In this document: positions 1-64,000 of the stretch, piece after piece | Layout of the letters: the number at the start of each line of letters is the position of its first letter | Position numbering within the stretch: position 1 is the stretch's first letter | Assembly: GCA_950295325.1 (NCBI GenBank) | Contig: OX485806.1 | Span: 24,676,001-24,740,000, forward strand | DNA from: Polytrichum commune | Lineage: Eukaryota > Streptophyta > Polytrichopsida > Polytrichales > Polytrichaceae | DNA: 64,000 nucleotides | Direction: 5' to 3' | Notes under the pieces: model-generated | What the model was told of the DNA's origin: nothing | The model's input: only the letters and a program-made list of their open reading frames with translations | Database searches by the model: none | Made by a program: the position numbers and the translations under genes

Positions 1-729
1 AGCACAAGTATTTGCTAGTTATATGGCATGTCACTCTAAGTTGATGAAAGAAATTTATAAAATCGATGTCGAAGCAAATAAAGAATAATATAGTTATAAG
101 ATTTAAATTTTAAAATAATATATTTGTATTTAATTTAATTTAATTTAAAAAATATATATAGATTTTAAATTATGTAGATTTTGTGATAGTATTAAAAATA
201 TTAATATCATTTATAATTCTATTAAAAACTAAATTTTTATAGAAATTCATATTTTTTGTATGAAGTATATAATGCTTGTGAAAATATTTTATTTTTGCAC
301 TAAATTTGTCATGGTTTTATCTATACATTTAAAATATCATATTCGGGTGTAAATCACATGTTTCTCCTTAAATTTATGTTTTATGGATATCCGCCAAAAT
401 TTGAATAAGTATTACATGAGCGTATTGAACAAATTGTTGGCCTCTTTTTTCATATTCGGACTTGATTGCAGCAAGTACGTCTACAACTTGCTCTCATAAA
501 ATAAAACAAAATGACTAAACATGAATTGACAAATTTTGACCTTACTTTTTAGTTCATTAATGATCTTCAAATTTGATAGAATTTCTTGTTTGATATTGGA
601 TATTTAAAGTTGTTTTTATTTCATCTTCACGATTGCAAATTTAAAAACATATCCAATACCAAACATTAATATTTACAACAAAAGACTAACTCCATATAGT
701 TTCATATGTTATAAAAAAAATATGAACAT
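1..729. other. AT-rich intergenic DNA
   Basis: I see no gene, RNA or clear repeat here. It is strongly AT-rich with poly-A and poly-T runs and no long open frame. Confidence 0.6.
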
Positions 730-737
730 TATTTTAA

Positions 738-1859
738 GGGGATCGCTATTTCCACACCTTTTTTGGCTAGATTCACACCTTTTTGCCGGTTCGGTTGCCG
801 TGTCACTGAGGCGCTATATATGAGATTCTTCATGGTGTATCCGGACCGTTGATCCACCAAGGCCCATCCAAGGGCCTCAATGATCCTAGGTGGCGGTGGG
901 GTGGGGGGCGGGGGTGATGCTTGCCACCAAGGCGGGGTGGGGCCGTGGGCCTCATGTCTTTTTTGGGGAGGCCGGATTTAGGGTGGTGTCGGGCCTAGTG
1001 GCTAGGCGGGCCCAGTAGCTAGGCCTACTTATTATATAACTAGTTGGTTAGCCTTACTCTACTTACTAAATAACTAGTTGGTTAGCCTTACTCTACTTAC
1101 TAAATGACTAGTTGTTTACCCTTACTCTACTTACTAAATGACTTGTTGGTTATCTTTACTCTACTTACTAAATGACTAGTTGGTTATCTTTACTCTACTT
1201 ACTAAATGACTAGTTGGTTATCCTTACTCTACTTACTAAATAACTAGTTGGTTACCCTTACTTATTACTTAATAGTAATAATAGTTGGTTATTACTTATT
1301 ACTTGAAGTTAGGTATGGACACCTATAAGTGTTGAGATATAATAAGATTACACTATCCTACTTAGTGTCACCTACATTACATAATCTATGTATCATCCCT
1401 AACAACTAGTCATTTAGTAAGTAGAGGAAGGGTAACCAACTAGTCATTTAGTAAGTAGAGTAAGGGTAACCAACTACTGTAGTCATTTAGTAAGTAGAGT
1501 AAGGGGAACCAACTAGTCATTTAGTAAGTAGAGTAAGGCTAACCAACTAGTTATTTAGTAAGTAGGCCTAGCCACTGGGCCCGCCTAGCCACTAGGCCCG
1601 ACACCACCCTAAATCCGGCCTCCCCAAAAAAGACATGAGACCCACGGCCCCACCCCGCCTTGGTGGCAACTTGCAAGCACCACCCCCGCCCCCCACCCCA
1701 CCGCCACCTAGGATCATTGAAGCCCTTGGATGGGCCTTGGTGGATCAACGGTCCGGATACACCATGAAAAATCTCATATATAGCGCCTCAGTGACACGGC
1801 AACCGAACCAGCAAAAAGGTGTGAATCTAGCCAAAAAAGGTGTGGAAATAGCGATCCCC
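738..1859. mobile_element. Foldback DNA transposon (non-autonomous)
   Basis: The ends are inverted copies of each other: GGGGATCGCTATTTCCACAC at 738 recurs as its complement ending at 1859. The arms stay nearly identical for almost 300 bp. They then run into tandem ~34-bp units (core CTAGTTGGTTA...TTACTCTACTTACTAAA), about seven in the left arm (1029-1262) and about five in reverse in the right arm (1397-1565). The unpaired loop is only about 130 bp. The element is flanked by a perfect 8-bp direct repeat, TATTTTAA, at 730-737 and 1860-1867, a typical hAT-type target duplication. There is no credible transposase gene inside, so it must be mobilised in trans. Its long arms could form one very large hairpin. 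Assignment to hAT rests on duplication length only. Confidence 0.85.
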
Positions 1860-1867
1860 TATTTTAA

Positions 1868-3215
1868 ATTCTGTTATATTTTTATTTTACATGTTATACT
1901 TGACAACATACTATCATATCAACAGTTTGACAATCTCTTATATTAATTATGATTTCATATGTTATACCTGAAAAAAGAGCGATAATCTGATAAAAATTAA
2001 AAATAATACTATATTATGAATCACATTTTTTGTGAGAATATCATCAAATCCTCACAAAAAACCCAAAAATATAATATCAAAATAAAAAATTTCATCGCAT
2101 ATCTCTTGTGGAACTCGGAGTGAACGAGTATAATAATGAGAGGGTGGTTTTTATATATGTTTGAAATCCTAAATCCTAATCGAGAGAGATATATAAATAG
2201 TGAACATTCGTCTCATTATTTATGGTTGCTAAATGTACGATGAAGATGTGAAGTTCATATTTTTCCCTTGTCGAAAATGCATGGCTGTCAAACATTCGCT
2301 ACCTAAAAATATTATGAAATTAAAATAAGATGTTATAAAATGTTTCATCTTCATTTAAGTTGAAGGGGACAATCTTAATTATTGATTCATACATTATTTG
2401 TAGATAATCTAATATAGATATTGGATGCCAATTCATGTAGGTCTTATATTTCTCATAAAATTAAGATGCTATAAAAACAAGTTTTTTCGGGATGGCCATT
2501 TCTCACAAAGTAGAATGAAAGTTTGAAAATCATTCATTAGGCCTTCATCAACCAGGGGTACTAGTGTAGTAATTGGTTCACCCTAGTCAACTTAAGGGCC
2601 CTTGGCTTGTGATATGAAAACTTTTTGTCAAAAACATGAACACAAAATGGTTAAATATATGTTTCACGTTTTCAAGCCTTGTTAAAAGGAAAAAAAGAAA
2701 AAAAGAAAAAGGTAGGATTTGACCAGCGAAAAAAGTAGAAACCATGTGAGAACATCTATAGAGTGTTTTTTATTCATTTGCAAGAAAAATTATAGAAACT
2801 TTGGATCTACCATAGCCTACTTAAATTACAAAACATGTGATTTTATATAATTGAGCATAAGGGGACAATCCCCAATTTAGGTTTGAGGTAGAAAGAAATT
2901 AGTATGATAAAAATAATAAAGGATTTAGAAAGAAAAAGAATGAGTATTGTCACATATAATACATATTGGGTGAGAGGTATGCTCATATGTGACAATTCAC
3001 TCACCCATGTTACAAAACGCGGGGATTGTGGATGACATAATCCCCATGTAATTCCAATCTCATTGTTACTCATGTCTTCTTAAGTTTATGTTCTTAGTTA
3101 CAAGTTGTGCCATACAAGACCACTCAAATACAAACGGCCTATTGAGAAGAGTGACCACACTTCAATTGACGATTTCCCCAGAATTATACCAGTGTCTCGA
3201 CATGTATATATCACA
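1868..3215. other. AT-rich intergenic DNA
   Basis: No coding region or structured RNA is supported. The short open frames are AT-rich and lack plausible composition. There is a purine run near 2690-2712. Confidence 0.5.
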
Positions 3216-3365
3216 ATACCGTAGAGGGCGCTCTATTCTATCTTTACTAGTGCCGAAATGGAGTTTCCGCGGAATTAAGAAGGCCTCAACCAATGTAGGA
3301 TTGACACGTTGCAAAATCTGAGGGGAAAACAATAATTTTCCGGAATAGAGAGCCCTCTATGGTAT
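3216..3365. repeat. Small inverted-repeat (MITE-like) element
   Basis: A 23-bp arm at 3216-3238 (ATACCGTAGAGGGCGCTCTA...) is the complement of 3343-3365 with about two mismatches, giving a 150-bp element with a central spacer. It lies about 430 bp before the first coding exon of the next gene, so it may sit in that gene's promoter. No target duplication is evident. Confidence 0.55.
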
Positions 3366-3790
3366 ATGGTTTCTTAAAGTAAAAGTTTCGGAAGCCAGAT
3401 AAGGGTGACCTTTTTGGAAGTGTTGAAGGGAATTTGCAAGAGTCAGAGGCAGCAGACTCGGAGACGGTGCGAGATGATGTCCCGCTTGGAAACCACGCAT
3501 TAGGGTTTCAATTCTTACACTCCATGAAGCAATGTGCTTGCGGGAGGAGGATTGGCGACGAGGCAATACAATAGCAACAAATTCAGGGAGAGGCTCAGGA
3601 GGCCGTTGAGCAATCTGGGGTAGAAGGAGGAAGAGGGCAGAAGAACAGTGCTACACTAGGGGTAGAGGGAGAAACAGAATGCTCAGGAACTCCGCCTCGG
3701 GGATTTACATGTGAGTTTGCGGATTTGATCAAGGGTGAAACATCCCTCCCCCACGCCAATATTGTTGACGTCGTCTCTCTCTCGGGGAGT

Positions 3791-6054
3791 ATGAATCCCG
3801 AGACTGAGCGGAGGTTGGCTGCGTTGATTATGGAGGAGGCGAACATGATGCGGCAACGCGCCGAGAGGGACGGAGTGAGTGCGTACCTTGCCAAGCCCGT
3901 CGTGAAGGCGCGACCAAACAGACAGTTCCTCGGTGCCATGATGCGGAGTGTTCAGCATGGTAATATAGGGTTCTTCTTCTCCGTGTGCTTGGAACCTTGA
4001 ACATTTGTATGTTGTTCATTAATTAGGGTATGTTTGGCAACCTTGTCTAATTAGAAGAGAAACCTGTGTTTGCTTGGCTTTTGTAGCCCCTAGTTGTTGT
4101 GCATGCAAATACCTCGCAGTGTTTCAGGTTGTTCATTTGGAACTTAGTTGGTGCCCGATAATAGAATGTAGAAATAAATCGGAAACTTGAGAATTTCAAG
4201 AATCTTTACCACCTAGCGAGGTTTTGTGTACTTATCCGAGTTCTTGAAACCCCGAACAATGTATTTTTTCCATTAATTAGGGTTTGGCAAAGTTCTCTAA
4301 TCAGAAGAGAAACCTGTGTTTGATTGCTTTCCCGTAGCCCCTAGTTGTAGTGCATGAAAATAATCCTTGCAGTTTTGGAGGTTGAAACGTTGGAGCTTAG
4401 TTGGTGCCCAAAAACAGAAATTAGAAAGAAATAAAAAACTTGAGAGCTTCAAGAATCTCTACCACCTAGCAAAGTTTTGTGTCCTTCTCTGTGTTCCTGA
4501 AACCCCAAACAGCTGCTTTCCCATTAATTAGGATTTGGCAACCTTGGCTGATCAGAAGAGAAATCTGTGTTTGGTTGGTTGATATTAGTCCCTAGTTTGT
4601 TTGCATGCACAAAACACGCAGTGTGGGGGTTGAAAGCTTTGAGTTTAGTTGGTGCCTGAAAACAGAAAGTAGGAAGGAATTGAAAATTTGAGAACTTCAA
4701 GAAATTCTACCACTTAGTTATTTTTTATAAAACAGAAAATTGGTTTGTGGGCTCGCTCCCTCATAAGTGCACCGGAAAACCTGAACTCCATGTAAAACTT
4801 GGGATTGAGCGTTGGAGTTTTATGTCCGGAACCCAGGATCATCTTCAGGGAGCATACAGTTTTCCAAATCATGTTCTATTTTGTGTTTAGAAATTATAGT
4901 CCGGAAGTGTTATTCTTGAATGCTAACGAGCTGAATTTTTGGTCACAGCCAATCGTTTAGTGGAGGTAAATGACATGTGGCGGCAACGATCAGTTGAGAT
5001 GGAGCACAAGGGGAAGAGTGACAGCAACTCACATAGAAGTAGGAACAACCGATCTGAGGAGCAGTCACCAGATAGGGATCACCAATCAGAGAGAGGTAAT
5101 CGTGGCAAGGAAGCATATAGTGATGTGTCTGATTGCGATGATGATGGTTTGAAAGATGAAGATATCGAAAAGTGGCTGCACTCAAGGTATTGCACTCTTC
5201 ACTTGTTACCTAGTTTTCTGTATTTTCCTCTTTACATGTGTCTGTACCTATCAGCTATTTGCAGAGACTATTTGCTATGGTTGTCCTGGCTGTTCAATTT
5301 TGAGAGGATGGCATGCAACCTTGCTTCTATGAGCTGGTATGAAGTGAGAGCTTTTGAAGGGTGGTTTAAACCCAAGAGCTTAACCCAGAACCCATGTGAA
5401 CTTGGAGGTTGCCCCTGGGGAAGTGTGGGCAGCTTGTTGCACCCGTTCAAGGTGTTCACCTTTGAAAGGAGGCAGTAGTCTTTGAGGTCTCTCTAATTCT
5501 CTTGATGTATGTTTCGGGATTACATGTAGAGTTCGACCAACTTGAACATGAAGCAACACCAGGAATCATGCGGGTGGCTATGTGGGAGCCATTTTTTAAA
5601 ATTTTTTTAAAGCTTCTGGGTTCAAGTTATGTGAAAAATCCCTTGTGACCTTCTATTTCTTAGTGCTAACTTGCCCTTGCCATGTCATTTCGGCAGAGTG
5701 AAAAGGGGTCGCGGAGTGGTGGGGTCACGCATGGATGAACCGGGACCCTATTGTGCTAGCAAACTAGCACTAGGTTCGGAATCTCGTCTGAAGGAGGATT
5801 GGGAAGATCGCATTGCCCGCCCAGTTGCTGGACCCTCACAGAGGCCAAAGAGTGTTGCACATGCTGAATCAGACTCGGGTAGGGAGAGGCAAAAACATAG
5901 GAAAGGCAAGAAGTCCTCGAAGGGGGATTCTTCTGACAGGATTAGTGCTGATAACGAAGAGAAGAAACAGCGGCAACGCTCAAAAGAGAAGAGAAGGAAA
6001 GACAAGAAGAAAGTGCGAGAATCAGAGACTGGAAAGAAGAGGAAGAGACATTAA
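3791..6054 (+). CDS. Basic Lys/Arg/Ser-rich, probably nuclear protein
   Basis: Three exons splice in frame: 3791-3959, 4949-5186 and 5697-6054, giving 254 residues. Donor and acceptor sites are canonical GT/AG and phases match, for example ...VQH-A-NRLVEVNDMWRQR across intron 1. The N-terminal ~80 residues look globular or helical (ETERRLAAL...AERDGVSAYLAKP, then RPNRQFLGAMM). A polar Ser/Arg/Asp stretch follows, then a short motif RGRGVVGSRMDEPGPY, then a Lys/Arg/Ser/Glu tail ending KKRKRH. The tail resembles nuclear localisation signals and RS-like low-complexity tails, so a nuclear role with RNA or chromatin is plausible. I do not recognise the family well enough to name it. The open frame continues upstream of the chosen ATG to about 3575, so an earlier start or extra exon is possible. 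Confidence 0.75.
4018..4735. repeat. Three decayed ~240-bp tandem repeats in intron 1
   Basis: The unit starts near CATTAATTAGG...TTGGCAACCTTG, runs through GAGAAACCTGTGTTTG, TAGCCCCTAGTTG and TTAGTTGGTGCC, and ends near CTACCACCTAGC...GTTTTGTG. Copies lie at about 4018-4262, 4265-4510 and 4515-4735, each diverged by substitutions and small indels. They fill most of intron 1 of the basic nuclear-protein gene. Confidence 0.75.
5370..5600 (+). mobile_element. SINE-like tail fragment in intron 2
   Basis: The stretch with CCCGTTCAAGG, GAAAGGAGGCAGTAGTC, TCTCTAATTCTCTTG, TTTCGGGATTACAT and ATGAAGCAACACCA recurs at about 58200-58410 with the same order and orientation. There it follows a 5S-rRNA-derived head. 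Here the head is missing or unrecognisable, so this is probably a truncated copy of the same family. It lies wholly inside an intron. Confidence 0.6.
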
Positions 6055-9000
6055 ACTGTATCAGAGACATTTTTCCATGAATGTTCTGGGCACTGCAGTT
6101 GGTCATTGGTGATAATGCCCTGCTTCCATACAAGTTCTGTGGATTGTGTGCCATGGTTATCCAAAAACCAACTGGGTTCCTATGTAGTGCATATTCTTGC
6201 TTGAAAGACAGAGTTCTCTTGCAACCATGATAATTAGAAGGTGCTGATATTGTAAAAGGAGCAGTAGCTTATGGGGTTGAAGAAATCATACCTCTGCCTC
6301 TCCTCAGGTATCACGATGTACTCCCTTACTCCTCCAGAAACGATGTACATAAGCTCAACCTCCCTGTTACCTGTATCCTATCATTCCCATTGAATTGCGG
6401 AAATGCAGACAACTCTAAAAATTGTAGAGCAGACACAGCAAACAGGTCTGGAGGAAACATGCAAAGAGGAGCTGCTTGCCTCAAGTTACTTAACTTTCTT
6501 TTGACAAGATAGATTTGAAGCAATGTGCTTCTCCATTGTATTGTCCTTTTTTTTAAGAACACATCAAGAAGTGCAAAGAAGTAGCCTCTAGGTTACCCAT
6601 CTTTGCTCATCCATTTCTCTCAGCCATAGGGAGGTGTAATTACCTAGCTCTTTAACTCTCAAATTTGAACGCATTGTATTTTGGGTTGCACGTGGAGCTG
6701 ATTAGAAATCAGGAGCTTATTTGCTGCATTCGATCTAGTGTTTTAAAGAACATGCATTTATATATGTGAAGGCACTAGGAGATGGCCATGGAGAGGTGGA
6801 TTTCGGGATGTGATGATGTGTCTTAAGATGAGGAGACGCAATATCTCCATGGAGTACCACTACCTGGAGCTGACAATGATTATGCCCTCACGATTTTCAT
6901 CAACAAGGTAATTATTTCTTGGCTTCCAAAAAGGTTGGCAACATTTCTGTAAGCTTTGTAATGGACAAATTCTAGCAGTAAAATGAATATTGTAGGATGA
7001 AGTGTTGCTGCTTGAGTAGACTTGTTACTTGTCCACCTTATGAGAAGTATGTGCTTAAGTTTGTCCATCCATGTCTGGTCATTGATATCAAATGAGAAAC
7101 TTTCAGTAGTGGGTCCTTTTTAGCGAATAAATGGTAGATTAGTTGTTAGTGGTGACAAAAGAAGAGGCTGGATCTCATCACAAAACGAATTCAAGTCTAT
7201 GGAGTTCTTTGATTTGTACAAGAAAGACACCTGGTATCTACCAGTGATCAATCAAAATCGGAGAGTATCCATGTTTGGACTCCTGTAAATCTTTGCCAAT
7301 ATGTCTATCAAGGTGAATATCCATCACATATAACATTGTCTTTTCCATGTTGGCCTCATCTAACAAGGTGCACTTGCATTTTGAGTAATCTTTCAAGTTT
7401 CCTTCACGTCTCTTGACTCCATGTGAGCTAACAAGTGTGCAATTGAAAAAAGCAACGATCCTGGGAGAAAACCTCTAGATGCATTCATCCTCACTGATAT
7501 TTCAAGTTCACAAGAATTGCTATGTATTTCCATTGTATGCAGCCCTCCAGAGATCGAATGGAACACATGATGTGCACATTAGCAAGTCGCTTACTTTGGA
7601 TTTGAGACTCTGGACAAAATTTCGTCCATGTTCATGAAAACAGCTGATCGTCTTAAGAATTTAAAATTAGTGGACGATGATCTAAGATTCTTGTAATCTC
7701 TTAGAAACTTCTGTTTAATGGAATATGGATGGTTGGGTTGTCTTTTGCTTACCAAAACATGATTGTAATTTGTATGCATCCCATTATGCTGATTTATTAT
7801 ACCCATTATTTCCCATTGCTCTGTCCCGCATGAACTTTTGCATCCACATTCCTCTGAAATCATGTTCAATTGTAAACTACTGCAGACTTGAGAATTGTGG
7901 AGCTTGACAACTTGCAGGCTGTCATTGGACCAACAAATGGGGTTTAGATGATTGTTTGCTCCAAAACCCAGAATGGATATGGGGCTGAATTATGTCATAT
8001 GTGGCATTAGATTTGATGACCAGCATGGATTTCCAATTAGGTGGGGTCACAATAAAATTGCATCTTCTGAAAACGAAGATTTTGGTGAGATGAGCTTGTG
8101 TTGCTACTAATAGAATGTATCCACCCTCTTGACCTGATATGATTAGTTATTAAGCATTTCTACATGTGTGTATGTATGTGTGTGTGCATCATTCAAATGA
8201 TGTATCACTTGAATTAAGTGTGCAATACATCTCACTATATAATAGCTTATGTGAATTATTTATGAATTTTTGGGATCAAAATCTTATACATGGATTTTTG
8301 GCATGTCAAGATGTTGAACTTAGATTTCAATTACATAAATATTACCCATAGTGATTTGTAGCAAGTTCTCTATAAATTTGATAGAACATACTTGACCACA
8401 ACAGGTTTCATGGTATCATATGGAAGAATTTATAGTTACCTATGCTACCTTGACTTTTAAATGTGAAAGTTAACACCACACACAAATAATCCATTTATCA
8501 TTGCATTTCTCCAACTAAATTAAAACATGCGTAAATAAAATATAAAATATTTAGAAAACATGTTTGTATTTTCACTTCCTCTTAGAGCAACCCCATGAGC
8601 CTTGCCACCACCAACCATAAAATACCAATCTCAAATCCTTTTGGAGATCATCACTATGTCCGGTCTAGCCATGAATTCTCAAACCCTACTAGGAGCTCAG
8701 CATGCCCCCGCCATTATGAGCTGCAGTCAATACCAAGACGACACTTATGTTCTGACAAACCATGAAAGTAATATCTAGTCTACCCTAACTTCCGTAATAT
8801 CACCCTTTGTAATGTCACTCCCTCTCTTATATTCCAAACCCTAGGGAACATATGTGCTTAGTTCAAATTTCCCTCCTTGTTGTCACATTTATCTCTCATA
8901 TATCACAAGTTTTGACATTAAAATAATATATCAAAGGTTTTAAACCACACGTTTGCATGCATCATGTTGTCATTATTATCATTAATGTTATTATTGCAAT

Positions 9001-9816
9001 GTTGATTTTGTGTTGTTGAATGATGTCACATGCTCCACTAATTCTATATTATCACACATCCAAGTTAACATTGCAGATTTCTTTAATATCATGTGTGATT
9101 TGATTGGCAACGACATGGTATTTGGGGGGTTAGAGTGCATTGAGAACACTTGTGGTGAGGCTGCCTGTACTCGCCATATAGTTCAATCTTGGCGGGCTAT
9201 TGAACTTGGTTTTAGTTAACATATTTTGAACACAATTTTTATGATGTATGTTCTTGGATCCATCTATCCACATACAACTCAAATATAGGTGGTTGATTAA
9301 GAGAAGTAAACGAATTAGGGCACATCTACCTTAGTCTCAATCACATAAACCAAATAAAAATCTCCTTGCAAACTATTGCGTCACAAGGGCTTAATACTTA
9401 ATTAAAGGGTTAGATTATTCCCAATTACTTAGGGTTGGTTTAGACTACATGGAAGGAGTGCACCGGTCTGTCAATAATTTCCACCCAAGACAAGGCTATT
9501 TGAGGCAATGGTTGGTATGATGGACAAGATGAAAGACACAATTTTAAAAAATGCCTCAAGTTGGTGATCTTTGGAGGTCAAGTTTCTTGTCCGAGGGTTT
9601 GAGGTTGCCCAAGAACCTTAACCTCTAGAGAACTCCCCTAGCGAAGTGTTGCCATGTTGGCATCTATGTCATTTTTTCATCCATACTTGAAGGTGTCTAC
9701 TAGAGAAGTCTTGAATGTAATGGAAACCCCGGCGGTGAAGAACCCATTTTGTAGCCAATCATATTGCTCCATTACCCTAAAATTCTTGACCGATGTATAT
9801 CTTCATTGTATTCTAA
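6055..9816. other. Intergenic region with repeat fragments
   Basis: I find no supported gene. The first part is probably 3' untranslated sequence of the preceding gene. A fragment at about 9245-9345 (GTTCTTGGATCCATC...CGAATTAGGGCACAT) matches the 3' part of a repeat family seen near 39.1, 50.9, 51.6 and 53.1 kb. The remaining short open frames are AT-rich and unsupported. Confidence 0.5.
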
Positions 9817-10114
9817 GGGCATGTTCACACATGGTCCTGAGTCCCAAGTCCCAAGCATGACATGAACGCCTACATGGCAACACTTTTTGGAGGCGAGGCT
9901 TAGGACTTTGTGTTGAGAGTTGGATTGATAAAAAAAACTAGACCCAACTCTCAACACAAGTCCAGCGAATATTTGTGCATAAAACAATCAAGATTCAATT
10001 ACAATGACAATCAACCATATTTTAACGATCCCTTGAGGCTCCAAAGCTGTGACTTTGCCTCCATGTTGGGGCTTGCTAACATGTGTTGGCTTGGGACCCC
10101 ATGTGAACCGGCCC
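9817..10114. mobile_element. Tourist/Harbinger-like MITE
   Basis: The left end GGGCATGTTCACACATGG is matched by the complement of the right end, GGGCCGGTTCACATGGGG. The 298-bp element is bordered on both sides by TAA, the 3-bp target duplication typical of PIF/Harbinger elements. Inside, 9910-9960 holds a near-perfect hairpin (TTGTGTTGAGAGTTGG and its complement around a short loop). It has no coding capacity. The superfamily is inferred from the duplication and the GGGC terminus. Confidence 0.65.
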
Positions 10115-10720
10115 TAAGGTCGAGGCGTCCATATTCGACCAACTCTCATTTAACCACTCACTAGGATCATGTAATGCCGACATGAATAAGATCCATATTT
10201 TCAAGGCCAATGAAGCTAAGGTTTATGTGGCGGCTGCGGCGGCTTGTGATTGAATACCCCCGTAAGAATTTTGACAACTGTTGTAGCCATGCATTAGCAT
10301 TCAAATAAGCAGCTATGGGTTAACCTATAAATTGACTATGTGTGACCCTAGCTTTACTACTTCGGAATTTATAGCAATTTCCATAATTCCAAAAAAAAAT
10401 TGAATAATTTTTCTTTGCATTCTCCTTAGAAATTTGTTTCTCTTGGCTTGAAGAAACACCCATTCCCCACTAGGACCCCTCCTAAACAGATGCAAACCCT
10501 CTTATTCCATCGGTTATAGATGCCTCAACCTTAAACCGGCCCTTGAATCTCTGACCGTCGGTCACGGTAATAAGGGCAAGTACGGTGGAAGGGAGGAAAG
10601 CACGGTGGCAGGGTTGTAAGTATGGGAAGGGAACCCGTGTGGGTTGCCGCTCCCTTCCCCTTTTGTTCATCCAGGGTGATGGAATGAGCGAGGGACGGCG
10701 CTCGTTGGCCAAGCCGATAT

Positions 10721-10735
10721 CTTATCCGCTTATCC
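10721..10735 (-). promoter_or_regulatory. Two I-box (GATAAG) elements upstream of psaD
   Basis: CTTATC occurs at 10721-10726 and 10729-10734, that is, GATAAG twice on the complementary strand, about 170-180 bp before the psaD start codon. GATAAG I-boxes are known light-responsive elements in plant photosynthesis promoters. Presence is seen; function here is inference. The upstream DNA is more GC-rich than its surroundings. Confidence 0.35.
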
Positions 10736-10902
10736 TTCGCTCGCTCGCTGGCTCGCCTCGTCGTCCTCGTCGCAGCTCCGCAAGAAAGCCCTCTTCATAT
10801 TCCACCATCCCACACCATCTCCTCCGAGCACCCTTGTAAGCCAATCAATCAGCCCCGCACTCGTCCCCTGCGCCTCTACCCGTCGCCCCTCCAGCTCCAG
10901 CT

Positions 10903-12867
10903 ATGGCGGCCCTCGCAGCTGCAGCCTCCACGGCCGCCCCCACCGTGGCTCTGGCCAAGACCACCTCCGTCGCTACTTCCAAGAGCGTCAAGCTGAACCT
11001 CTCTGCCTTCCAGGTACGTTTGAATGAGTGAATGGATGATTGAGTGAATGAGTGCTTGTTCTCTCTCTATTTACACATGCTTGCGCACAATTCTCCGTCC
11101 TTCTGATTGTACGCGTTGATGGCTGGAGGTAGTGACATTTGCTGGGTTTCTTCGGTTAGAGTGCAGGGAGAGATTTCTTGCCTTAGCTTGCTGGATTTCG
11201 TGGCCCATGGTTGGAAGCCCAACATGTATAGCTCTCAGGGAGTAGCTGAGGGCTATGAGGGTAGTAGCAGTGGCATTTGGTAGATGATTTCGGGCAGAGT
11301 GCATGGAGATGTCGTGGCCTAGCTTGCTGGAATTCTTTCTTTGTTCAAGGCACGGGGTCGACTTGTCTGAGGTCCATGGCATTGTATCTGTTGATGGTCA
11401 GAGGTTGTGACCTGCGTTAGATTCTCTTCGGCCAGGGGTATTTATGATTGTGCATATGCTCAGGGAGTTGTGCAGTAGTAGCTTGCCGGATTTTGTTTTT
11501 CCAGGATCGGAGGCCTACATGTGTCGTCCTCTGATCGTACATGTTGATGGTTGGAGTCAGAGGCTTTGGGGTAAATTGCGTCGGTGAGGGTTAGAGGCCT
11601 GTGAGTTGATCTCGGCTCAAGCACATGTGGCTGTAATTATTTACAAGGGTAATTTGCACTTTTTTTTGCTGGATTTCTTTGGCCACGTTTTAAGGCCAAC
11701 ATGACTGCTTGTCAGGGGATAGTTGAGGCTCGACTATTGAAGTGTGTGGGGTATTATTAAGTTGCGGGGCGTCTCCTGTGCGGGAATTAAGTTTTGCTGG
11801 ATATGGTGGTTTTGATGTATTTTAGGGACAGAAGTTGACGGCAGTGTGCAATGGCGCCAGAGTGAGCATGGCCACCGCGGAGGCCGAGCCTGCCGAGGCA
11901 CCTAAGGGATTCACTCCCCCAACCCTGGACGCCAACACCCCTGCCCCCATCTTCGGTGGAAGCACCGGCGGTCTTCTGCGCAAGGCCCAGGTTGAGGAGT
12001 TCTACGTCATCACCTGGGACTCCCCCAAGGAGCAGATCTTCGAAATGCCCACCGGTATGTCTCACAATTCCCACTCCTAGACATCGCAGGCCGACATCCA
12101 CATGATATCAGGCCGACCTGCCTGGTCTAATGGACTGTATGATATGAATGACAGTCTCAGTTTTACCCGAAGGATATGACCTCGTGCGTGGGAGCCGTAA
12201 GGGCTGTGCTGTAAAGATACCCACATTTTGCTCTCTGATGCCTGTAAGGCCATTGTTGAAACATTTGGAGGCCTCGAATGCCACACGTGAACATCCTGAG
12301 GCTTCTTGTGCCATCCACTTATTATTCAGAGGTTCTGAATGCAATTTCTTTGAAAAGTTTGAAGCGTGGAACACTAATCTTCAACATTCAGAGGCCATGA
12401 TTGCTAATTTTTTGATTGTTCTGATGCTCCCAACGCCATTTTGAACACTCTGAGGCTTCGATCCCCAATCTTGAACAGTCAGATGGTGTGAATGTTATCC
12501 TGTCATAATGCCATGATCTGTGACTTTCCAATGCCATTATTGCATATAATTTTTTGCCTTACTGATTCTGGTCTGGAATGTAGGAGGAGCTGCCATCATG
12601 AGGTCAGGACCCAACCTATTGAAGTTGGCCAGGAAGGAGCAGTGCCTCGCCTTGGGCGCCAGGTTGAGGACCAAGTTCAAAATCCAGTACCAATTCTACC
12701 GTGTGTTCCCCAACGGTGAGGTCCAGTACCTCCACCCCAAGGACGGTGTGTACCCCGAGAAGGTGAACGCTGGAAGGTCAGGAGTGGGAATCAACAACAG
12801 GAACATTGGAAAGAATGCAAACCCCGCTGAACTCAAGTTTGCTCGCAAGCAAGCTTACGATTTGTAG
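10903..12867 (+). CDS. psaD: Photosystem I reaction centre subunit II (PsaD), chloroplast precursor
   Basis: Three exons, 10903-11013, 11826-12054 and 12584-12867, join in frame to 207 residues, the usual precursor size. Residues 1 to about 50 form an Ala/Ser/Thr/Lys-rich transit peptide with no acids ([20 protein letters not shown]). An acidic Ala/Glu/Pro stretch follows, then the conserved core: [85 protein letters not shown], and the end RNIGKNANP...KQAYDL. PsaD sits on the stromal side of photosystem I, helps dock ferredoxin and stabilises PsaC and PsaE. Splice sites are GT/AG. The two introns are notable because seed-plant psaD genes are generally intronless. Codons are more GC-rich than surrounding DNA, as expected for a highly expressed gene. 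Confidence 0.97.
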
Positions 12868-14640
12868 ACAAGACGCTCCTGCATTTTCACTGTTGTATAA
12901 CTAAAAAATTGGAAACCTTTGTTCTGTGACTGTTTGTTGAATATATTGAGAATCATCACCCCCAGAATGGGAAATGCATGTGATTGTGGGAACGGTGTGG
13001 CTGGCCACTTTGTCTTTGATTTAGAGGGGGGCTGTAGATTCTGGTTGGTTAAAGGGAGTGTTTGTTCATACTTTCTCTCGACCTGATTGACCAAGAGGAG
13101 GATGCACACTCTTTCAAATCGAACCATATCTGGTGATGTAGAGGTTTCTTCACAGCAGTATCCCGCCTTGGTGATTGTAAACATTTTTCCCGAGACTACA
13201 ATTTCCAAATTGAGATGTATTGTTATCTATCCGAATGTGCTGAATGTATACGTGGAAGTTGGATTGAATTAGATTCGATAGGAGAAAGTATAGGTGATTT
13301 ATCCCATTGTTGTGATATAGTGCAAGAATTTTATCAGCTGCCACAGTACTGCTTCATGCACTTTGCAAACCCCACCCGGATTATGAATTTTGTGTTTACA
13401 TGGCAATCTGCCCATATCACCTTGCAGATTGCCATGTAACCAGATATATATACACATTTTGTTTGTTCACACCCTCCCTCTTTCAGCTTGAATGACCAAG
13501 AGGAGGGTGTGCTCTTCAAGATTGAGCAATTTTCTGGTGAAGGAAAGGACTCTCGCCTACAGTGTCTCGCTTGGTGATTGTGAACTACCATCTCCTGAGA
13601 GTAAATTTCTGGAATGATATGTATTAGTGTCTATCTGAAAGTGATGGTTGTGTATGCAGTAAGTTGGATTTAAATTTGACCCAATAGCACAAAAGAGAGA
13701 ATGTATCTCATCCTCACGAAATTGTAAGATTGTCATTGATTGTAAAATTGTAAGATTGCTCCATGCACATTTGTAAATCTGCTGGGGAAGGGAGCATAAT
13801 CGGAATTTGAGCCTTGTGATTACACGATAATCCTTGCGTGTCTCTTTGTGACTGTATGCAGAATTGTGGTTGAATCAGAAGACTATATGTTCATACTGTC
13901 TCAAGCCAATTGAGGAAGCTGAGAATGTACACTCTTCGAAATTGAACCATTTCTGGTGACGTTGAGTTTTCCTCTGCCTGGCACCCTCCTGACCTGGTGT
14001 TTGCAAACAGTTTTCCTGCGACTGTAAATTCCACACTGACATGTATTGGTTTCTCTATCCAAATGTGATGGATGTGAATTTAACTTGATGGCAGAAAGTA
14101 CACATCTCCATATTAGAAGTAGTGTTGCTCGTTCCTGAAGTAGTGCAGGGCTTTTACCAGCTACTATAAGTCTACTGGTCTATGCACTTTTGCAAACTGC
14201 AAGTGATTTTATAACCTACTCACCAGAGTCTTGAACTTTATGTTTATATGGTAATTTTCTCATACCACTTGTCACTGAAGCGAATGTGGTGAGAATCACC
14301 ACCCCCAGTATGCCTTCAATTCTGCAGGGACTGTAGTTGTCAACAGCACAGAATGAGGAGTATCGCATGTAGATGTCTTGTTGACTCAAGAGAGTGTTTG
14401 TTTGGACTCTCTTGACCTAATAGATCAATAGGAGGATGTACACACTCTTCAAGATTCAATCATTCCTGGCGATATAGAGGATCCTTCACAACACCATCCT
14501 GCCTCACAAAATTGTAAACAATTTCCCATAGACTAGAATTTTTGAACTGATGTGCATTGGTGTATCTATTTGAACATGATGTATGTGTATGTGGAAGGTG
14601 TATCTGATGATCAATATGAATGTTTCGGAGAGCACTCTAC
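12868..14640. repeat. Decayed ~400-450-bp tandem repeats downstream of psaD
   Basis: Four diverged copies occur at about 12950-13450, 13460-13870, 13880-14290 and 14290-14620. Landmarks in each are a block near GACCAAGAGGAGG...CACTCTTCAA, then CTGGTGA...GAGG, GATTGTAAACA, a block near GATGTATTG...TATCTATC, and GGAAGTTGGATT. The phrase GAATCATCACCCCCAGAATG near 12950 recurs near 14290, so the first unit overlaps the psaD 3' untranslated region. No gene is supported in the stretch. Confidence 0.7.
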
Positions 14641-14889
14641 ATGCATATTAGTTTCTGGCCATGAATGCCATGTTTTTTTAATGTGCCATGTGCCATGTTG
14701 GCATTAGTTGCTTGTTGAAAGCTCATAGTACACAACATGAGTCCCTGCCATAAATAAGGAATCTTGGAATTGGAGGAGAATTATGTATGTGTGATACATG
14801 GTCCCACTAAGTTAAACACAACCAAGGAGTTGTGTAATGTTATGTAAGAACGGAAACCAAAATGGACACATGTCACAACAAGATTAGAT

Positions 14890-15166
14890 TTGTGGTTAGA
14901 ATATAAACATCATTCTTGGCTAAATAGTTTACTCACACATTTGGGAGGATCTATAGTTTTAAGACAAGAATCTCCACTTTGGCTTCTTGTGACTTTTGCA
15001 CATGAACTTCAATATCAACAAGTTGTCACCTATTTGTCGGCTCTGTCTGTAGGACAGAGACTATGCATCAACTTCTTCGTTTCAAGAGCAAATTTCCTAA
15101 CCACTTTGCGTTCACACTTGGACGTTACTTGTTCTTGTTATTTTTTGGTCCACCTTATTTAATGTG

Positions 15167-15213
<47 letters not shown>

Positions 15214-15440
15214 GTTAACTATAGTTATTTCGGCAGTTCTTGATTATTCATTTTAAAAATTTCGAGTGATAAATGAGTAGCTTCAATCCTTGACCCGCAT
15301 TTGAGAAGAAGGTGCCCAAAATCCAAGAAAGGTTTGGTATAGTGAACAACCATGGATTGGCATGAGCAAAGTGGACAACTACAACTATAGTCTTTCATAG
15401 TAAAGGACAGAGACTCACGGTTTTACCGTTTTCTTGTTCA
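14890..15440. repeat. Dispersed repeat X, copy 1
   Basis: This segment is matched in inverse orientation by about 53760-54350. Shared landmarks are ATGCATCAACTTCTTCGTTTC, CTAACCACTTTGCGTTCACA, TAGTTAACTATAGTTATTTC and CATGGATTGGCATGAGCAAA. It contains a (CT)n run at 15169-15212, where copy 2 also has CT/AG repeats. It is probably a decayed transposon, but no ends or target duplication are clear. Short open frames inside are unsupported. Confidence 0.65.
15169..15212. repeat. (CT)22 microsatellite
   Basis: An uninterrupted dinucleotide run lies inside dispersed repeat X. Confidence 0.95.
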
Positions 15441-16174
15441 CTAATATGTTGATATCGTTCAACCAACCACTTCAAGTTTCTCATCAAAACAACTAAAATT
15501 ATGACTATCGTAAATGTTTCATTTTTTTATTTCTACTTCTAGATTGATTTTAGGATGACCAAAGCATTCATTTCTTGTCTTTCTAATGTCTGGTACCATT
15601 TGATGGTGCCGCATAGCTACTCTTTTACAATAATTCTCCAAAAGTCCTTTGATATATTCGTTTGGAGCACATCGTAGAAAATGCTTTACCCCTCATGAAT
15701 GTCCTTGTAGGTAATTAGAGGTTCATCTCTCTTAACTTCTGAAAAATAATTCAATGAACTAAAACTTAATTCATCACCACTTCGCAAGGATGAGTGCATA
15801 TTGACGGAGTGGAGATTGAGGTTGCAGCGAGGTTGAGAAGGTTCATGACGTTGTTGACGTCACTATCTTTAGAAAAGCTTATGTATACCCCTAGTCCGAG
15901 TTAAAGAACACAAACTTGGGATATGAAAAGGCCACAATTTTAAACACGTATGCATCTAGAATAGTTCATAAAAAGTGTTCATCCAAAGCAGTGAATGTTA
16001 TTGGTATGTGGATTCCAATTATACACCTACTTGAGCTACACAATCATAACGATTTGTCCTATCGGTGTTGCTTACTTTAAACATTGCTATATGAATGCAT
16101 AATGTGAACATCACATTTTATATGTGCTACACAAATAGCTCCACAATAATAAACAAACCAAGAAATAGGAAGTA

Positions 16175-16542
16175 CATAACATTATTCAACCACGTGGGCC
16201 AATTCCATTGACCTTCGAATAAAGAAACTATATTATGGGTTCCGTAAACAAAGTAGTGATATTCGGTTACCATTCATATATTCATGCTGACACTTGGAAA
16301 TTTGGATGGAGTTATATTTATGTCATTCACAAACAACATTCTTCATCTCAACACTAAAAATACTATTCATAACAACACTATTCATTGAAATACCGGCACT
16401 ATTCATATTATTCATTATTCATACCGACTTTGGTTTCTTCTTATTATCGAAGTTTCTTCCCATGAAGGTAAGACTGTGGACGCCCTTGTTAAATGCTACA
16501 TATAGAAACTAAACTCAACCATACGGTTGAATAATCTTATGT
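16175..16542. mobile_element. MITE-like element Y, copy 1
   Basis: The left end CATAACATTATTCAACCACG is nearly the complement of the right end near 16520-16541 (CGGTTGAATAATCTTATG), with TA on each side, giving a ~365-bp element. A related inverse copy lies at about 54775-55167 and shares the blocks TTCTTCCCATGAAGGTAAGA and ACTATTCATTGAAA. A TA duplication would suggest Tc1/mariner, but this is tentative. Confidence 0.5.
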
Positions 16543-19080
16543 AGATTACTTGGTAAACTAGAATGGTATCCTCAATAAAGTGTTATAAATACGCATAACT
16601 CCAAATGGCAACCCACACTAATAGGACAAATCAATGTACTAGGTGTGTAAAGTAATGCGTCGTGTTTCCACTTTCTTTAAAGGTTGAGATCATTCCCAAG
16701 CATCACTTGAGAAAATGTTAAAGAACTCCATGCGTTCATGGGATGGTTAGATTTTTGTGGGGTAGGAGGGCATGGGGCGGCAAAGGGGCGGCAAAGGACG
16801 GTGCCGGGAGGGGGGTTGGGTATATAGTGACAAAATGTACTCCTTTTACTTTATGGTGGTTATGCGGAGTTGGAGCAACTTGGGAACCATCACACAACCA
16901 ATCACGTGTTCGATCTCAAGAAAGTGCAAATGTTTTAGTGTTTCTCAAACTTTAAAGAAAGCTCGAATGGCAACAATCGTTGGAGTGGCGAACTCACACA
17001 CAACTAATGTTACATTTGGTTTCATCAAAGCGCGGATACATTCATCCACATCGTTAGTTTCATATGTTCATTGTCATTATTATTGGGGAATTCATTCATG
17101 GATATTTTGGTAGAGTTTGGTAGCAGTTGCACCTTTAATACAAATTAGTGTGGACTAGCATTTGGAATCACATAGTGTTGCAATTAATATTAGGATGAGG
17201 TTTCTTATAAACTTAACATATAGTTTGTTTGGAGAGTTTTTGAGCTCAAGAAAGCCACATTACAAAGAAAGCATAACCACCCCTCTTTAGACCTTGTATA
17301 AAGAAGCCCCTCCATATTTGAAGTTCACCCTATGCCTTTCTCATCAAGGCATTAGAGTAAAGTTCACTTAAGTAAAAGCCATACTCTTAATCTATGTAAA
17401 GGTTACCAAATCCGAAACGATGGTGTGGCTATAGCATATACTTGAACATGTTCTTTGAGGCTCTCACAATTTCATGGTCATGGCACTTGGCTCGTGTGTG
17501 AAGTGTGCTTGTGTGTGTAAGCTTGAGCACTCTAGCTTCAACAAAACTAGTACACTCTAACCTCGTTAATATGACACTCGTTGTTTATACGACACCCTCG
17601 ATATTACGACACGTTTTTGCAAGACCAAATTTTCAGGTCCTAATCTCCCTCTTTTATACGACTACGACACTCGATAATGCGACATTTAGAATCTTCGTTT
17701 TGTCATATTAAAGAGGTAGTTGATGTTAAAATCCCTTTCATCTATGTTATGTGTATCTAAAATACATCCATTTTCATTTGGGAACTACTTGGGAACTTCA
17801 TGAGAATTAGGGTTGCTAGTGTAAAATGGACATGGTTAGGGTTAAGGGTGGCCTCCTGCTTAGTATGACGCTAAGTGTCATGCATCGTTGTTGTCTAGTT
17901 TCTTATTAGAGAACTCTTCATATTTTGGTGTCAATGAAATTATTAGTTTCCAAAAGTTAGTAGGGAATTTAGATAAGGTGACAGTTGCTAACTTGGGTAG
18001 GCAACACCAGAGATCTTTGGACTCGTATTTCCAGAGTTCTTGAGAATATTTGTATTTGTTTGGAGTTATAAGTTATTTTTTCATACCATCTATATTGCTT
18101 AAACTCGTTGTGTATATATATAGTTTAAGCTCATATTACTTATGTTTTCGTATTCCCTCAACAATACGACAACTTTACGCCATTTGTCATGTTAATGAGA
18201 AGATGACACCTCGATAATACATTTTTTTTTGTGTTTCCCAATCGTGTCAAACTAAAGAGGGAGAAAAATATTGTTGGCGCATGCTTGGTTTAAGGGAGGG
18301 CATGACCGTGTGGTGTAGGTTGTTGGGCCTATAATTTGTTGAAAACACAACATTATTCAGATTCATAACAATGTTCTATGGGACTAACACTATACTATAG
18401 TGTTCTTATTATTCATCATGAATGTAGAGAATATTCCATAGAATATTATCAGTCCCACATAACACTTTTATGGATATGAATAATGTTATGAAGCTCCAAA
18501 TCGCATTCATGCCAGTACCTTGTACGGGCATTATTTTTCTTTATGAAGCTCCAAAGTCAAAGCCACATGTTTTTTAGATGTGGACCAATGACCAAACTTC
18601 TCCCCATATTTGATATTTCGGCCAATGGAATCTTACCCTTATCCTTTGGACCCTACCTTTGGCAACTTAATCAAAATTAATTAGCACAATGGAATCAAGC
18701 AAGAGTGCACATACAAAAGGGTTTAAGTAAGGTTAGGTTATGACAATCTTCAACAATATAAGAACTCCTCTCTTGGTGTGGTTTCATCAAATTTTATGGT
18801 AAACACTATATTCGTTAATTGGAGACTTTGGAAAGTCTCAAAATAAATTGGACCCGTAGTTTCGGATGTGAATATTGTGAACGTAGGGAACATGGGGAAC
18901 AATGGCAACATAATGTTCGAAAGATCCATATGTGATGAATATATATGTTTCTAAATATAGTAATTATTTGGGGGATAATCAAAACTACGCCAACACAATA
19001 TTCCAATGTCACAAATTCACAATTATTTTGCATTTTTGATTTTGTATTGAACAAAATTAACGAATCTATAAATAGCCATC
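16543..19080. other. Intergenic region with transposon relics
   Basis: No gene is supported. A pogo/jerky-like relic may lie at about 17545-18265: CTCTAACCTCGTTAATATGA at one end and a weak complement near 18235-18265, with repeated ATACGACA-type blocks between. A 139-bp inverted-repeat element lies at 18349-18487. Short open frames here show no recognisable domain. Confidence 0.45.
18349..18487. mobile_element. Short inverted-repeat (MITE-like) element
   Basis: AACATTATTCAGATTCATAA... at the left is matched by the complement of ...GGATATGAATAATGTT at the right, with arms of about 37 bp at roughly three-quarters identity. The terminal CATTATTC resembles element Y at 16175. There is no coding capacity. 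Confidence 0.5.
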
Positions 19081-19097
19081 TGATTTTATATCTAGGG

Positions 19098-19322
19098 ACT
19101 CTTGGATGCGTATCCCAAACATAACATCTTAGCCAATTGTGGGTGAATTGAACGGCACATCCCAAACGCAACAATATTAAAATAATTTGACAGTGTGTAT
19201 AAGAAATTGCAAATTAGCATCTGCAATATAATTATATAGTTTGGACTCCACATCCGTAAACACAAACATATAAAAAACATTTGATAGCGCATGTGAAGTT
19301 GGATTCTACATCCGTAAATCAA
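19098..19322. repeat. Three decayed palindrome copies past the 3' end of the DUF7869 gene
   Basis: TTGGATGCGTATCCCAA (about 19102), TTGGACTCCACATCCGTAAA (19241-19260) and TTGGATTCTACATCCGTAAA (about 19300-19319) keep the right half-site ATCCGTAAA, with a degraded left half. They resemble the variant at 21079 in the nearby intron. Confidence 0.5.
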
Positions 19323-19458
19323 TACAATCATGATATATAATTGTAATCTATAAAATTGCTATAAAATGTGTCTAATATAGTATTCGACCCCAATGTCATA
19401 TATTTCATGAAAAACCAAGACACATTTCAAATAATTGTGGTCCAACCCTACGTCAATA

Positions 19459-22400
19459 TCATTCTCCATCTTCATCTTCAGCTTCATTTCCATTCTCGAC
19501 ATCGTTTTCTGCAGCAGCAATACGTGCCAAGTTGTCTTTGGCAAAATCTATATGTTTTTGGGGGATGGTCATTGTCTCTGATTTGGAACCTTTGCGTGGT
19601 TTCCAAGCACAAAATATGGTATCTGTGTTTATCCATATTGGTTTGTATGCTGAGTCCATTGTCCATTTGAAACCTTTTTTGGTGTCCCACCCTAAATATG
19701 TGCGGAGCACATTTTGATCTTTGGTGCTAGGACGGCAATATTCCACCTCAATTTGATGAAAATTTGGGCTAGTTGGAACAAAATTTGGTGATGACAATGT
19801 TTTTACCAACCAAATCGGTTTAAGGTGCTCCTCATCTCCAGGACGTACGAGGATCATATACCCTTCGTAGCAATCAACAGCCACACGAAATGATGGAGCC
19901 GGACGATTACGAGCTGGGCCAACATAATGGTCGTCCGCTGCGAACTCTTCACGGATGTCCCCATTGTCGAAGAACATGGCCTCAGATTCCACGATTGTCA
20001 CTCGGCTTTGTGGCCAAAAACCTTGTGTCAAACATGAATGTGTTTCGACATCGGGTGCTAGCAATGCTGAGCGAATGCGATCCCAGTACGTAATCAATGG
20101 TTCGTGGGTATCCCGAACACGCCTTGTGATGTCTTCCTCGCACAATTCTTTCCAATATTGGATGAATCCGGATATACCTTTGATGATTTCTGGTCCATTC
20201 CTCATGGGGTTGGGTTTGCAAGGCTTCGGCTCCCCATCAGGTAGCATACATTTGCCCTCTTCGTTTTGGCGTCATACGAGTATCCCTTCCTCTGGACCCC
20301 AATCCGGGGAAGTGCACAAAACTTTGAATTGCATGGCCGGCAAACCATCATCACGCATATAGAATCGGAATTGTTGAGCCTTGGTATGGCCCACTAAACG
20401 GTCACCTCCCTTAAGAATGAATGGTTCGATAAACGCTTTGAAATCGGACACTTCTTCAATCAAATGCGGGATGACTGGCACATTATCCAAATCCATGTAT
20501 GATTTCATGAGAAGAGGAATCGTCGGAAGATCCTCCTCGTGCAACTTCATACTCCAACGTCCAAATGAAGCGTCAATGTCATCATGCGTGTGGCCAACCA
20601 TCAAAAAAGACACAAACACTTCTTTGAAAATGCCCTTGGCTACGAGCAATGACCAAAAACAAAACACGTATCGACATTTGTTGTCTTTGGCACAATTGTC
20701 CAGTTGCACATGTAGAGTTGGAGGCAAAGGTTTAGCAAGAACGGTTTGTTCAAGCGGTTCTTGCAGTGACGATAGACATACTTCTTTCCCCTCTAGCACA
20801 GCCTCATAAATCGGTGTTGTTCCAAATCCAACAAAAAGAGCGCGAGAGGATGATGTTGGCGGACTCTCAAGATCTCGTAGAAGTTTTGCAAAAGACCCCA
20901 CGGTATGATTGGCGTCGCCTGGATAGAAATCCAAGCCATAATGTGCATACTTGACGTCCACATGGCCATGTGCGATCATACCTGAATTAAGACATACAAA
21001 TGAGAAGTACATTCCAATATCTTTTATGATAAGGAAATTCAATTTTTCCGCAAGCAGGCCAAGAAAATGAACAAACACTTACGGATGTACATCCGTAACT
21101 CTTAACGATGAGTATGTGGGTTCGCAAAAAAAATGTGAAAACCAACGAACCTGTGACAGATATTGGGAGCTTGAAATATCCATCTGTAGCCTTTATTTTC
21201 CGTGCATAACAAGGGCACGCAGTCTTCGCATGGTCCATTTTGTCATGAATGATTGTCAAAACCTCATTCGGCCTCATTATCGATAATGCGCAATTCTTGT
21301 AGTAGTCTTGACGGTGTGCCTCTTGGTTGTTGACATACTCAATGTATTTCCGTTGATGTCTATTGTGCGACTCAGTCCCTATGGGATGTGCATCTCGAAG
21401 GCCCTTGTATTTTTCACAAGCAGAACACCTGGCAAACTTATCCCCAGGCCTCTTCGTAATGTACTCTGCAAATTGTTGATTCTTGATCACACTCAATTTT
21501 GACAACGAAATCGGCCCACATCCAGCCTTTTCGCCAACCTTATTAACATCCACAATTATGTTCTTCCATTTTGTCCCTGTAGGCAAAACCATCTGGACAA
21601 CCTTTTCCCCCGACGGCAGAGTCCGTGTCTTGTGTGGCATCGCATCTGCTAATGGCATAATGATGGTTGATAGTGTTGCAGCCGCTTGGAGTGTTGCCTC
21701 CCTGGGCTTCTTTGTACCAGAGTTGCCATGGAACCGAGAACGCCGTCCTTGCAGCGAGTAGTTCCGGAACCTATAAAAATCTGCCTTTGAAACTGCATGT
21801 ATAATGTACCATGCCGTGCAGCATACCTCTATATTTTCCAAGGTCACAACCTTACGACCTTCGGCATCAAAGTGCATGTTGCGATGGACTTCAAGTTTCT
21901 TTGCAGATCGCATCCGAAAGTCCGCAAGCCACATCTCTTGTCTCAAAGATTTGATTTTGTCACGGGGAAATAGTTGGCAACACATTTTTGCACAACAATC
22001 CTTTGTTGCTATGGACCTAATAGATGTGTCTCCCAATGTTAGATCTCGACGACGTTGCGTGGGTTCACGAGGCACGCGAACGGAATCATATTTACGCCGA
22101 CCTTGTCTAGGACGCATTGTGGTGAACAAAGTCTTTTGTATTTCCTCAAAATGACGTGCATGATTCCACAAGCTGATACCATCGTGAAGAACACTTCGCA
22201 ACGGCCATCGACAAAGAGAGAATCTCCAACCATGAGGTACTTCCAATGGATGTAAGGAGTTCAAAATGCACACCCCAACATCTTCCTCCCCAAGGGGATT
22301 TGCATCAATACAGTCCATAGGATTTGAGTTCCTACAAACACCATTGGCCACGGGGACGCCGTATCCATTGACTATGACAACATCAAGATCAATCCATTGT

Positions 22401-22555
22401 TCCCGCGAATAACCCTCACATGTTGGTATGAAATCATCCTCTGCATTGGCGACACCAATTGTAGTTTCATGTTCCATGACACCTTCAAATTCGCTAGCAT
22501 AGCTTGACGCTTCCGAAGAGAACTCGAATGCACTATCTCGGACGTTGGAATCCAT
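19459..22555 (-). CDS. DUF7869-type transposase-like protein, interrupted by one in-frame TGA
   Basis: Two exons on the minus strand, 22555-21151 and 20981-19459, join across a 169-bp GT/AG intron (PISVT-G-MIAHGH) to 975 codons. The start MDSNVRDS was chosen as the first ATG before continuous acidic/Ser sequence; an in-frame ATG lies 20 codons upstream. The middle carries Cys/His clusters (CCAKMCCQLF; CSACEKYKGL then a His-rich stretch), a probable zinc-binding region. The C-terminal half has QLDNCAKDNK (Asp about 563) and GHTHDDIDASF (about 598-608), hallmarks of DUF7869, an RNase H-like, presumably transposon-derived domain. An in-frame TGA at 20274-20272 (codon ~705, GTA-TGA-CGC) is followed by 270 open codons in the same frame with a Trp/Tyr-rich domain and a Glu/Asp-rich end. 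A CGA-to-TGA change would explain it. Palindromes lie in the intron and upstream. The biochemical activity of DUF7869 is not established. Confidence 0.82.
20272..20274 (-). other. In-frame TGA inside the DUF7869 gene
   Basis: Reading frame and composition continue unchanged on both sides. The neighbouring codons are GTA and CGC, so the ancestral codon may have been CGA (Arg), lost by C-to-T change at a CpG. Readthrough cannot be excluded from sequence alone. Confidence 0.7.
21079..21098. repeat. Perfect palindrome in the DUF7869-gene intron
   Basis: TTACGGATGT is followed directly by its exact complement. It differs from the main family (TTACGGACGC) at two positions, and both changes are mirrored in the other arm. 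It lies in the single intron, close to the donor site in transcript order. Confidence 0.9.
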
Positions 22556-22696
22556 GGCCACTACAAGTGACCCACATGAAGAGTATGTCAAAATATCCCA
22601 TTCAATAAATATCATGGATAGTCCTAACGCTTATTGTCAATGAAACACAATATCAACAATAGTGGATTTCATGGCCTGGAAACAAAGACACATTGG

Positions 22697-22923
22697 TATA
22701 CGAACGCGCGTACGTATATCTCCATGTAACAACATTATCAGTGCAAGCACGCGCATACATATGTCTTTATTTGTTCATAGTCGGCGGAAAGGTCCAGACA
22801 ACAAAAACATGACAGTTTTATGGGCGCGCACCCGTAAATCTCTTTGTGGTCAAAGAGGTCAATATCATGCACAAATGTTTTCGCAAACTATACAACATAG
22901 GTATACGGACGTGCGTCCGCAAA
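22697..22923. repeat. Diverged palindrome copies upstream of the DUF7869 gene
   Basis: Two near-palindromes, at 22697-22718 (TATACGAACGC core) and 22902-22923 (TATACGGACGT core), and two partial copies near 22746 and 22826 lie 140-370 bp before the leftward start codon, in the presumed promoter. Confidence 0.7.
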
Positions 22924-23152
22924 CATCCGAATGTCAAAAGTCAGTGTTGTGCAAGACACACAGAGGTTTAGGAAACCAAGATGTACAAGTGCCAGGTTCC
23001 TACTGTGTATTATGAATGTCAAAATATTATACTATGACACATAGGGTGATGTAAGCTTAGGGTTTAGGGATCTTATACCTCCATTGATCGTACAGTCTCA
23101 ATGTAATATTCTACATGGCACATAGTGAAAAGTATGAAACCAAAGGTTTGCA

Positions 23153-23178
23153 GGTTTACGGACGCGCGTCCGTAAACC
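23153..23178. repeat. Perfect 26-bp palindrome
   Basis: GGTTTACGGACGC is followed directly by its exact complement. This is the best single copy left of the tandem array. A decayed copy (TTACTGGACGTGAGTC...) follows at about 23215. Confidence 0.95.
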
Positions 23179-23334
23179 TCACTGTACCTCATTACTAGCA
23201 CAAATAGGTTTAGGTTACTGGACGTGAGTCAGAAAATTTTTATGACAATACAGTCTCGTTAGTATACTATACATGGCAAGTGGTCATGATGTCAGCTCAG
23301 GTGCAATACCGAACAATGGAACAAAAAAGTGCAA

Positions 23335-23648
23335 AAGTTTATGGACGCGCGTCCGTAAACCTCAATGTAGATGAAATAGGTCAAGTATAATTCTCACTGC
23401 AATAGATATCCAATCAAGCAAGAGGTTAAAGGTTTACGGACGCGCGTCCGTAAACCTCAATGTAAATGAAATAACTCAAGTATAATTCTCACAGAAATAC
23501 ATATCCAATCAAGCAAGAGGTTTAAGGTTTACGGACGCGCGTCCGTAAACCTCAATGTACATGAAATAGCTCAAGTGCAATTCTCACAGAAATAGATATC
23601 CAACCAAGCAAGAGGTTTAAGGTTTACGGACGCACGTCCGTAAACCTC
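23335..23648. repeat. Tandem array of four 95-bp units, each with a palindrome
   Basis: Palindromes are at 23337-23360, 23431-23456, 23526-23551 and 23621-23646, with steps of about 95 bp. Each is followed by CTCAATGTA...ATGAAATA..TCAAGT..AATTCTCAC and ATATCCAA.CAAGCAAGAGGTT. Two copies are perfect over 26 bp. The fourth has CGCACG at its centre and the first a G-to-A-type change in the left arm. The array faces the leftward transposase-like gene. Confidence 0.95.
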
Positions 23649-23699
23649 CGTGATTTGCGGCGCCATAATAGGACCATTTCACCAGGAACGATACTTGCC

Positions 23700-26600
23700 A
23701 TAAACAAAAATCAATCACTATAAGGATCCAGACAATGCAATCCACATAAAAATTGGCTCCACTAATGGGTTTATGGCTTGGAATTTAGTGTTTAGGGTAT
23801 AAAAGGTCCATTGCAATAGGATTTGTACCTGCACGAAATAAACATCAAGAACACTACAAGGGTCCAAGCAGCGCAACCCACATCTGAGATGCAAAAAGAG
23901 TCCCTTGGTGGAGGGGTGTCCCCTTAAGTACTGATCGTTTCCCTTGGATCCGTTTTCCAACATAGGATACTAGCCACCATCTACGTCCTATAAATAAAAA
24001 CCTAACATTACTACATTCCGTGTGCCAGCCTTACAATGGAATGTGTATTCATAGTGGACAACATGCATAGACGATGAGTCCACATAATGACAAAGCAAAA
24101 GGCATCTACGTATTTATGGTGGACAACAAAGAAAATAGGCTAATAATATATGAGCATTGAACATTGTTGAGGGGTGGTTTATAATATTGAAGTACCTAAT
24201 ATTGAGAGGTCATTGTAGAACTAGGAGACAGAAAATTATAGTGTCGTGTGAAACATCAACCACAACAACAACAATAGTACATGGAGTATAAAAATACGTG
24301 TCATTCAAAATTAAACTAGCATCTATTTTATTGTTTTGCATACGATGTAATGATATTCACTCCAATATCATGTTATCTCCTCTCATCTAGCATTTAAACT
24401 AGTAATTACATTTGCCACCACCCTACCATCCAACCCGTTTAATTTACCCACTTTTACACACCTATACATAATTATATTAATACGTACACAAACTTTAAGC
24501 GCCTAGATGCCATGAAAATAGCACATCTATTGTCATAGGCACTATGGGTTGCTTTAAAATCAATATTCTCAATTTCCTCTCTTAACCTTAGGGCCCCCTT
24601 CAATACATCAACATTTATTTCAAAAAAAATAATACTAGCATTCTTAATGTACTATACGTGAGACAAAAAACAATTTTTAGTACCCCATGTACATTATCTA
24701 CAATATTGACTCAAACAATAGTAGTTGTTGTTCTAAGTAACATTATGAGCCCAACAAAGCATAATGGAGAGAAGGGGAGGGTAGGGTATCCAAATATTAT
24801 AAAGGCAAGCAATTTTAAGTTGGTGAAAGAAGGGGGATACTCTCATTAGTTCATACGTGGTACCCTAAACCCTAAACCCTAAACACTATACCCTATACCC
24901 TATACCCTATAACCACCCACCCCTGAACAAACACGACGACATACGGTACGCATGGTTAACTGAATAACTCCCAATACATGTGTAGCCTTAAGTGGAAGTA
25001 ATTCAAAACTATATGACTACCTTTAAATTTTGTAAAATAAAACCATAAACATTTCAAATGTGAAGCAAATTTAGGGGTAACCTTACCTTTCATTTTTTTA
25101 AATCTTTCTTTGGCTTTAAACCATTTGCTTTAAACATATACTTTTGATGAAAGGTTTTGAAGATCGTATATTGGTATTCTATAATCGAGTCCTAAACACA
25201 ACTCACCACCGAAAGAAAACTCCAAATATAAACAAGTTTGCTACTACTTATAAGCGATAATACAAGCTGAGGCCTATGTGTGGAAGGATTGGATGGATCC
25301 GAAAGGTTGTTTAATGTACAAGAGGGATGTACATTCAACACATACCCATGCATTTTGTTTTAATACAAGCTTAGACCTATGTGTGGAGGGATTGAATTAA
25401 TCCGTAATGTTGTTTAAGGTATTACAAGCATATGAATTCTCCCCATATCTCGATGTTTCGGTTTTGTTAATTGCGTTTCACAACTTATTGCGATAATTGA
25501 GGGATTCACAAGTATTTATTGGCAAAGTTTCATGAGAATTTGTGGCCAATTGGTATATTGCCCCAATTGCATTTGAATCCCACCTTTGAGAAGAAAAAGA
25601 ATTCTTATACTGAAGTTAATCAACAAGACATCCTTTTATTGAATATTATTATTATTCTCGAAATATAGAGTCCCCTCCATAGCTCGGGGGGTGCACTGTA
25701 CTAAACATATACGAGTTATACGTGAGTGCACAGGAGGGGTATTGATTTGGACCTTGCCGTATTGCATATACATATGGTATACATGTTATAATTTATAGTT
25801 ACGTACATATATGGAAGGCCTTTAAAAAGTATACAATAATTGTACTTGTATGGTATTGTTACTATACTATATATCATAAGTGTTCATATTGGATAAGTTT
25901 TCATAAGGTTTGGTTTGTTGGGAGAGTTTATAGGATGCGGAGGAAGTTTGGTAATCGTTGGGTGGAGTATAGGGATCCATTTGACTTGATGGACCGTCCA
26001 TCAAACGTGGAGATTGGTTTATGTTGGTATCAAAAGGGGCTAACAACAAGTGGACATATGATCTTATTGATCATTCCATGGTAGACTTAGAGACAATAAT
26101 TGCATTTGTATATTTATGTTAATGACTCTCGGGGGGGGGGGGGGCAGTCATTGGTTGGAGTAGCAATATACGTGCAAACAAATGATAGGGTATTTTAAAA
26201 ACATGGGGGCAAAAAATTATAAATGGACTTAAGAGTAATATAGGGTATCAAAAATGGCACTGGACATCTTTAAAGTAGTATAGGGTATGGAATAATAGGT
26301 AATTTGGAATTATAAGTAATGCAAGCCATTTTTCTATTAACCCAAAGTAGAAATTTATATAATGATAGCATGTGAAAAAAATAAGAGAATTAAAAGTAAT
26401 ACTCCCCTATATCCTTATTTTTTTAACACACTGCCCCCCCGAGTAATGACTAATATATATGAATGGATGTTTTTTTGTGTATACATATTGTCGCTTGTAT
26501 ATTTATTGTTGCAATTGTATGTGTATTACTTCATTTCACAAAAAATCACTTGTATATATTAGGGGGTTTTTAGAGTATGCAGTGAACGCACATGATTCTA

Positions 26601-27060
26601 GGTTTTAATGAAAGGTGCTCCCCCACTCTCCATAGAGGCCACACTAGAAATTGTAGTTAGTTTCTCTCATTGTTTGGAGTTCCAAAATGATATTATTATT
26701 ATTATTGATGTCATTTAATTGTTGACAATGACATAATAATTTACTCAACCTCACACCCTAATATAATTTCCTAAAATAATGAATACTTTCTAGAGCTCGT
26801 ATGAATATTTCACTCATTATCAAAAGTGAAGAGAAGAGGCAACGAGATGGCTCATTTTATATTTAGAGTGACATTTAGTGTGACTTTTAACTTGCCTTAG
26901 CATAAACATAAGATGTTATTATGACATAATATGATAATAAAATCACCAAACTAAGTATAAATTAAACCCCTATTTCAATACCAAATATAGACCAGTAGGG
27001 TGATGCCACGTAAGGGTATAGGCCGGCGATTGGGCGCGACGTTTGGGGTAGGGACACGTG
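23700..27060. other. AT-rich intergenic stretch between the divergent genes
   Basis: No gene or palindrome copy is seen. It holds a short interstitial telomere-like run (24863-24884), a poly-G run near 26131-26144 and many AT-rich simple stretches. If the 19-35.6 kb block is a single element, this is its central spacer or an insertion. Confidence 0.5.
24863..24884. repeat. Interstitial plant telomere repeat (CCCTAAA)3
   Basis: Three perfect CCCTAAA units are followed by decayed CCCTATA units to about 24912. CCCTAAA/TTTAGGG is the Arabidopsis-type telomere unit of most streptophytes. Confidence 0.85.
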
Positions 27061-27067
27061 GAGGCAC

Positions 27068-27560
27068 GCCATTGTTTTAGGGTTCCAAGTACTCCAACAC
27101 CCTTTCGCCCTCGCTCTTCGTGCTTTTCCTTCCTTCTCTATCATCTCTTCCTTCCTTTCCTTCTACTGTTGCTCTTGCTTCTCTTGCTTTAGGGTTATAG
27201 GGTTTCAAAGTACACCAGCTCCCTTTTGCCCTCCTCTTCGTGTTTTTGCTTCCTTCTCTTGCAGCTCTTGTTTCTCTTGTTTCTCTTGCTCATCTGCTCT
27301 TGCTTCTCTTGCTCATTTGCTCATCTTCTCTTGCTCATCTGCTCTTGCTCATCTTCTCTTGCTCATCTACTCTTCTTCTCTTGCTCATCTTCTCTTGCTC
27401 ATCTTCTCATCTTCTCTTGCTCATCTGCTCATCTTCTTTTGCTTCTTTTGCTTCTCTTCACTTTCTTCTCTTGTTTCTCTTGCTTCTTACCCTTATCTTC
27501 ACTTTCTTCTCTCTCTTCTCTTGCTTCCCTTGCTGGTCTTGCTTCTCTTTCCTCACAATG
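27068..27560 (+). repeat. Pyrimidine-rich minisatellite, probable 5' leader of the rightward genes
   Basis: A ~120-bp segment (AGGGTTCCAAGTACTCCAAC...CTTCGTGCTTTT) is duplicated at about 27068-27160 and 27190-27260. After it come many CTTCTCTTGCTCAT-type units to about 27560. Pyrimidine-rich leaders are common near plant transcription starts, and a strong donor (AGA/GTAAGT) follows at 27607. The long open frames here are artefacts of the repeat. Confidence 0.6.
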
Positions 27561-27586
27561 CAAAACTCATTCTTATTGGTCAATTG

Positions 27587-27600
27587 CTGACGCGCGTCAG
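27587..27600. repeat. Short palindrome related to the family core
   Basis: CTGACGCGCGTCAG shares the GACGCGCGTC centre of the main palindrome but with different arms (CT/AG). It lies just before the proposed first donor site of the rightward gene. Confidence 0.6.
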
Positions 27601-27989
27601 AGCTAGAGTAAGTTCTCCTTGTTTGCTGCTCATTTGCTTATTAGCTCATTAGCTCATTAGTAAGTTTTGCTTGCTGCTTGCTTGCTGCTCATTAGATCAT
27701 TAGGATGCTCATTGTTGCTTGCTACTGCTCATTAGGTTGTTTTCAGTTGTTGATCTCAGTTGTTGCAAGGGTAATTAGTGTTTCAGATGTTGCTCATTAG
27801 GGTTTCAGTTGTAGCTTCACCATGTAGTTCATTATATTTTTTGCATACAAATCAATAGTTTCCTTTCACTTGTGTTGCATGAATCTGATTTATGAGCAAC
27901 TTTTTTTAAGTAGTTCTCAATGTTGAATCATGCATGTGCACATTGAATTACTAGAGGTTTCTGACCTCAATTTTATTGTTCATTTGCAG

Positions 27990-28332
27990 TTGGTATTAGC
28001 TGCAGCAAGAGCAGCTACTTGTGGTTTAGGAGCAAACACTCTAGAAAGGTAAGTTTTTTAGAACATTGCAATTGCATTTTGTATGATTGCAATTTTGGAT
28101 TGTTGTGGTTTAGGGCTTAAGGTTAGCATGAGAGAATGTGAGATTCCAGTTTCAAGGAATTCTGAATTTGTTTAGTACTTTGTCTATGGCTACATTCTAA
28201 GAATCATTTAGTTATGGACATGTCAGTGTTCTGAAAGTGCCTTATGTTGTCAATCTGCAGTGCAGTGTTTGCTATTGCAGTGAAGTAAGATTGCATTCTT
28301 ATTTGGAGGGCAAAACCATATTGGACGACAAG
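27990..28332 (+). other. Proposed 5' untranslated exons of the ParB/methyltransferase-like gene
   Basis: Two segments have good splice borders: 27990-28048 (after CATTTGCAG, before GTAAGT) and 28261-28332 (after AATCTGCAG, before GTAAAG). Joined, they give no continuous reading frame, so they are probably leader exons. The coding exon itself starts right after an acceptor (TTTGCAG/ATGGC at 29107), which requires upstream exons. Confidence 0.4.
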
Positions 28333-28377
28333 GTAAAGTCCCGAAAAACACGGAGCATTAATGAAAACATTGGAATA

Positions 28378-28740
28378 CGCAAACATTACAATAGCCTTTA
28401 TAATCCTCAAAGTTTACGGACGCGCGCCCGTAAACTTTGTGGATCTTTGTGTAGGTGAGAGACAAGCCTCTCAAACAACATATTACGCAAACGAAGCCAA
28501 ATATTGTAATATTAGGCATATTAAAATAGCCTTTATAATACTCAAAGTTTACGGACGCGCGTCCGTAAACTTTGTGGATCTTCGTGTAGGTGAGAAACAA
28601 GACTCTCAAACCGCATATTACGCAAACGAAGCCAAATATTGTAATATTAGGCATATTAAAATAGCCTTTATAATACTCAAAGTTTACGGACGCGCGTCCG
28701 TAAACTTTGTGGATCTTTGTGTAGGTGAGAAACAAGACTC
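28378..28740. repeat. Tandem array of three 135-bp units, each with a palindrome
   Basis: Palindromes are at 28409-28438, 28543-28574 and 28678-28709, with steps of 135 bp. In the second and third the symmetry spans 32 bp (CAAAGTTTACGGACGC plus exact complement). The unit also carries GTGGATCTT.GTGTAGGTGAGA, ACAA.CTCTCAAAC and AAATATTGTAATATTAGGCA. The array lies in front of the rightward gene. Confidence 0.95.
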
Positions 28741-28852
28741 TCAAAAATATATGTAGGTGAGAAACAAGACTCTCAAAAATATATGTAGGTGAGAAACAAG
28801 ACTCTCAAAAAAATATATGTAGGTGTGAAACAAGACTCTCAAAAAAAAAAAT
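28724..28852. repeat. Minisatellite, four ~32-bp units
   Basis: GTGAGAAACAAGACTCTCAA plus AAATATATGTAG repeats about four times. The unit is part of the 135-bp repeat next to it, so it arose by local re-amplification. Confidence 0.9.
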
Positions 28853-28903
28853 ATTAACCGTAACTTGAATACATTGATATTTACCACCATACTATCTTTG
28901 CGA

Positions 28904-28928
28904 AGTTTACGGACGCGCGTCCGTAACT
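28904..28928. repeat. Palindrome copy
   Basis: AGTTTACGGACGC is followed by GCGTCCGTAACT. It is nearly perfect, with one T missing in the right arm. It lies about 180 bp before the start codon at 29107. Confidence 0.9.
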
Positions 28929-29027
28929 TATAGAGATATTTGAGTATATAATATACGCGTTATGCGTATTTGGAAGAAATGTATCTTTTCATTTGGATCC
29001 AAAAATGTAATTGAGACAATTTGGAAA

Positions 29028-29053
29028 ACTTTACGAACGCGCGTTCGTAAAGT
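29028..29053. repeat. Perfect 26-bp palindrome with mirrored changes
   Basis: ACTTTACGAACGC is followed directly by its exact complement. Relative to the main family, one G is replaced by A in the left arm, and the matching C is replaced by T in the right arm. It lies 54 bp before the start codon. Confidence 0.95.
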
Positions 29054-29106
29054 ATGATCTATATCTTTTGCCAATAATTCTAACTTATCTATCTTATCAT
29101 TTGCAG

Positions 29107-32100
29107 ATGGCATCTAAAAAGAGACATGCAATTGAGATGTTCGCAGAAGCTCTTATTCCTCCGCTACCAGAAGCCATCAAAGACATAAGTCCCAACGACC
29201 ATTACAAGCCACAAGATGAAATTGTGGATAATTGGACAGTATTGGTAGAAAATGACGAGAAAGAAATATTTGTGCTTAGATTTGCATATCAAATGAAGAC
29301 GGACATAGATGAAGCTGAGAAGTGGATAAAGCTTAAATCGTGGACAGTAGAGTGTGCAGTGGCACAAGGGGATTATGTAGTAATAGACCTTGAGAAGAAA
29401 GAAGATCGGGTCACTTTCATTTTGCACGAATCCTACCACCCCTTCAACAAAAATGAGTGTGAGAATGCTAGTACAGATGCGGCTTGCTTCAATCTCCAGA
29501 CGGAGTTCCAAGACTATGCATGCAATGCACCTTGGACGGGTAAGCGGCTTAGACGACTTTTGAACAATGTAACAAGAGTAAATGGAGCCTTGCTAGAGGC
29601 CAGAAAGGGGAAAGAGAAGAAAAAACAAGTCGTTCCTGAACGACCCAAGCGTGTGCCTAAACCAGTGCCGGAATCCTCAAGGCCCTCGCAGAGTGGTGCA
29701 TCAAGAGGGAGCAGACAGGCGAGTAAACGCTCTCACTCGCAGATGGACTCTGGACTAACAGAGGGTCCGGATGTCAGCTCTACACTGACTGTCGCTCCAC
29801 TCCTCAAAAAGGGTCAACGCCCTGACGCCGAACTCTCAACAAAAATATTCCAAGAGTTCGATGAGAAGACGAAGGGATGCTGGCCCCTTGGCAAGTATTT
29901 TACTTTCGAAGTAGACGTCTACAAATGCCACAAGGGCACCGAAAGTATGAATACCAGAGCAAAAGCAGAAAGCGGGGTATGGTGGCAAATGAACAACATC
30001 ATGAACAACCCCAAGTTTGACAGGCAGACCATTTGTGTGACACCAAAGGATCCTATCGTTGAAGTCAACGAAAACAATTGGCCGATTCTCAAGAATGGAG
30101 AGTTCTACATTGTCGACGGCCAACATAGTGTAATGGCTGCAAAAGCTTTCCTTGAAGACGACGAGTGGAAAAGCCCATTAAAGGAGACAATCCGATATTG
30201 AAAGGCATTCGTCGTGCATTCCAAGGACTCGAACCAACTCATAGCAATATCTGCCTTCATGAACCAGGGGAATAAAGTGAGGCAGTTCGAGGCTTTATGG
30301 GCAGCCAACATCGTGGCTGGGAGGATCTTGTGGGTGGAGCACGAATGTCCCCCAAAAGAAAGAGATAATGCTGTCGTGAAGAACCCAAAATGGCAGGTAT
30401 GTTACTCAAATAGATTTACGGACGTGCGTCCGTAAATGTGGCCCTTCTCCTCCCACTGATTCAAATATTTGAATTTAATCTGTATTGAATTCAATGTTCT
30501 GATTTCTTGCAATTCGCGTCTCTTGCAGACATTCAGCAATGCCATATTGACAAAGTTCTCGAGTATAGACATGAAGACAAGCGGCATGAAAACAGTGCAT
30601 GAATTAAAAGGCGAACTCAAGCTCATCACTGCAACAGAAGAGACGTGGTCAATATGGTTGCGACTTTTCAATGCCCACAACAACGGCGACCTTGTCAATC
30701 CAGATACGGAGAACACCTACAAGAGCGACTCAAAAGTTAAGGTACCACCAATCCTGCGAGAGTTCTTTCGTCCCCTCCAAGGATTGATGGACTCGGAGCT
30801 GTACAGGGCAGCAGAACACATTCTTCTAGAAACTCCTAGAAGAACTCTGCCCTATCCCAAAATCTTTCTGAAGCGGCTGAAGCACATGAAGCCATCCACG
30901 TACCACATTAAGGAATGGTGCGATTACAGAAAGAAGAAGACCATGGCTGTAAGGGAGATTAGCAAATTGCTACCCACCCACAACCTCATTAATAGTGATG
31001 GTGAGATCGTGTGGGAGAATTGGAGGAAGCTGAAGGGTGAATACCACATCAATGGCGTCTCAATGCGAGCTTTGATAAGAGGGGCATCATCCTTCCTTGC
31101 CCAACGATCCAGAAGGAACGAAAAGAAGGGATCCATCGACGAGAGGGAGGCAGGGTTGTACGTTCACTTTCTCGATAGGAAAAAGAACGCGAAATTTGGA
31201 GGGTTTGCAAGATTCTGCACGGTCGCAAAGGGCATGAAGTTCGGCGCATGGGATACCCATGCTTCAAGAGCCTCTGTGAGAGATGACCCCAGGGGTTGCC
31301 CTTTCGCCATTTTTTATTTTCGTGCAATTCCCGGAGCATGGAAGCAAGACGTTGCGGGAGCACCCTTCTACGAGCCCTTCTTAAAAGCCTTCAAGAGTTA
31401 TCGCTCGCCTGCCCTCTTCGAGCCTCATGTGTGGTTATGGATTGTAGAGCAAGAGAGGTCCACATCCATTGTCCATCTGTACACATCAACGATGGACCTC
31501 AAATACGATATGTACCACAGCACCTACATCCCAGCGAAGACAGAAGGGATCACTTTCATTCAAGAGGCAAGGGGGGTGAAGCAAGTGGGAGTTGTGCAGT
31601 TTTATTTCTTAACACGCAAGTCTTCCCCAACTGGGCGATTGCCCATTAAACCACACGAGGTGTTCAGGAAAGTCTATTCGTTGCCGCCACCACATCCCAA
31701 GGAGCTTGTTGAGGAGACAATGCATGCAATCTATCCGGCGTTCGAGCTCCGGATGGACTTTTATATAGGGGTCTTGAAGGCTTTAACTGTCATGAGTGAG
31801 ATAGTTTACAACGTCTTCGGAGGCACGAAGTTTATGTATGCAGCACTGGTGAGTATTTGTTTGTCTTTCAACCCACCTATCTTTTGCATAGTTATTTTAC
31901 GGACGCGCGTCCGTAAAAACCAAGTATCAGGTGCATGTGAATTTTACGACCGTGCGTCCGTAAAATTGTCCAACTTTTGAGTGGTGGTTTTACGGACGTG
32001 CGTCCGTATAACGTGTTGACATCTAGCCTCATTTATATGCAATCACCACTATTGTTCTTATCTAATTTTCTTGTTATGGTCCAGATGCTTGGCTTGCAGG

Positions 32101-33515
32101 TGAATTTTTTTGTGCAGGATTCCGACTACGATGACGCCCATACTCACAGGGTAATGGCCTCCAAAATGGATATCCAGGACATCATGGACGTCCTTACACC
32201 CCATCCTGTTGTGCCTCTTTCTTCTAGAGAAGAGGCAATGCCCGGAATGGAGACAGACCCTGAAGAGGACCAAGATCTCAGTTCCCCAAGAGCGCAACCC
32301 TCCACACATGAGCCTTTACACGGCCTTGTTCGCGACCCAATTAATCCAAGTGCTTTCCTGCTGGGAACAGACGACACGGATGCGCAGGAGGCACGCGTGA
32401 ACTTCACTCCGATAAGGGTCCCTCATACCCCTGTTCTCTCACCTTTTGGGACTCCCACCTCTCGAGTTGGATTTCCCTCAACTGCGGGTCCATCTCGTGC
32501 TCCAGGAGTTATGGCCGAGAAGGATGTGGACCTTGCGGCAGAAGGCGGATGCACCGCTTCATCTGGAGGGGGATCTCAACATTCAGATCTACCCCCTATG
32601 GAGGGGAGGGATGTGCTGGAGTTGATATTGAGGCCTGATATCTCTCTATATCGTGAGAGTCGACGAAAGAGGAACAAGACGCCATACAACGAATACCCTG
32701 AAGGCGCGGTCTTGGAGCTCTCCGATGAAGACGAGGATGAGATTAGGATTCACAATGCCATCTCTGCCTTGCCTACGGAACCTGGCAAGGTGAAGAAAGA
32801 GCCGATGTCAGTGTCCGAATTGGACGAGAAGATGGAGAGGCGAATGAAGGAAGAGCTTGACCAACGGCTTCGAGAAGCTAACGAGGAGCACGCCAAAAAG
32901 ATGGCCGCCATCCAAGCTGAGATGGAGCAAGCTAGGTTGGAGTCTGCTCGAAGCCACGCCGATCTCATGGCCCAAAATCAACAGTTCTTGGCCCAAAGTC
33001 AACAATTTATGAGCCTGATGCAGAGCTTGCAGGCAAGACCCCCTGTAGTCTATACAGCTCCCGATGCCGTCATGTCTATGCCCCCCACTCTCATGCGGCC
33101 TCCATCTAGTAGCCATGCAGTGTATATACCCGAGCATGCTTATCCAGCCCCCGCGTTGATTGTCCCGCCCTCTCCCCTTGTTGTCGCCACTCCAGAGGAG
33201 CCCTCCTCTCATCCTACAGGAGTGGAGGAGATACCGGCACGTGACATGGCGGGTGCCGCCGAGACAGATGTCAATGAAGGCAATGCCCCCATCGGCGATG
33301 AAGATGTACATATGCGGGGCAGCCAAGACTCCACAGATGAGGATCAGCCTTACGTGGATACTCAAGGGTTGCAAGCGGCTGGAGACACCTTGTTGGTGGT
33401 CGAAGATCTGGACAATTTTGCGGGCGCGCGTCCGGAGCCTGTGCCCATGACAAGGCCAGGTGAGGGAGGCACTGCTGGCGCGGACCTCGCCCCTGAAGAG
33501 GTAATCAACCTTTGA
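29107..33515 (+). CDS. ParB/Srx-fold plus methyltransferase-like protein, interrupted by one in-frame TGA
   Basis: Exons 29107-30396, 30529-31848 and 32085-33515 join in phase 0 (1346 codons). Residues 1-200 are acidic/hydrophilic, then a basic Pro/Ser/Lys linker (about 195-270). Around 325-395 the pattern NGEFYIVDGQHSVMAAKAF, then AFVVHSKD...AISAFMNQGNKVRQ, resembles a ParB/sulfiredoxin-like fold (DGQH at 337-340). The stretch about 780-890 (IKPHEVFRKVY, then VYNVFGGTKFMYAALML and FFVQDSDYDD) resembles motif X/I of beta-class DNA methyltransferases. I see no clear DPPY/DPPF catalytic motif, so activity is doubtful. Exon 3 encodes a Pro/Ser/acidic tail with a coiled coil (about 1115-1180). 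A TGA at 30199-30201 (IRY-stop-KAFVVHS) breaks the frame; TGG-to-TGA is likely. Palindromes lie in both introns and upstream. I know of no named eukaryotic gene with this layout. Confidence 0.75.
30199..30201 (+). other. In-frame TGA inside the ParB/methyltransferase-like gene
   Basis: The frame continues without shift for 65 codons to a good donor (CAG/GTATGT). The context TAT-TGA-AAG suggests a lost Trp codon (TGG). It interrupts the putative ParB-like domain. Confidence 0.7.
30414..30437. repeat. Palindrome in intron 1 of the ParB/methyltransferase-like gene
   Basis: ATTTACGGACGT is followed by GCGTCCGTAAAT. It is symmetric over 24 bp except for the centre pair. It begins 17 bp after the donor site. 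Confidence 0.9.
31895..32012. repeat. Three palindromes in intron 2 of the ParB/methyltransferase-like gene
   Basis: Copies are at 31895-31918 (perfect, TTTTACGGACGC plus complement), 31941-31966 and 31987-32012 (both with one or two unmatched bases), about 46 bp apart. All lie within the 236-bp intron 31849-32084. Confidence 0.9.
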
Positions 33516-33528
33516 GCATGCCTCCCAC

Positions 33529-33550
33529 GTTACGGACGCGCGTCCAAAAC
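33529..33550. repeat. Palindrome copy just after the stop codon
   Basis: GTTACGGACGC is followed by GCGTCCAAAAC, 14 bp past the stop of the ParB/methyltransferase-like gene. A related partial core (GCGGGCGCGCGTCCG) lies at about 33420 within its last coding exon. Confidence 0.75.
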
Positions 33551-33888
33551 TTCCTTGTCTGCCTCCTTCGTGGCGTGTGTATATTATCGAGTTCAATCCT
33601 CGACTTCGCCCGGCGGGTGGATACAATTTTGTTAGCATAGATTCCATTAACTTCAATAGATATTTTTTGCGACAATGTATATTATTCACCAAATGTGTAT
33701 CACCAATTACATTAATACCAATTTTTCAACTGGATGGTTCGGATTATTTTTGGCCTTATAATTTGTGTTGAGTTTATCCATGCTTGTCAATTGGTTTTCT
33801 TGAGTAGTACCATTTACCTAGATAGAATGTTCCATCACAGGGTCCGTCCGAGATATGTCGCAACCCCGCGGGAAAACCAAGCGCGCCC

Positions 33889-34608
33889 ATGATGAAACCG
33901 TTCATAATATTTGACCTCAATGGGGTGCTTTGTCAATCCAAACATATCTCGAATACTGCGTCCAAGGGGCCCTTCCGTAGTCCACAAGACATGGATTACG
34001 GCGGACATTTCGATACTCTCATAAATAAGAAGGTTGTACGTGCCCGCCCCGGTTTGAGGAGCTTCCTTCGTGAGGTCCTTGGCTTCGCCCATGTCATCAT
34101 CTGGAGCTCTATGCTCATGGACAACACGAAGGCCATCGTCGGTTTCCTTTTCCGAGAACTCGCAATGCCATGCTTGCTTCTCGATCAAGAACACTGCGAT
34201 GACCTCTATGACCGTAGTGGCAATATTGTACCCAAGGTCGGAGGAGGTCGTGGGCCTCAATTCTTAAAGGTCCTGAGGAAGAACCTCTGGGTGGGCGTCC
34301 CTATGTTGGAGGGGGTTCCCCACGGTTGTTGGCCCACCCCGGATAAGACACTCCTCATTGACGACAGCCCGGCAAAGAGTATTCTCAATCCCCCGGGCAA
34401 TTGCATATTCCCGGATCCTTGGGAAAGCGATAGAAATGACAACTTTCTAGAGAGTGAACTAGGACCCTACATTAGGAGGCTTGCCTATCACCCCGGAAGT
34501 GTCCCGGATTTTGTGCTCTCCAACCCAATTGGCAATAGGCCTCTAGGCCCACAAGATGAGGAATTTAGGAGATTGTACGGCTACGCTAGACTCAATAAAT
34601 TAATATGA
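33889..34608 (+). CDS. HAD-family phosphatase, NIF/FCP1-like
   Basis: A single open frame of 239 residues. Motif I is FIIFDLNGVLC (nucleophile Asp9 present, Asn in place of the second Asp). Then come VRARPGLRSFLREV and motif II in VIIWSSM, a middle block LLDQEHCDDLYD, and the final motif LLIDDSPAKS with the acidic pair, then FPDPWESD and LGPYIRRL. This order is that of NLI-interacting-factor (FCP1/SCP-like) phosphatases. The Asn at the general acid/base position would be expected to weaken catalysis; Asn variants are known in plant relatives. The start was taken at the first ATG of the frame. The frame is open back to a good acceptor at 33841, so an upstream exon is possible. Its place 370 bp after the ParB/methyltransferase-like gene, same strand, suggests it belongs to the same element. 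The substrate is unknown; DNA ends or protein phosphates are both possible. Confidence 0.82.
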   Translation: MMKPFIIFDLNGVLCQSKHISNTASKGPFRSPQDMDYGGHFDTLINKKVVRARPGLRSFLREVLGFAHVIIWSSMLMDNTKAIVGFLFRELAMPCLLLDQEHCDDLYDRSGNIVPKVGGGRGPQFLKVLRKNLWVGVPMLEGVPHGCWPTPDKTLLIDDSPAKSILNPPGNCIFPDPWESDRNDNFLESELGPYIRRLAYHPGSVPDFVLSNPIGNRPLGPQDEEFRRLYGYARLNKLI

Positions 34609-34736
34609 AAACTTTGATGATTTTGGGTTTGTACTTGGACTCTCCATGTAAATATCTAACATTTCTCCCCTTATCTTTGTAATGTATTTTTGTGTCTTAG
34701 TTGCCTCACCAAGCACCCAAAAGTGTCGTCAATGGC

Positions 34737-35597
34737 ATGTCTGCATCTCAGGCAGACACCGGCTCCCCTTCCCTTGGTATGAGCGACGTTGCAATGCCTT
34801 CACTATTCCAATATTTGGCCGTCGATGCTGCCTCTGCTGTTGATTACTCCAAAGACTCCGGGTTTGAAGACGGAGTCGTGGATAGCCCTCCTGCAAAGGT
34901 TGCAAAACTCAATTACTCTCCAAGTCCATCTCCATCTCCCCTCCGCAGTGAGAAGCACGTCCGTAACCCACGGTCGACCAGACGCCTTTGCATGGATGAA
35001 CCCCAAATTGATGTCCCGGCGTTTGCGAACGTCCCTCTCGGGCTTGTATCTACACCCGTCGATGTCCCAAAAGCTCTAACCAGCGCCCCAAAGGCGAAGG
35101 TGCCCAACTATTGGCATTCTCAAGTTTTTCCTTGATGATTTCCGTGTATTAGTGCATTTCAACTTCTTGGGTTTTTCGGACTTCCATCCGTAACTTGTAA
35201 CCACTTATACTAACCCACTTCATTATATATATTTATGGTCATTGTTCAGACCCCAATGTACACGAATGTGGGCCGGGCATCATCGACTTCGTCATTGGAT
35301 AGGCGAACACTGAAGACAGCTTCTTGCGAGTCTGATCGTTGTTTGGCCCTACGGAAGAGTGCAAGACGTTCGGTTTCCCAAACGCATTCGTATTCCACTT
35401 ATTCGGAAGGGGGTCGGCAAATATGGGCAAATGGCGCATATTCGGGGTCAACAAATAAACAAGGTTACAGCCGCGGACCCGAGATCTTTAGAGCCATGGA
35501 GGCCATGAAAGCAAAGGAACGTGAAACGGCCGTAAATGCTAATAATAGTATTGCAAAAGCAAAAGTAGTGAGTCGTAATCATGATCCGAACGTATAG
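34737..35597 (+). CDS. Small Ser/Pro-rich protein, hypothetical
   Basis: Two open segments, 34737-35099 and 35250-35597, join in phase 0 with a GT donor (AAG/GTGCCC) and a TTCAG acceptor to about 236 residues. The first part is Ser/Ala/acidic with SPPAKVAKLNYSPSPSPSP and PRSTRRLC. The second is Ser/Arg/Lys-rich with SARRSVSQTHSYSTYS and ends near KAKVVSRNHDPNV. I recognise no domain; composition suggests a disordered, phosphorylatable protein, perhaps nuclear. The frame is open upstream to a possible acceptor at 34700, so an earlier exon is possible. It is the last gene of the rightward set, and the intron has a decayed palindrome (about 35172-35195). Confidence 0.5.
35172..35195. repeat. Decayed palindrome copy
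   Basis: TTTTTCGGACTTCCATCCGTAA keeps both half-site cores (CGGA and TCCG) but the arms no longer fully match. It is the rightmost copy seen; a half-site (CACGTCCGTAAC) also lies at about 34957. Confidence 0.5.
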
Positions 35598-35640
35598 GCT
35601 ATATTAACATACATGTAGTTGTGGAATTATGTTTCTAGGA

Positions 35641-37619
35641 CTTTCGCCTAATATTGGATATTCCACTTGCATTTTGTACTTCAACCCCTATTCAATAAAT
35701 ATGATATTGATTTTCCATATGCAAATGTTTTCATATATCCCATTTTCTTATTGTTAATGTGTAGTTCCATGCATTTGAGTCTCTTATTTGTTTCCAAAAT
35801 TGGGAACATAGCATATTTTTAGTGTTTTTATTCCTATAAATGTGAAAGCCACGTCCTTAAATAGTCTCAAAATTAACAAAAAGTCTCCAAATAACGAATA
35901 TAGTGTTGGTATCTAAGGATTAGCCATGGCCTCAACACATACTTTTTAAGTATTACCAACCTTAAGTTGAAGATCCTTGGCTCAAGGAAGTTACGCTCTA
36001 AACTCCGTAGTATCACACCTGTTGCAATCAGAGTGCACAAGATATTATGGAGTTCCGTATTGTTAACATGGATGTGTGATCCATAGTGTGATGTTGTGTA
36101 GCATGTGACACTATGGAATAACACAAAGTGCAACATTTTAATGATGTGGTGTAGTCCACTCCACTTGACCTTCCCGGGTGATGTGGCATATGCATGCACT
36201 AACATTCAACAAGTAGCATAACAAGAATAAGAATAAGAATAAGAATAAAAAGGTGACACTCCACATATTGACACATGGCGCAATGCAAGGGTGTGAGTTG
36301 ACTTCATTGGTGGTTTGCATTAATGACAAAGTTCATGATATAAGGAAGAGAAATGGGACAATAAGGAGTGAGATTTGAACTACGAACATCCGTTCCCTAG
36401 GGTTTCGAGATATTAGAGAGTGAGTGACATTATGGAGGTTGGTATTGCGGAGTTTAGGGTGCACTTCCCAGATGTATTGGTCCACTTGAAATAGAACAAA
36501 ATGTAGGCCTTGTCACATACCGATTAAAATCACCAACTCCAATAAATATTCATAACGTTTTCCCATGTATCATTATTGAAGCCTTATGCGGCTAGTGGCA
36601 ATGCAAAGCCTCCGCTTCCACCAATCTTAGATGAAGCCGAAAGGATATCTTTCAAGTGAAACAAGTACTTTAGCATGAAAATAGAGGCAATTCTTTCTCA
36701 TCAATTGGTCGGGTTATAGGTTGGAGGAAAACTTGTGAAGCCCCAAAAGTACTTGAACTCCTAGTATCCAAGGAATATAGGGATAGTGTAGCACAGTCTA
36801 CTGAAGAGTTTTAATGCACATATGTTGTGCTAGATAGCAATTCCAATACGAAACCGTAACTGAAATGATGAAATTTTGAGATAGTTCGCCAATCTCCTTG
36901 ATATGAAGTTTTTTACATTCCTTTGAGATAAGGTATTGCTTCGTCAATTAAGTAGATACACTCAAAACCGGGAGTAGTGCAACGTATTGATATTTGTTGT
37001 TTTATTTAAACGCGTTAGTCAAGATAGATAGAAGCTTCAGACCTCTTTTTAAGGCCGGTGTGAATAAAATGTATGTTCGTAATGTGAATGACCTAGTGCC
37101 ATGCGTTAGTCAACACCAAGTAACTATAAGAAATGATGCATAGAAGTTCATGGTTTTAGTCACTTGGAGGCTTGGATCTTCTTACAAATGAAAACATTTG
37201 GTTAAATTGCACCAACATTGAACATAGACTGAATGGTTGGTGTTGTTCAACCAATTGGAGTAGATTGATTGTTGATTGCCCATATATGAGCCTGTCTTTC
37301 CTTTTTAAGATCTTGTCGATTTGTTCAATATATTGGACTCTCTATTAAACGTCTCTTTATGCTTGAGGATCAATCTTCTATAAATACAACGTACAAGAAG
37401 ACATCATGGTTAATTGTTGTGGAAAAATTGCCTCAAATACTTTTACTTTGACAAATTTATTATGATAGATATGCTATTATGCAATGATAAGTATGGAATT
37501 ACCAAGACATAATAACTATTATGTACTTATCGTTGTATGACTTTAACCATGACATGGATTGAAATGAAATTGTTTTCTTAAGTCCTGGAAGCCAAAAGGC
37601 TAATGGGACTAAAAGTAGA
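35641..37619. other. Intergenic region
   Basis: I see no supported gene or structured repeat. A short AATAAG-type run lies at about 36219-36248. Confidence 0.5.
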
Positions 37620-38027
37620 TCATGGTGGTTTCAAACCAATTGAATCCCTAAAGTGATGGAGTGCAGGAGCCTTCATGAGACATAAACTAATTTCAACTTG
37701 ATGGTCCAATCGAAAGAAAGACTCGAGGCTCCCTAACACTACATTCTCAAATAGTGATGGAAACTTATCTCCAATGGGGTTATCTGGGGTACACTCCAAC
37801 ACAAAGTGTGCCTCGTTTTTAATTGTGTTATAAGAGCAAATGTAGCAATCACGAGTATGTTGACATAGCCTTCGAGAGGATTGGAAAAAAGAACTCTCCA
37901 CATCAGTGTTGAATGAGATGGACATGAGACAATAACACTTGGTATGTAACTTAGCTCCGTACGTAAACTTCCCAATTTTACGCTTGAGCCTAAGTCTATG
38001 CCCAAGGTTGAAGTGTCTCTCATTCAT
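37620..38027 (-). pseudogene. C-terminal relic of a LINE reverse transcriptase
   Basis: A 135-codon minus-strand frame carries LHTKCYC, then CYICSYNTIKNEAHFVLEC, that is, C-x2-C-x8-H-x4-C. This matches the zinc-knuckle-like motif at the C-terminus of non-LTR retrotransposon ORF2 proteins, with the usual Arg/Leu-rich stretch before it (HRLRLKRKIGKF). No reverse-transcriptase catalytic motif is seen upstream, so this is a fragment. The sequence beyond 38027 did not show a continuing frame. Confidence 0.5.
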
Positions 38028-38849
38028 GGCAATCTAAGGTTGACGTGACATCAAAGTGACAACCTTTGACCAATGTATGGGGAAAAACTTGGGCCAATTC
38101 AATCGCTATCCTTACTTCTTCAAGACCAATCAAATGTGACTTGGAAATTTCCAGGTATACTTTGTATTCTAACCCATTAAAAAAATAAAAATGTATGAGT
38201 TACTTAAAGTTTGGATTGTGAATCCATATATACAAATAAACTAGCTCATTATCTCTAACAAGAATTTGTCATCTCGATCAACCTTGATATCATCAACAAA
38301 CGAGAATGCCACATACCTATTACCCACTTCATTACACTATTGTTTTTTGGTCAAGGTTTAGTATGCAAGCTCAATGAAACAAGTGTTTGAAGTCCGTTGA
38401 TGCTTGTCAATCAACAGTCATCCTTTTCGAACCATCCGAAATTGGTCGCTAATTATACCCAAAATAAGACATTCTCTTTTCCGCTTGTAATGACTAAAAG
38501 CCCTTTATGTTGGTAATTGGGCATGGTATTGTGTAATAAAGACAACCCCTTGAGAGCCCATTATTTGAGCATGCGGAGTCGTTGGTCATCTACATAACAT
38601 TACTAAACAACTATATGATAGTTTCTTTTCAAAAATAAAATAAAATAATGATTTTAAGACTCTTATAATTTACAGTTACTTGTCAAAAAGTTCACAGAAT
38701 ACAACTTGAGGGCTCCCCATAAACTGGGAATCCTAAAATTAAAGGATGATTCTGGTAATGTGATACTTGGTCCCTCGGAACACAACCAAGGAGTTGTGTA
38801 ACGTTTCACTGAGGTAGATGGGTCGTTATTTTATTCTACTAACCTGCTT

Positions 38850-39210
38850 TTCTTGGCATATGAAACACACAATTAGTACAATGTGGTTAGCAAATCCAAA
38901 TTGGGGCCATAGCCATTTTCCTTGTTAAATTTTGGAGCTCGTATGAATATCTTTTTTAATTTCTAAATTGAAGATTCTCGTGCTCATTAAACGGTCACAT
39001 AGCCCCCCCCCCCCCCTCCTTTACTCTCAATTATGCTGACTATTGAATCCATAATGGTTATCATATTGTGAGCACATGCTCTCTCTTTGAATACCATGTA
39101 TGTTTGGTCTTTGTTATTGCAACCACACCAAACCACACCAAACCACACACCACTCAAATCTAGCTATCCAATGAAGTTAAGTAACCGAATTAGGCACATT
39201 TATCTCAAGT
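38850..39210 (+). repeat. Dispersed repeat Z, copy at 38.9 kb
   Basis: Landmarks in order are GGCATATGAAACACACAATTAG, ...GCAAATCCAAATT.GG.CCATAGCC, TTTTGGAGCTC, GAAGATTCT.GTGCT.ATT, a poly-C run, ATTGAATCC..AATGG, TGAGCACAT, ACCACACACCACTCAAAT and CCGAATTAGGCAC. The same order and strand occur at about 50.67, 51.29, 52.96 and 56.45 kb, with a 3' fragment at 9.25 kb. There is no coding capacity. Confidence 0.75.
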
Positions 39211-40756
39211 GCAAGACCAAAAAAATAATTACAAATGGAGGTGTCATTCGACGATGGTTAGACAAGTGCCAAGTCCTTGGTGGTTGTGTAGATCCTAACA
39301 TCGATGTGCACAATAGATTTGTCATGTTACTTTTATTTGGGTTTATTTTTATTGAAATGCTTGCACTTGAATTGGATTCAACTTCCCGGTCTCCAAGTTT
39401 GATCCACTTCTCACACACATCGGGTGCAAGCGTAATAGGGTCGTGCCTCACTAAAATACTTCTCATCGACTTCTTTGTTTGAGGTATTGGTTAAAGAGTT
39501 TCTTGGTAAGAGAAGTTATGTGGGCCTCATGTGGTCATGTCTCTTCTCAATTGAACATCTATGTTTTAGTGATATATGAAATGTGTTGTAATTTTGATGA
39601 GACGAGACTACCTATGTGCACAAAACAAGCACAAAACATCTTCACCAATTGTATGTGTTGCTAGTGAACATAATTTGGAGGGCATACGCAATTACCCGAG
39701 AGAATGAAAATCCTTGCTCCGACTATTACAACGTTTGCATCTCAAGTTTCAATTTTGAAACTTTGATTAACTTTCTTTGTGATTCACAATTGCTAAGTTG
39801 ACTCTACATGCCAAGTGTTGGAGGAATACTATTTTTATAATGGTCTCCCCTTATGAGGGGGGGGGGGCATAATATGAGTTGTGTGATTTTAGTGTGGTCA
39901 AGGGGATTTTGTTAAACTTCAACAGTGGTTGTTGGTTTGTTTAACCATTCGAGTATGTACACGGTCCTTGAAGTGACACTCCCAAGGTTTTATAATATTA
40001 TAATATTATGTTTATATTTGATTGATTTTGGGTTACTTACCGTTTTTGGAAAATTTTAAGAGAAGGATCCAAGGTTAGCAAATGGGTTGGAAACATGCTT
40101 GTCCTAAAAAATTGAATTATTTTGTGACTCTTATGAATTGTCAAAGTGCATTGCAACAGTGGGTCTGTTGATGTCCACTGGACATTGCTAGATTAAAAGG
40201 TGAAAACCACCTCAAAATCAATCTTATGGCGCTTAAGATTCTTTTATTAAATAACGGTTTTGTTCACCTTTTGTGGAACACTTCTCATATTGCCTCGTTA
40301 AGCAAGTAGATCCTAGATAAAGTGTTGTGATTGGCTAGAGTTGACACTCGTCTTAAACCATTTATTACATCCTTATTAAAATGCCACTACAGTTGGCCAA
40401 AGTGATGATATTTTGTACTTAAAGGCGCATATAAATAACAACTCTTCTTTTTGTCTTACTTAATGCATCGTCGTCTCACTCACTTGTTCACAATTTGAGG
40501 ATGGAATATAGGTGTCGCTTTAAGGTCGGTGTTACTTTTAGGCACACATACCTTATGAGTGAATTGGGATTGACATGTGGATATTTACCTATTGTAACTA
40601 GGGGAAATAGTTTCCAAGGGGTACCAAATCCTAAATACAATCTAGTGCTAATGAGTCAAGTTTTAGATAAGAGACCCCATAACCCAACAAACAAGGAGAT
40701 GTACTCATGTAGCCTCATGTAGCTGCAAGATTCCCACGTACTTTCATGTGATTAAA
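39211..40756. other. Intergenic region
   Basis: No supported gene. A poly-G run lies at about 39858-39867. Short open frames show no recognisable domain. Confidence 0.45.
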
Positions 40757-41356
40757 GGGTTGTTTACATCATGGACCACGAAGTTGTTCCATGTCAAATG
40801 GCCTTTTTCCTATGGTCACACTTCCACTGCCAGTTTTATGAAATATGCAATTATAAAGCCTTTGGGCCCCTCACTAGATGTAAACGGGACGTGGACCAAG
40901 TGAAGTGACCATGCACCCAAAAATGGATGTGCTGGTTCTTTTTAGTATATGCCCAAAAAGGGGATTTTTTGGTTTTTTTTTTCTTCCATGCTTCATCTTC
41001 TCCCCATTTTCCTCTTTGTTCCCCTCTTAACTACATTAATGTTTGCAAAAAAAAAAAACATAAAGATTAAACAATTCTTTTAAATTAACAATATTTAAAC
41101 GAGAATTCCCTACCATGGTCCCATGACTTTTGTAGCGAGAGAGAGCCTCTTTCACCTTTCTTGCACCACAAAACACATTGGGCCATGACAATGGATAATG
41201 TAGGCCCAAAATTAGTCAAATGACCTTTAGCTTCATGGTTACAATGATAATTTTTCCTTGATGTAAACCAGATTGGTCCCAGGACAAGTTCAACGACCAA
41301 TCACATATTTTAGAGGAGCCAGGAACGACTTCGTGGTCCATGATGTAAACAAGCCC
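40757..41356. mobile_element. Harbinger/Tourist-like non-autonomous element, 600 bp
   Basis: The left end GGGTTGTTTACATCATGGAC continues with CACGAAGTTGTTCC. The complement of the right end reads GGGCTTGTTTACATCATGGA with CACGAAGTCGTTCC, so the arms are about 38 bp with two or three mismatches. The flanks are AAA and TAA, an imperfect 3-bp duplication. No coding capacity is seen. Confidence 0.7.
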
Positions 41357-41375
41357 TAAATATCCTCAAGGCCAA

Positions 41376-41746
41376 AACACCACGGGCCTTGGCTTGGTGG
41401 TTAGGCTCATGGCCCCCAATGAGGAGGTTGTGGGTTCTATTCCCCATGCCGGCGTGGTGCTCACCAGCTTAGTCCACCCAACTATGGTGGGGGGTCCTTG
41501 GACCTTGTTGTATGGGTACCTCAAAGCCCTTTGGGGGGATACCATGTCCGGTATCTTCAAGGCACTAGTGGCTAGCTAGGAACTAGTATAGTGTGTCGCT
41601 ATAGTGTCCATCCTCGAAAGGGGAGAGTAGTATTGTCCCAGTGTCCCCTTGTCCAGTGGCCATCGGGTTCACTGGCATTACGAACGGACACTTTATTCAC
41701 GCCGGCCCCTTGCTAAAAAGGGACTGGAGTTTCTCTTTCTTTCCTC
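41376..41746 (+). mobile_element. tRNA-derived SINE
   Basis: The head has pol III promoter boxes at tRNA spacing: an A-box-like TGGCTTGGTGGTTAGGC at about 41391 and a B-box-like GGGTTCTATTCCC about 35 bp later. The body follows with TAGTATTGTCCCAGTGTCC and CGGACACTTTATTCACGCC. The end is pyrimidine-rich (TTTCTCTTTCTTTCC). The B-box has T where most tRNAs have GA (GGTTCGA), as is common in SINEs. The fold is not a full tRNA cloverleaf. Confidence 0.7.
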
Positions 41747-42104
41747 AAGGCCAAGTATTAGGGGTGAATGTTCACAACACTTATCAAGAGGGCATATTGG
41801 GGTAGGGGAGGGTGAAAGCAACAATTAGAACCCGTGATTATCATCTTAAGGTAAGTGGACCCCTAAATCAAGGTCATAGATCTCATAATTAATTTAGTAA
41901 GCTTGATTTGAGATGGATTGGAAAGGGAATAACAAAAAAAATGATTGAATTGAGGTGAACCGAGATATGTTTATTTTGTTTGCATTTGGAATTATAGTAT
42001 TTTTACCTTTTACCATTCGATAAAAAAACCGCACTCGAAGTGGACATGGTTTGCATTTTTGGGGGGTTGCATGTTTTGTAACCTTCTTAGTGACCTACAT
42101 ATAT

Positions 42105-42443
42105 CACTACATGTAGTAGAAAACATGGTAAAAAAGAACCTCAGTCGTTTTCCCATTTTGGTTCTTTTGACCACCCTGATCTGCAGTCACAAACAACTGC
42201 GGATTTGTTTTTTTGGGTTTTACGACTGTAATTTTGAAATTTTGGGGGCTTATAATATACCGCTACATAGGTCTTGAAAATACCTTTCCAACGGTGTATT
42301 ACATGCCCCCATAATTTCAAAATTGCAGTCATAAAACCAAAAAAACAAATGTGCAGTCGCTTGGTGACTGCAGATCATGGTGGTCAAAAGAACCGCAATG
42401 GGAAAACGACTGCGGTTATTTTTTACCATGTTTTCTACTAGTG
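42105..42443. mobile_element. Small CACTA-type (En/Spm) MITE
   Basis: The left end starts CACTA and runs into GTAGAAAACATGGTAAAAAA. The complement of the right end reads CACTAGTAGAAAACATGG and continues in step. The arms pair for over 100 bp (CAGTCGTTTTCCCAT, GGTTCTTTTGACCACC, GATCTGCAGTCAC), so the element nearly folds on itself. It is flanked by TAT on both sides, the 3-bp duplication of CACTA elements. A 6-bp insertion (CATGTA) sits in the left terminus. Confidence 0.85.
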
Positions 42444-42659
42444 TATCCACACGCCCGTTTCCCCGTCTATCTACTAAGGATGCAACCATGTGTAACATCC
42501 ACGAGCCAAACTAAAAGATCGATGAGAACTATGTCAGAGACCTTGATACAAACGTGTTGACATAACATCACTTAGTGGCGTGGACCTCGTAATATAACAA
42601 TGAGATGCTGGGAACTTAGTTTGAATATGATGCATCTCATTGTTACATTATGAGGGCCC

Positions 42660-45110
42660 ACAGAATGGGAGTTGTACATTGTGTAGTATTATGGAAACCA
42701 ACTATACGTCAAATTAATTTCAAATCTTGCCATTTTATAATTGCTATGTGCACGAGTGCCATGTTGCGGCACGTGTACGCCCACCTATTCAAGTTGGGTC
42801 TCCAAGTACGTTTTGGTCTCTCTCTCGAACCCTCTATCCAACTCAAGGGACCCACGGGAAGACTTGGTCACCGAGCCCAAGCCAATGACAAAGAGGATAA
42901 GCAACAAAAGCTTGGGGAACTTGGAACCCAAAGTACGAGCTAATGTGAAGGAAGATCAAAGGCCTTACAAGCAAACTTGCCAAAACTAACTACACATCGT
43001 ATTACCCTTCACATCTTACCAATTTAAAAGTATAGTTCATATATGCATGAGTGCCATGATACATCACATGCCCAACTACTTAGTTGGGTCCCCAAGGATG
43101 CCTTGGTCTCTCTTGGAGTCCCCATCTAACTCAAGTGACCAATTGAAAGACTTGTTCACCAAGCCCAAGCCAACGACAAAAGGTATATGCAACAAAAAGC
43201 TAGGAAACTTGGAACCCAAACGTGATAGGCAAAAGAATTACTCCACGCCACACTAGCCCATCTTGTAAAAGGTTAGTAAGGGTTGGTGTGAGGGGAAGAC
43301 AAAGGCCCCACTACAAACGTGTTGAACCAATTTACGTATCATATTGTTCTTCGAATCTCACCAATTTGTGATCCATATTGTACGTCTAGTTACAAATCAG
43401 CAGAAATCTTTATTAGTGTGGGCCACAATGATTCCGTAGAACCCATATTGAGCCACATTCATTTTTCAACCCACGTCATTTCTCCAGTTTAAAATACGTA
43501 TGGGCCGCATTGATTGTTTGACCATGAAAGTGATTTGGTTTTTATTCCATCTTTTGGCTCAATCACATTCTTCTAGTTGGAAATGTTTAATTCTAACTTG
43601 ATTCATTCATCCGTTCTTTTAGTCGGAATAATCTAATATCAACTCAATTCATCTATCCATCAAAAGTTGTCTAATTCCTATGAATAACATGCATACGTTG
43701 GGGGTTGTCTAGCTATGTTTCACATCTTTTGGTTGGAGCTGTCTAACTCCAATGGGGGGAGGGGTTCAAACTCCCAATTGGAGTTGTCTAACTCCAACAT
43801 AGAAGATCTTCCATCAGGAGCTATCTAACTCATGTACACAAATTCTTTCACGGGCTGGTCTAGCCATTGTGTACCACTCTTTCTTGGATTGTCCAACCCA
43901 CATGCACAATTCATTATTGGGTTGTCTGACCCATTAATTTCTTCCTCTGGAGTTGTCTGACTCCAATCATCTTGTGCTCACATGCTAATTACAACAAAAT
44001 ATGGTTAGTCGTCAATATGCCATAATCAACCAACAATTCTCTCAAGCAAGGTACATCACAATATGACTATTTAGTGTGTTTGTGTTAGCTCTTTCAAGTC
44101 TATCTTGGTCTCACTTAGACTCCCCCATTTAATTGACCCCTAATTGCTCAAGCAAATTTTCCCGTTCATTAGTTGATCACAAACTTAGACTTCTCAATCC
44201 ATCTCACCTTTCTACAAAGTTGTGGAAGCTCGTTTCTAGATCACATCCACACAGTCATTATGTTCAAAAACATTCATAGGCTTCACAATAGGAGTTTTAA
44301 TCAATTTTGACGCTAAGAGAATGACATAATATATTCAAGGGTCCAACATTTGTCAAAATCGTCACAAACTATGTGCTTCCAATCTATGAAAGCGCTGCAA
44401 ATAATACATACATTCAAAAAACTCAAGTAATTGTAGATTAAGGTAACAAAGGATCTAAATTTGTCTCAATCCATTCAAGCTACGCCTCCCAAGCATGGTC
44501 TTGAACTCAAAAATCGGTCATTGAAGGTAGACAACACTTATTCAAACACTCTTTATTATAATACATGTATTAGAGTTGTACGTGGTTCTATGTGGCTCCA
44601 AAAACAAATTTCAAGAAAGACTTGTGTTTAAAAGAGATTGGATTGTGTGGTCAAAATGCTACATGACCATGCTAAGCTCAATAGTCAACATGATTGGGAA
44701 GAACCTTGATGATCATTTAACGAGAAGAACATCACTTTGATATTGCTTGAATAACATACGAGCTCTGAAAATGATATGGAAGGTGACTCTGACTTCGATT
44801 TGGATTTGCTAACTATCTCGTACTAAGCTTCCTCACGTGTTATATATCCTAGGAGAAGTGGGTTTGTCGGAAAAAGTAACCATTTTAAGACCCATCTTGG
44901 ACTAAGCTTACTCACATGTTATATATGTCCTAGGAGAAGTGGGTTAGTTGGAAAAAGTAACCATTTAAGACCCATCTACCTTACGGGTTAAGTGACCCCT
45001 TGTAAGACTTGGTCACCAAGCCCAAACCAACGACAAATAAGATAGGCAAGATAAAACTTGGAAAGTAGGAACCCGAAGAGGATACGTAGGTAAAAAAAGT
45101 AGTCCACACT
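42660..45110. other. Repeat-rich intergenic region
   Basis: A degenerate unit (AAGTTGGGTCTCCAAG..C.TTTGGTCTCTCT, AACTCAAG.GACC, AAGACTTGGTCACC.AGCCCAA, CAACAAAA.GCT.GG.AACTTGGAA) occurs at about 42765-42945 and 43060-43240, and in part at 44985-45085. A cluster of short palindromes lies at 43725-43970. No gene is supported. Confidence 0.55.
43725..43970. repeat. Cluster of short variable palindromes with a TGTCT/TGTCC centre
   Basis: At least six near-palindromes share a TGTCT- or TGTCC-type centre with different but pairing arms: GGAGCTGTCTAACTCC, TTGGAGTTGTCTAACTCCAA, GGGCTGGTCTAGCC, GGATTGTCCAACCC, TGGGTTGTCTGACCCA and TGGAGTTGTCTGACTCCA. A weaker relative lies near 61835-61870. Confidence 0.6.
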
Positions 45111-45119
45111 ACACTAGCC

Positions 45120-45869
45120 CACTTAACTTAGTTAGTTGAAGAAGGGGGGGGGGGGGGGGTTGTGGTCCCGGGAGGGAAGGCCGGCCCGGGTCCTTCGCGG
45201 GCCCCTAATTGTAGCCCGCGGAACCATGCTGTCCCGTCTTTTGCTGTCGCCTCTTCTTAGATTCATCACTTCGCCATAGCCATCTCACTCATCACATTCC
45301 CTTCCTTTCCTACAAACCCTTGCTCCCTCGGACGCTATTGCCAAGGTCGCAATCTTCCCCCCCCCCCCCCACCCTCCGTTTTGCCCACTCGTGCTGGTCT
45401 CGCTTCGCCGTGGTCGGATTCTTCAGTTCGCATCTCGCCGTAATTCGCAGCTCCTCTTTTGGTTCAGTAGTGGTTGAGTTTGCTTGTTCGTTTGGTCGGG
45501 GGGGTTTTCGTAGTTTGATGAGGGATTGGATGTGCGTGGATGTGGTTGGGCTTTGGATTTGGAGCTAGGATTGGTCCTTGAGGCGGTTCAGTTCTTTTCG
45601 TTATGCTTTTCGTTAGCGACGTCACTCTCGCACTTTATCACTACGTGGCTGGCTGAATATTTAGGGTTTGATTGATTGGGTTTTGCAGTTTGCATCCTTG
45701 GGGCCGGCCTCAGTCGATTTTGGTTCGTCAGTAGACTGGTGCAGGTGTTGGTGAGATTGAAATAAGCGGTTGGTTCTGGAGACAAATTTAGAGGGGACGG
45801 TATTGGGAGTTGGGTTTGGAGTTGCACAAGGAGGAGCCATCAGAAGTTGTGGAGGAGCGTGGAGCAACG
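45120..45869 (+). other. Upstream region and probable 5' leader of ARL8
   Basis: GC-rich and homopolymer-rich DNA (poly-G near 45146-45161, poly-C near 45357-45370) precedes the ARL8 start. A pyrimidine-rich stretch (TTCCCTTCCTTTCC) near 45300 could be close to the transcription start. The open frames here are not credible genes. Confidence 0.4.
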
Positions 45870-47939
45870 ATGGGTATATGGGATGCCTTTCTCAATTGGC
45901 TCCGAAGGTATGTGTAGTCATGTGAATTCAATGGATTTGGATACGAGTATATGAGAATTATATGGATTTGGGGATGTTTTCGTCGATATAGGGTTTGCAG
46001 CTCCAAATCAATAGATTTTGGCATGCCGGAGATGAAGGAAAGGTTGATCAAGTGTAGCAATTAGGTAGGTAGGCGCAAGTGGTGATAACTTGTAGGGAAA
46101 GTCTGAATAGTGTGATACACGTCAATGGAATTGGGGATGAGTTCATTAGGGGTGTGAGCTTAATTACACACGTGTTTGTTGTGAAATGTTTGTTTGCAGC
46201 CTATTTTTCAAGCAAGAGATGGAATTATCCCTGATTGGTCTGCAAAACGCTGGGAAAACGTCGCTTGTAAATGTCATCGCGGTTAGTTCCGTTGCCTTGC
46301 CCCTCTTAGATTGGAAACTTTCTGTTTAGGTAACTTGCAGGTTGGCTTACTTGGCTTCGAGTCCATCTCTGGGTGCTTTAGTCTTCTGCATTGCGATGTT
46401 CATATCATACAATAGGAAATAACTCATGTGAAGCCATTTGATGGACACTATCTGGGCATCCTGTTTATTCTCGTCTTGAAGCCATCGTGTGAGATACCAG
46501 CCTGTGCTGGTTACGGTAGCGAGTCTGGAAGAGGTGGTCTTCAGACACACATGTGAAGGATATTAAAAAGGACATCCACTTTGTCCTCCTCTTTATGGGA
46601 CGTATACGAGCAAACGAGTGTTATAAAGTTGTCTGTTGATCGAATCAAATGTATTCATTGATGTGTTTCAATCATATTCAATGTCCAGTATTCTTGGCCA
46701 AATTAGTCCTTTCTTAGTTTTGCAAGTTTTTTCAAAAGTCACAAACAGTTGTTCTGCAATCCTGGTGTCTGTTATTCTACACGCCTGGTCTAAACTGGAG
46801 ACTTCTGGAATGCAGACTGGTGGTTACAGCGAAGACATGATTCCTACAGTAAGTTCATCTCTCTTCATTCCACTCTGTGATTTTCATTGTCATGTCCGTC
46901 TAGTGCTGTTTCATGTTTTTTAATAATATCAAATGGTTGAGAACCACTTGGGTAATGATGTTGATGAAGTTTTGGGTCGATAATCCTCTTATGTTCTGTT
47001 TTCCTAGTAGCTCATTTTATTGGTTTGGTTGGAACATCCTATTCAGTCTATTCTCAAGCAGTTTTGTCTTAATGTGACAGAGTGCCTTTTCACCTGTTGG
47101 AAAATAGTCATCGACATTTCCTATTTTTAATGCGAGGAATCAATTATGTTGGAGCCTGTTTTTTTATTAGTGTCTGGTACTATTTGCAGGTGGGATTTAA
47201 TATGCGGAAAGTGTCAAAGGGAAATGTAACAATAAAGCTCTGGGACTTGGGAGGTCAACCACGTTTCCGCAGCATGTGGGAGCGGTATTGCCGGGGAGTG
47301 TCCGCCATTGTGTATGTTTCCCCCTTTGAATTTATTAATAAGTGTCCTGTATGTATATCTTGACCATTGCCTTGCTTTCTTCAATTAGCACTTTGAAGAC
47401 TCCTTGAGTGCGTAATTATGTCAGCATTTGAGCATACAATTTCTGAAGGTGGTGATCTGTTGTATGGCAGCTATGTGGTTGATGCAGCAGACAGGGACAA
47501 TATTGTCATTTCTAGGAACGAGCTGCATGATCTGCTTAACAAGTCTTCTCTTGGTGGCATTCCACTTCTAGTGCTGGGCAACAAGATTGACAAGCCTGAA
47601 GCAATCTCAAAGCCGGCTCTTATTGATCAAATGTATGATGTCTTACTCTTTAGAACTAGTCTATTGATTGTCCTACTACCTCTTATTATCTGCAGATTCT
47701 AGGAACTATCATCTTATGTTCAGATTGACAGGTAATTGTTGGATATTCTGAGATGTCTTTGTGTACATTTTTAAAATTATGTTAGTCTGACAAACAGTTT
47801 TGATTGGGTGTGGGGTCACAGGGGCTTAGCAGGCCTGAATGACAGAGAGGTTGCCTGCTACACCATCTCCTGCAAGAACTCCACAAACATTGACGTTGTC
47901 ATTGACTGGCTTGTAAAGCACTCAAAGACTAAAAGCTGA
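45870..47939 (+). CDS. ARL8: ARL8 small GTPase (ADP-ribosylation factor-like 8)
   Basis: Six exons, 45870-45907, 46200-46281, 46816-46848, 47190-47311, 47471-47632 and 47822-47939, give 184 residues, the usual ARL8 length. Order: N-terminal amphipathic helix [13 protein letters not shown]-loop GLQNAGKTS; switch I around [15 protein letters not shown] with the conserved Thr; [19 protein letters not shown] (switch II, Gln present); [14 protein letters not shown] for guanine contact; and [19 protein letters not shown] with the SCK loop. All residues needed for GTP binding are there. ARL8 lacks the N-myristoyl Gly-based start of ARFs and acts on lysosome/vacuole-type membranes and vesicle traffic; in plants it also supports replication of some RNA viruses. 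Splice phases agree throughout; all sites are GT/AG. A possible tiny exon near 47724 is not needed. Confidence 0.97.
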
Positions 47940-50352
47940 TTGCATCATTCTATTAGAGGGATTGGTCTTTGACATATAGGTTGTAACACGAGCTTGAAAA
48001 TAAGCTTTACTGTGTTGTAGCTGCTCCTCAAGGTTGTAACAGAACTGTTGGTTTGCTCTGTACGTGCTACTTGAAAGATCTCACAAGAAGAGTGGAGGAC
48101 TCTTCTATAGGGTGGAGAATTGTTAGATATCCCTTGATTTGGTCAGGAAGATGTGTAGGTCTTTGTCCAGATTCTTTTTTTTAGGGCATTCATTGCCATG
48201 TGTATACAACTCCACGTTCTTCAAACAAAGAAGTTTGTATGTATACCTGATCGTTTTGTCATTAAAATTGCCTAGTTCTTTCACTGTTCATTCTCAATCT
48301 CAAACTAGTCCAGATCCTAGTTGCTAGATGAGACAGGACTTTTCATTTTCGATTGAAATTCCACAATATTAGGCATTTGCTGTCAGTTGGGAATATGTCT
48401 GAGATGGATGTTGGGATTATTGCTGGTTCCATGACAACAGTCTGTTTCAAGATTCTTTCTGGCCATTGGGTCTTATCTCCAGAAACTTTATTGATCCATG
48501 TATAATCTCTGTCCTGAGAGAGGAGGTTTGAAGACACAAAAGTGCTTTTCATATGTATATGTGATGTAAGATCGATTTGCATCAGTAGTTATAGATTCGA
48601 GAAGAATATAGCAAGAACCGAGTTCCTGGCTGAGTCAAGCATTTCCAGCTTACATAGCAGGCAAGCATGAATTTAGTTGAGCCCAGAAATCTGATACTAT
48701 TAGGAGGAATATTGCTGGGATTATACAACAGAAAACTCCCCCCACTGTCTCAAGAGAGGAGGCTGCCAGGTGCTCAGGAGCTTTCTTGAAGTAATACAAG
48801 GAACACTACTGCAATGCAAGTCTCCAGGTGGTTTCTGAGAGCAAGGCCTTCAGCTCTTTGCAATTATTCACTTCCAAAAATTTTCACAACCTGCTTCCGA
48901 TGGTGATGAACAATCTTTGGAAAGGAGATTGTTGTATTTCATTTGTACTTTTCCAGGGAGAAGAAGGAGAGTAGGTAGTTCACAAGTTACAAGTCTTCAG
49001 TGCCCACAAGCTTACTAAGGCTTGTGTGGCAGTACAACGAGCTAGATGCTGGTGTCAGAAGACCATTTATTGACAAGCTTTTATGAACAGAAGTTATTGA
49101 CTTTGAGTTAGATGAGAGAAGAGTTAGGGATGTTACTGTTGGTCAGGTTAGCACCACATCCAGGTTGACTCCCATCTTGAGTGGTGATGAAAGTTCCTAG
49201 TGGGCTAGAATTTTATTACCCAGTGGCACATATGAATCAGTTATCACCGATAGTGGGTCCCAATGTGAGAAGGATTTTTTGAAAATGGGGCACTACAAGC
49301 AGAGAAAAAACATTCTCATATTGGTCGTCTATTTATTTAATCATTTGAAATTGACTCGTAAGTGGGTTAGTCATCGGAACACCTAGATGCTTGAGAATGG
49401 AAGGCAGTTACTGCGTACATAGGTTGGTTCTCGTAATTTTTTAGATACATGGAAGGTTGGTTGAGAGCAAACCCCCTTCAAGCCGATTTCTTTTTTGCAT
49501 TTGAGCCGTGTGGCCCGGAATACTTGACTTTTGTCATGACGTGGATCGCTTGTTTTTATGTTATTTTAAAAAATTAAAAATTTTCTTTCCTCTTGCTACA
49601 TCTATTTTGGCATGGAAGAGGGGTACTAGTGTTAATGAATCAAGTTCCGATAGGCCACCTAATAAACAAGGAATGAACAAACCCAGGAGCTGGCCTAACA
49701 TGACCTGGGTTCTCATTCTATTCTAGCTATTCAATTGTTGAAACAAATTGGGGAGGGAGGCTATACTTAGCGCAGGAATGTGATTGCAACATTTCTTGAC
49801 TGCCACATAGGTAAACTCTCAATTCTTCGTATCATTCAAGTTGCATGGTAATGGTCTTAGTGAATGTAAGTGGTAAGCTTAAAATAGCAAGGACGGTAGT
49901 GAAAGAGAGGGGGTCAGCCGAACCTGATGAACCTTAACTGCTCCTCAATGTTGACTCTCCATTTGTTTTACACTTAACAGTCGTGATGTGAAGGGTATTA
50001 AATGGATGAAACTGCCCCTTAACTACGACTTCAGGATGCGAAGAGGTGTGTTTAAAGTGTGTTTTTGGAGCAGTCAGGAGCTCATCTTCATAGCGTTCCT
50101 GCAAGTGGTTTTACATTCAGGAACCTCATATCGAGTTTCCAATTGCTTTGCTACTGGGAATACCAGTTTTCTCATTTTTTATGTGCTGTCTGTTTTGAGG
50201 GATTCTGGAGTGCCATCCACCCATTTGGGGCGATTTGAGATAAGACTCTCTTTCCGAGCCAGGCTATGCAGAATCATTGAAATCGTCCAGTGAAAGCACC
50301 AAAGTTATTTATCCACCCAATTTTGACCCAATTACTTTGAAGCTCCGGCGTC
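47940..50352. other. Intergenic region between ARL8 and CCDC146
   Basis: The first few hundred bases are probably the ARL8 3' untranslated region. No further gene is supported. The stretch 49940-50350 may hold promoter or leader exons of the next gene. Confidence 0.45.
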
Positions 50353-53300
50353 ATGTCTCGTGAGATTGAAGAAGATCAGTTTGCACACTATGTGAAGTTG
50401 GACGTGAAGAAGATTGAGGCTGTCCATGGCTTTGACCAACTTGTGTCCCAAAGCCAGATCAAAAAAGAGCGTGGTCAATATGTCAGACAGAAGTATGAAG
50501 CTTTGTGTTCCTTCTTCATACACAACAATACTGACCAAAAGTGCTAGCTATACCTATCTTTGTTGGGTGGTTCTTATTTGTGTTTTTAGAAGTAAGTTTT
50601 GTGTTCCTTCTTTATACACAATACTGATCAAAAGGGCTAAGGTAAAGAGGCCTTTAAATGGGCACTTTTTTTAGCTCTGCACTCACTTCTTGTAGGATAT
50701 GAAACACGCAATTAGTGCAATATGATTGACAAATCCAAATTGTGGCCATAGCCTATTTCCTCATGATTTTTGGAGCTCATTTGCATATCTTATTTATTGT
50801 CAAAGTGAAGATTCTTGTGCTTATTGAATGGCCATATAGGTCCCCCCATTATATTCGCTATTAAGCCTAGAATGGCAAACAGATATTGAGCACATAGTCC
50901 AATCTCTTTTGAACACATCTTTTTTGGTGTCTGTTCTCAAATCCACACCTAACCACACACCACTCAAATATAGCTGTCTGATGAGAAAAAGTGATCATGA
51001 AATGCCCGCTTACCTTATCTTTGTTGGTGGTTCCTATTTGTGTTTTAGCTCAATGGAAATCTTTTGAAGTATATGACATTCTTTAAGTGTACTCATGTGA
51101 CATTTTTGCAGATTCGAGGACCTTCGAGCATTGCTTGGCAGAAGGCTAATGGACGAAAAGAGGATTGTGGCCGACTGCGAGGACTTTGTGGACCAACTGA
51201 AGGTCAATTTTGTTGTTTTACTTTGCGTGTACTGGGCTGCTGTCAGTGCTTTCATCCTTCCCTAGCCTAGACGTGCCCTAGAAAGACACCTTTCTCTCTG
51301 CATCCACTTTTTGTAGGATATGAAACACACAATCAGTGCAAGGTGATTAGCAAATCCTAATTGTGCCCGTAGCCATTTGCCTCTGAAGTTTTGGAGCTCA
51401 TATCATTATCAAAGTGAAGATTCTTGTGCTCACTAAGTTGTCATATAGGTCCTATAGCTCATATAGCTCATATAGGTCCCCCCAATCATGTTGATTATTA
51501 AGCCTAGAATGATTAGCATATTTTGAGCACGTAGTCCAATCTCTTGTAAACACATGTCTTTTTGGTGTCAGTTCTTAGATCCACACCTACCCATTTATCA
51601 CTCAAATATAGGTATCCAGATTATTGTTGTCTTCAATTTAGGTATGTCTACCTTATGTTCACAGAGTACACAGTACACGATGTAATGGAAAATGATTCAC
51701 CTAAGCACTATCCTAGTTTTATGTTTCCATATGTGGTCTAAATCATCAGAAGGTATTCTGAAAAATGAGTTATCCTTAACATGTTGTGGTGAAGAGAATA
51801 ACTATGTTTTCAGGTGGCCCATACCTTGGGGTGTGTTTCTAGATTTTACTTTCTCAAGTACGATAGTATACACCTGGAGCATGTATTGTGAAATTCCTGT
51901 AAACTTGACCTGGAGAATGCATTGTGAAATAAATGTAAACTTGATCTGTACACCGCTCCATCTTACCGTTGTGATATACCAACAGTCATTCCAGTGATTT
52001 CCAGTACATAGGATTAGGGATGTTTGGGGGTGGACATGTTGAGTTGATTTGGACCTTATTGTGGATCGCAGAAAGGAAAGGAAGATTTAAGGAAGTTATT
52101 GAAGGCATCCGAAGAAGATGCTGTAGCATTGGAGTTGATAAAGGAGGATGCCGAGCAAGCCGACGGTGAAGCCAATCTTGCAAGGCAACTTCTTCATCTT
52201 AGGAAGTTGATGATGCATCTCAAAAAAGTCTGGCTTGTGGATAATCGCGCAATTCTGCATACCCTGTTTGCATGTGAGTCTTGATAATTGGTTGATAAAA
52301 TTTATGAGAGGATTTGAGAATAGTTTAACACCCCTGTTAGTTTCCAAATGATAAGGTCATTGGGGTGCATGCCCAATCTTAGCTGCTTTGAAGAGGACAC
52401 GATTTGTAACACCTGATTCATACGCTATTTAGGTTGTTGTCGAATGCATTCAACTTAAGCTTGTCAGTAAGACTTAAAGGAATCTGAGGATAATCTTGAA
52501 TCCCTAACAACTGAATTATTTTAAACTGATCTCTCCTAGCTACAATGAGAAAATAAGCAATACGAGTGTTTCAATTTCTAATTGAATATTGTGCAAGCAG
52601 GGAGAGGGAGCAAAACCTGCTTTTGGAGTCTTCTGAGCTGATGCGGATTCGAGATGACTACAAGAAGAAGATTGAAGAAATTGAGCACGACTATCATGAG
52701 GCCCTTGCTCCAGTCATAGGGCGTATGCATGTCAGTCACCTCTTTGTTCTTTCTTTAAATTGAGCATATTTATGTTAGAATGATAAAATGTGTCCACTTT
52801 GGGGTTGATTTTTGGGCACATTTTCTCATTTTATCTATGTCCCCTCACTCTCCTCTTCATTATTCTGGAAGGTGGCAGAAAGTAGAAAGAGGACAAAGTC
52901 CAGCTGGGACAGTTGTGTGTCCACTTTGGGGTTGATTTTATGCAAAGTCTTTTTCTTTTTCTTGTATGATCATACAGGTCCCCCCCCCAATTGTTTTGAC
53001 TATTGAACCTAGATTAATGAACAAATTTTGAGCATGTAGTCCAGTCTCTTTCAAACACGCTATGCCCTTTTTGGTGTCTGTTCTTAGATCCACACCTAAC
53101 TACACATCACTTAAACATAAGGTCTCTAATTAAGGATAGTAACTGAGTTAGGCCCAATTATCTTAACATTGATGATACAAGTATGGATACCGATCTGTTT
53201 GACATGGGTGACAAAGTGTGTTGCAGTTGGAGATCAAGACTGCAGGCCAGGAAATAGTTGATGATTTGGCTAAATCAGAAACCACTACCGAGGAGGTGCG

Positions 53301-56300
53301 ATCACTCATGTAAATTTGGGAAACCCGTCAAAAAGTCTTTCCTGCTTGTTTTGTTGAAATGCTATTTGTGTGCCTGGACCACATTTCTACATTTCCAAAA
53401 ATTTTGAGCATTTCTATATACGCGCGATCCCTACAAGTTGTGATGCAACAATGAGAAAAAGTTTATGTTTTAGATCTGGGATCTGAATGAAAGAAGATTG
53501 GCGATTTGTTTGACAGATTGAACAAGCAAAACAGAAACTTGAACAAGTGACTGATGAACTAAAAGTAGTAAAAAACAATTTAGGCGAGGTGCAAACTAAA
53601 CTGGGCACCCTTGAAGGGCAGCCAGAGAGATATCGCAAACAAGTAAGAAGACAACCATATTTTCCTATTGAACTGTTTTGTACGTATACTATCTTCATGT
53701 GATTCCTCCATTATTTCCTTTGCTGTTGGGGCTACCGCGTCTCATAAGATGATGTGATGCCTGTACATCAACAAAATAAACAAGAAAACGGTAGAACCAT
53801 GAGGCTCTGTCCTTTACTATGAAAGACTACAATTGTAGATGTCCACTTTGCTCATGCCAATCCATGGCTATTCATACAAAACCTTCCTTGGATTTTGTGC
53901 ACTTTCTTCTCAAATGCGGGTCAAGGATTGAAGCTACTCATTTATCACCCGAAAATTTTAAAATGAATAATCAAGAATAATCGCCGAAATAACTATAGTT
54001 AACTAGATTTCTTCCAATGCATTCAAATTTCTCTCTCTCTCTAGAGAGAGAGAAAGAGAGAGAGAATCCACATTAAATAAAGTGGACTAAAAATAACAAA
54101 AACAAGTAACGTTCAAGTGTGAACGCAAAGTGGTTAGAAAATTTGCTCTTGAAACGAAGAAGTTGATGCATAGTCTCTATCCTACTGACAAAGCCAACAA
54201 AGCATGTAATGCTGAAGAGATTTTCGACTGTTTGATGATTGTGCAGAGTGATATTTTGCTCAATGCACTAGTGTCTGTGAGAGCTCAGGACGCGAAATGG
54301 GGAGCGAAGGTGAATTTTTCTCAACTCTTGAATGATATCATTTAAACCCTTCTTTTCAAACTCTATTGAAAAAGTAGATTTATCCGCAAAGTCCTGCAAA
54401 GAGGGGCAAAACAAGGAATAGGGTGCCTCTTTGAAGGACTCTTCAATTAAGAGCTCATTAGAGCGTCTTGTGTTGTGAAAACATCGGTGAAATTTCTTGG
54501 ACCTCATTTAATTCAAAATACTTTTGAGAAAAAACTAGGATCTAAATTAGGGTCTCACCCATGGGACCTGGGCACCTCAAATCCTGGATTGGCCTATGTA
54601 AGGCTAGCTTGGCCCATTGATCCTAGTATGATGACCTAGAAAGCCGTGTTCTATCAATTTGGCCCTACTCTTTTCATATGTTAATCTAAGCCTTAAGAAA
54701 ACTTGAGTCACTTTATACATAACTTTCAAACTTACCTATAGCTAACTCACCCAGAGTTTGACCTAGACATAACAATATTCAGCTGCATGGTTGTGTTCCA
54801 TTCTATATTTAGCATCTGACATGGGCCTCCACCATCTTACCTTCATGGGAAGAAACTTAGACAATAGGAAGAAATTGACGCTGGTACAAACAATGAATAG
54901 TGCCGGTTTGAATAGTAAGAATATTGTGAATAGTGTCAGTAGTTTCAATGATAATTCTTCTATTAATAGTAATATCAAGGGAGCAATATTGGGATGAACA
55001 ATAATTACTGTGCATAGTGTTGGGAGCAAAACTCCACCCAAATTTCGAAGTTCAACTTGAATGTATGAAAAGTAAACAAACATTCCCAATATGTTTCGAG
55101 GGTCCATGAAATATAGTTGACATATTCCAAGGTCATGGAACCGACCCACATGGTTGAATAATGTTATGGAAACTTCACAAATAGTTTTAATGGGGCCCGA
55201 TTAAGGAGGCTCTCATGAAGGCAAGGAGAACACACATTCAGATAGATCTTGTGAAATTTTTGGGGATCATATTGTCTAGTAAACTTAACGGCTAGTATTT
55301 ATGTAGCTTTCAAGAGACCTGAACTGATCAGCAAGGTCAAAGCAAAGAAAATTGTTGTAGTATAATGTATTCGAGTTTGGACAAATGAGTGCATGAGTCT
55401 CTTGATCACTTGGCCATTTCTGTTTCAAATATTATACAATGCCTTGAAACTAGAAAGCAAAAATGTCTGGCAAGTTAACCCATGCTTTGCGATATTGTCC
55501 ATCGACTGATACTATTCAATTTCTCAATTTCTTTTGGGTGACCTTCGTCATTGCCAGCTTGTTTGGGCTAATAAAACTACGTTCTATCTGCCTTGCATTC
55601 TATGGTATATCACAATAATTTTGATGAAACTTAATTACCACTGAAATACAGTTGCTCATAATGCTGATGATGTATGGGGAATCTCTGCAATCCATTTCAG
55701 GTGAAAGAAATGGAGGCAGCAATCCAAAGCTTGAACCAATCAGCGAGAGAGAAGACGGAAGAGCGCGCAAGGTTGATGCTTAATTTTGACAAATTTAAAC
55801 TCCTGGCTGAGGAGAAGGTATATTTTAAACAACTAAGCATCTAAGAGGCACACAATCCAGGCCTCTTCCATGCACAGAAACGCGTATTTGAGTTACATGC
55901 TTCCACTTTAAGCCAATTGTGTTGAAAGTGACCTTGTCTAGAATGAATTCATCCATCTAGTGAAAATTTTAACTCTGTTAAATATCTTAATGCTATTGAA
56001 GAGTTGGATTCAAATACGCAGCTTGTGTGCCCTTGGATGCAATTATATATGTCGGATTTTGATCATTAATGTCACATATGAGTATATTTTGATTTTCTCC
56101 TTGACATAAGATTTTTTAAAGTAAAGTTTCAAATCCTTAAATATAGAGCACATAGTTTTTAGACTTGGTGTATATAGCCGTACATTTGCCCTGAAATGTC
56201 AATGGGTAAATTTTCCACTTGCCACTTTATTCAACATAATCCTAATACTTGGTATTACAAAACAAAAATGAGAAATTTTCATAGTTGGCTATGTCGTGCC

Positions 56301-59300
56301 TATAAACAGTGTGGTCAGTAATGTTCTTGATTAATCAATATGCCCTACTTGAATTTTCAAACTGGGTGGTCCATTTCATATTGGTCAGTCTTGCAAGCTC
56401 TGTTTTATTAACGTATGTGGTCCATTTGTGGGCACCTCCAACTCCACATAAAATTCTAGGAGTTAACTTGGATTGGTAGTTATTAATCTGGTTAGCAATT
56501 GTGAGTCACGAAGACTGTCATCTCAAGTTTCAAGAATCAAAGGTCGAGGTGCAAATTTCATAAGAGGTCAAAGTGAAGATTATCTTTCTTTTTAAGTGAT
56601 CAGATAGGCCCTCCGAATTGGGTACACTTGTAAACTTAGCATGGTGCCTAGATTCTGAGCACATAGTTCAATCTCATCATAACACATGTCTCTTCAGTGT
56701 CCATAAGGGATGTGTTTAATCAAGGAGAGTGACCACATAAGGCCCACATACTAAAGTTGCCATATTTTTATCCTGTTTCAAAAACTCTTGTGCCCATGAC
56801 TTGTTGAAAATTCAGTATTTTGAGATGAGAATATTATATTGCAGGAGCGCACCTGTACTGACGTACAAAAGGATATTGAAACAACCAATCTTGAAGTTGA
56901 CCAGTCACTTGGGGACCGTGTATGTGTACTGCTGTGCTCCTTGTTTTTGTAGAGGTTTTGATATGAGTTGCTAACCATCCATTCATAGTGCATTTTGGAA
57001 GAGATACAGAAAAATAACACAAAGAGAATTTCATTAGTTCAGACCTGTTCATGTACTCGGGCTATGAAGGCCCTCAGTTTTTTAGACAGAAGTGTGGAGT
57101 GGTGGTAATGTAACCTGCAAGAAAAATTGGAGAACTGCAGATGCGCTGTTGTGATGGAAGTCAGGTTTTTGTCAAGGAACAGGTTCAATTGGATGTGCAA
57201 TTAATGGGAAAAATGTCAGAATTCAAGCACCAGTCTGACATCTTAGCTAATACAGTGAAAGACAGAGACAGAGCTATCCTCAAGCTGAAAGAGAAGGAGG
57301 GCATTGTAGCTAAAATCCAAGGGATGATGCCTATTTTCATCCAAGAGAAGGAAAAGACGCAACGTGAGGTATTTACCAATGTTGGATGTTATATAATATG
57401 GCATAATAGGATCAATATACAATATCAACATTGGTATCAAATAACCTACCCGACCGGTATCAAATTTTGTAATACTGGTAAGATATTGATACTTGGTGGG
57501 TATCACAAGGTGAGAGGATCTTTGTATACCTGGGTCATTATGTGGGTCAATACAAGGGTGGCTCAAACCCAAGGTCTTAACCTGGATCTCAGGGAGTGCA
57601 CTATTCATTAAAACCAAGCATCACGTGCGTGCATGCCCCTTATTAAAATACCCCTGTATACATTTTATTTTTGCTAAAATCAAGCAATATACTTACAAAT
57701 CTCATTGCTTCAAAATACATTTCCATACGTACATAAGGGTCCAAAAACAAATACAAAAATTGTATATAACATGTGTACAAATGTTTGGAAATGCAAAAAT
57801 ATGGCCCTATTATATGTATAATATCAAATCATGGATTTTTAGTTATAAAGTCATTACTTAGTGGATGAAAAAACACATGATTCTTGGTCCAGGTCTGACT
57901 TGAACGCGTAAACGCGTAAATGCGTACTTTACATATATTTTTCTATAGCCTCATGTATATCTACTTCTTGCTTATTAGCAATATGTCTCTTGTACGTACA
58001 TTTTGTACATGCTTGTTTTAAATAATACCCCTTTTGTGCACCCACGTGTATAAATACAGTACTTGAACAGTGCACTCCCTGGGACCTGGATCCCATGGGA
58101 ATTCCAAGGTTAAGCCGCCGAAGGTTGGAATAGTACTCGGATGGGTGACCATCCTAACGCTTGGTTTCTTGTGCACCCTATTGTCTATGATCCAACCAAT
58201 TATGTGGGATCCTAATGGCTTGCCTTTGGGGGAGATAGGTGTTGGTCGGCTTGTCTGTGCCCGTTCAACGTGGTTACCTTGAAAGGAGGTAGTAGTCGTT
58301 GTGGGCCTCTAATTCTCTTAGTGCTCATTTCGGGATTACATATAGACTTGGATTACATATAGACTTGGATCGACTCAAAAATGAAGCAACACCATAATTC
58401 ATGCCAGTGACAACATCAAAGTCGTTTTTCTTTCTTCTTTTTGGCCCAAATACCATCCTTATACGATATCGATGGTAGGGCGACTTTACTTAGGTGTGAA
58501 GGATCTTGAATGGCATATAGACCCAAGTGGTATCAAAAGCAAAAATATCTTCAATACCCATACTCTATTGGAATCCTTGTACCATATCGATAATAGGGTA
58601 ATTGTACAAAGTATTGAGACTCTTGGGTATTATATAGACCTGAAAAGAGTTCTTTATCAGTGGCGGCCTAATGAATGCTGTGGTGTGTTTTGCAACAGTT
58701 CACAATTGCAGAGAGTCTGTTGAAGAAGGTTCAAGAAAGGCTTGAGCAGGTTCGGAAAGATGTCGATATGAGCATGAAGGGCTTACTGTTAGCAGAAAAG
58801 CTTGGCAAACAAGTGAATCAAGTTGTTAGAGAATCGCATGCAAAGGTATGGCTTCTGTTGAGAATTAGGAATGATGGAAAGTCACCATAATCGTTGATTT
58901 CTTGTTTGTCAAGTACCACTTCCATCATGTCCTCCTTTGCCATTTGATCCGAGTCTCACCTTATAAAAATTGAAAGAAACTTTTCTTTGCAGCAGCTACT
59001 GATTTGATTGAGTTTACGACACTGACCCTTGTAACAACACGAGCTTCTACTCTCTTTTTGTAACTAGTGTGGGCCTATGCCGTCCTGGCCTGTTGCACCA
59101 ATGCATATGAATTGATGTCTCATGCTGTCCCTGCATTGTCACCATTGATGGTTGGCTGTTCTGGAACTTTGTAACGGTGACTACGTAACCACCCATGTGA
59201 TCGCGGTTAACCCTTTCCCAAATGTGCAATTGACCGACTTTGGGCTTGTGTTATTCCGGCTTGGTGCACTAGAGCATCTGTATTAATGTCCAAGGCCATC

Positions 59301-62300
59301 CTTGCACTGTCCGCTAAACATGTCGCCCTTGGCAGCTGGTCGCTTTGGAACTTTAGAATGCGATCGTTGTGCACCCTTTCCAAAATGTATAATTGACTAA
59401 TTTGTATCAGCACGTTCCTCCTGTGCATACGAATAATTGTCATGGGCCGTCACCGCACCGTCTGCTCAACATACCGCCGCCAATGACCCGTTGTTTTGAA
59501 ACTTTGTATCGGCCAGTGTGTGACCACCCATGCGATTGTTGTTCACCCTTTCCAAAATGTGTAATAGATATCAAATTTACATCATCTAGGAATCCTCATT
59601 GGAGGTTGACACCATTGAGTTTTTTTGGTGTTGAACAGGATAGAGAACTCTCGCAACTCATTTCAGACCTGCTTTCAATGCTTCACATGAATAGGCCGTG
59701 CCTTCAATTTATGGCCACGCTGATCACAGAGGCATCCTTGTTAACGTTTCTTCTGATATAGGTGCAAGAATTAGAGGAAGAGGTGGTGACGTGTACAGAG
59801 AATGAGCGACAGCGCACCCAACATATCACAGAGCTCACCAATGTTCGTGAACGCTTAGCTCGGTCTGCCGCTGCTAAGGTGAACCTGTAACATTCAACTC
59901 TTTTGTATGTGGGATGAAATGATCACTCTTTAGAAGAATTTGACACGTATTATTATCCCATCGGTTGGGGTCCCATGGATATATGTATGTGGAAAGGAAG
60001 TTACATGTCCGCACTCATGTTTGAGCAATATAGCCCTCTGCTGGAGTTGCATGGATGGGATCTTTGGAAACATTCAGAGTTTGACAAATCTATATGTTTG
60101 GGTTAGGTAGGTGGAGAGAATGCAACTATACTAATTTAATTCTGTTGCATCTGAAATGAAATGATCAATTTTTAGGTAAGTATACATGTGTCTTCATCTC
60201 GTTGATTGGGGCCCACTGATATCTATGCGGAAACTACATTTCTGCACCCATGTTGAGCCGTTTTAGCCATATACTGTGTGGATGGGATCTTTGGAGACTC
60301 TCACAGTATGGCAAATCAATATGTTTGGGATATGTAGAAGAAGCGGTTGCAAATTGTACATACTGACGCACTTTTCACTTTTGTAAAATGGCAGTACGCG
60401 CAATGGAGGGAGACGAAGTATAAGGTAGGTTTACAAGAAAACTTCATGAAGAATTTTGAGAAGAGAGTAGTGGAAATTGAGCGTCAGTACAAGGATGCTC
60501 TAGTTCTCTACAACCTGGTTCGCAGCCAGCGAAATAAATTCGCATCATTTGTCACGGTGAGTCCTTTGCTTCTACTTCTTCATGGGCCATAATTTAAAAA
60601 CAACTTGTACCAGTGATTACTTAGCTAACAAGATGGATAGAAACTGTTCTTTGATGTGATGACTGAAGCCTTTCTGTCATCTCTTTTACCCCAAAATATC
60701 CTTAGATCTTACAGTTGTCGGGTACAATGGTTCGAAAACTCTTTGGCTGACCAAATTAAACCCTCCTGTGCTTCTCCTTTCTCATCAGTCCACTAAGATT
60801 TTTTTAAAAGAAGGAGAAGAAGCTTGAGCACTTTCATAGGTCCATCTTTAGATGAAGGGTTTTGGGGGGACTTCTTTGTGGATGTTTTTATATGTTTTCA
60901 TTGACAACAAGGTGGGATTGACCAGGCAAGTGCGGTGACGATAGAGGAAATAAAAGACAAAGTGACCCCCCTGAGTAAAGAGGTAGAGCAATTTCAGGGT
61001 GAGGTTCTGTATAAGGAGAAGGTGCTAGCGAAGATGCATGCAGACCATGAAATGGCTGTCAAGGGGAGGGGGATGATACGAGACGACATTACCAAATGTA
61101 CTCAAGTTGTAAAGGCTAAAAAAGTACGTGTTCTTTACTCACCCTTGACATCCCTTTCCACTTAAATTTCTATGTCCGTTACTAGAAGATCAGTGGATGT
61201 GATTTCCAAGTGCCATAAACGAATCACTTGTACACCGCTTTCACTTCAAGTGGTCCAAGTTAAATGTACTCAACATTGTTTTCAGAGGGGCTCCAATGGC
61301 AGAGGACAACCTTCTTTATTACCAGAAATGTGTAAATGGGGATTCCTTGTTTAGCAAATCTTTACTTAGTGATGCAGTGTAAAATCTTACCCTGCAGTAA
61401 GCTTGCCGTGGATAGACGGCTCTGACATTGAAAAATCACCTCTGAAGGTATCTAATGCCTTGGGGCAGTTTCTGGACGTTGTTTACCAGATAAAAGGCAA
61501 ACAACACCTACCGAGGGTGAGGATGAAACGCTGATTACGATGTAGAGTTTGGGGATTTAATCCAAAAAACTTAGTCTTTGATTTGGGGTTGGATGGGTTT
61601 AGGGTTGATGATTTCACCTTAGGGTTTGCGCTGAGATTAAGTTGGATGAATAATCCACGAACCTAGTAGGGGGGGGGGGGGGGGCAGGTTGTTACTGCCC
61701 CCTCTCAATAGGTGTTGGGAACCAAAATTTGTCTACCTACTTAACTTCAAGACATGTACTTACCTATACTAGTGACATCATGGAGCATCAATGTGATGTA
61801 CTTTAGTGATAAGTTTTAGGCTGTCTAACCCTTGTGCACAAATTCTTCTCTGTGGAATTATCCGACTCCAGTCACCATCTGCTCACATACTAAGTTTAAC
61901 AAAGTATGACCACACATTAGTCATCGTCAAACACACAATCAATCAATCAATCAAATAAAATCAAGGTACCACTAAGGTACATTCACAATTAAATGTTTTC
62001 TTTTTTCATACTGACCAGGGAGGCCTTGGATGAGGCAGTCTATTGTTGAAGAGCAAGAGCTCGAGATCATCAACCTAGAAGACATTATCAACCGGGCCGA
62101 GAGGGACATGGTGAGGGCAAGGAAAACCTATGGCTTGTCCGTGAAGGATCGCAACAAGGTGGGAATTTCACTCATCGACCGCAACGATGAGCTGTGCATC
62201 CTCTACGAAAAGAGCAATGTCCAGGTTCTACTTCCTATACTTTCAACGATTTTTCCTTTCCATTCCAGAAAAAATGAAATGGGAGATGTTAAACCTACGC

Positions 62301-64000
62301 TTCTCGTGACTATCTGGTTCGGTGTTTAATAACCCCGAGCATAGTAAATACTATGGGCAGGTTGTATCTTGTGGCTTACCTTGGGCCACCTTATAGTGTG
62401 GCCTGCAATATACATTGTCACGTAATAATATAGTGTGCAACCCTAGTTAGTTACACTTGTCATGCCCCCCTGTGATATACCCACCACCTTCCCCTAGGTT
62501 GGAAGTCTTTTAGAGGCACAAATATTTTTAATCCAGTAGACCTATTGTAACCTCAATGTGGACCTCTAATTTCAAATACAGTGGACCACAATATTACCCC
62601 TAAAGTTTTTGGTGTGGAAATAAGTTGAATAGTGCGATCCATTAATAGTTACCGCACTAATGCCCCCTTCCCACCTGACTTTAGCTTAGCCTAAAAGTTC
62701 GTTCTAAAAACATGGCCTCCACACCATCGATGTTATCTAGTCCCGTGCCTAGTTGGCAAAGGACGTGGTAGGGTTAAAAAATGGAGGTTTTAAACCTCAA
62801 GCACCGGCCCTCCCATCGGTACCTAGAGATGAGACAAGAATGTAGGACCTTCAAAAGTGTCACATGCAGCCCTTGTGATCGGTTTCTTTGAGTCTTTAGC
62901 TATGAGAATGCGAGGAGCTCTGTTATCAAAAACAGATGATAAGATAGATGAGTGGTAAGGCATTTGAGGATGGAGCAAAAACATATCCAACATGTCATTG
63001 TTTGGTAGATAAAACAATGAACATGTGCGAAAGCTACTCAAACTAAAACCTATTTGAAAACCTCCGGGCAAGTTCTTGTCAGTGCACGGGGATCATATCC
63101 CGGTCCCTCGCCATAACCGAGAGAACTTTACCCTGTTTTTAGAAAAAGCTTTGGTTTTTTGATGAAGCCATGCGGGGATGGATCTTTGTTGTCCTAATCC
63201 GGCCGTTCTGAAAGTTTGGAAGGGCGACTGCTTCTACGACCATGCACCTTCGCTGTTAAACCCTTCCAAAATTTATGATAGATTACGGTTTCTTCTTCCA
63301 TGCGTAGGAAGAGCTGCTTCGGCACTCGGAAGTGGAACTGGCGAAGAGGATTGACGAGATCGATACCTTGAAGCGGGAGTGCAATCTCACCCACAAATCC
63401 ATTTTGACCCAGCACCGGGCCACCCCGAATCCTGACGCCGTCTACAGAGAATTGGCCAGCCTGAAAGAGCAAGTAAGCGCATTCGGAGATTAATAGCATC
63501 ATTCGTTATCGGAAGTGATTCATACTTCACTTTCATGCGTGAGGTTTTGAAGGAATTGGGCTTGTGCATTTTTAGGCCTACAGAAAGAAAAAAAGTGTTC
63601 GTTCGGAAATGGGAAAAAAAACTCTTACAGATGGTACATCTCAATTTGAACCGCGGAACACTCTTTCCAAGTGATCACTATCTATGCTGAAGAGGAGTCT
63701 TTTTGGGGTGGTGGGATGGAAGATGGAGAAAGCATCGACGGATGTTATCCAGCTCTCGGAATTGGTGGAGAAGCCCAGTAACTTGGACAGGTGGCGAGTG
63801 CTGCCTGGCAGGGACAACAACTACACCGAGCTCACTCAAAAAGCACTCGCCATTGAAGAATTTTTGTCTGCTAAAGAAGACCAAGCATATGAAAAAGACC
63901 TCGTCCTTGAAGAGGTGCTCTTCTCCTCTTTGTATTCGCGTTTCCTAGGTGATCAGATTTTGGTGCAAACAAAGAAAGAGCTTGTAGATAGAGGTATGAG
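50353..64000 (+). CDS. CCDC146: CCDC146 / MBO2 ciliary coiled-coil protein (3' end outside window)
   Basis: Exons seen: 50353-50492, 51112-51202, 52072-52205, 52601-52730, 53227-53295, 53517-53642, 55701-55817, 56845-56919, 57165-57368, 58699-58845, 59639 to about 59697 (end unsure), 59762-59878, 60395-60556, 60926-61123, 62039-62224, 63308-63472 and 63723 to about 63993 or beyond. They give roughly 795 residues, nearly all coiled coil, in phase apart from the exon at 59639. Family landmarks are the N-terminal GFDQLVSQ...KFEDLRALL block, VLYNLVRSQRNKFASFV, VKDRNKVGISLIDRNDEL with CILYEKSNVQ, and RWRVLPGRDNNYTELTQK with AKEDQAYEKDLVLEEV. CCDC146 acts at centrioles and flagellar axonemes; the Chlamydomonas homologue MBO2 is needed for normal flagellar beat. 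In a streptophyte this implies motile sperm. The first ATG is a likely start, though a short upstream exon is possible. Introns carry several repeats. Confidence 0.92.
50670..51000 (+). repeat. Dispersed repeat Z, copy in CCDC146 intron 1
   Basis: It carries GGATATGAAACACGCAATTAG, CAAATCCAAATTGTGGCCAT, GAAGATTCTTGTGCTTATT, GGTCCCCCCATTAT, TGAGCACATAGTCCAATCTC and ACCACACACCACTCAAATAT in family order. Confidence 0.8.
51290..51670 (+). repeat. Dispersed repeat Z, copy in CCDC146 intron 2
   Basis: It has the same landmarks as the previous copy (GGATATGAAACACACAATCA, GGAGCTCATA, GAAGATTCTTGTGCTCACT, TGAGCACGTAGTCCAATCTC, CTACCCATTTATCACTCAAA), plus a small triplication of CATATAG near 51465. It lies 300 bp from the preceding copy in the same orientation. 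Confidence 0.8.
52780..53180 (+). repeat. Dispersed repeat Z, 3' part, with a local direct repeat
   Basis: From about 52970 (poly-C, TTTGACTATTGAACCTAGA) to 53175 it matches the 3' half of repeat Z. Upstream, TGTCCACTTTGGGGTTGATT occurs twice, at about 52791 and 52917. Confidence 0.65.
53760..54350. repeat. Dispersed repeat X, copy 2, in CCDC146 intron 6
   Basis: It is the inverse counterpart of 14890-15440. It has CTTTACTATGAAAGACTACA, CTCATGCCAATCCATGG, GAAATAACTATAGTTAACTA, a CT/AG palindromic microsatellite at about 54031-54065, and GTGTGAACGCAAAGTGGTTA. An open frame follows to 54345 (VRKFALETKKLMHSLYP...NFSQLLNDII) with no domain I recognise; it may be a transposon protein fragment. 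Confidence 0.65.
54775..55167. mobile_element. MITE-like element Y, copy 2
   Basis: It is the inverse counterpart of 16175-16542. It has CATCTTACCTTCATGGGAAG near the left and GGTTGAATAATGTTATGG at the right end. The left terminus is decayed. It lies in the same CCDC146 intron as repeat X copy 2. Confidence 0.5.
56400..56765 (+). repeat. Dispersed repeat Z, diverged copy in CCDC146 intron 7
   Basis: It keeps GTCAAAGTGAAGATTATCTT, GATAGGCCCTCCGAATTG, GAGCACATAGTTCAATCTC, AACACATGTCTCTTCAGTG and GACCACATAAGGCCCACAT in family order, more diverged than the copies at 50.7 and 51.3 kb. Confidence 0.6.
58064..58415 (+). mobile_element. 5S-rRNA-derived SINE (SINE3-like) in CCDC146 intron 9
   Basis: The head (about 58083-58182) follows plant 5S rRNA from its middle to its 3' end: GGATCCCAT...AATTCC, GGTTAAGCCGCCGAAGG (A-box region), TAGTACTCGGATGGGTGACC (box C, intact) and GTGCACCC. 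The 5' third of 5S RNA is degraded. The body and tail (CCCGTTCAACG, GAAAGGAGGTAGTAGTCG, CTCTAATTCTCTTAG, TTTCGGGATTACATATAGAC, ATGAAGCAACACCA) recur at 5370-5600 without the head. It is not a functional 5S gene. Confidence 0.75.
59050..59610. repeat. Three decayed ~170-bp tandem repeats in CCDC146 intron 10
   Basis: Each unit has GAAACTTTGTA or GGAACTTT, then C.ACCCATG.GAT.G, then ACCCTTTCCAAAATGT.TAAT. Units end near 59225, 59402 and 59570. A similar block precedes the exon at 63308 (about 63195-63290). Confidence 0.6.
59900..60345. repeat. Two ~215-bp tandem repeats in CCDC146 intron 12
   Basis: Copies share GAAATGATCA.T.TTTAG, TTG.GG.CCCA.TGATAT, TGCACCCATGTTGAGC, TGGATGGGATCTTTGGA and GCAAATCAATATGTTTGGG. 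They occupy most of the intron. Confidence 0.7.

Follow-up and report, generated by a model that had tools for sequence, protein, structure and literature searches.

Bacterial ParB-parS systems pair a DGQH-type motif in a ParB/Srx context with clustered palindromic sites, and Sola transposons are flanked by 4-bp target-site duplications (TSDs). ParB-methyltransferase accessory genes are already known from algal giant transposons: Sola1-1_Ec32 of Ectocarpus is a giant transposon whose accessory gene encodes a 1104-aa protein with a ParB-like and an N4C/N6A methyltransferase domain, and proteins of this kind were proposed to attach to the transposon that encodes them and to modify it, no target site being named in the passages concerned (PMC12477816). 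A literature search on ParB and transposons gave nothing relevant beyond that paper, as judged by title. In the cited portions of two further papers, the VANC proteins of Arabidopsis VANDAL elements are anti-silencing proteins (PMC5735166, PMC10398659) that go with short motifs repeated in tandem in introns and upstream regions, and VANC is variable while the VANDAL transposase is much more conserved (PMC5735166).

We analysed a 64,000-nucleotide stretch of the moss Polytrichum commune (contig OX485806.1, 24,676,001 to 24,740,000), hereafter the window, for which an initial annotation had proposed an element gene at 29107 to 33515 joining a ParB/Srx-like domain to a methyltransferase-like region. 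The moss element would be a variant of the algal kind, set apart by a probable FCP1 domain, by candidate target sites and by an arrangement that recalls VANC.

The ParB-like gene lies in a giant, recently mobile transposon

The bounds of the element were taken from the end points of genome matches, and its ends from comparison of copies:

18798..18801, no strand, left TSD, GGTA (copy comparison)
18802..18829, + strand, left terminal inverted repeat (TIR), 28 bp, 27/28 identical to the right end
18802..35907, no strand, whole transposon, 17,106 bp (genome-match end points)
35880..35907, - strand, right TIR, 28 bp, pairing with the left end
35908..35911, no strand, right TSD, GGTA (copy comparison)

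With at most 40 candidates scored for each end, all 40 other genome matches scored started at window positions 18795-18802 and all 39 others scored stopped at 35907-35910. Each of the 11 copies inspected for a TSD, the window copy counted in, had one of 4 bp. Bounds, TIRs and TSDs bear out the view of the locus as an element gene: the ParB-like gene is an accessory, non-transposase gene, and the TIR DNA transposon to which it belongs is giant and has moved recently. At least 112 genome matches were found for its exon 1 and at least 96 for exon 2, and no convincing relatives were found among viral contigs, phages and plasmids, the best plasmid match being to DUF262 proteins (E 3). The genome is large and eukaryotic, and the 17-kb element is present in it in many copies.

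The accessory gene is divergent from, and on the opposite strand to, a transposase-like gene with a DUF7869 domain, a gene order of the Sola1 type:

19459..22615, - strand, transposase-like gene with DUF7869 (Pfam PF25273, splice phase, clade B homologue L093)
22615-21151, - strand, exon (5' end not fixed at 22615)
21150-20982, - strand, intron (splice phase)
20981-19459, - strand, exon

The PF25273 match (E 2.2e-42) points to a transposase role for this gene, and a literature search on DUF7869 gave nothing. The window copy has an in-frame TGA at 20274-20272 where the homologue L093 has Trp. By description, the likeness to Sola1-1_Ec32 extends to a giant DNA transposon with a second gene opposite the transposase strand and to a large protein with a ParB-like region, a possible methyltransferase-like region and the idea that it binds its own element; unlike that element, the moss element lacks a methyltransferase signal passing a test, probably carries an FCP1/NIF domain downstream, offers candidate palindromic sites and resides in a land plant rather than an alga.

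The accessory gene is spliced and the window copy is broken by a private stop

The sequence features on which the initial annotation was built are present, namely an ATG at 29107, NGEFYIVDGQHSVMAAKAF, AFVVHSKD..AFMNQGNK, VYNVFGGTKFMYAAL and MLGLQV..DSDYDD. They are distributed as follows:

29107..30396, + strand, exon 1: N-terminal region, linker and ParB/Srx-like DGQHS region (about 29880-30340)
30199-30201, + strand, private nonsense TGA in exon 1 (copy comparison)
30397..30528, + strand, intron 1, phase 0, with palindrome 30415-30436 (splice-site comparison)
30529..31848, + strand, exon 2: conserved region with the motif-I-like VYNVFGGTKFMYAAL at its end
31849..32084, + strand, intron 2, phase 0, with palindromes 31896-31917, 31943-31964 and 31989-32010 (splice-site comparison)
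32085..33500, + strand, exon 3: MLGLQVN..DSDYDD, then a low-complexity, coiled-coil-like region (by eye)
33417-33438, degenerate palindrome in exon 3, with a better version in L045
33501..33840, + strand, probable intron 3, with palindrome 33529-33550 inside (donor/acceptor comparison)
33841..34605, + strand, phosphatase domain of the NIF/FCP1 type, continuing the frame of exon 3 (Pfam PF03031, E 2.4e-13)

Splice sites of introns 1 and 2 were read in 13 copies from two clades, namely that of the window and 12 relatives. Intron 1 had a GT donor in 12/13 copies and an AG acceptor in 11 of the 12 found, and intron 2 had GT in 10/10 and AG in 7/8; the three faults all fall in decayed copies (L049, L063 and L062). 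The frame is joined by splicing out these phase-0 introns, and the earlier proposal that it runs through with TGA read as Trp must be rejected. The closest subfamily supplied 30 loci, of which 24 had a readable exon 1 (three of the six dropped had no donor found and three were frame-shifted), and all 23 readable copies other than that of the window carry a Trp codon where the window copy (L005) alone has a stop. Reading TGA as Trp is ruled out; a private nonsense mutation, the TGA at 30199-30201, breaks the window copy.

Nor is 33515 probably the end of the protein, since the in-phase intron at 33501-33840 would add the NIF/FCP1 domain. Its donor was GAG|GTAA in all five copies where it was read, namely those of the window, L045, L046 and L047 and, from clade B, L094; its acceptor was AG in 2/3 (window and L094), L047 having AA, with which the junction would shift by one base. 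PF03031 passed its cut-off of 21.8 bits in the window, L047 and clade B L094 (50.5, 58.6 and 45.9 bits), and intron 3, seen in both clades, probably joins the FCP1/NIF domain to the accessory protein. In exons 1-2, dN/dS was 0.07-0.15 between subfamilies at dS 0.8-1.6, and purifying selection has maintained the multi-domain accessory protein; between the clades synonymous change is saturated, so that most of that contrast yields no dN/dS.

A ParB/Srx-like motif with sub-threshold family matches

In the ParB/Srx family a motif of the DG-x-H-R type marks a turn between strand and helix, and the accessory protein has S in place of the R. Of 13 copies read in two clades, 12 keep DGQHS and L051 has VGQHS. 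Across three libraries no member of the ParB/Srx superfamily (ParB, GmrSD_N, DGQHR) matched above curated threshold. The matches obtained were to ParB-like phrog_1033 (0.013 and 0.024 in two of four proteins; PHROGs has no cut-off), GmrSD_N of Pfam (0.063 in one of four, below the curated cut-off), DUF6551 of Pfam (sub-threshold at 0.25 in one of four and, in another scan, 0.16 in one of three) and DGQHR (sub-threshold at 0.38 and 0.41 in two of four, the second off the motif). The window copy had no ParB-superfamily match in the Pfam scan, and unrelated families scored alike (YEATS 0.014, phrog_10800 0.035). The ParB/Srx assignment stands in part: the motif and the weak matches in three libraries speak for it, the sub-threshold scores and the serine against it, and together they are suggestive only of a DGQH/ParB resemblance beyond chance. 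AlphaFold2 gave no confident model (mean pLDDT 34 without an alignment and 33 with one of 17 rows), and the sole PDB match by sequence and profile was a weak one to CwlV (E 1.4 and 0.2).

With this motif and its clustered palindromes the locus recalls bacterial ParB-parS, and plasmid-like partition, in which ParB and parS-like sites would segregate extrachromosomal copies, has been considered on those grounds. We regard it as almost certainly wrong: the element is a eukaryotic transposon whose copies are integrated with TSDs, and no ParA-like gene was seen by eye among window ORFs of at least 90 aa.

No methyltransferase signal above shuffled controls

A self-modifying protein that attaches to its own element and adds N6A or N4C methyl marks to it would have a precedent in the proposal for Sola1-1_Ec32, whose genes are arranged alike (PMC12477816), and the best motif I window of the window copy does fall at the proposed place, where a two-clade hhalign profile aligns in register. 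The scores argue against it. With a motif I (FxGxG) profile the window scored 0.7, a value reached by 168 of 1000 shuffles, and 3/3 other copies tested scored best elsewhere, while true enzymes scored 72.7-92.7, the two of them left out of the profile reaching 75.0 and 77.5. Against 11 beta-class enzymes, hhalign gave probabilities of 0.8% for a one-clade profile (not at motif I) and 0.2% for a two-clade profile, compared with 0.1-1.7% for eight shuffles of the one-clade profile. No methyltransferase family was matched in Pfam, PHROGs, NCBIfam or PDB. A DPPY-type motif, noted as not visible at the outset, was indeed absent by eye from every exon 2 row of alignments A2 and A4; at its expected place, also judged by eye, copies read IFDFRA, IFYFRA, LIDFRE and similar. 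Ten phage methyltransferases used as yardsticks were 215-283 aa long, none with a ParB domain by eye. The methyltransferase claim is not supported, self-methylation is improbable, and the region would be at most a catalytically dead relic.

Clade-specific palindromes in promoter regions and introns

The clustered palindromes reported around the gene are real and make up the strongest finding of the analysis: the window contained 24 matches with 7 or fewer mismatches, compared with 0-3 in five Markov shuffles, and 23 of the 24 fell within 21078-35421. Two groups precede the divergent genes:

22697..23644, no strand, palindromes upstream of the start of the transposase-like gene, a 95-bp tandem repeat (23333-23648) included
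28413..29051, no strand, palindromes upstream of the start of the ParB-like gene, a 135-bp tandem repeat (28385-28752) included

When introns 1 and 2 were compared among six copies, each of the 12 contained palindromes, with 24 sites in total against an expectation of 0.0, and outside them intron identity was at or near shuffled-partner level in 7/9 comparisons (one shuffle each). Genome-wide the clade A 20-mer had 1026 exact occurrences, and the clade B arms, their centre left free, had 2909 (reversed controls 0); 49 of the first 50 clade A sites listed, all on contig C1, lay within 12 kb of a gene copy. The arms are ACGGACG/CGTCCGT in clade A and ACGAACG/CGTTCGT in clade B, a symmetric change in both. 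The element thus carries clade-specific palindromes of conserved dyad in promoter regions and introns; a literature search on the palindrome letters gave nothing. Transposase exons were 75 and 85% identical between the clades, accessory exons 1 and 2 46 and 53% (N-terminal part 37%). Covariation of palindrome and protein is a single contrast between two clades, and clade B-type or mixed arms occur within clade A at window position 29030 and at sites in L045 and L047.

These sites might be RNA hairpins acting in introns through splicing or small-RNA control, as palindromes could fold in transcripts and every intron compared has them; we consider this very unlikely, most good sites lying upstream of the two start codons (reckoned from start codons, not transcript starts). 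A stronger rival, though still an unlikely one, is that they serve the element's own transposase or a host transcription factor while the ParB-like protein does something else. Transposons often hold arrays of transposase sites, and the palindromes stand directly upstream of both genes like promoter elements. Good palindromes are not subterminal, however, the match nearest the left end lying 2.3 kb inside with 6 mismatches and those near the right end being degenerate alone (0.5-0.7 kb inside, 6-7 mismatches); furthermore, they are kept in introns, and the transposase is similar across clades that differ in palindrome.

A candidate self-recognition system

We tentatively favour, at somewhat short of even confidence and by analogy with VANC, a reading in which the accessory protein binds the candidate palindromes, marks its own element and protects the genes there from silencing so that they stay expressed, as VANC proteins do for VANDAL elements. 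The protein, probably as a dimer, would recognise every copy of its element through the palindromes, the ParB/Srx-like part contributing to DNA or nucleotide binding, and once bound would recruit or block chromatin factors; the FCP1-like phosphatase would perhaps act at Pol II. The DNA-marking role suggested initially is plausible, with Sola1-1_Ec32 as a published precedent (PMC12477816).

Like VANC, the protein is encoded by an accessory gene of a DNA transposon with tandem-repeat motifs in introns and upstream regions, and the accessory protein changes along with its motif against a conserved transposase, in the moss element across one clade contrast only. The moss motif differs as a 20-22 bp palindrome from the 9-base YAGTATTAY, and DUF1985, the VANC domain, was absent from Pfam scans of the accessory protein. 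If the reading is correct, a VANC-like strategy would have arisen twice, here by way of a protein unrelated to VANC. Because the candidate site supplied by the moss family is abundant, clade-specific and kept in otherwise diverged introns, binding, specificity and anti-silencing are directly testable.

In a bolder version, which we think quite unlikely, the ParB-like protein would load on parS-like palindromes, spread like bacterial ParB clamps and exclude the silencing machinery while its own CTD-phosphatase kept Pol II active, each clade having a separate protein-palindrome pair and hence giving no cross-clade help.

A mobile element with two divergent genes

The element that carries the accessory gene is a terminal inverted repeat (TIR) DNA transposon with a history of repeated movement, as evidenced by its bracketing TIRs, the borders at which genomic matches stop and the 4-bp target duplications at distinct places. 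Its features are as follows:

18802-35907, flanked by a 28-bp inverted repeat (27 of 28 positions identical)
Minus strand, DUF7869 gene (E = 2.2e-42), divergent from the accessory gene
Plus strand, accessory gene (exons 29107-30396, 30529-31848 and 32085-33500), divergent from the DUF7869 gene

When the 407.8-Mb genome was searched for element copies, all 40 other matches listed stopped at the left border and all 39 at the right border. All 11 copies examined (the window copy and ten picked from the border-match lists) were flanked by a perfect 4-bp target duplication, and each sat at a different site; the TIR with one position left free occurred at 109 places on each genome strand. We infer that the DUF7869 gene is the transposase of the element. 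A plant-type telomere-like repeat (ACCCTAA, ~7 copies) lies inside the element at 24861-24914, between two palindrome groups.

Gene structure and state of the window copy

The motif strings quoted for the accessory gene in the initial annotation are all present in the sequence, and its reading of TGA as Trp proved needless: the phase-0 introns at 30397-30528 and 31849-32084, which are found in relatives as well, account for the gene without recoding. Across the window copy and 12 fetched copies from two clades (A, the window copy and close subfamilies; B, a distant clade), a GT donor was found for intron 1 in 12/13 and an AG acceptor in 11/12, with corresponding values of 10/10 and 7/8 for intron 2; the exceptions were single decayed copies (L049, L063 and L062).

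The TGA at 30199 occurs in the window copy alone: among 30 loci in the nearest subfamily, exon 1 was readable in 24, of which 23 had Trp at that position, and exon 1 was stop-free in 15 of the 24. The transposase-like gene of the window copy also contains an in-frame TGA (20272-20274, minus strand), where the clade B copy L093 has Trp. Given these two stop codons, the window copy is probably dead, within a family that has many open copies. Both TGAs can be read as G-to-A changes of the kind that deamination of methylated C on the opposite strand would produce. In another copy (L047; C6:18938650) the frame stays open through intron 2, and exons 2-3 are covered by a single open frame of 1026 aa.

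Selection on the accessory gene

Exon 1 and exon 2 queries yielded at least 112 and at least 96 scored genome matches, respectively, forming three subfamilies at ~98, 83 and 74% identity, and a query from the DGQH region reached clade B at ~49%, with at least 150 clade B matches scored. The accessory gene is under purifying selection: between clade A subfamilies, dN/dS was 0.07-0.15 for exons 1 and 2 (dS 0.8-1.6) and 0.20-0.26 for exon 3 (dS 0.5-0.8), and the nearest pair (L016/L047) gave 0.04, 0.10 and 0.29 at dS 0.16-0.35. Values for the window copy against L016 were 0.46-0.75, resting on few changes.

The divergent gene order recurs in clade B, where L093 carries a DUF7869 gene and L094 a NIF domain. 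Between clades, with one pair of copies compared per part and synonymous sites saturated in most parts, identities were 75 and 85% for the transposase-like exons, 61% for the NIF domain, and 54, 53 and 37% for the DGQH part, exon 2 and N-terminal part of the accessory gene, respectively. By these identities, the accessory protein is evolving much faster than the predicted transposase.

The NIF/FCP1 domain (33841-34605; E = 2.4e-13), whose first motif reads DLNGVL in the window and clade B, would be fused to the accessory gene by a predicted splice across a probable intron 3 (33501-33840), in phase in both clades, for which the donor is GT in 5/5 and the acceptor AG in 2/3 of the copies read; the L047 acceptor reads AA, which counts against fusion in that copy. 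Downstream, an open frame at 34701-35135 includes the stretch MPSLFQYLAVDAASAVDYS, common to the clade B copy L094 as MPSLYQFSAVDAASAVDYS, and may be a further exon of the accessory gene or a small third gene.

Clade-specific palindromes

The gene does sit among clustered palindromes, as had been proposed: at up to 7 mismatches, TTTACGGACGCGCGTCCGTAAA had 24 matches in the window, 23 of them at 21078-35421, compared with 0-3 in five shuffles. These sites lie upstream of both element genes, partly within tandem repeats, and in accessory gene introns 1, 2 and 3; the transposase intron contains a degenerate palindrome (6 mismatches). A pyrimidine-rich tandem array occupies 27249-27549, upstream of the accessory gene's palindromes.

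Promoter regions and introns alike retain clade-specific palindromes. In six copies (four clade A, two clade B), introns 1 and 2, 12 introns in all, held 24 sites against an expectation of 0.0 (200 shuffles), and intron 1 of each of L048-L051 had a site with up to 3 mismatches. With the sites excluded, clade A and B introns aligned no better with each other than with a shuffled partner (one shuffle per comparison), and two intron comparisons within clade A (window and L046) gave 56 and 65% identity versus 38% shuffled (one shuffle each). Exons in five sets held one site with up to 4 mismatches, in L045 exon 3; window exon 3 holds a remnant with 5 mismatches.

Clade B sites differ from clade A sites symmetrically in both arms, and the two central bases are variable; in a few clade A sites (window 29030; L045, L047) the arms are mixed or of the clade B type. 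Genome-wide, there were 1026 exact occurrences of the clade A 20-mer and 2909 of the clade B arms with a free centre (reversed controls 0), and 49 of the first 50 clade A sites listed, all on contig C1, were within 12 kb of an accessory gene copy. Dyad symmetry held via paired changes is the constraint that would be expected from a dimeric DNA-binding protein, and we infer that the accessory protein binds the palindromes.

Domain assignments

The proposed ParB-like domain fared ambiguously. Weak matches to phrog_1033 ParB-like (0.013 and 0.024, two of four proteins), GmrSD_N (0.063, one of four), DUF6551 (0.16, one of three; 0.25, one of four) and DGQHR (0.38 and 0.41, two of four), which we take to be one superfamily, lay over the DGQH motif except for the 0.41 match. 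No ParB match exceeded the cut-off in any library, the window's own copy had none, and unrelated families scored comparably (phrog_10800, 0.035 and 0.13; PfUIS3, 0.10; Peptidase_S24, 0.15; EstA_Ig_like, 0.15). Structure prediction, also suggested in the initial annotation, was run twice and gave no confident fold (mean pLDDT 34 and 33). A weak YEATS match of similar score (0.014-0.025) covers exon 1 residues 76-119; this stretch of the N-terminal part, which evolves fast, is a candidate for binding chromatin or DNA.

The methyltransferase-like region was not borne out. No methyltransferase family was among the library matches, exon 2 giving only N-SET (0.077), DUF1820 (0.072) and phrog_12515 (0.14); hhalign and motif I profile tests were negative, and the DPPY-type motif, already noted as not visible, was not found here either. 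The window's best motif I score did fall at the proposed site, yet 168 of 1000 shuffles scored as well.

Comparison with known systems

Sola1-1_Ec32 of Ectocarpus (21.5 kb) carries, opposite its transposase, a gene for a 1104-aa protein with ParB-like and N4C/N6A methyltransferase domains (PMC12477816). Compared by description only, it is a close precedent for the accessory gene, and would render the ParB-methyltransferase pairing more believable than the present tests do. Among the literature matches listed for such accessory genes of transposons it was, by title, the sole relevant paper, and no report on the palindrome sequence or DUF7869 was found in the literature collection searched. The family is similar to VANDAL/VANC in its layout and in how it evolves. 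In that system VANC binds short motifs that lie in introns and in tandem repeats upstream, causes loss of methylation, and has highly variable regions beside a much more conserved transposase (PMC5735166; PMC10398659). Palindrome binding by the accessory protein could likewise mark or de-silence the element, and the NIF/FCP1 phosphatase may be part of this process.

Elsewhere in the window, two 34-bp tandem arrays at 1025-1565 seem by eye to be opposite orientations of one unit. A TTTAGGG-type repeat and exons of plant-like appearance, the latter judged by eye, make a land plant the probable host. Host-like exons at 47073-47702, 57114-57611 and 62015-62329 resemble, also by eye, an ARL8-like GTPase and coiled-coil pieces of flagellar proteins, suggesting a host with motile sperm.
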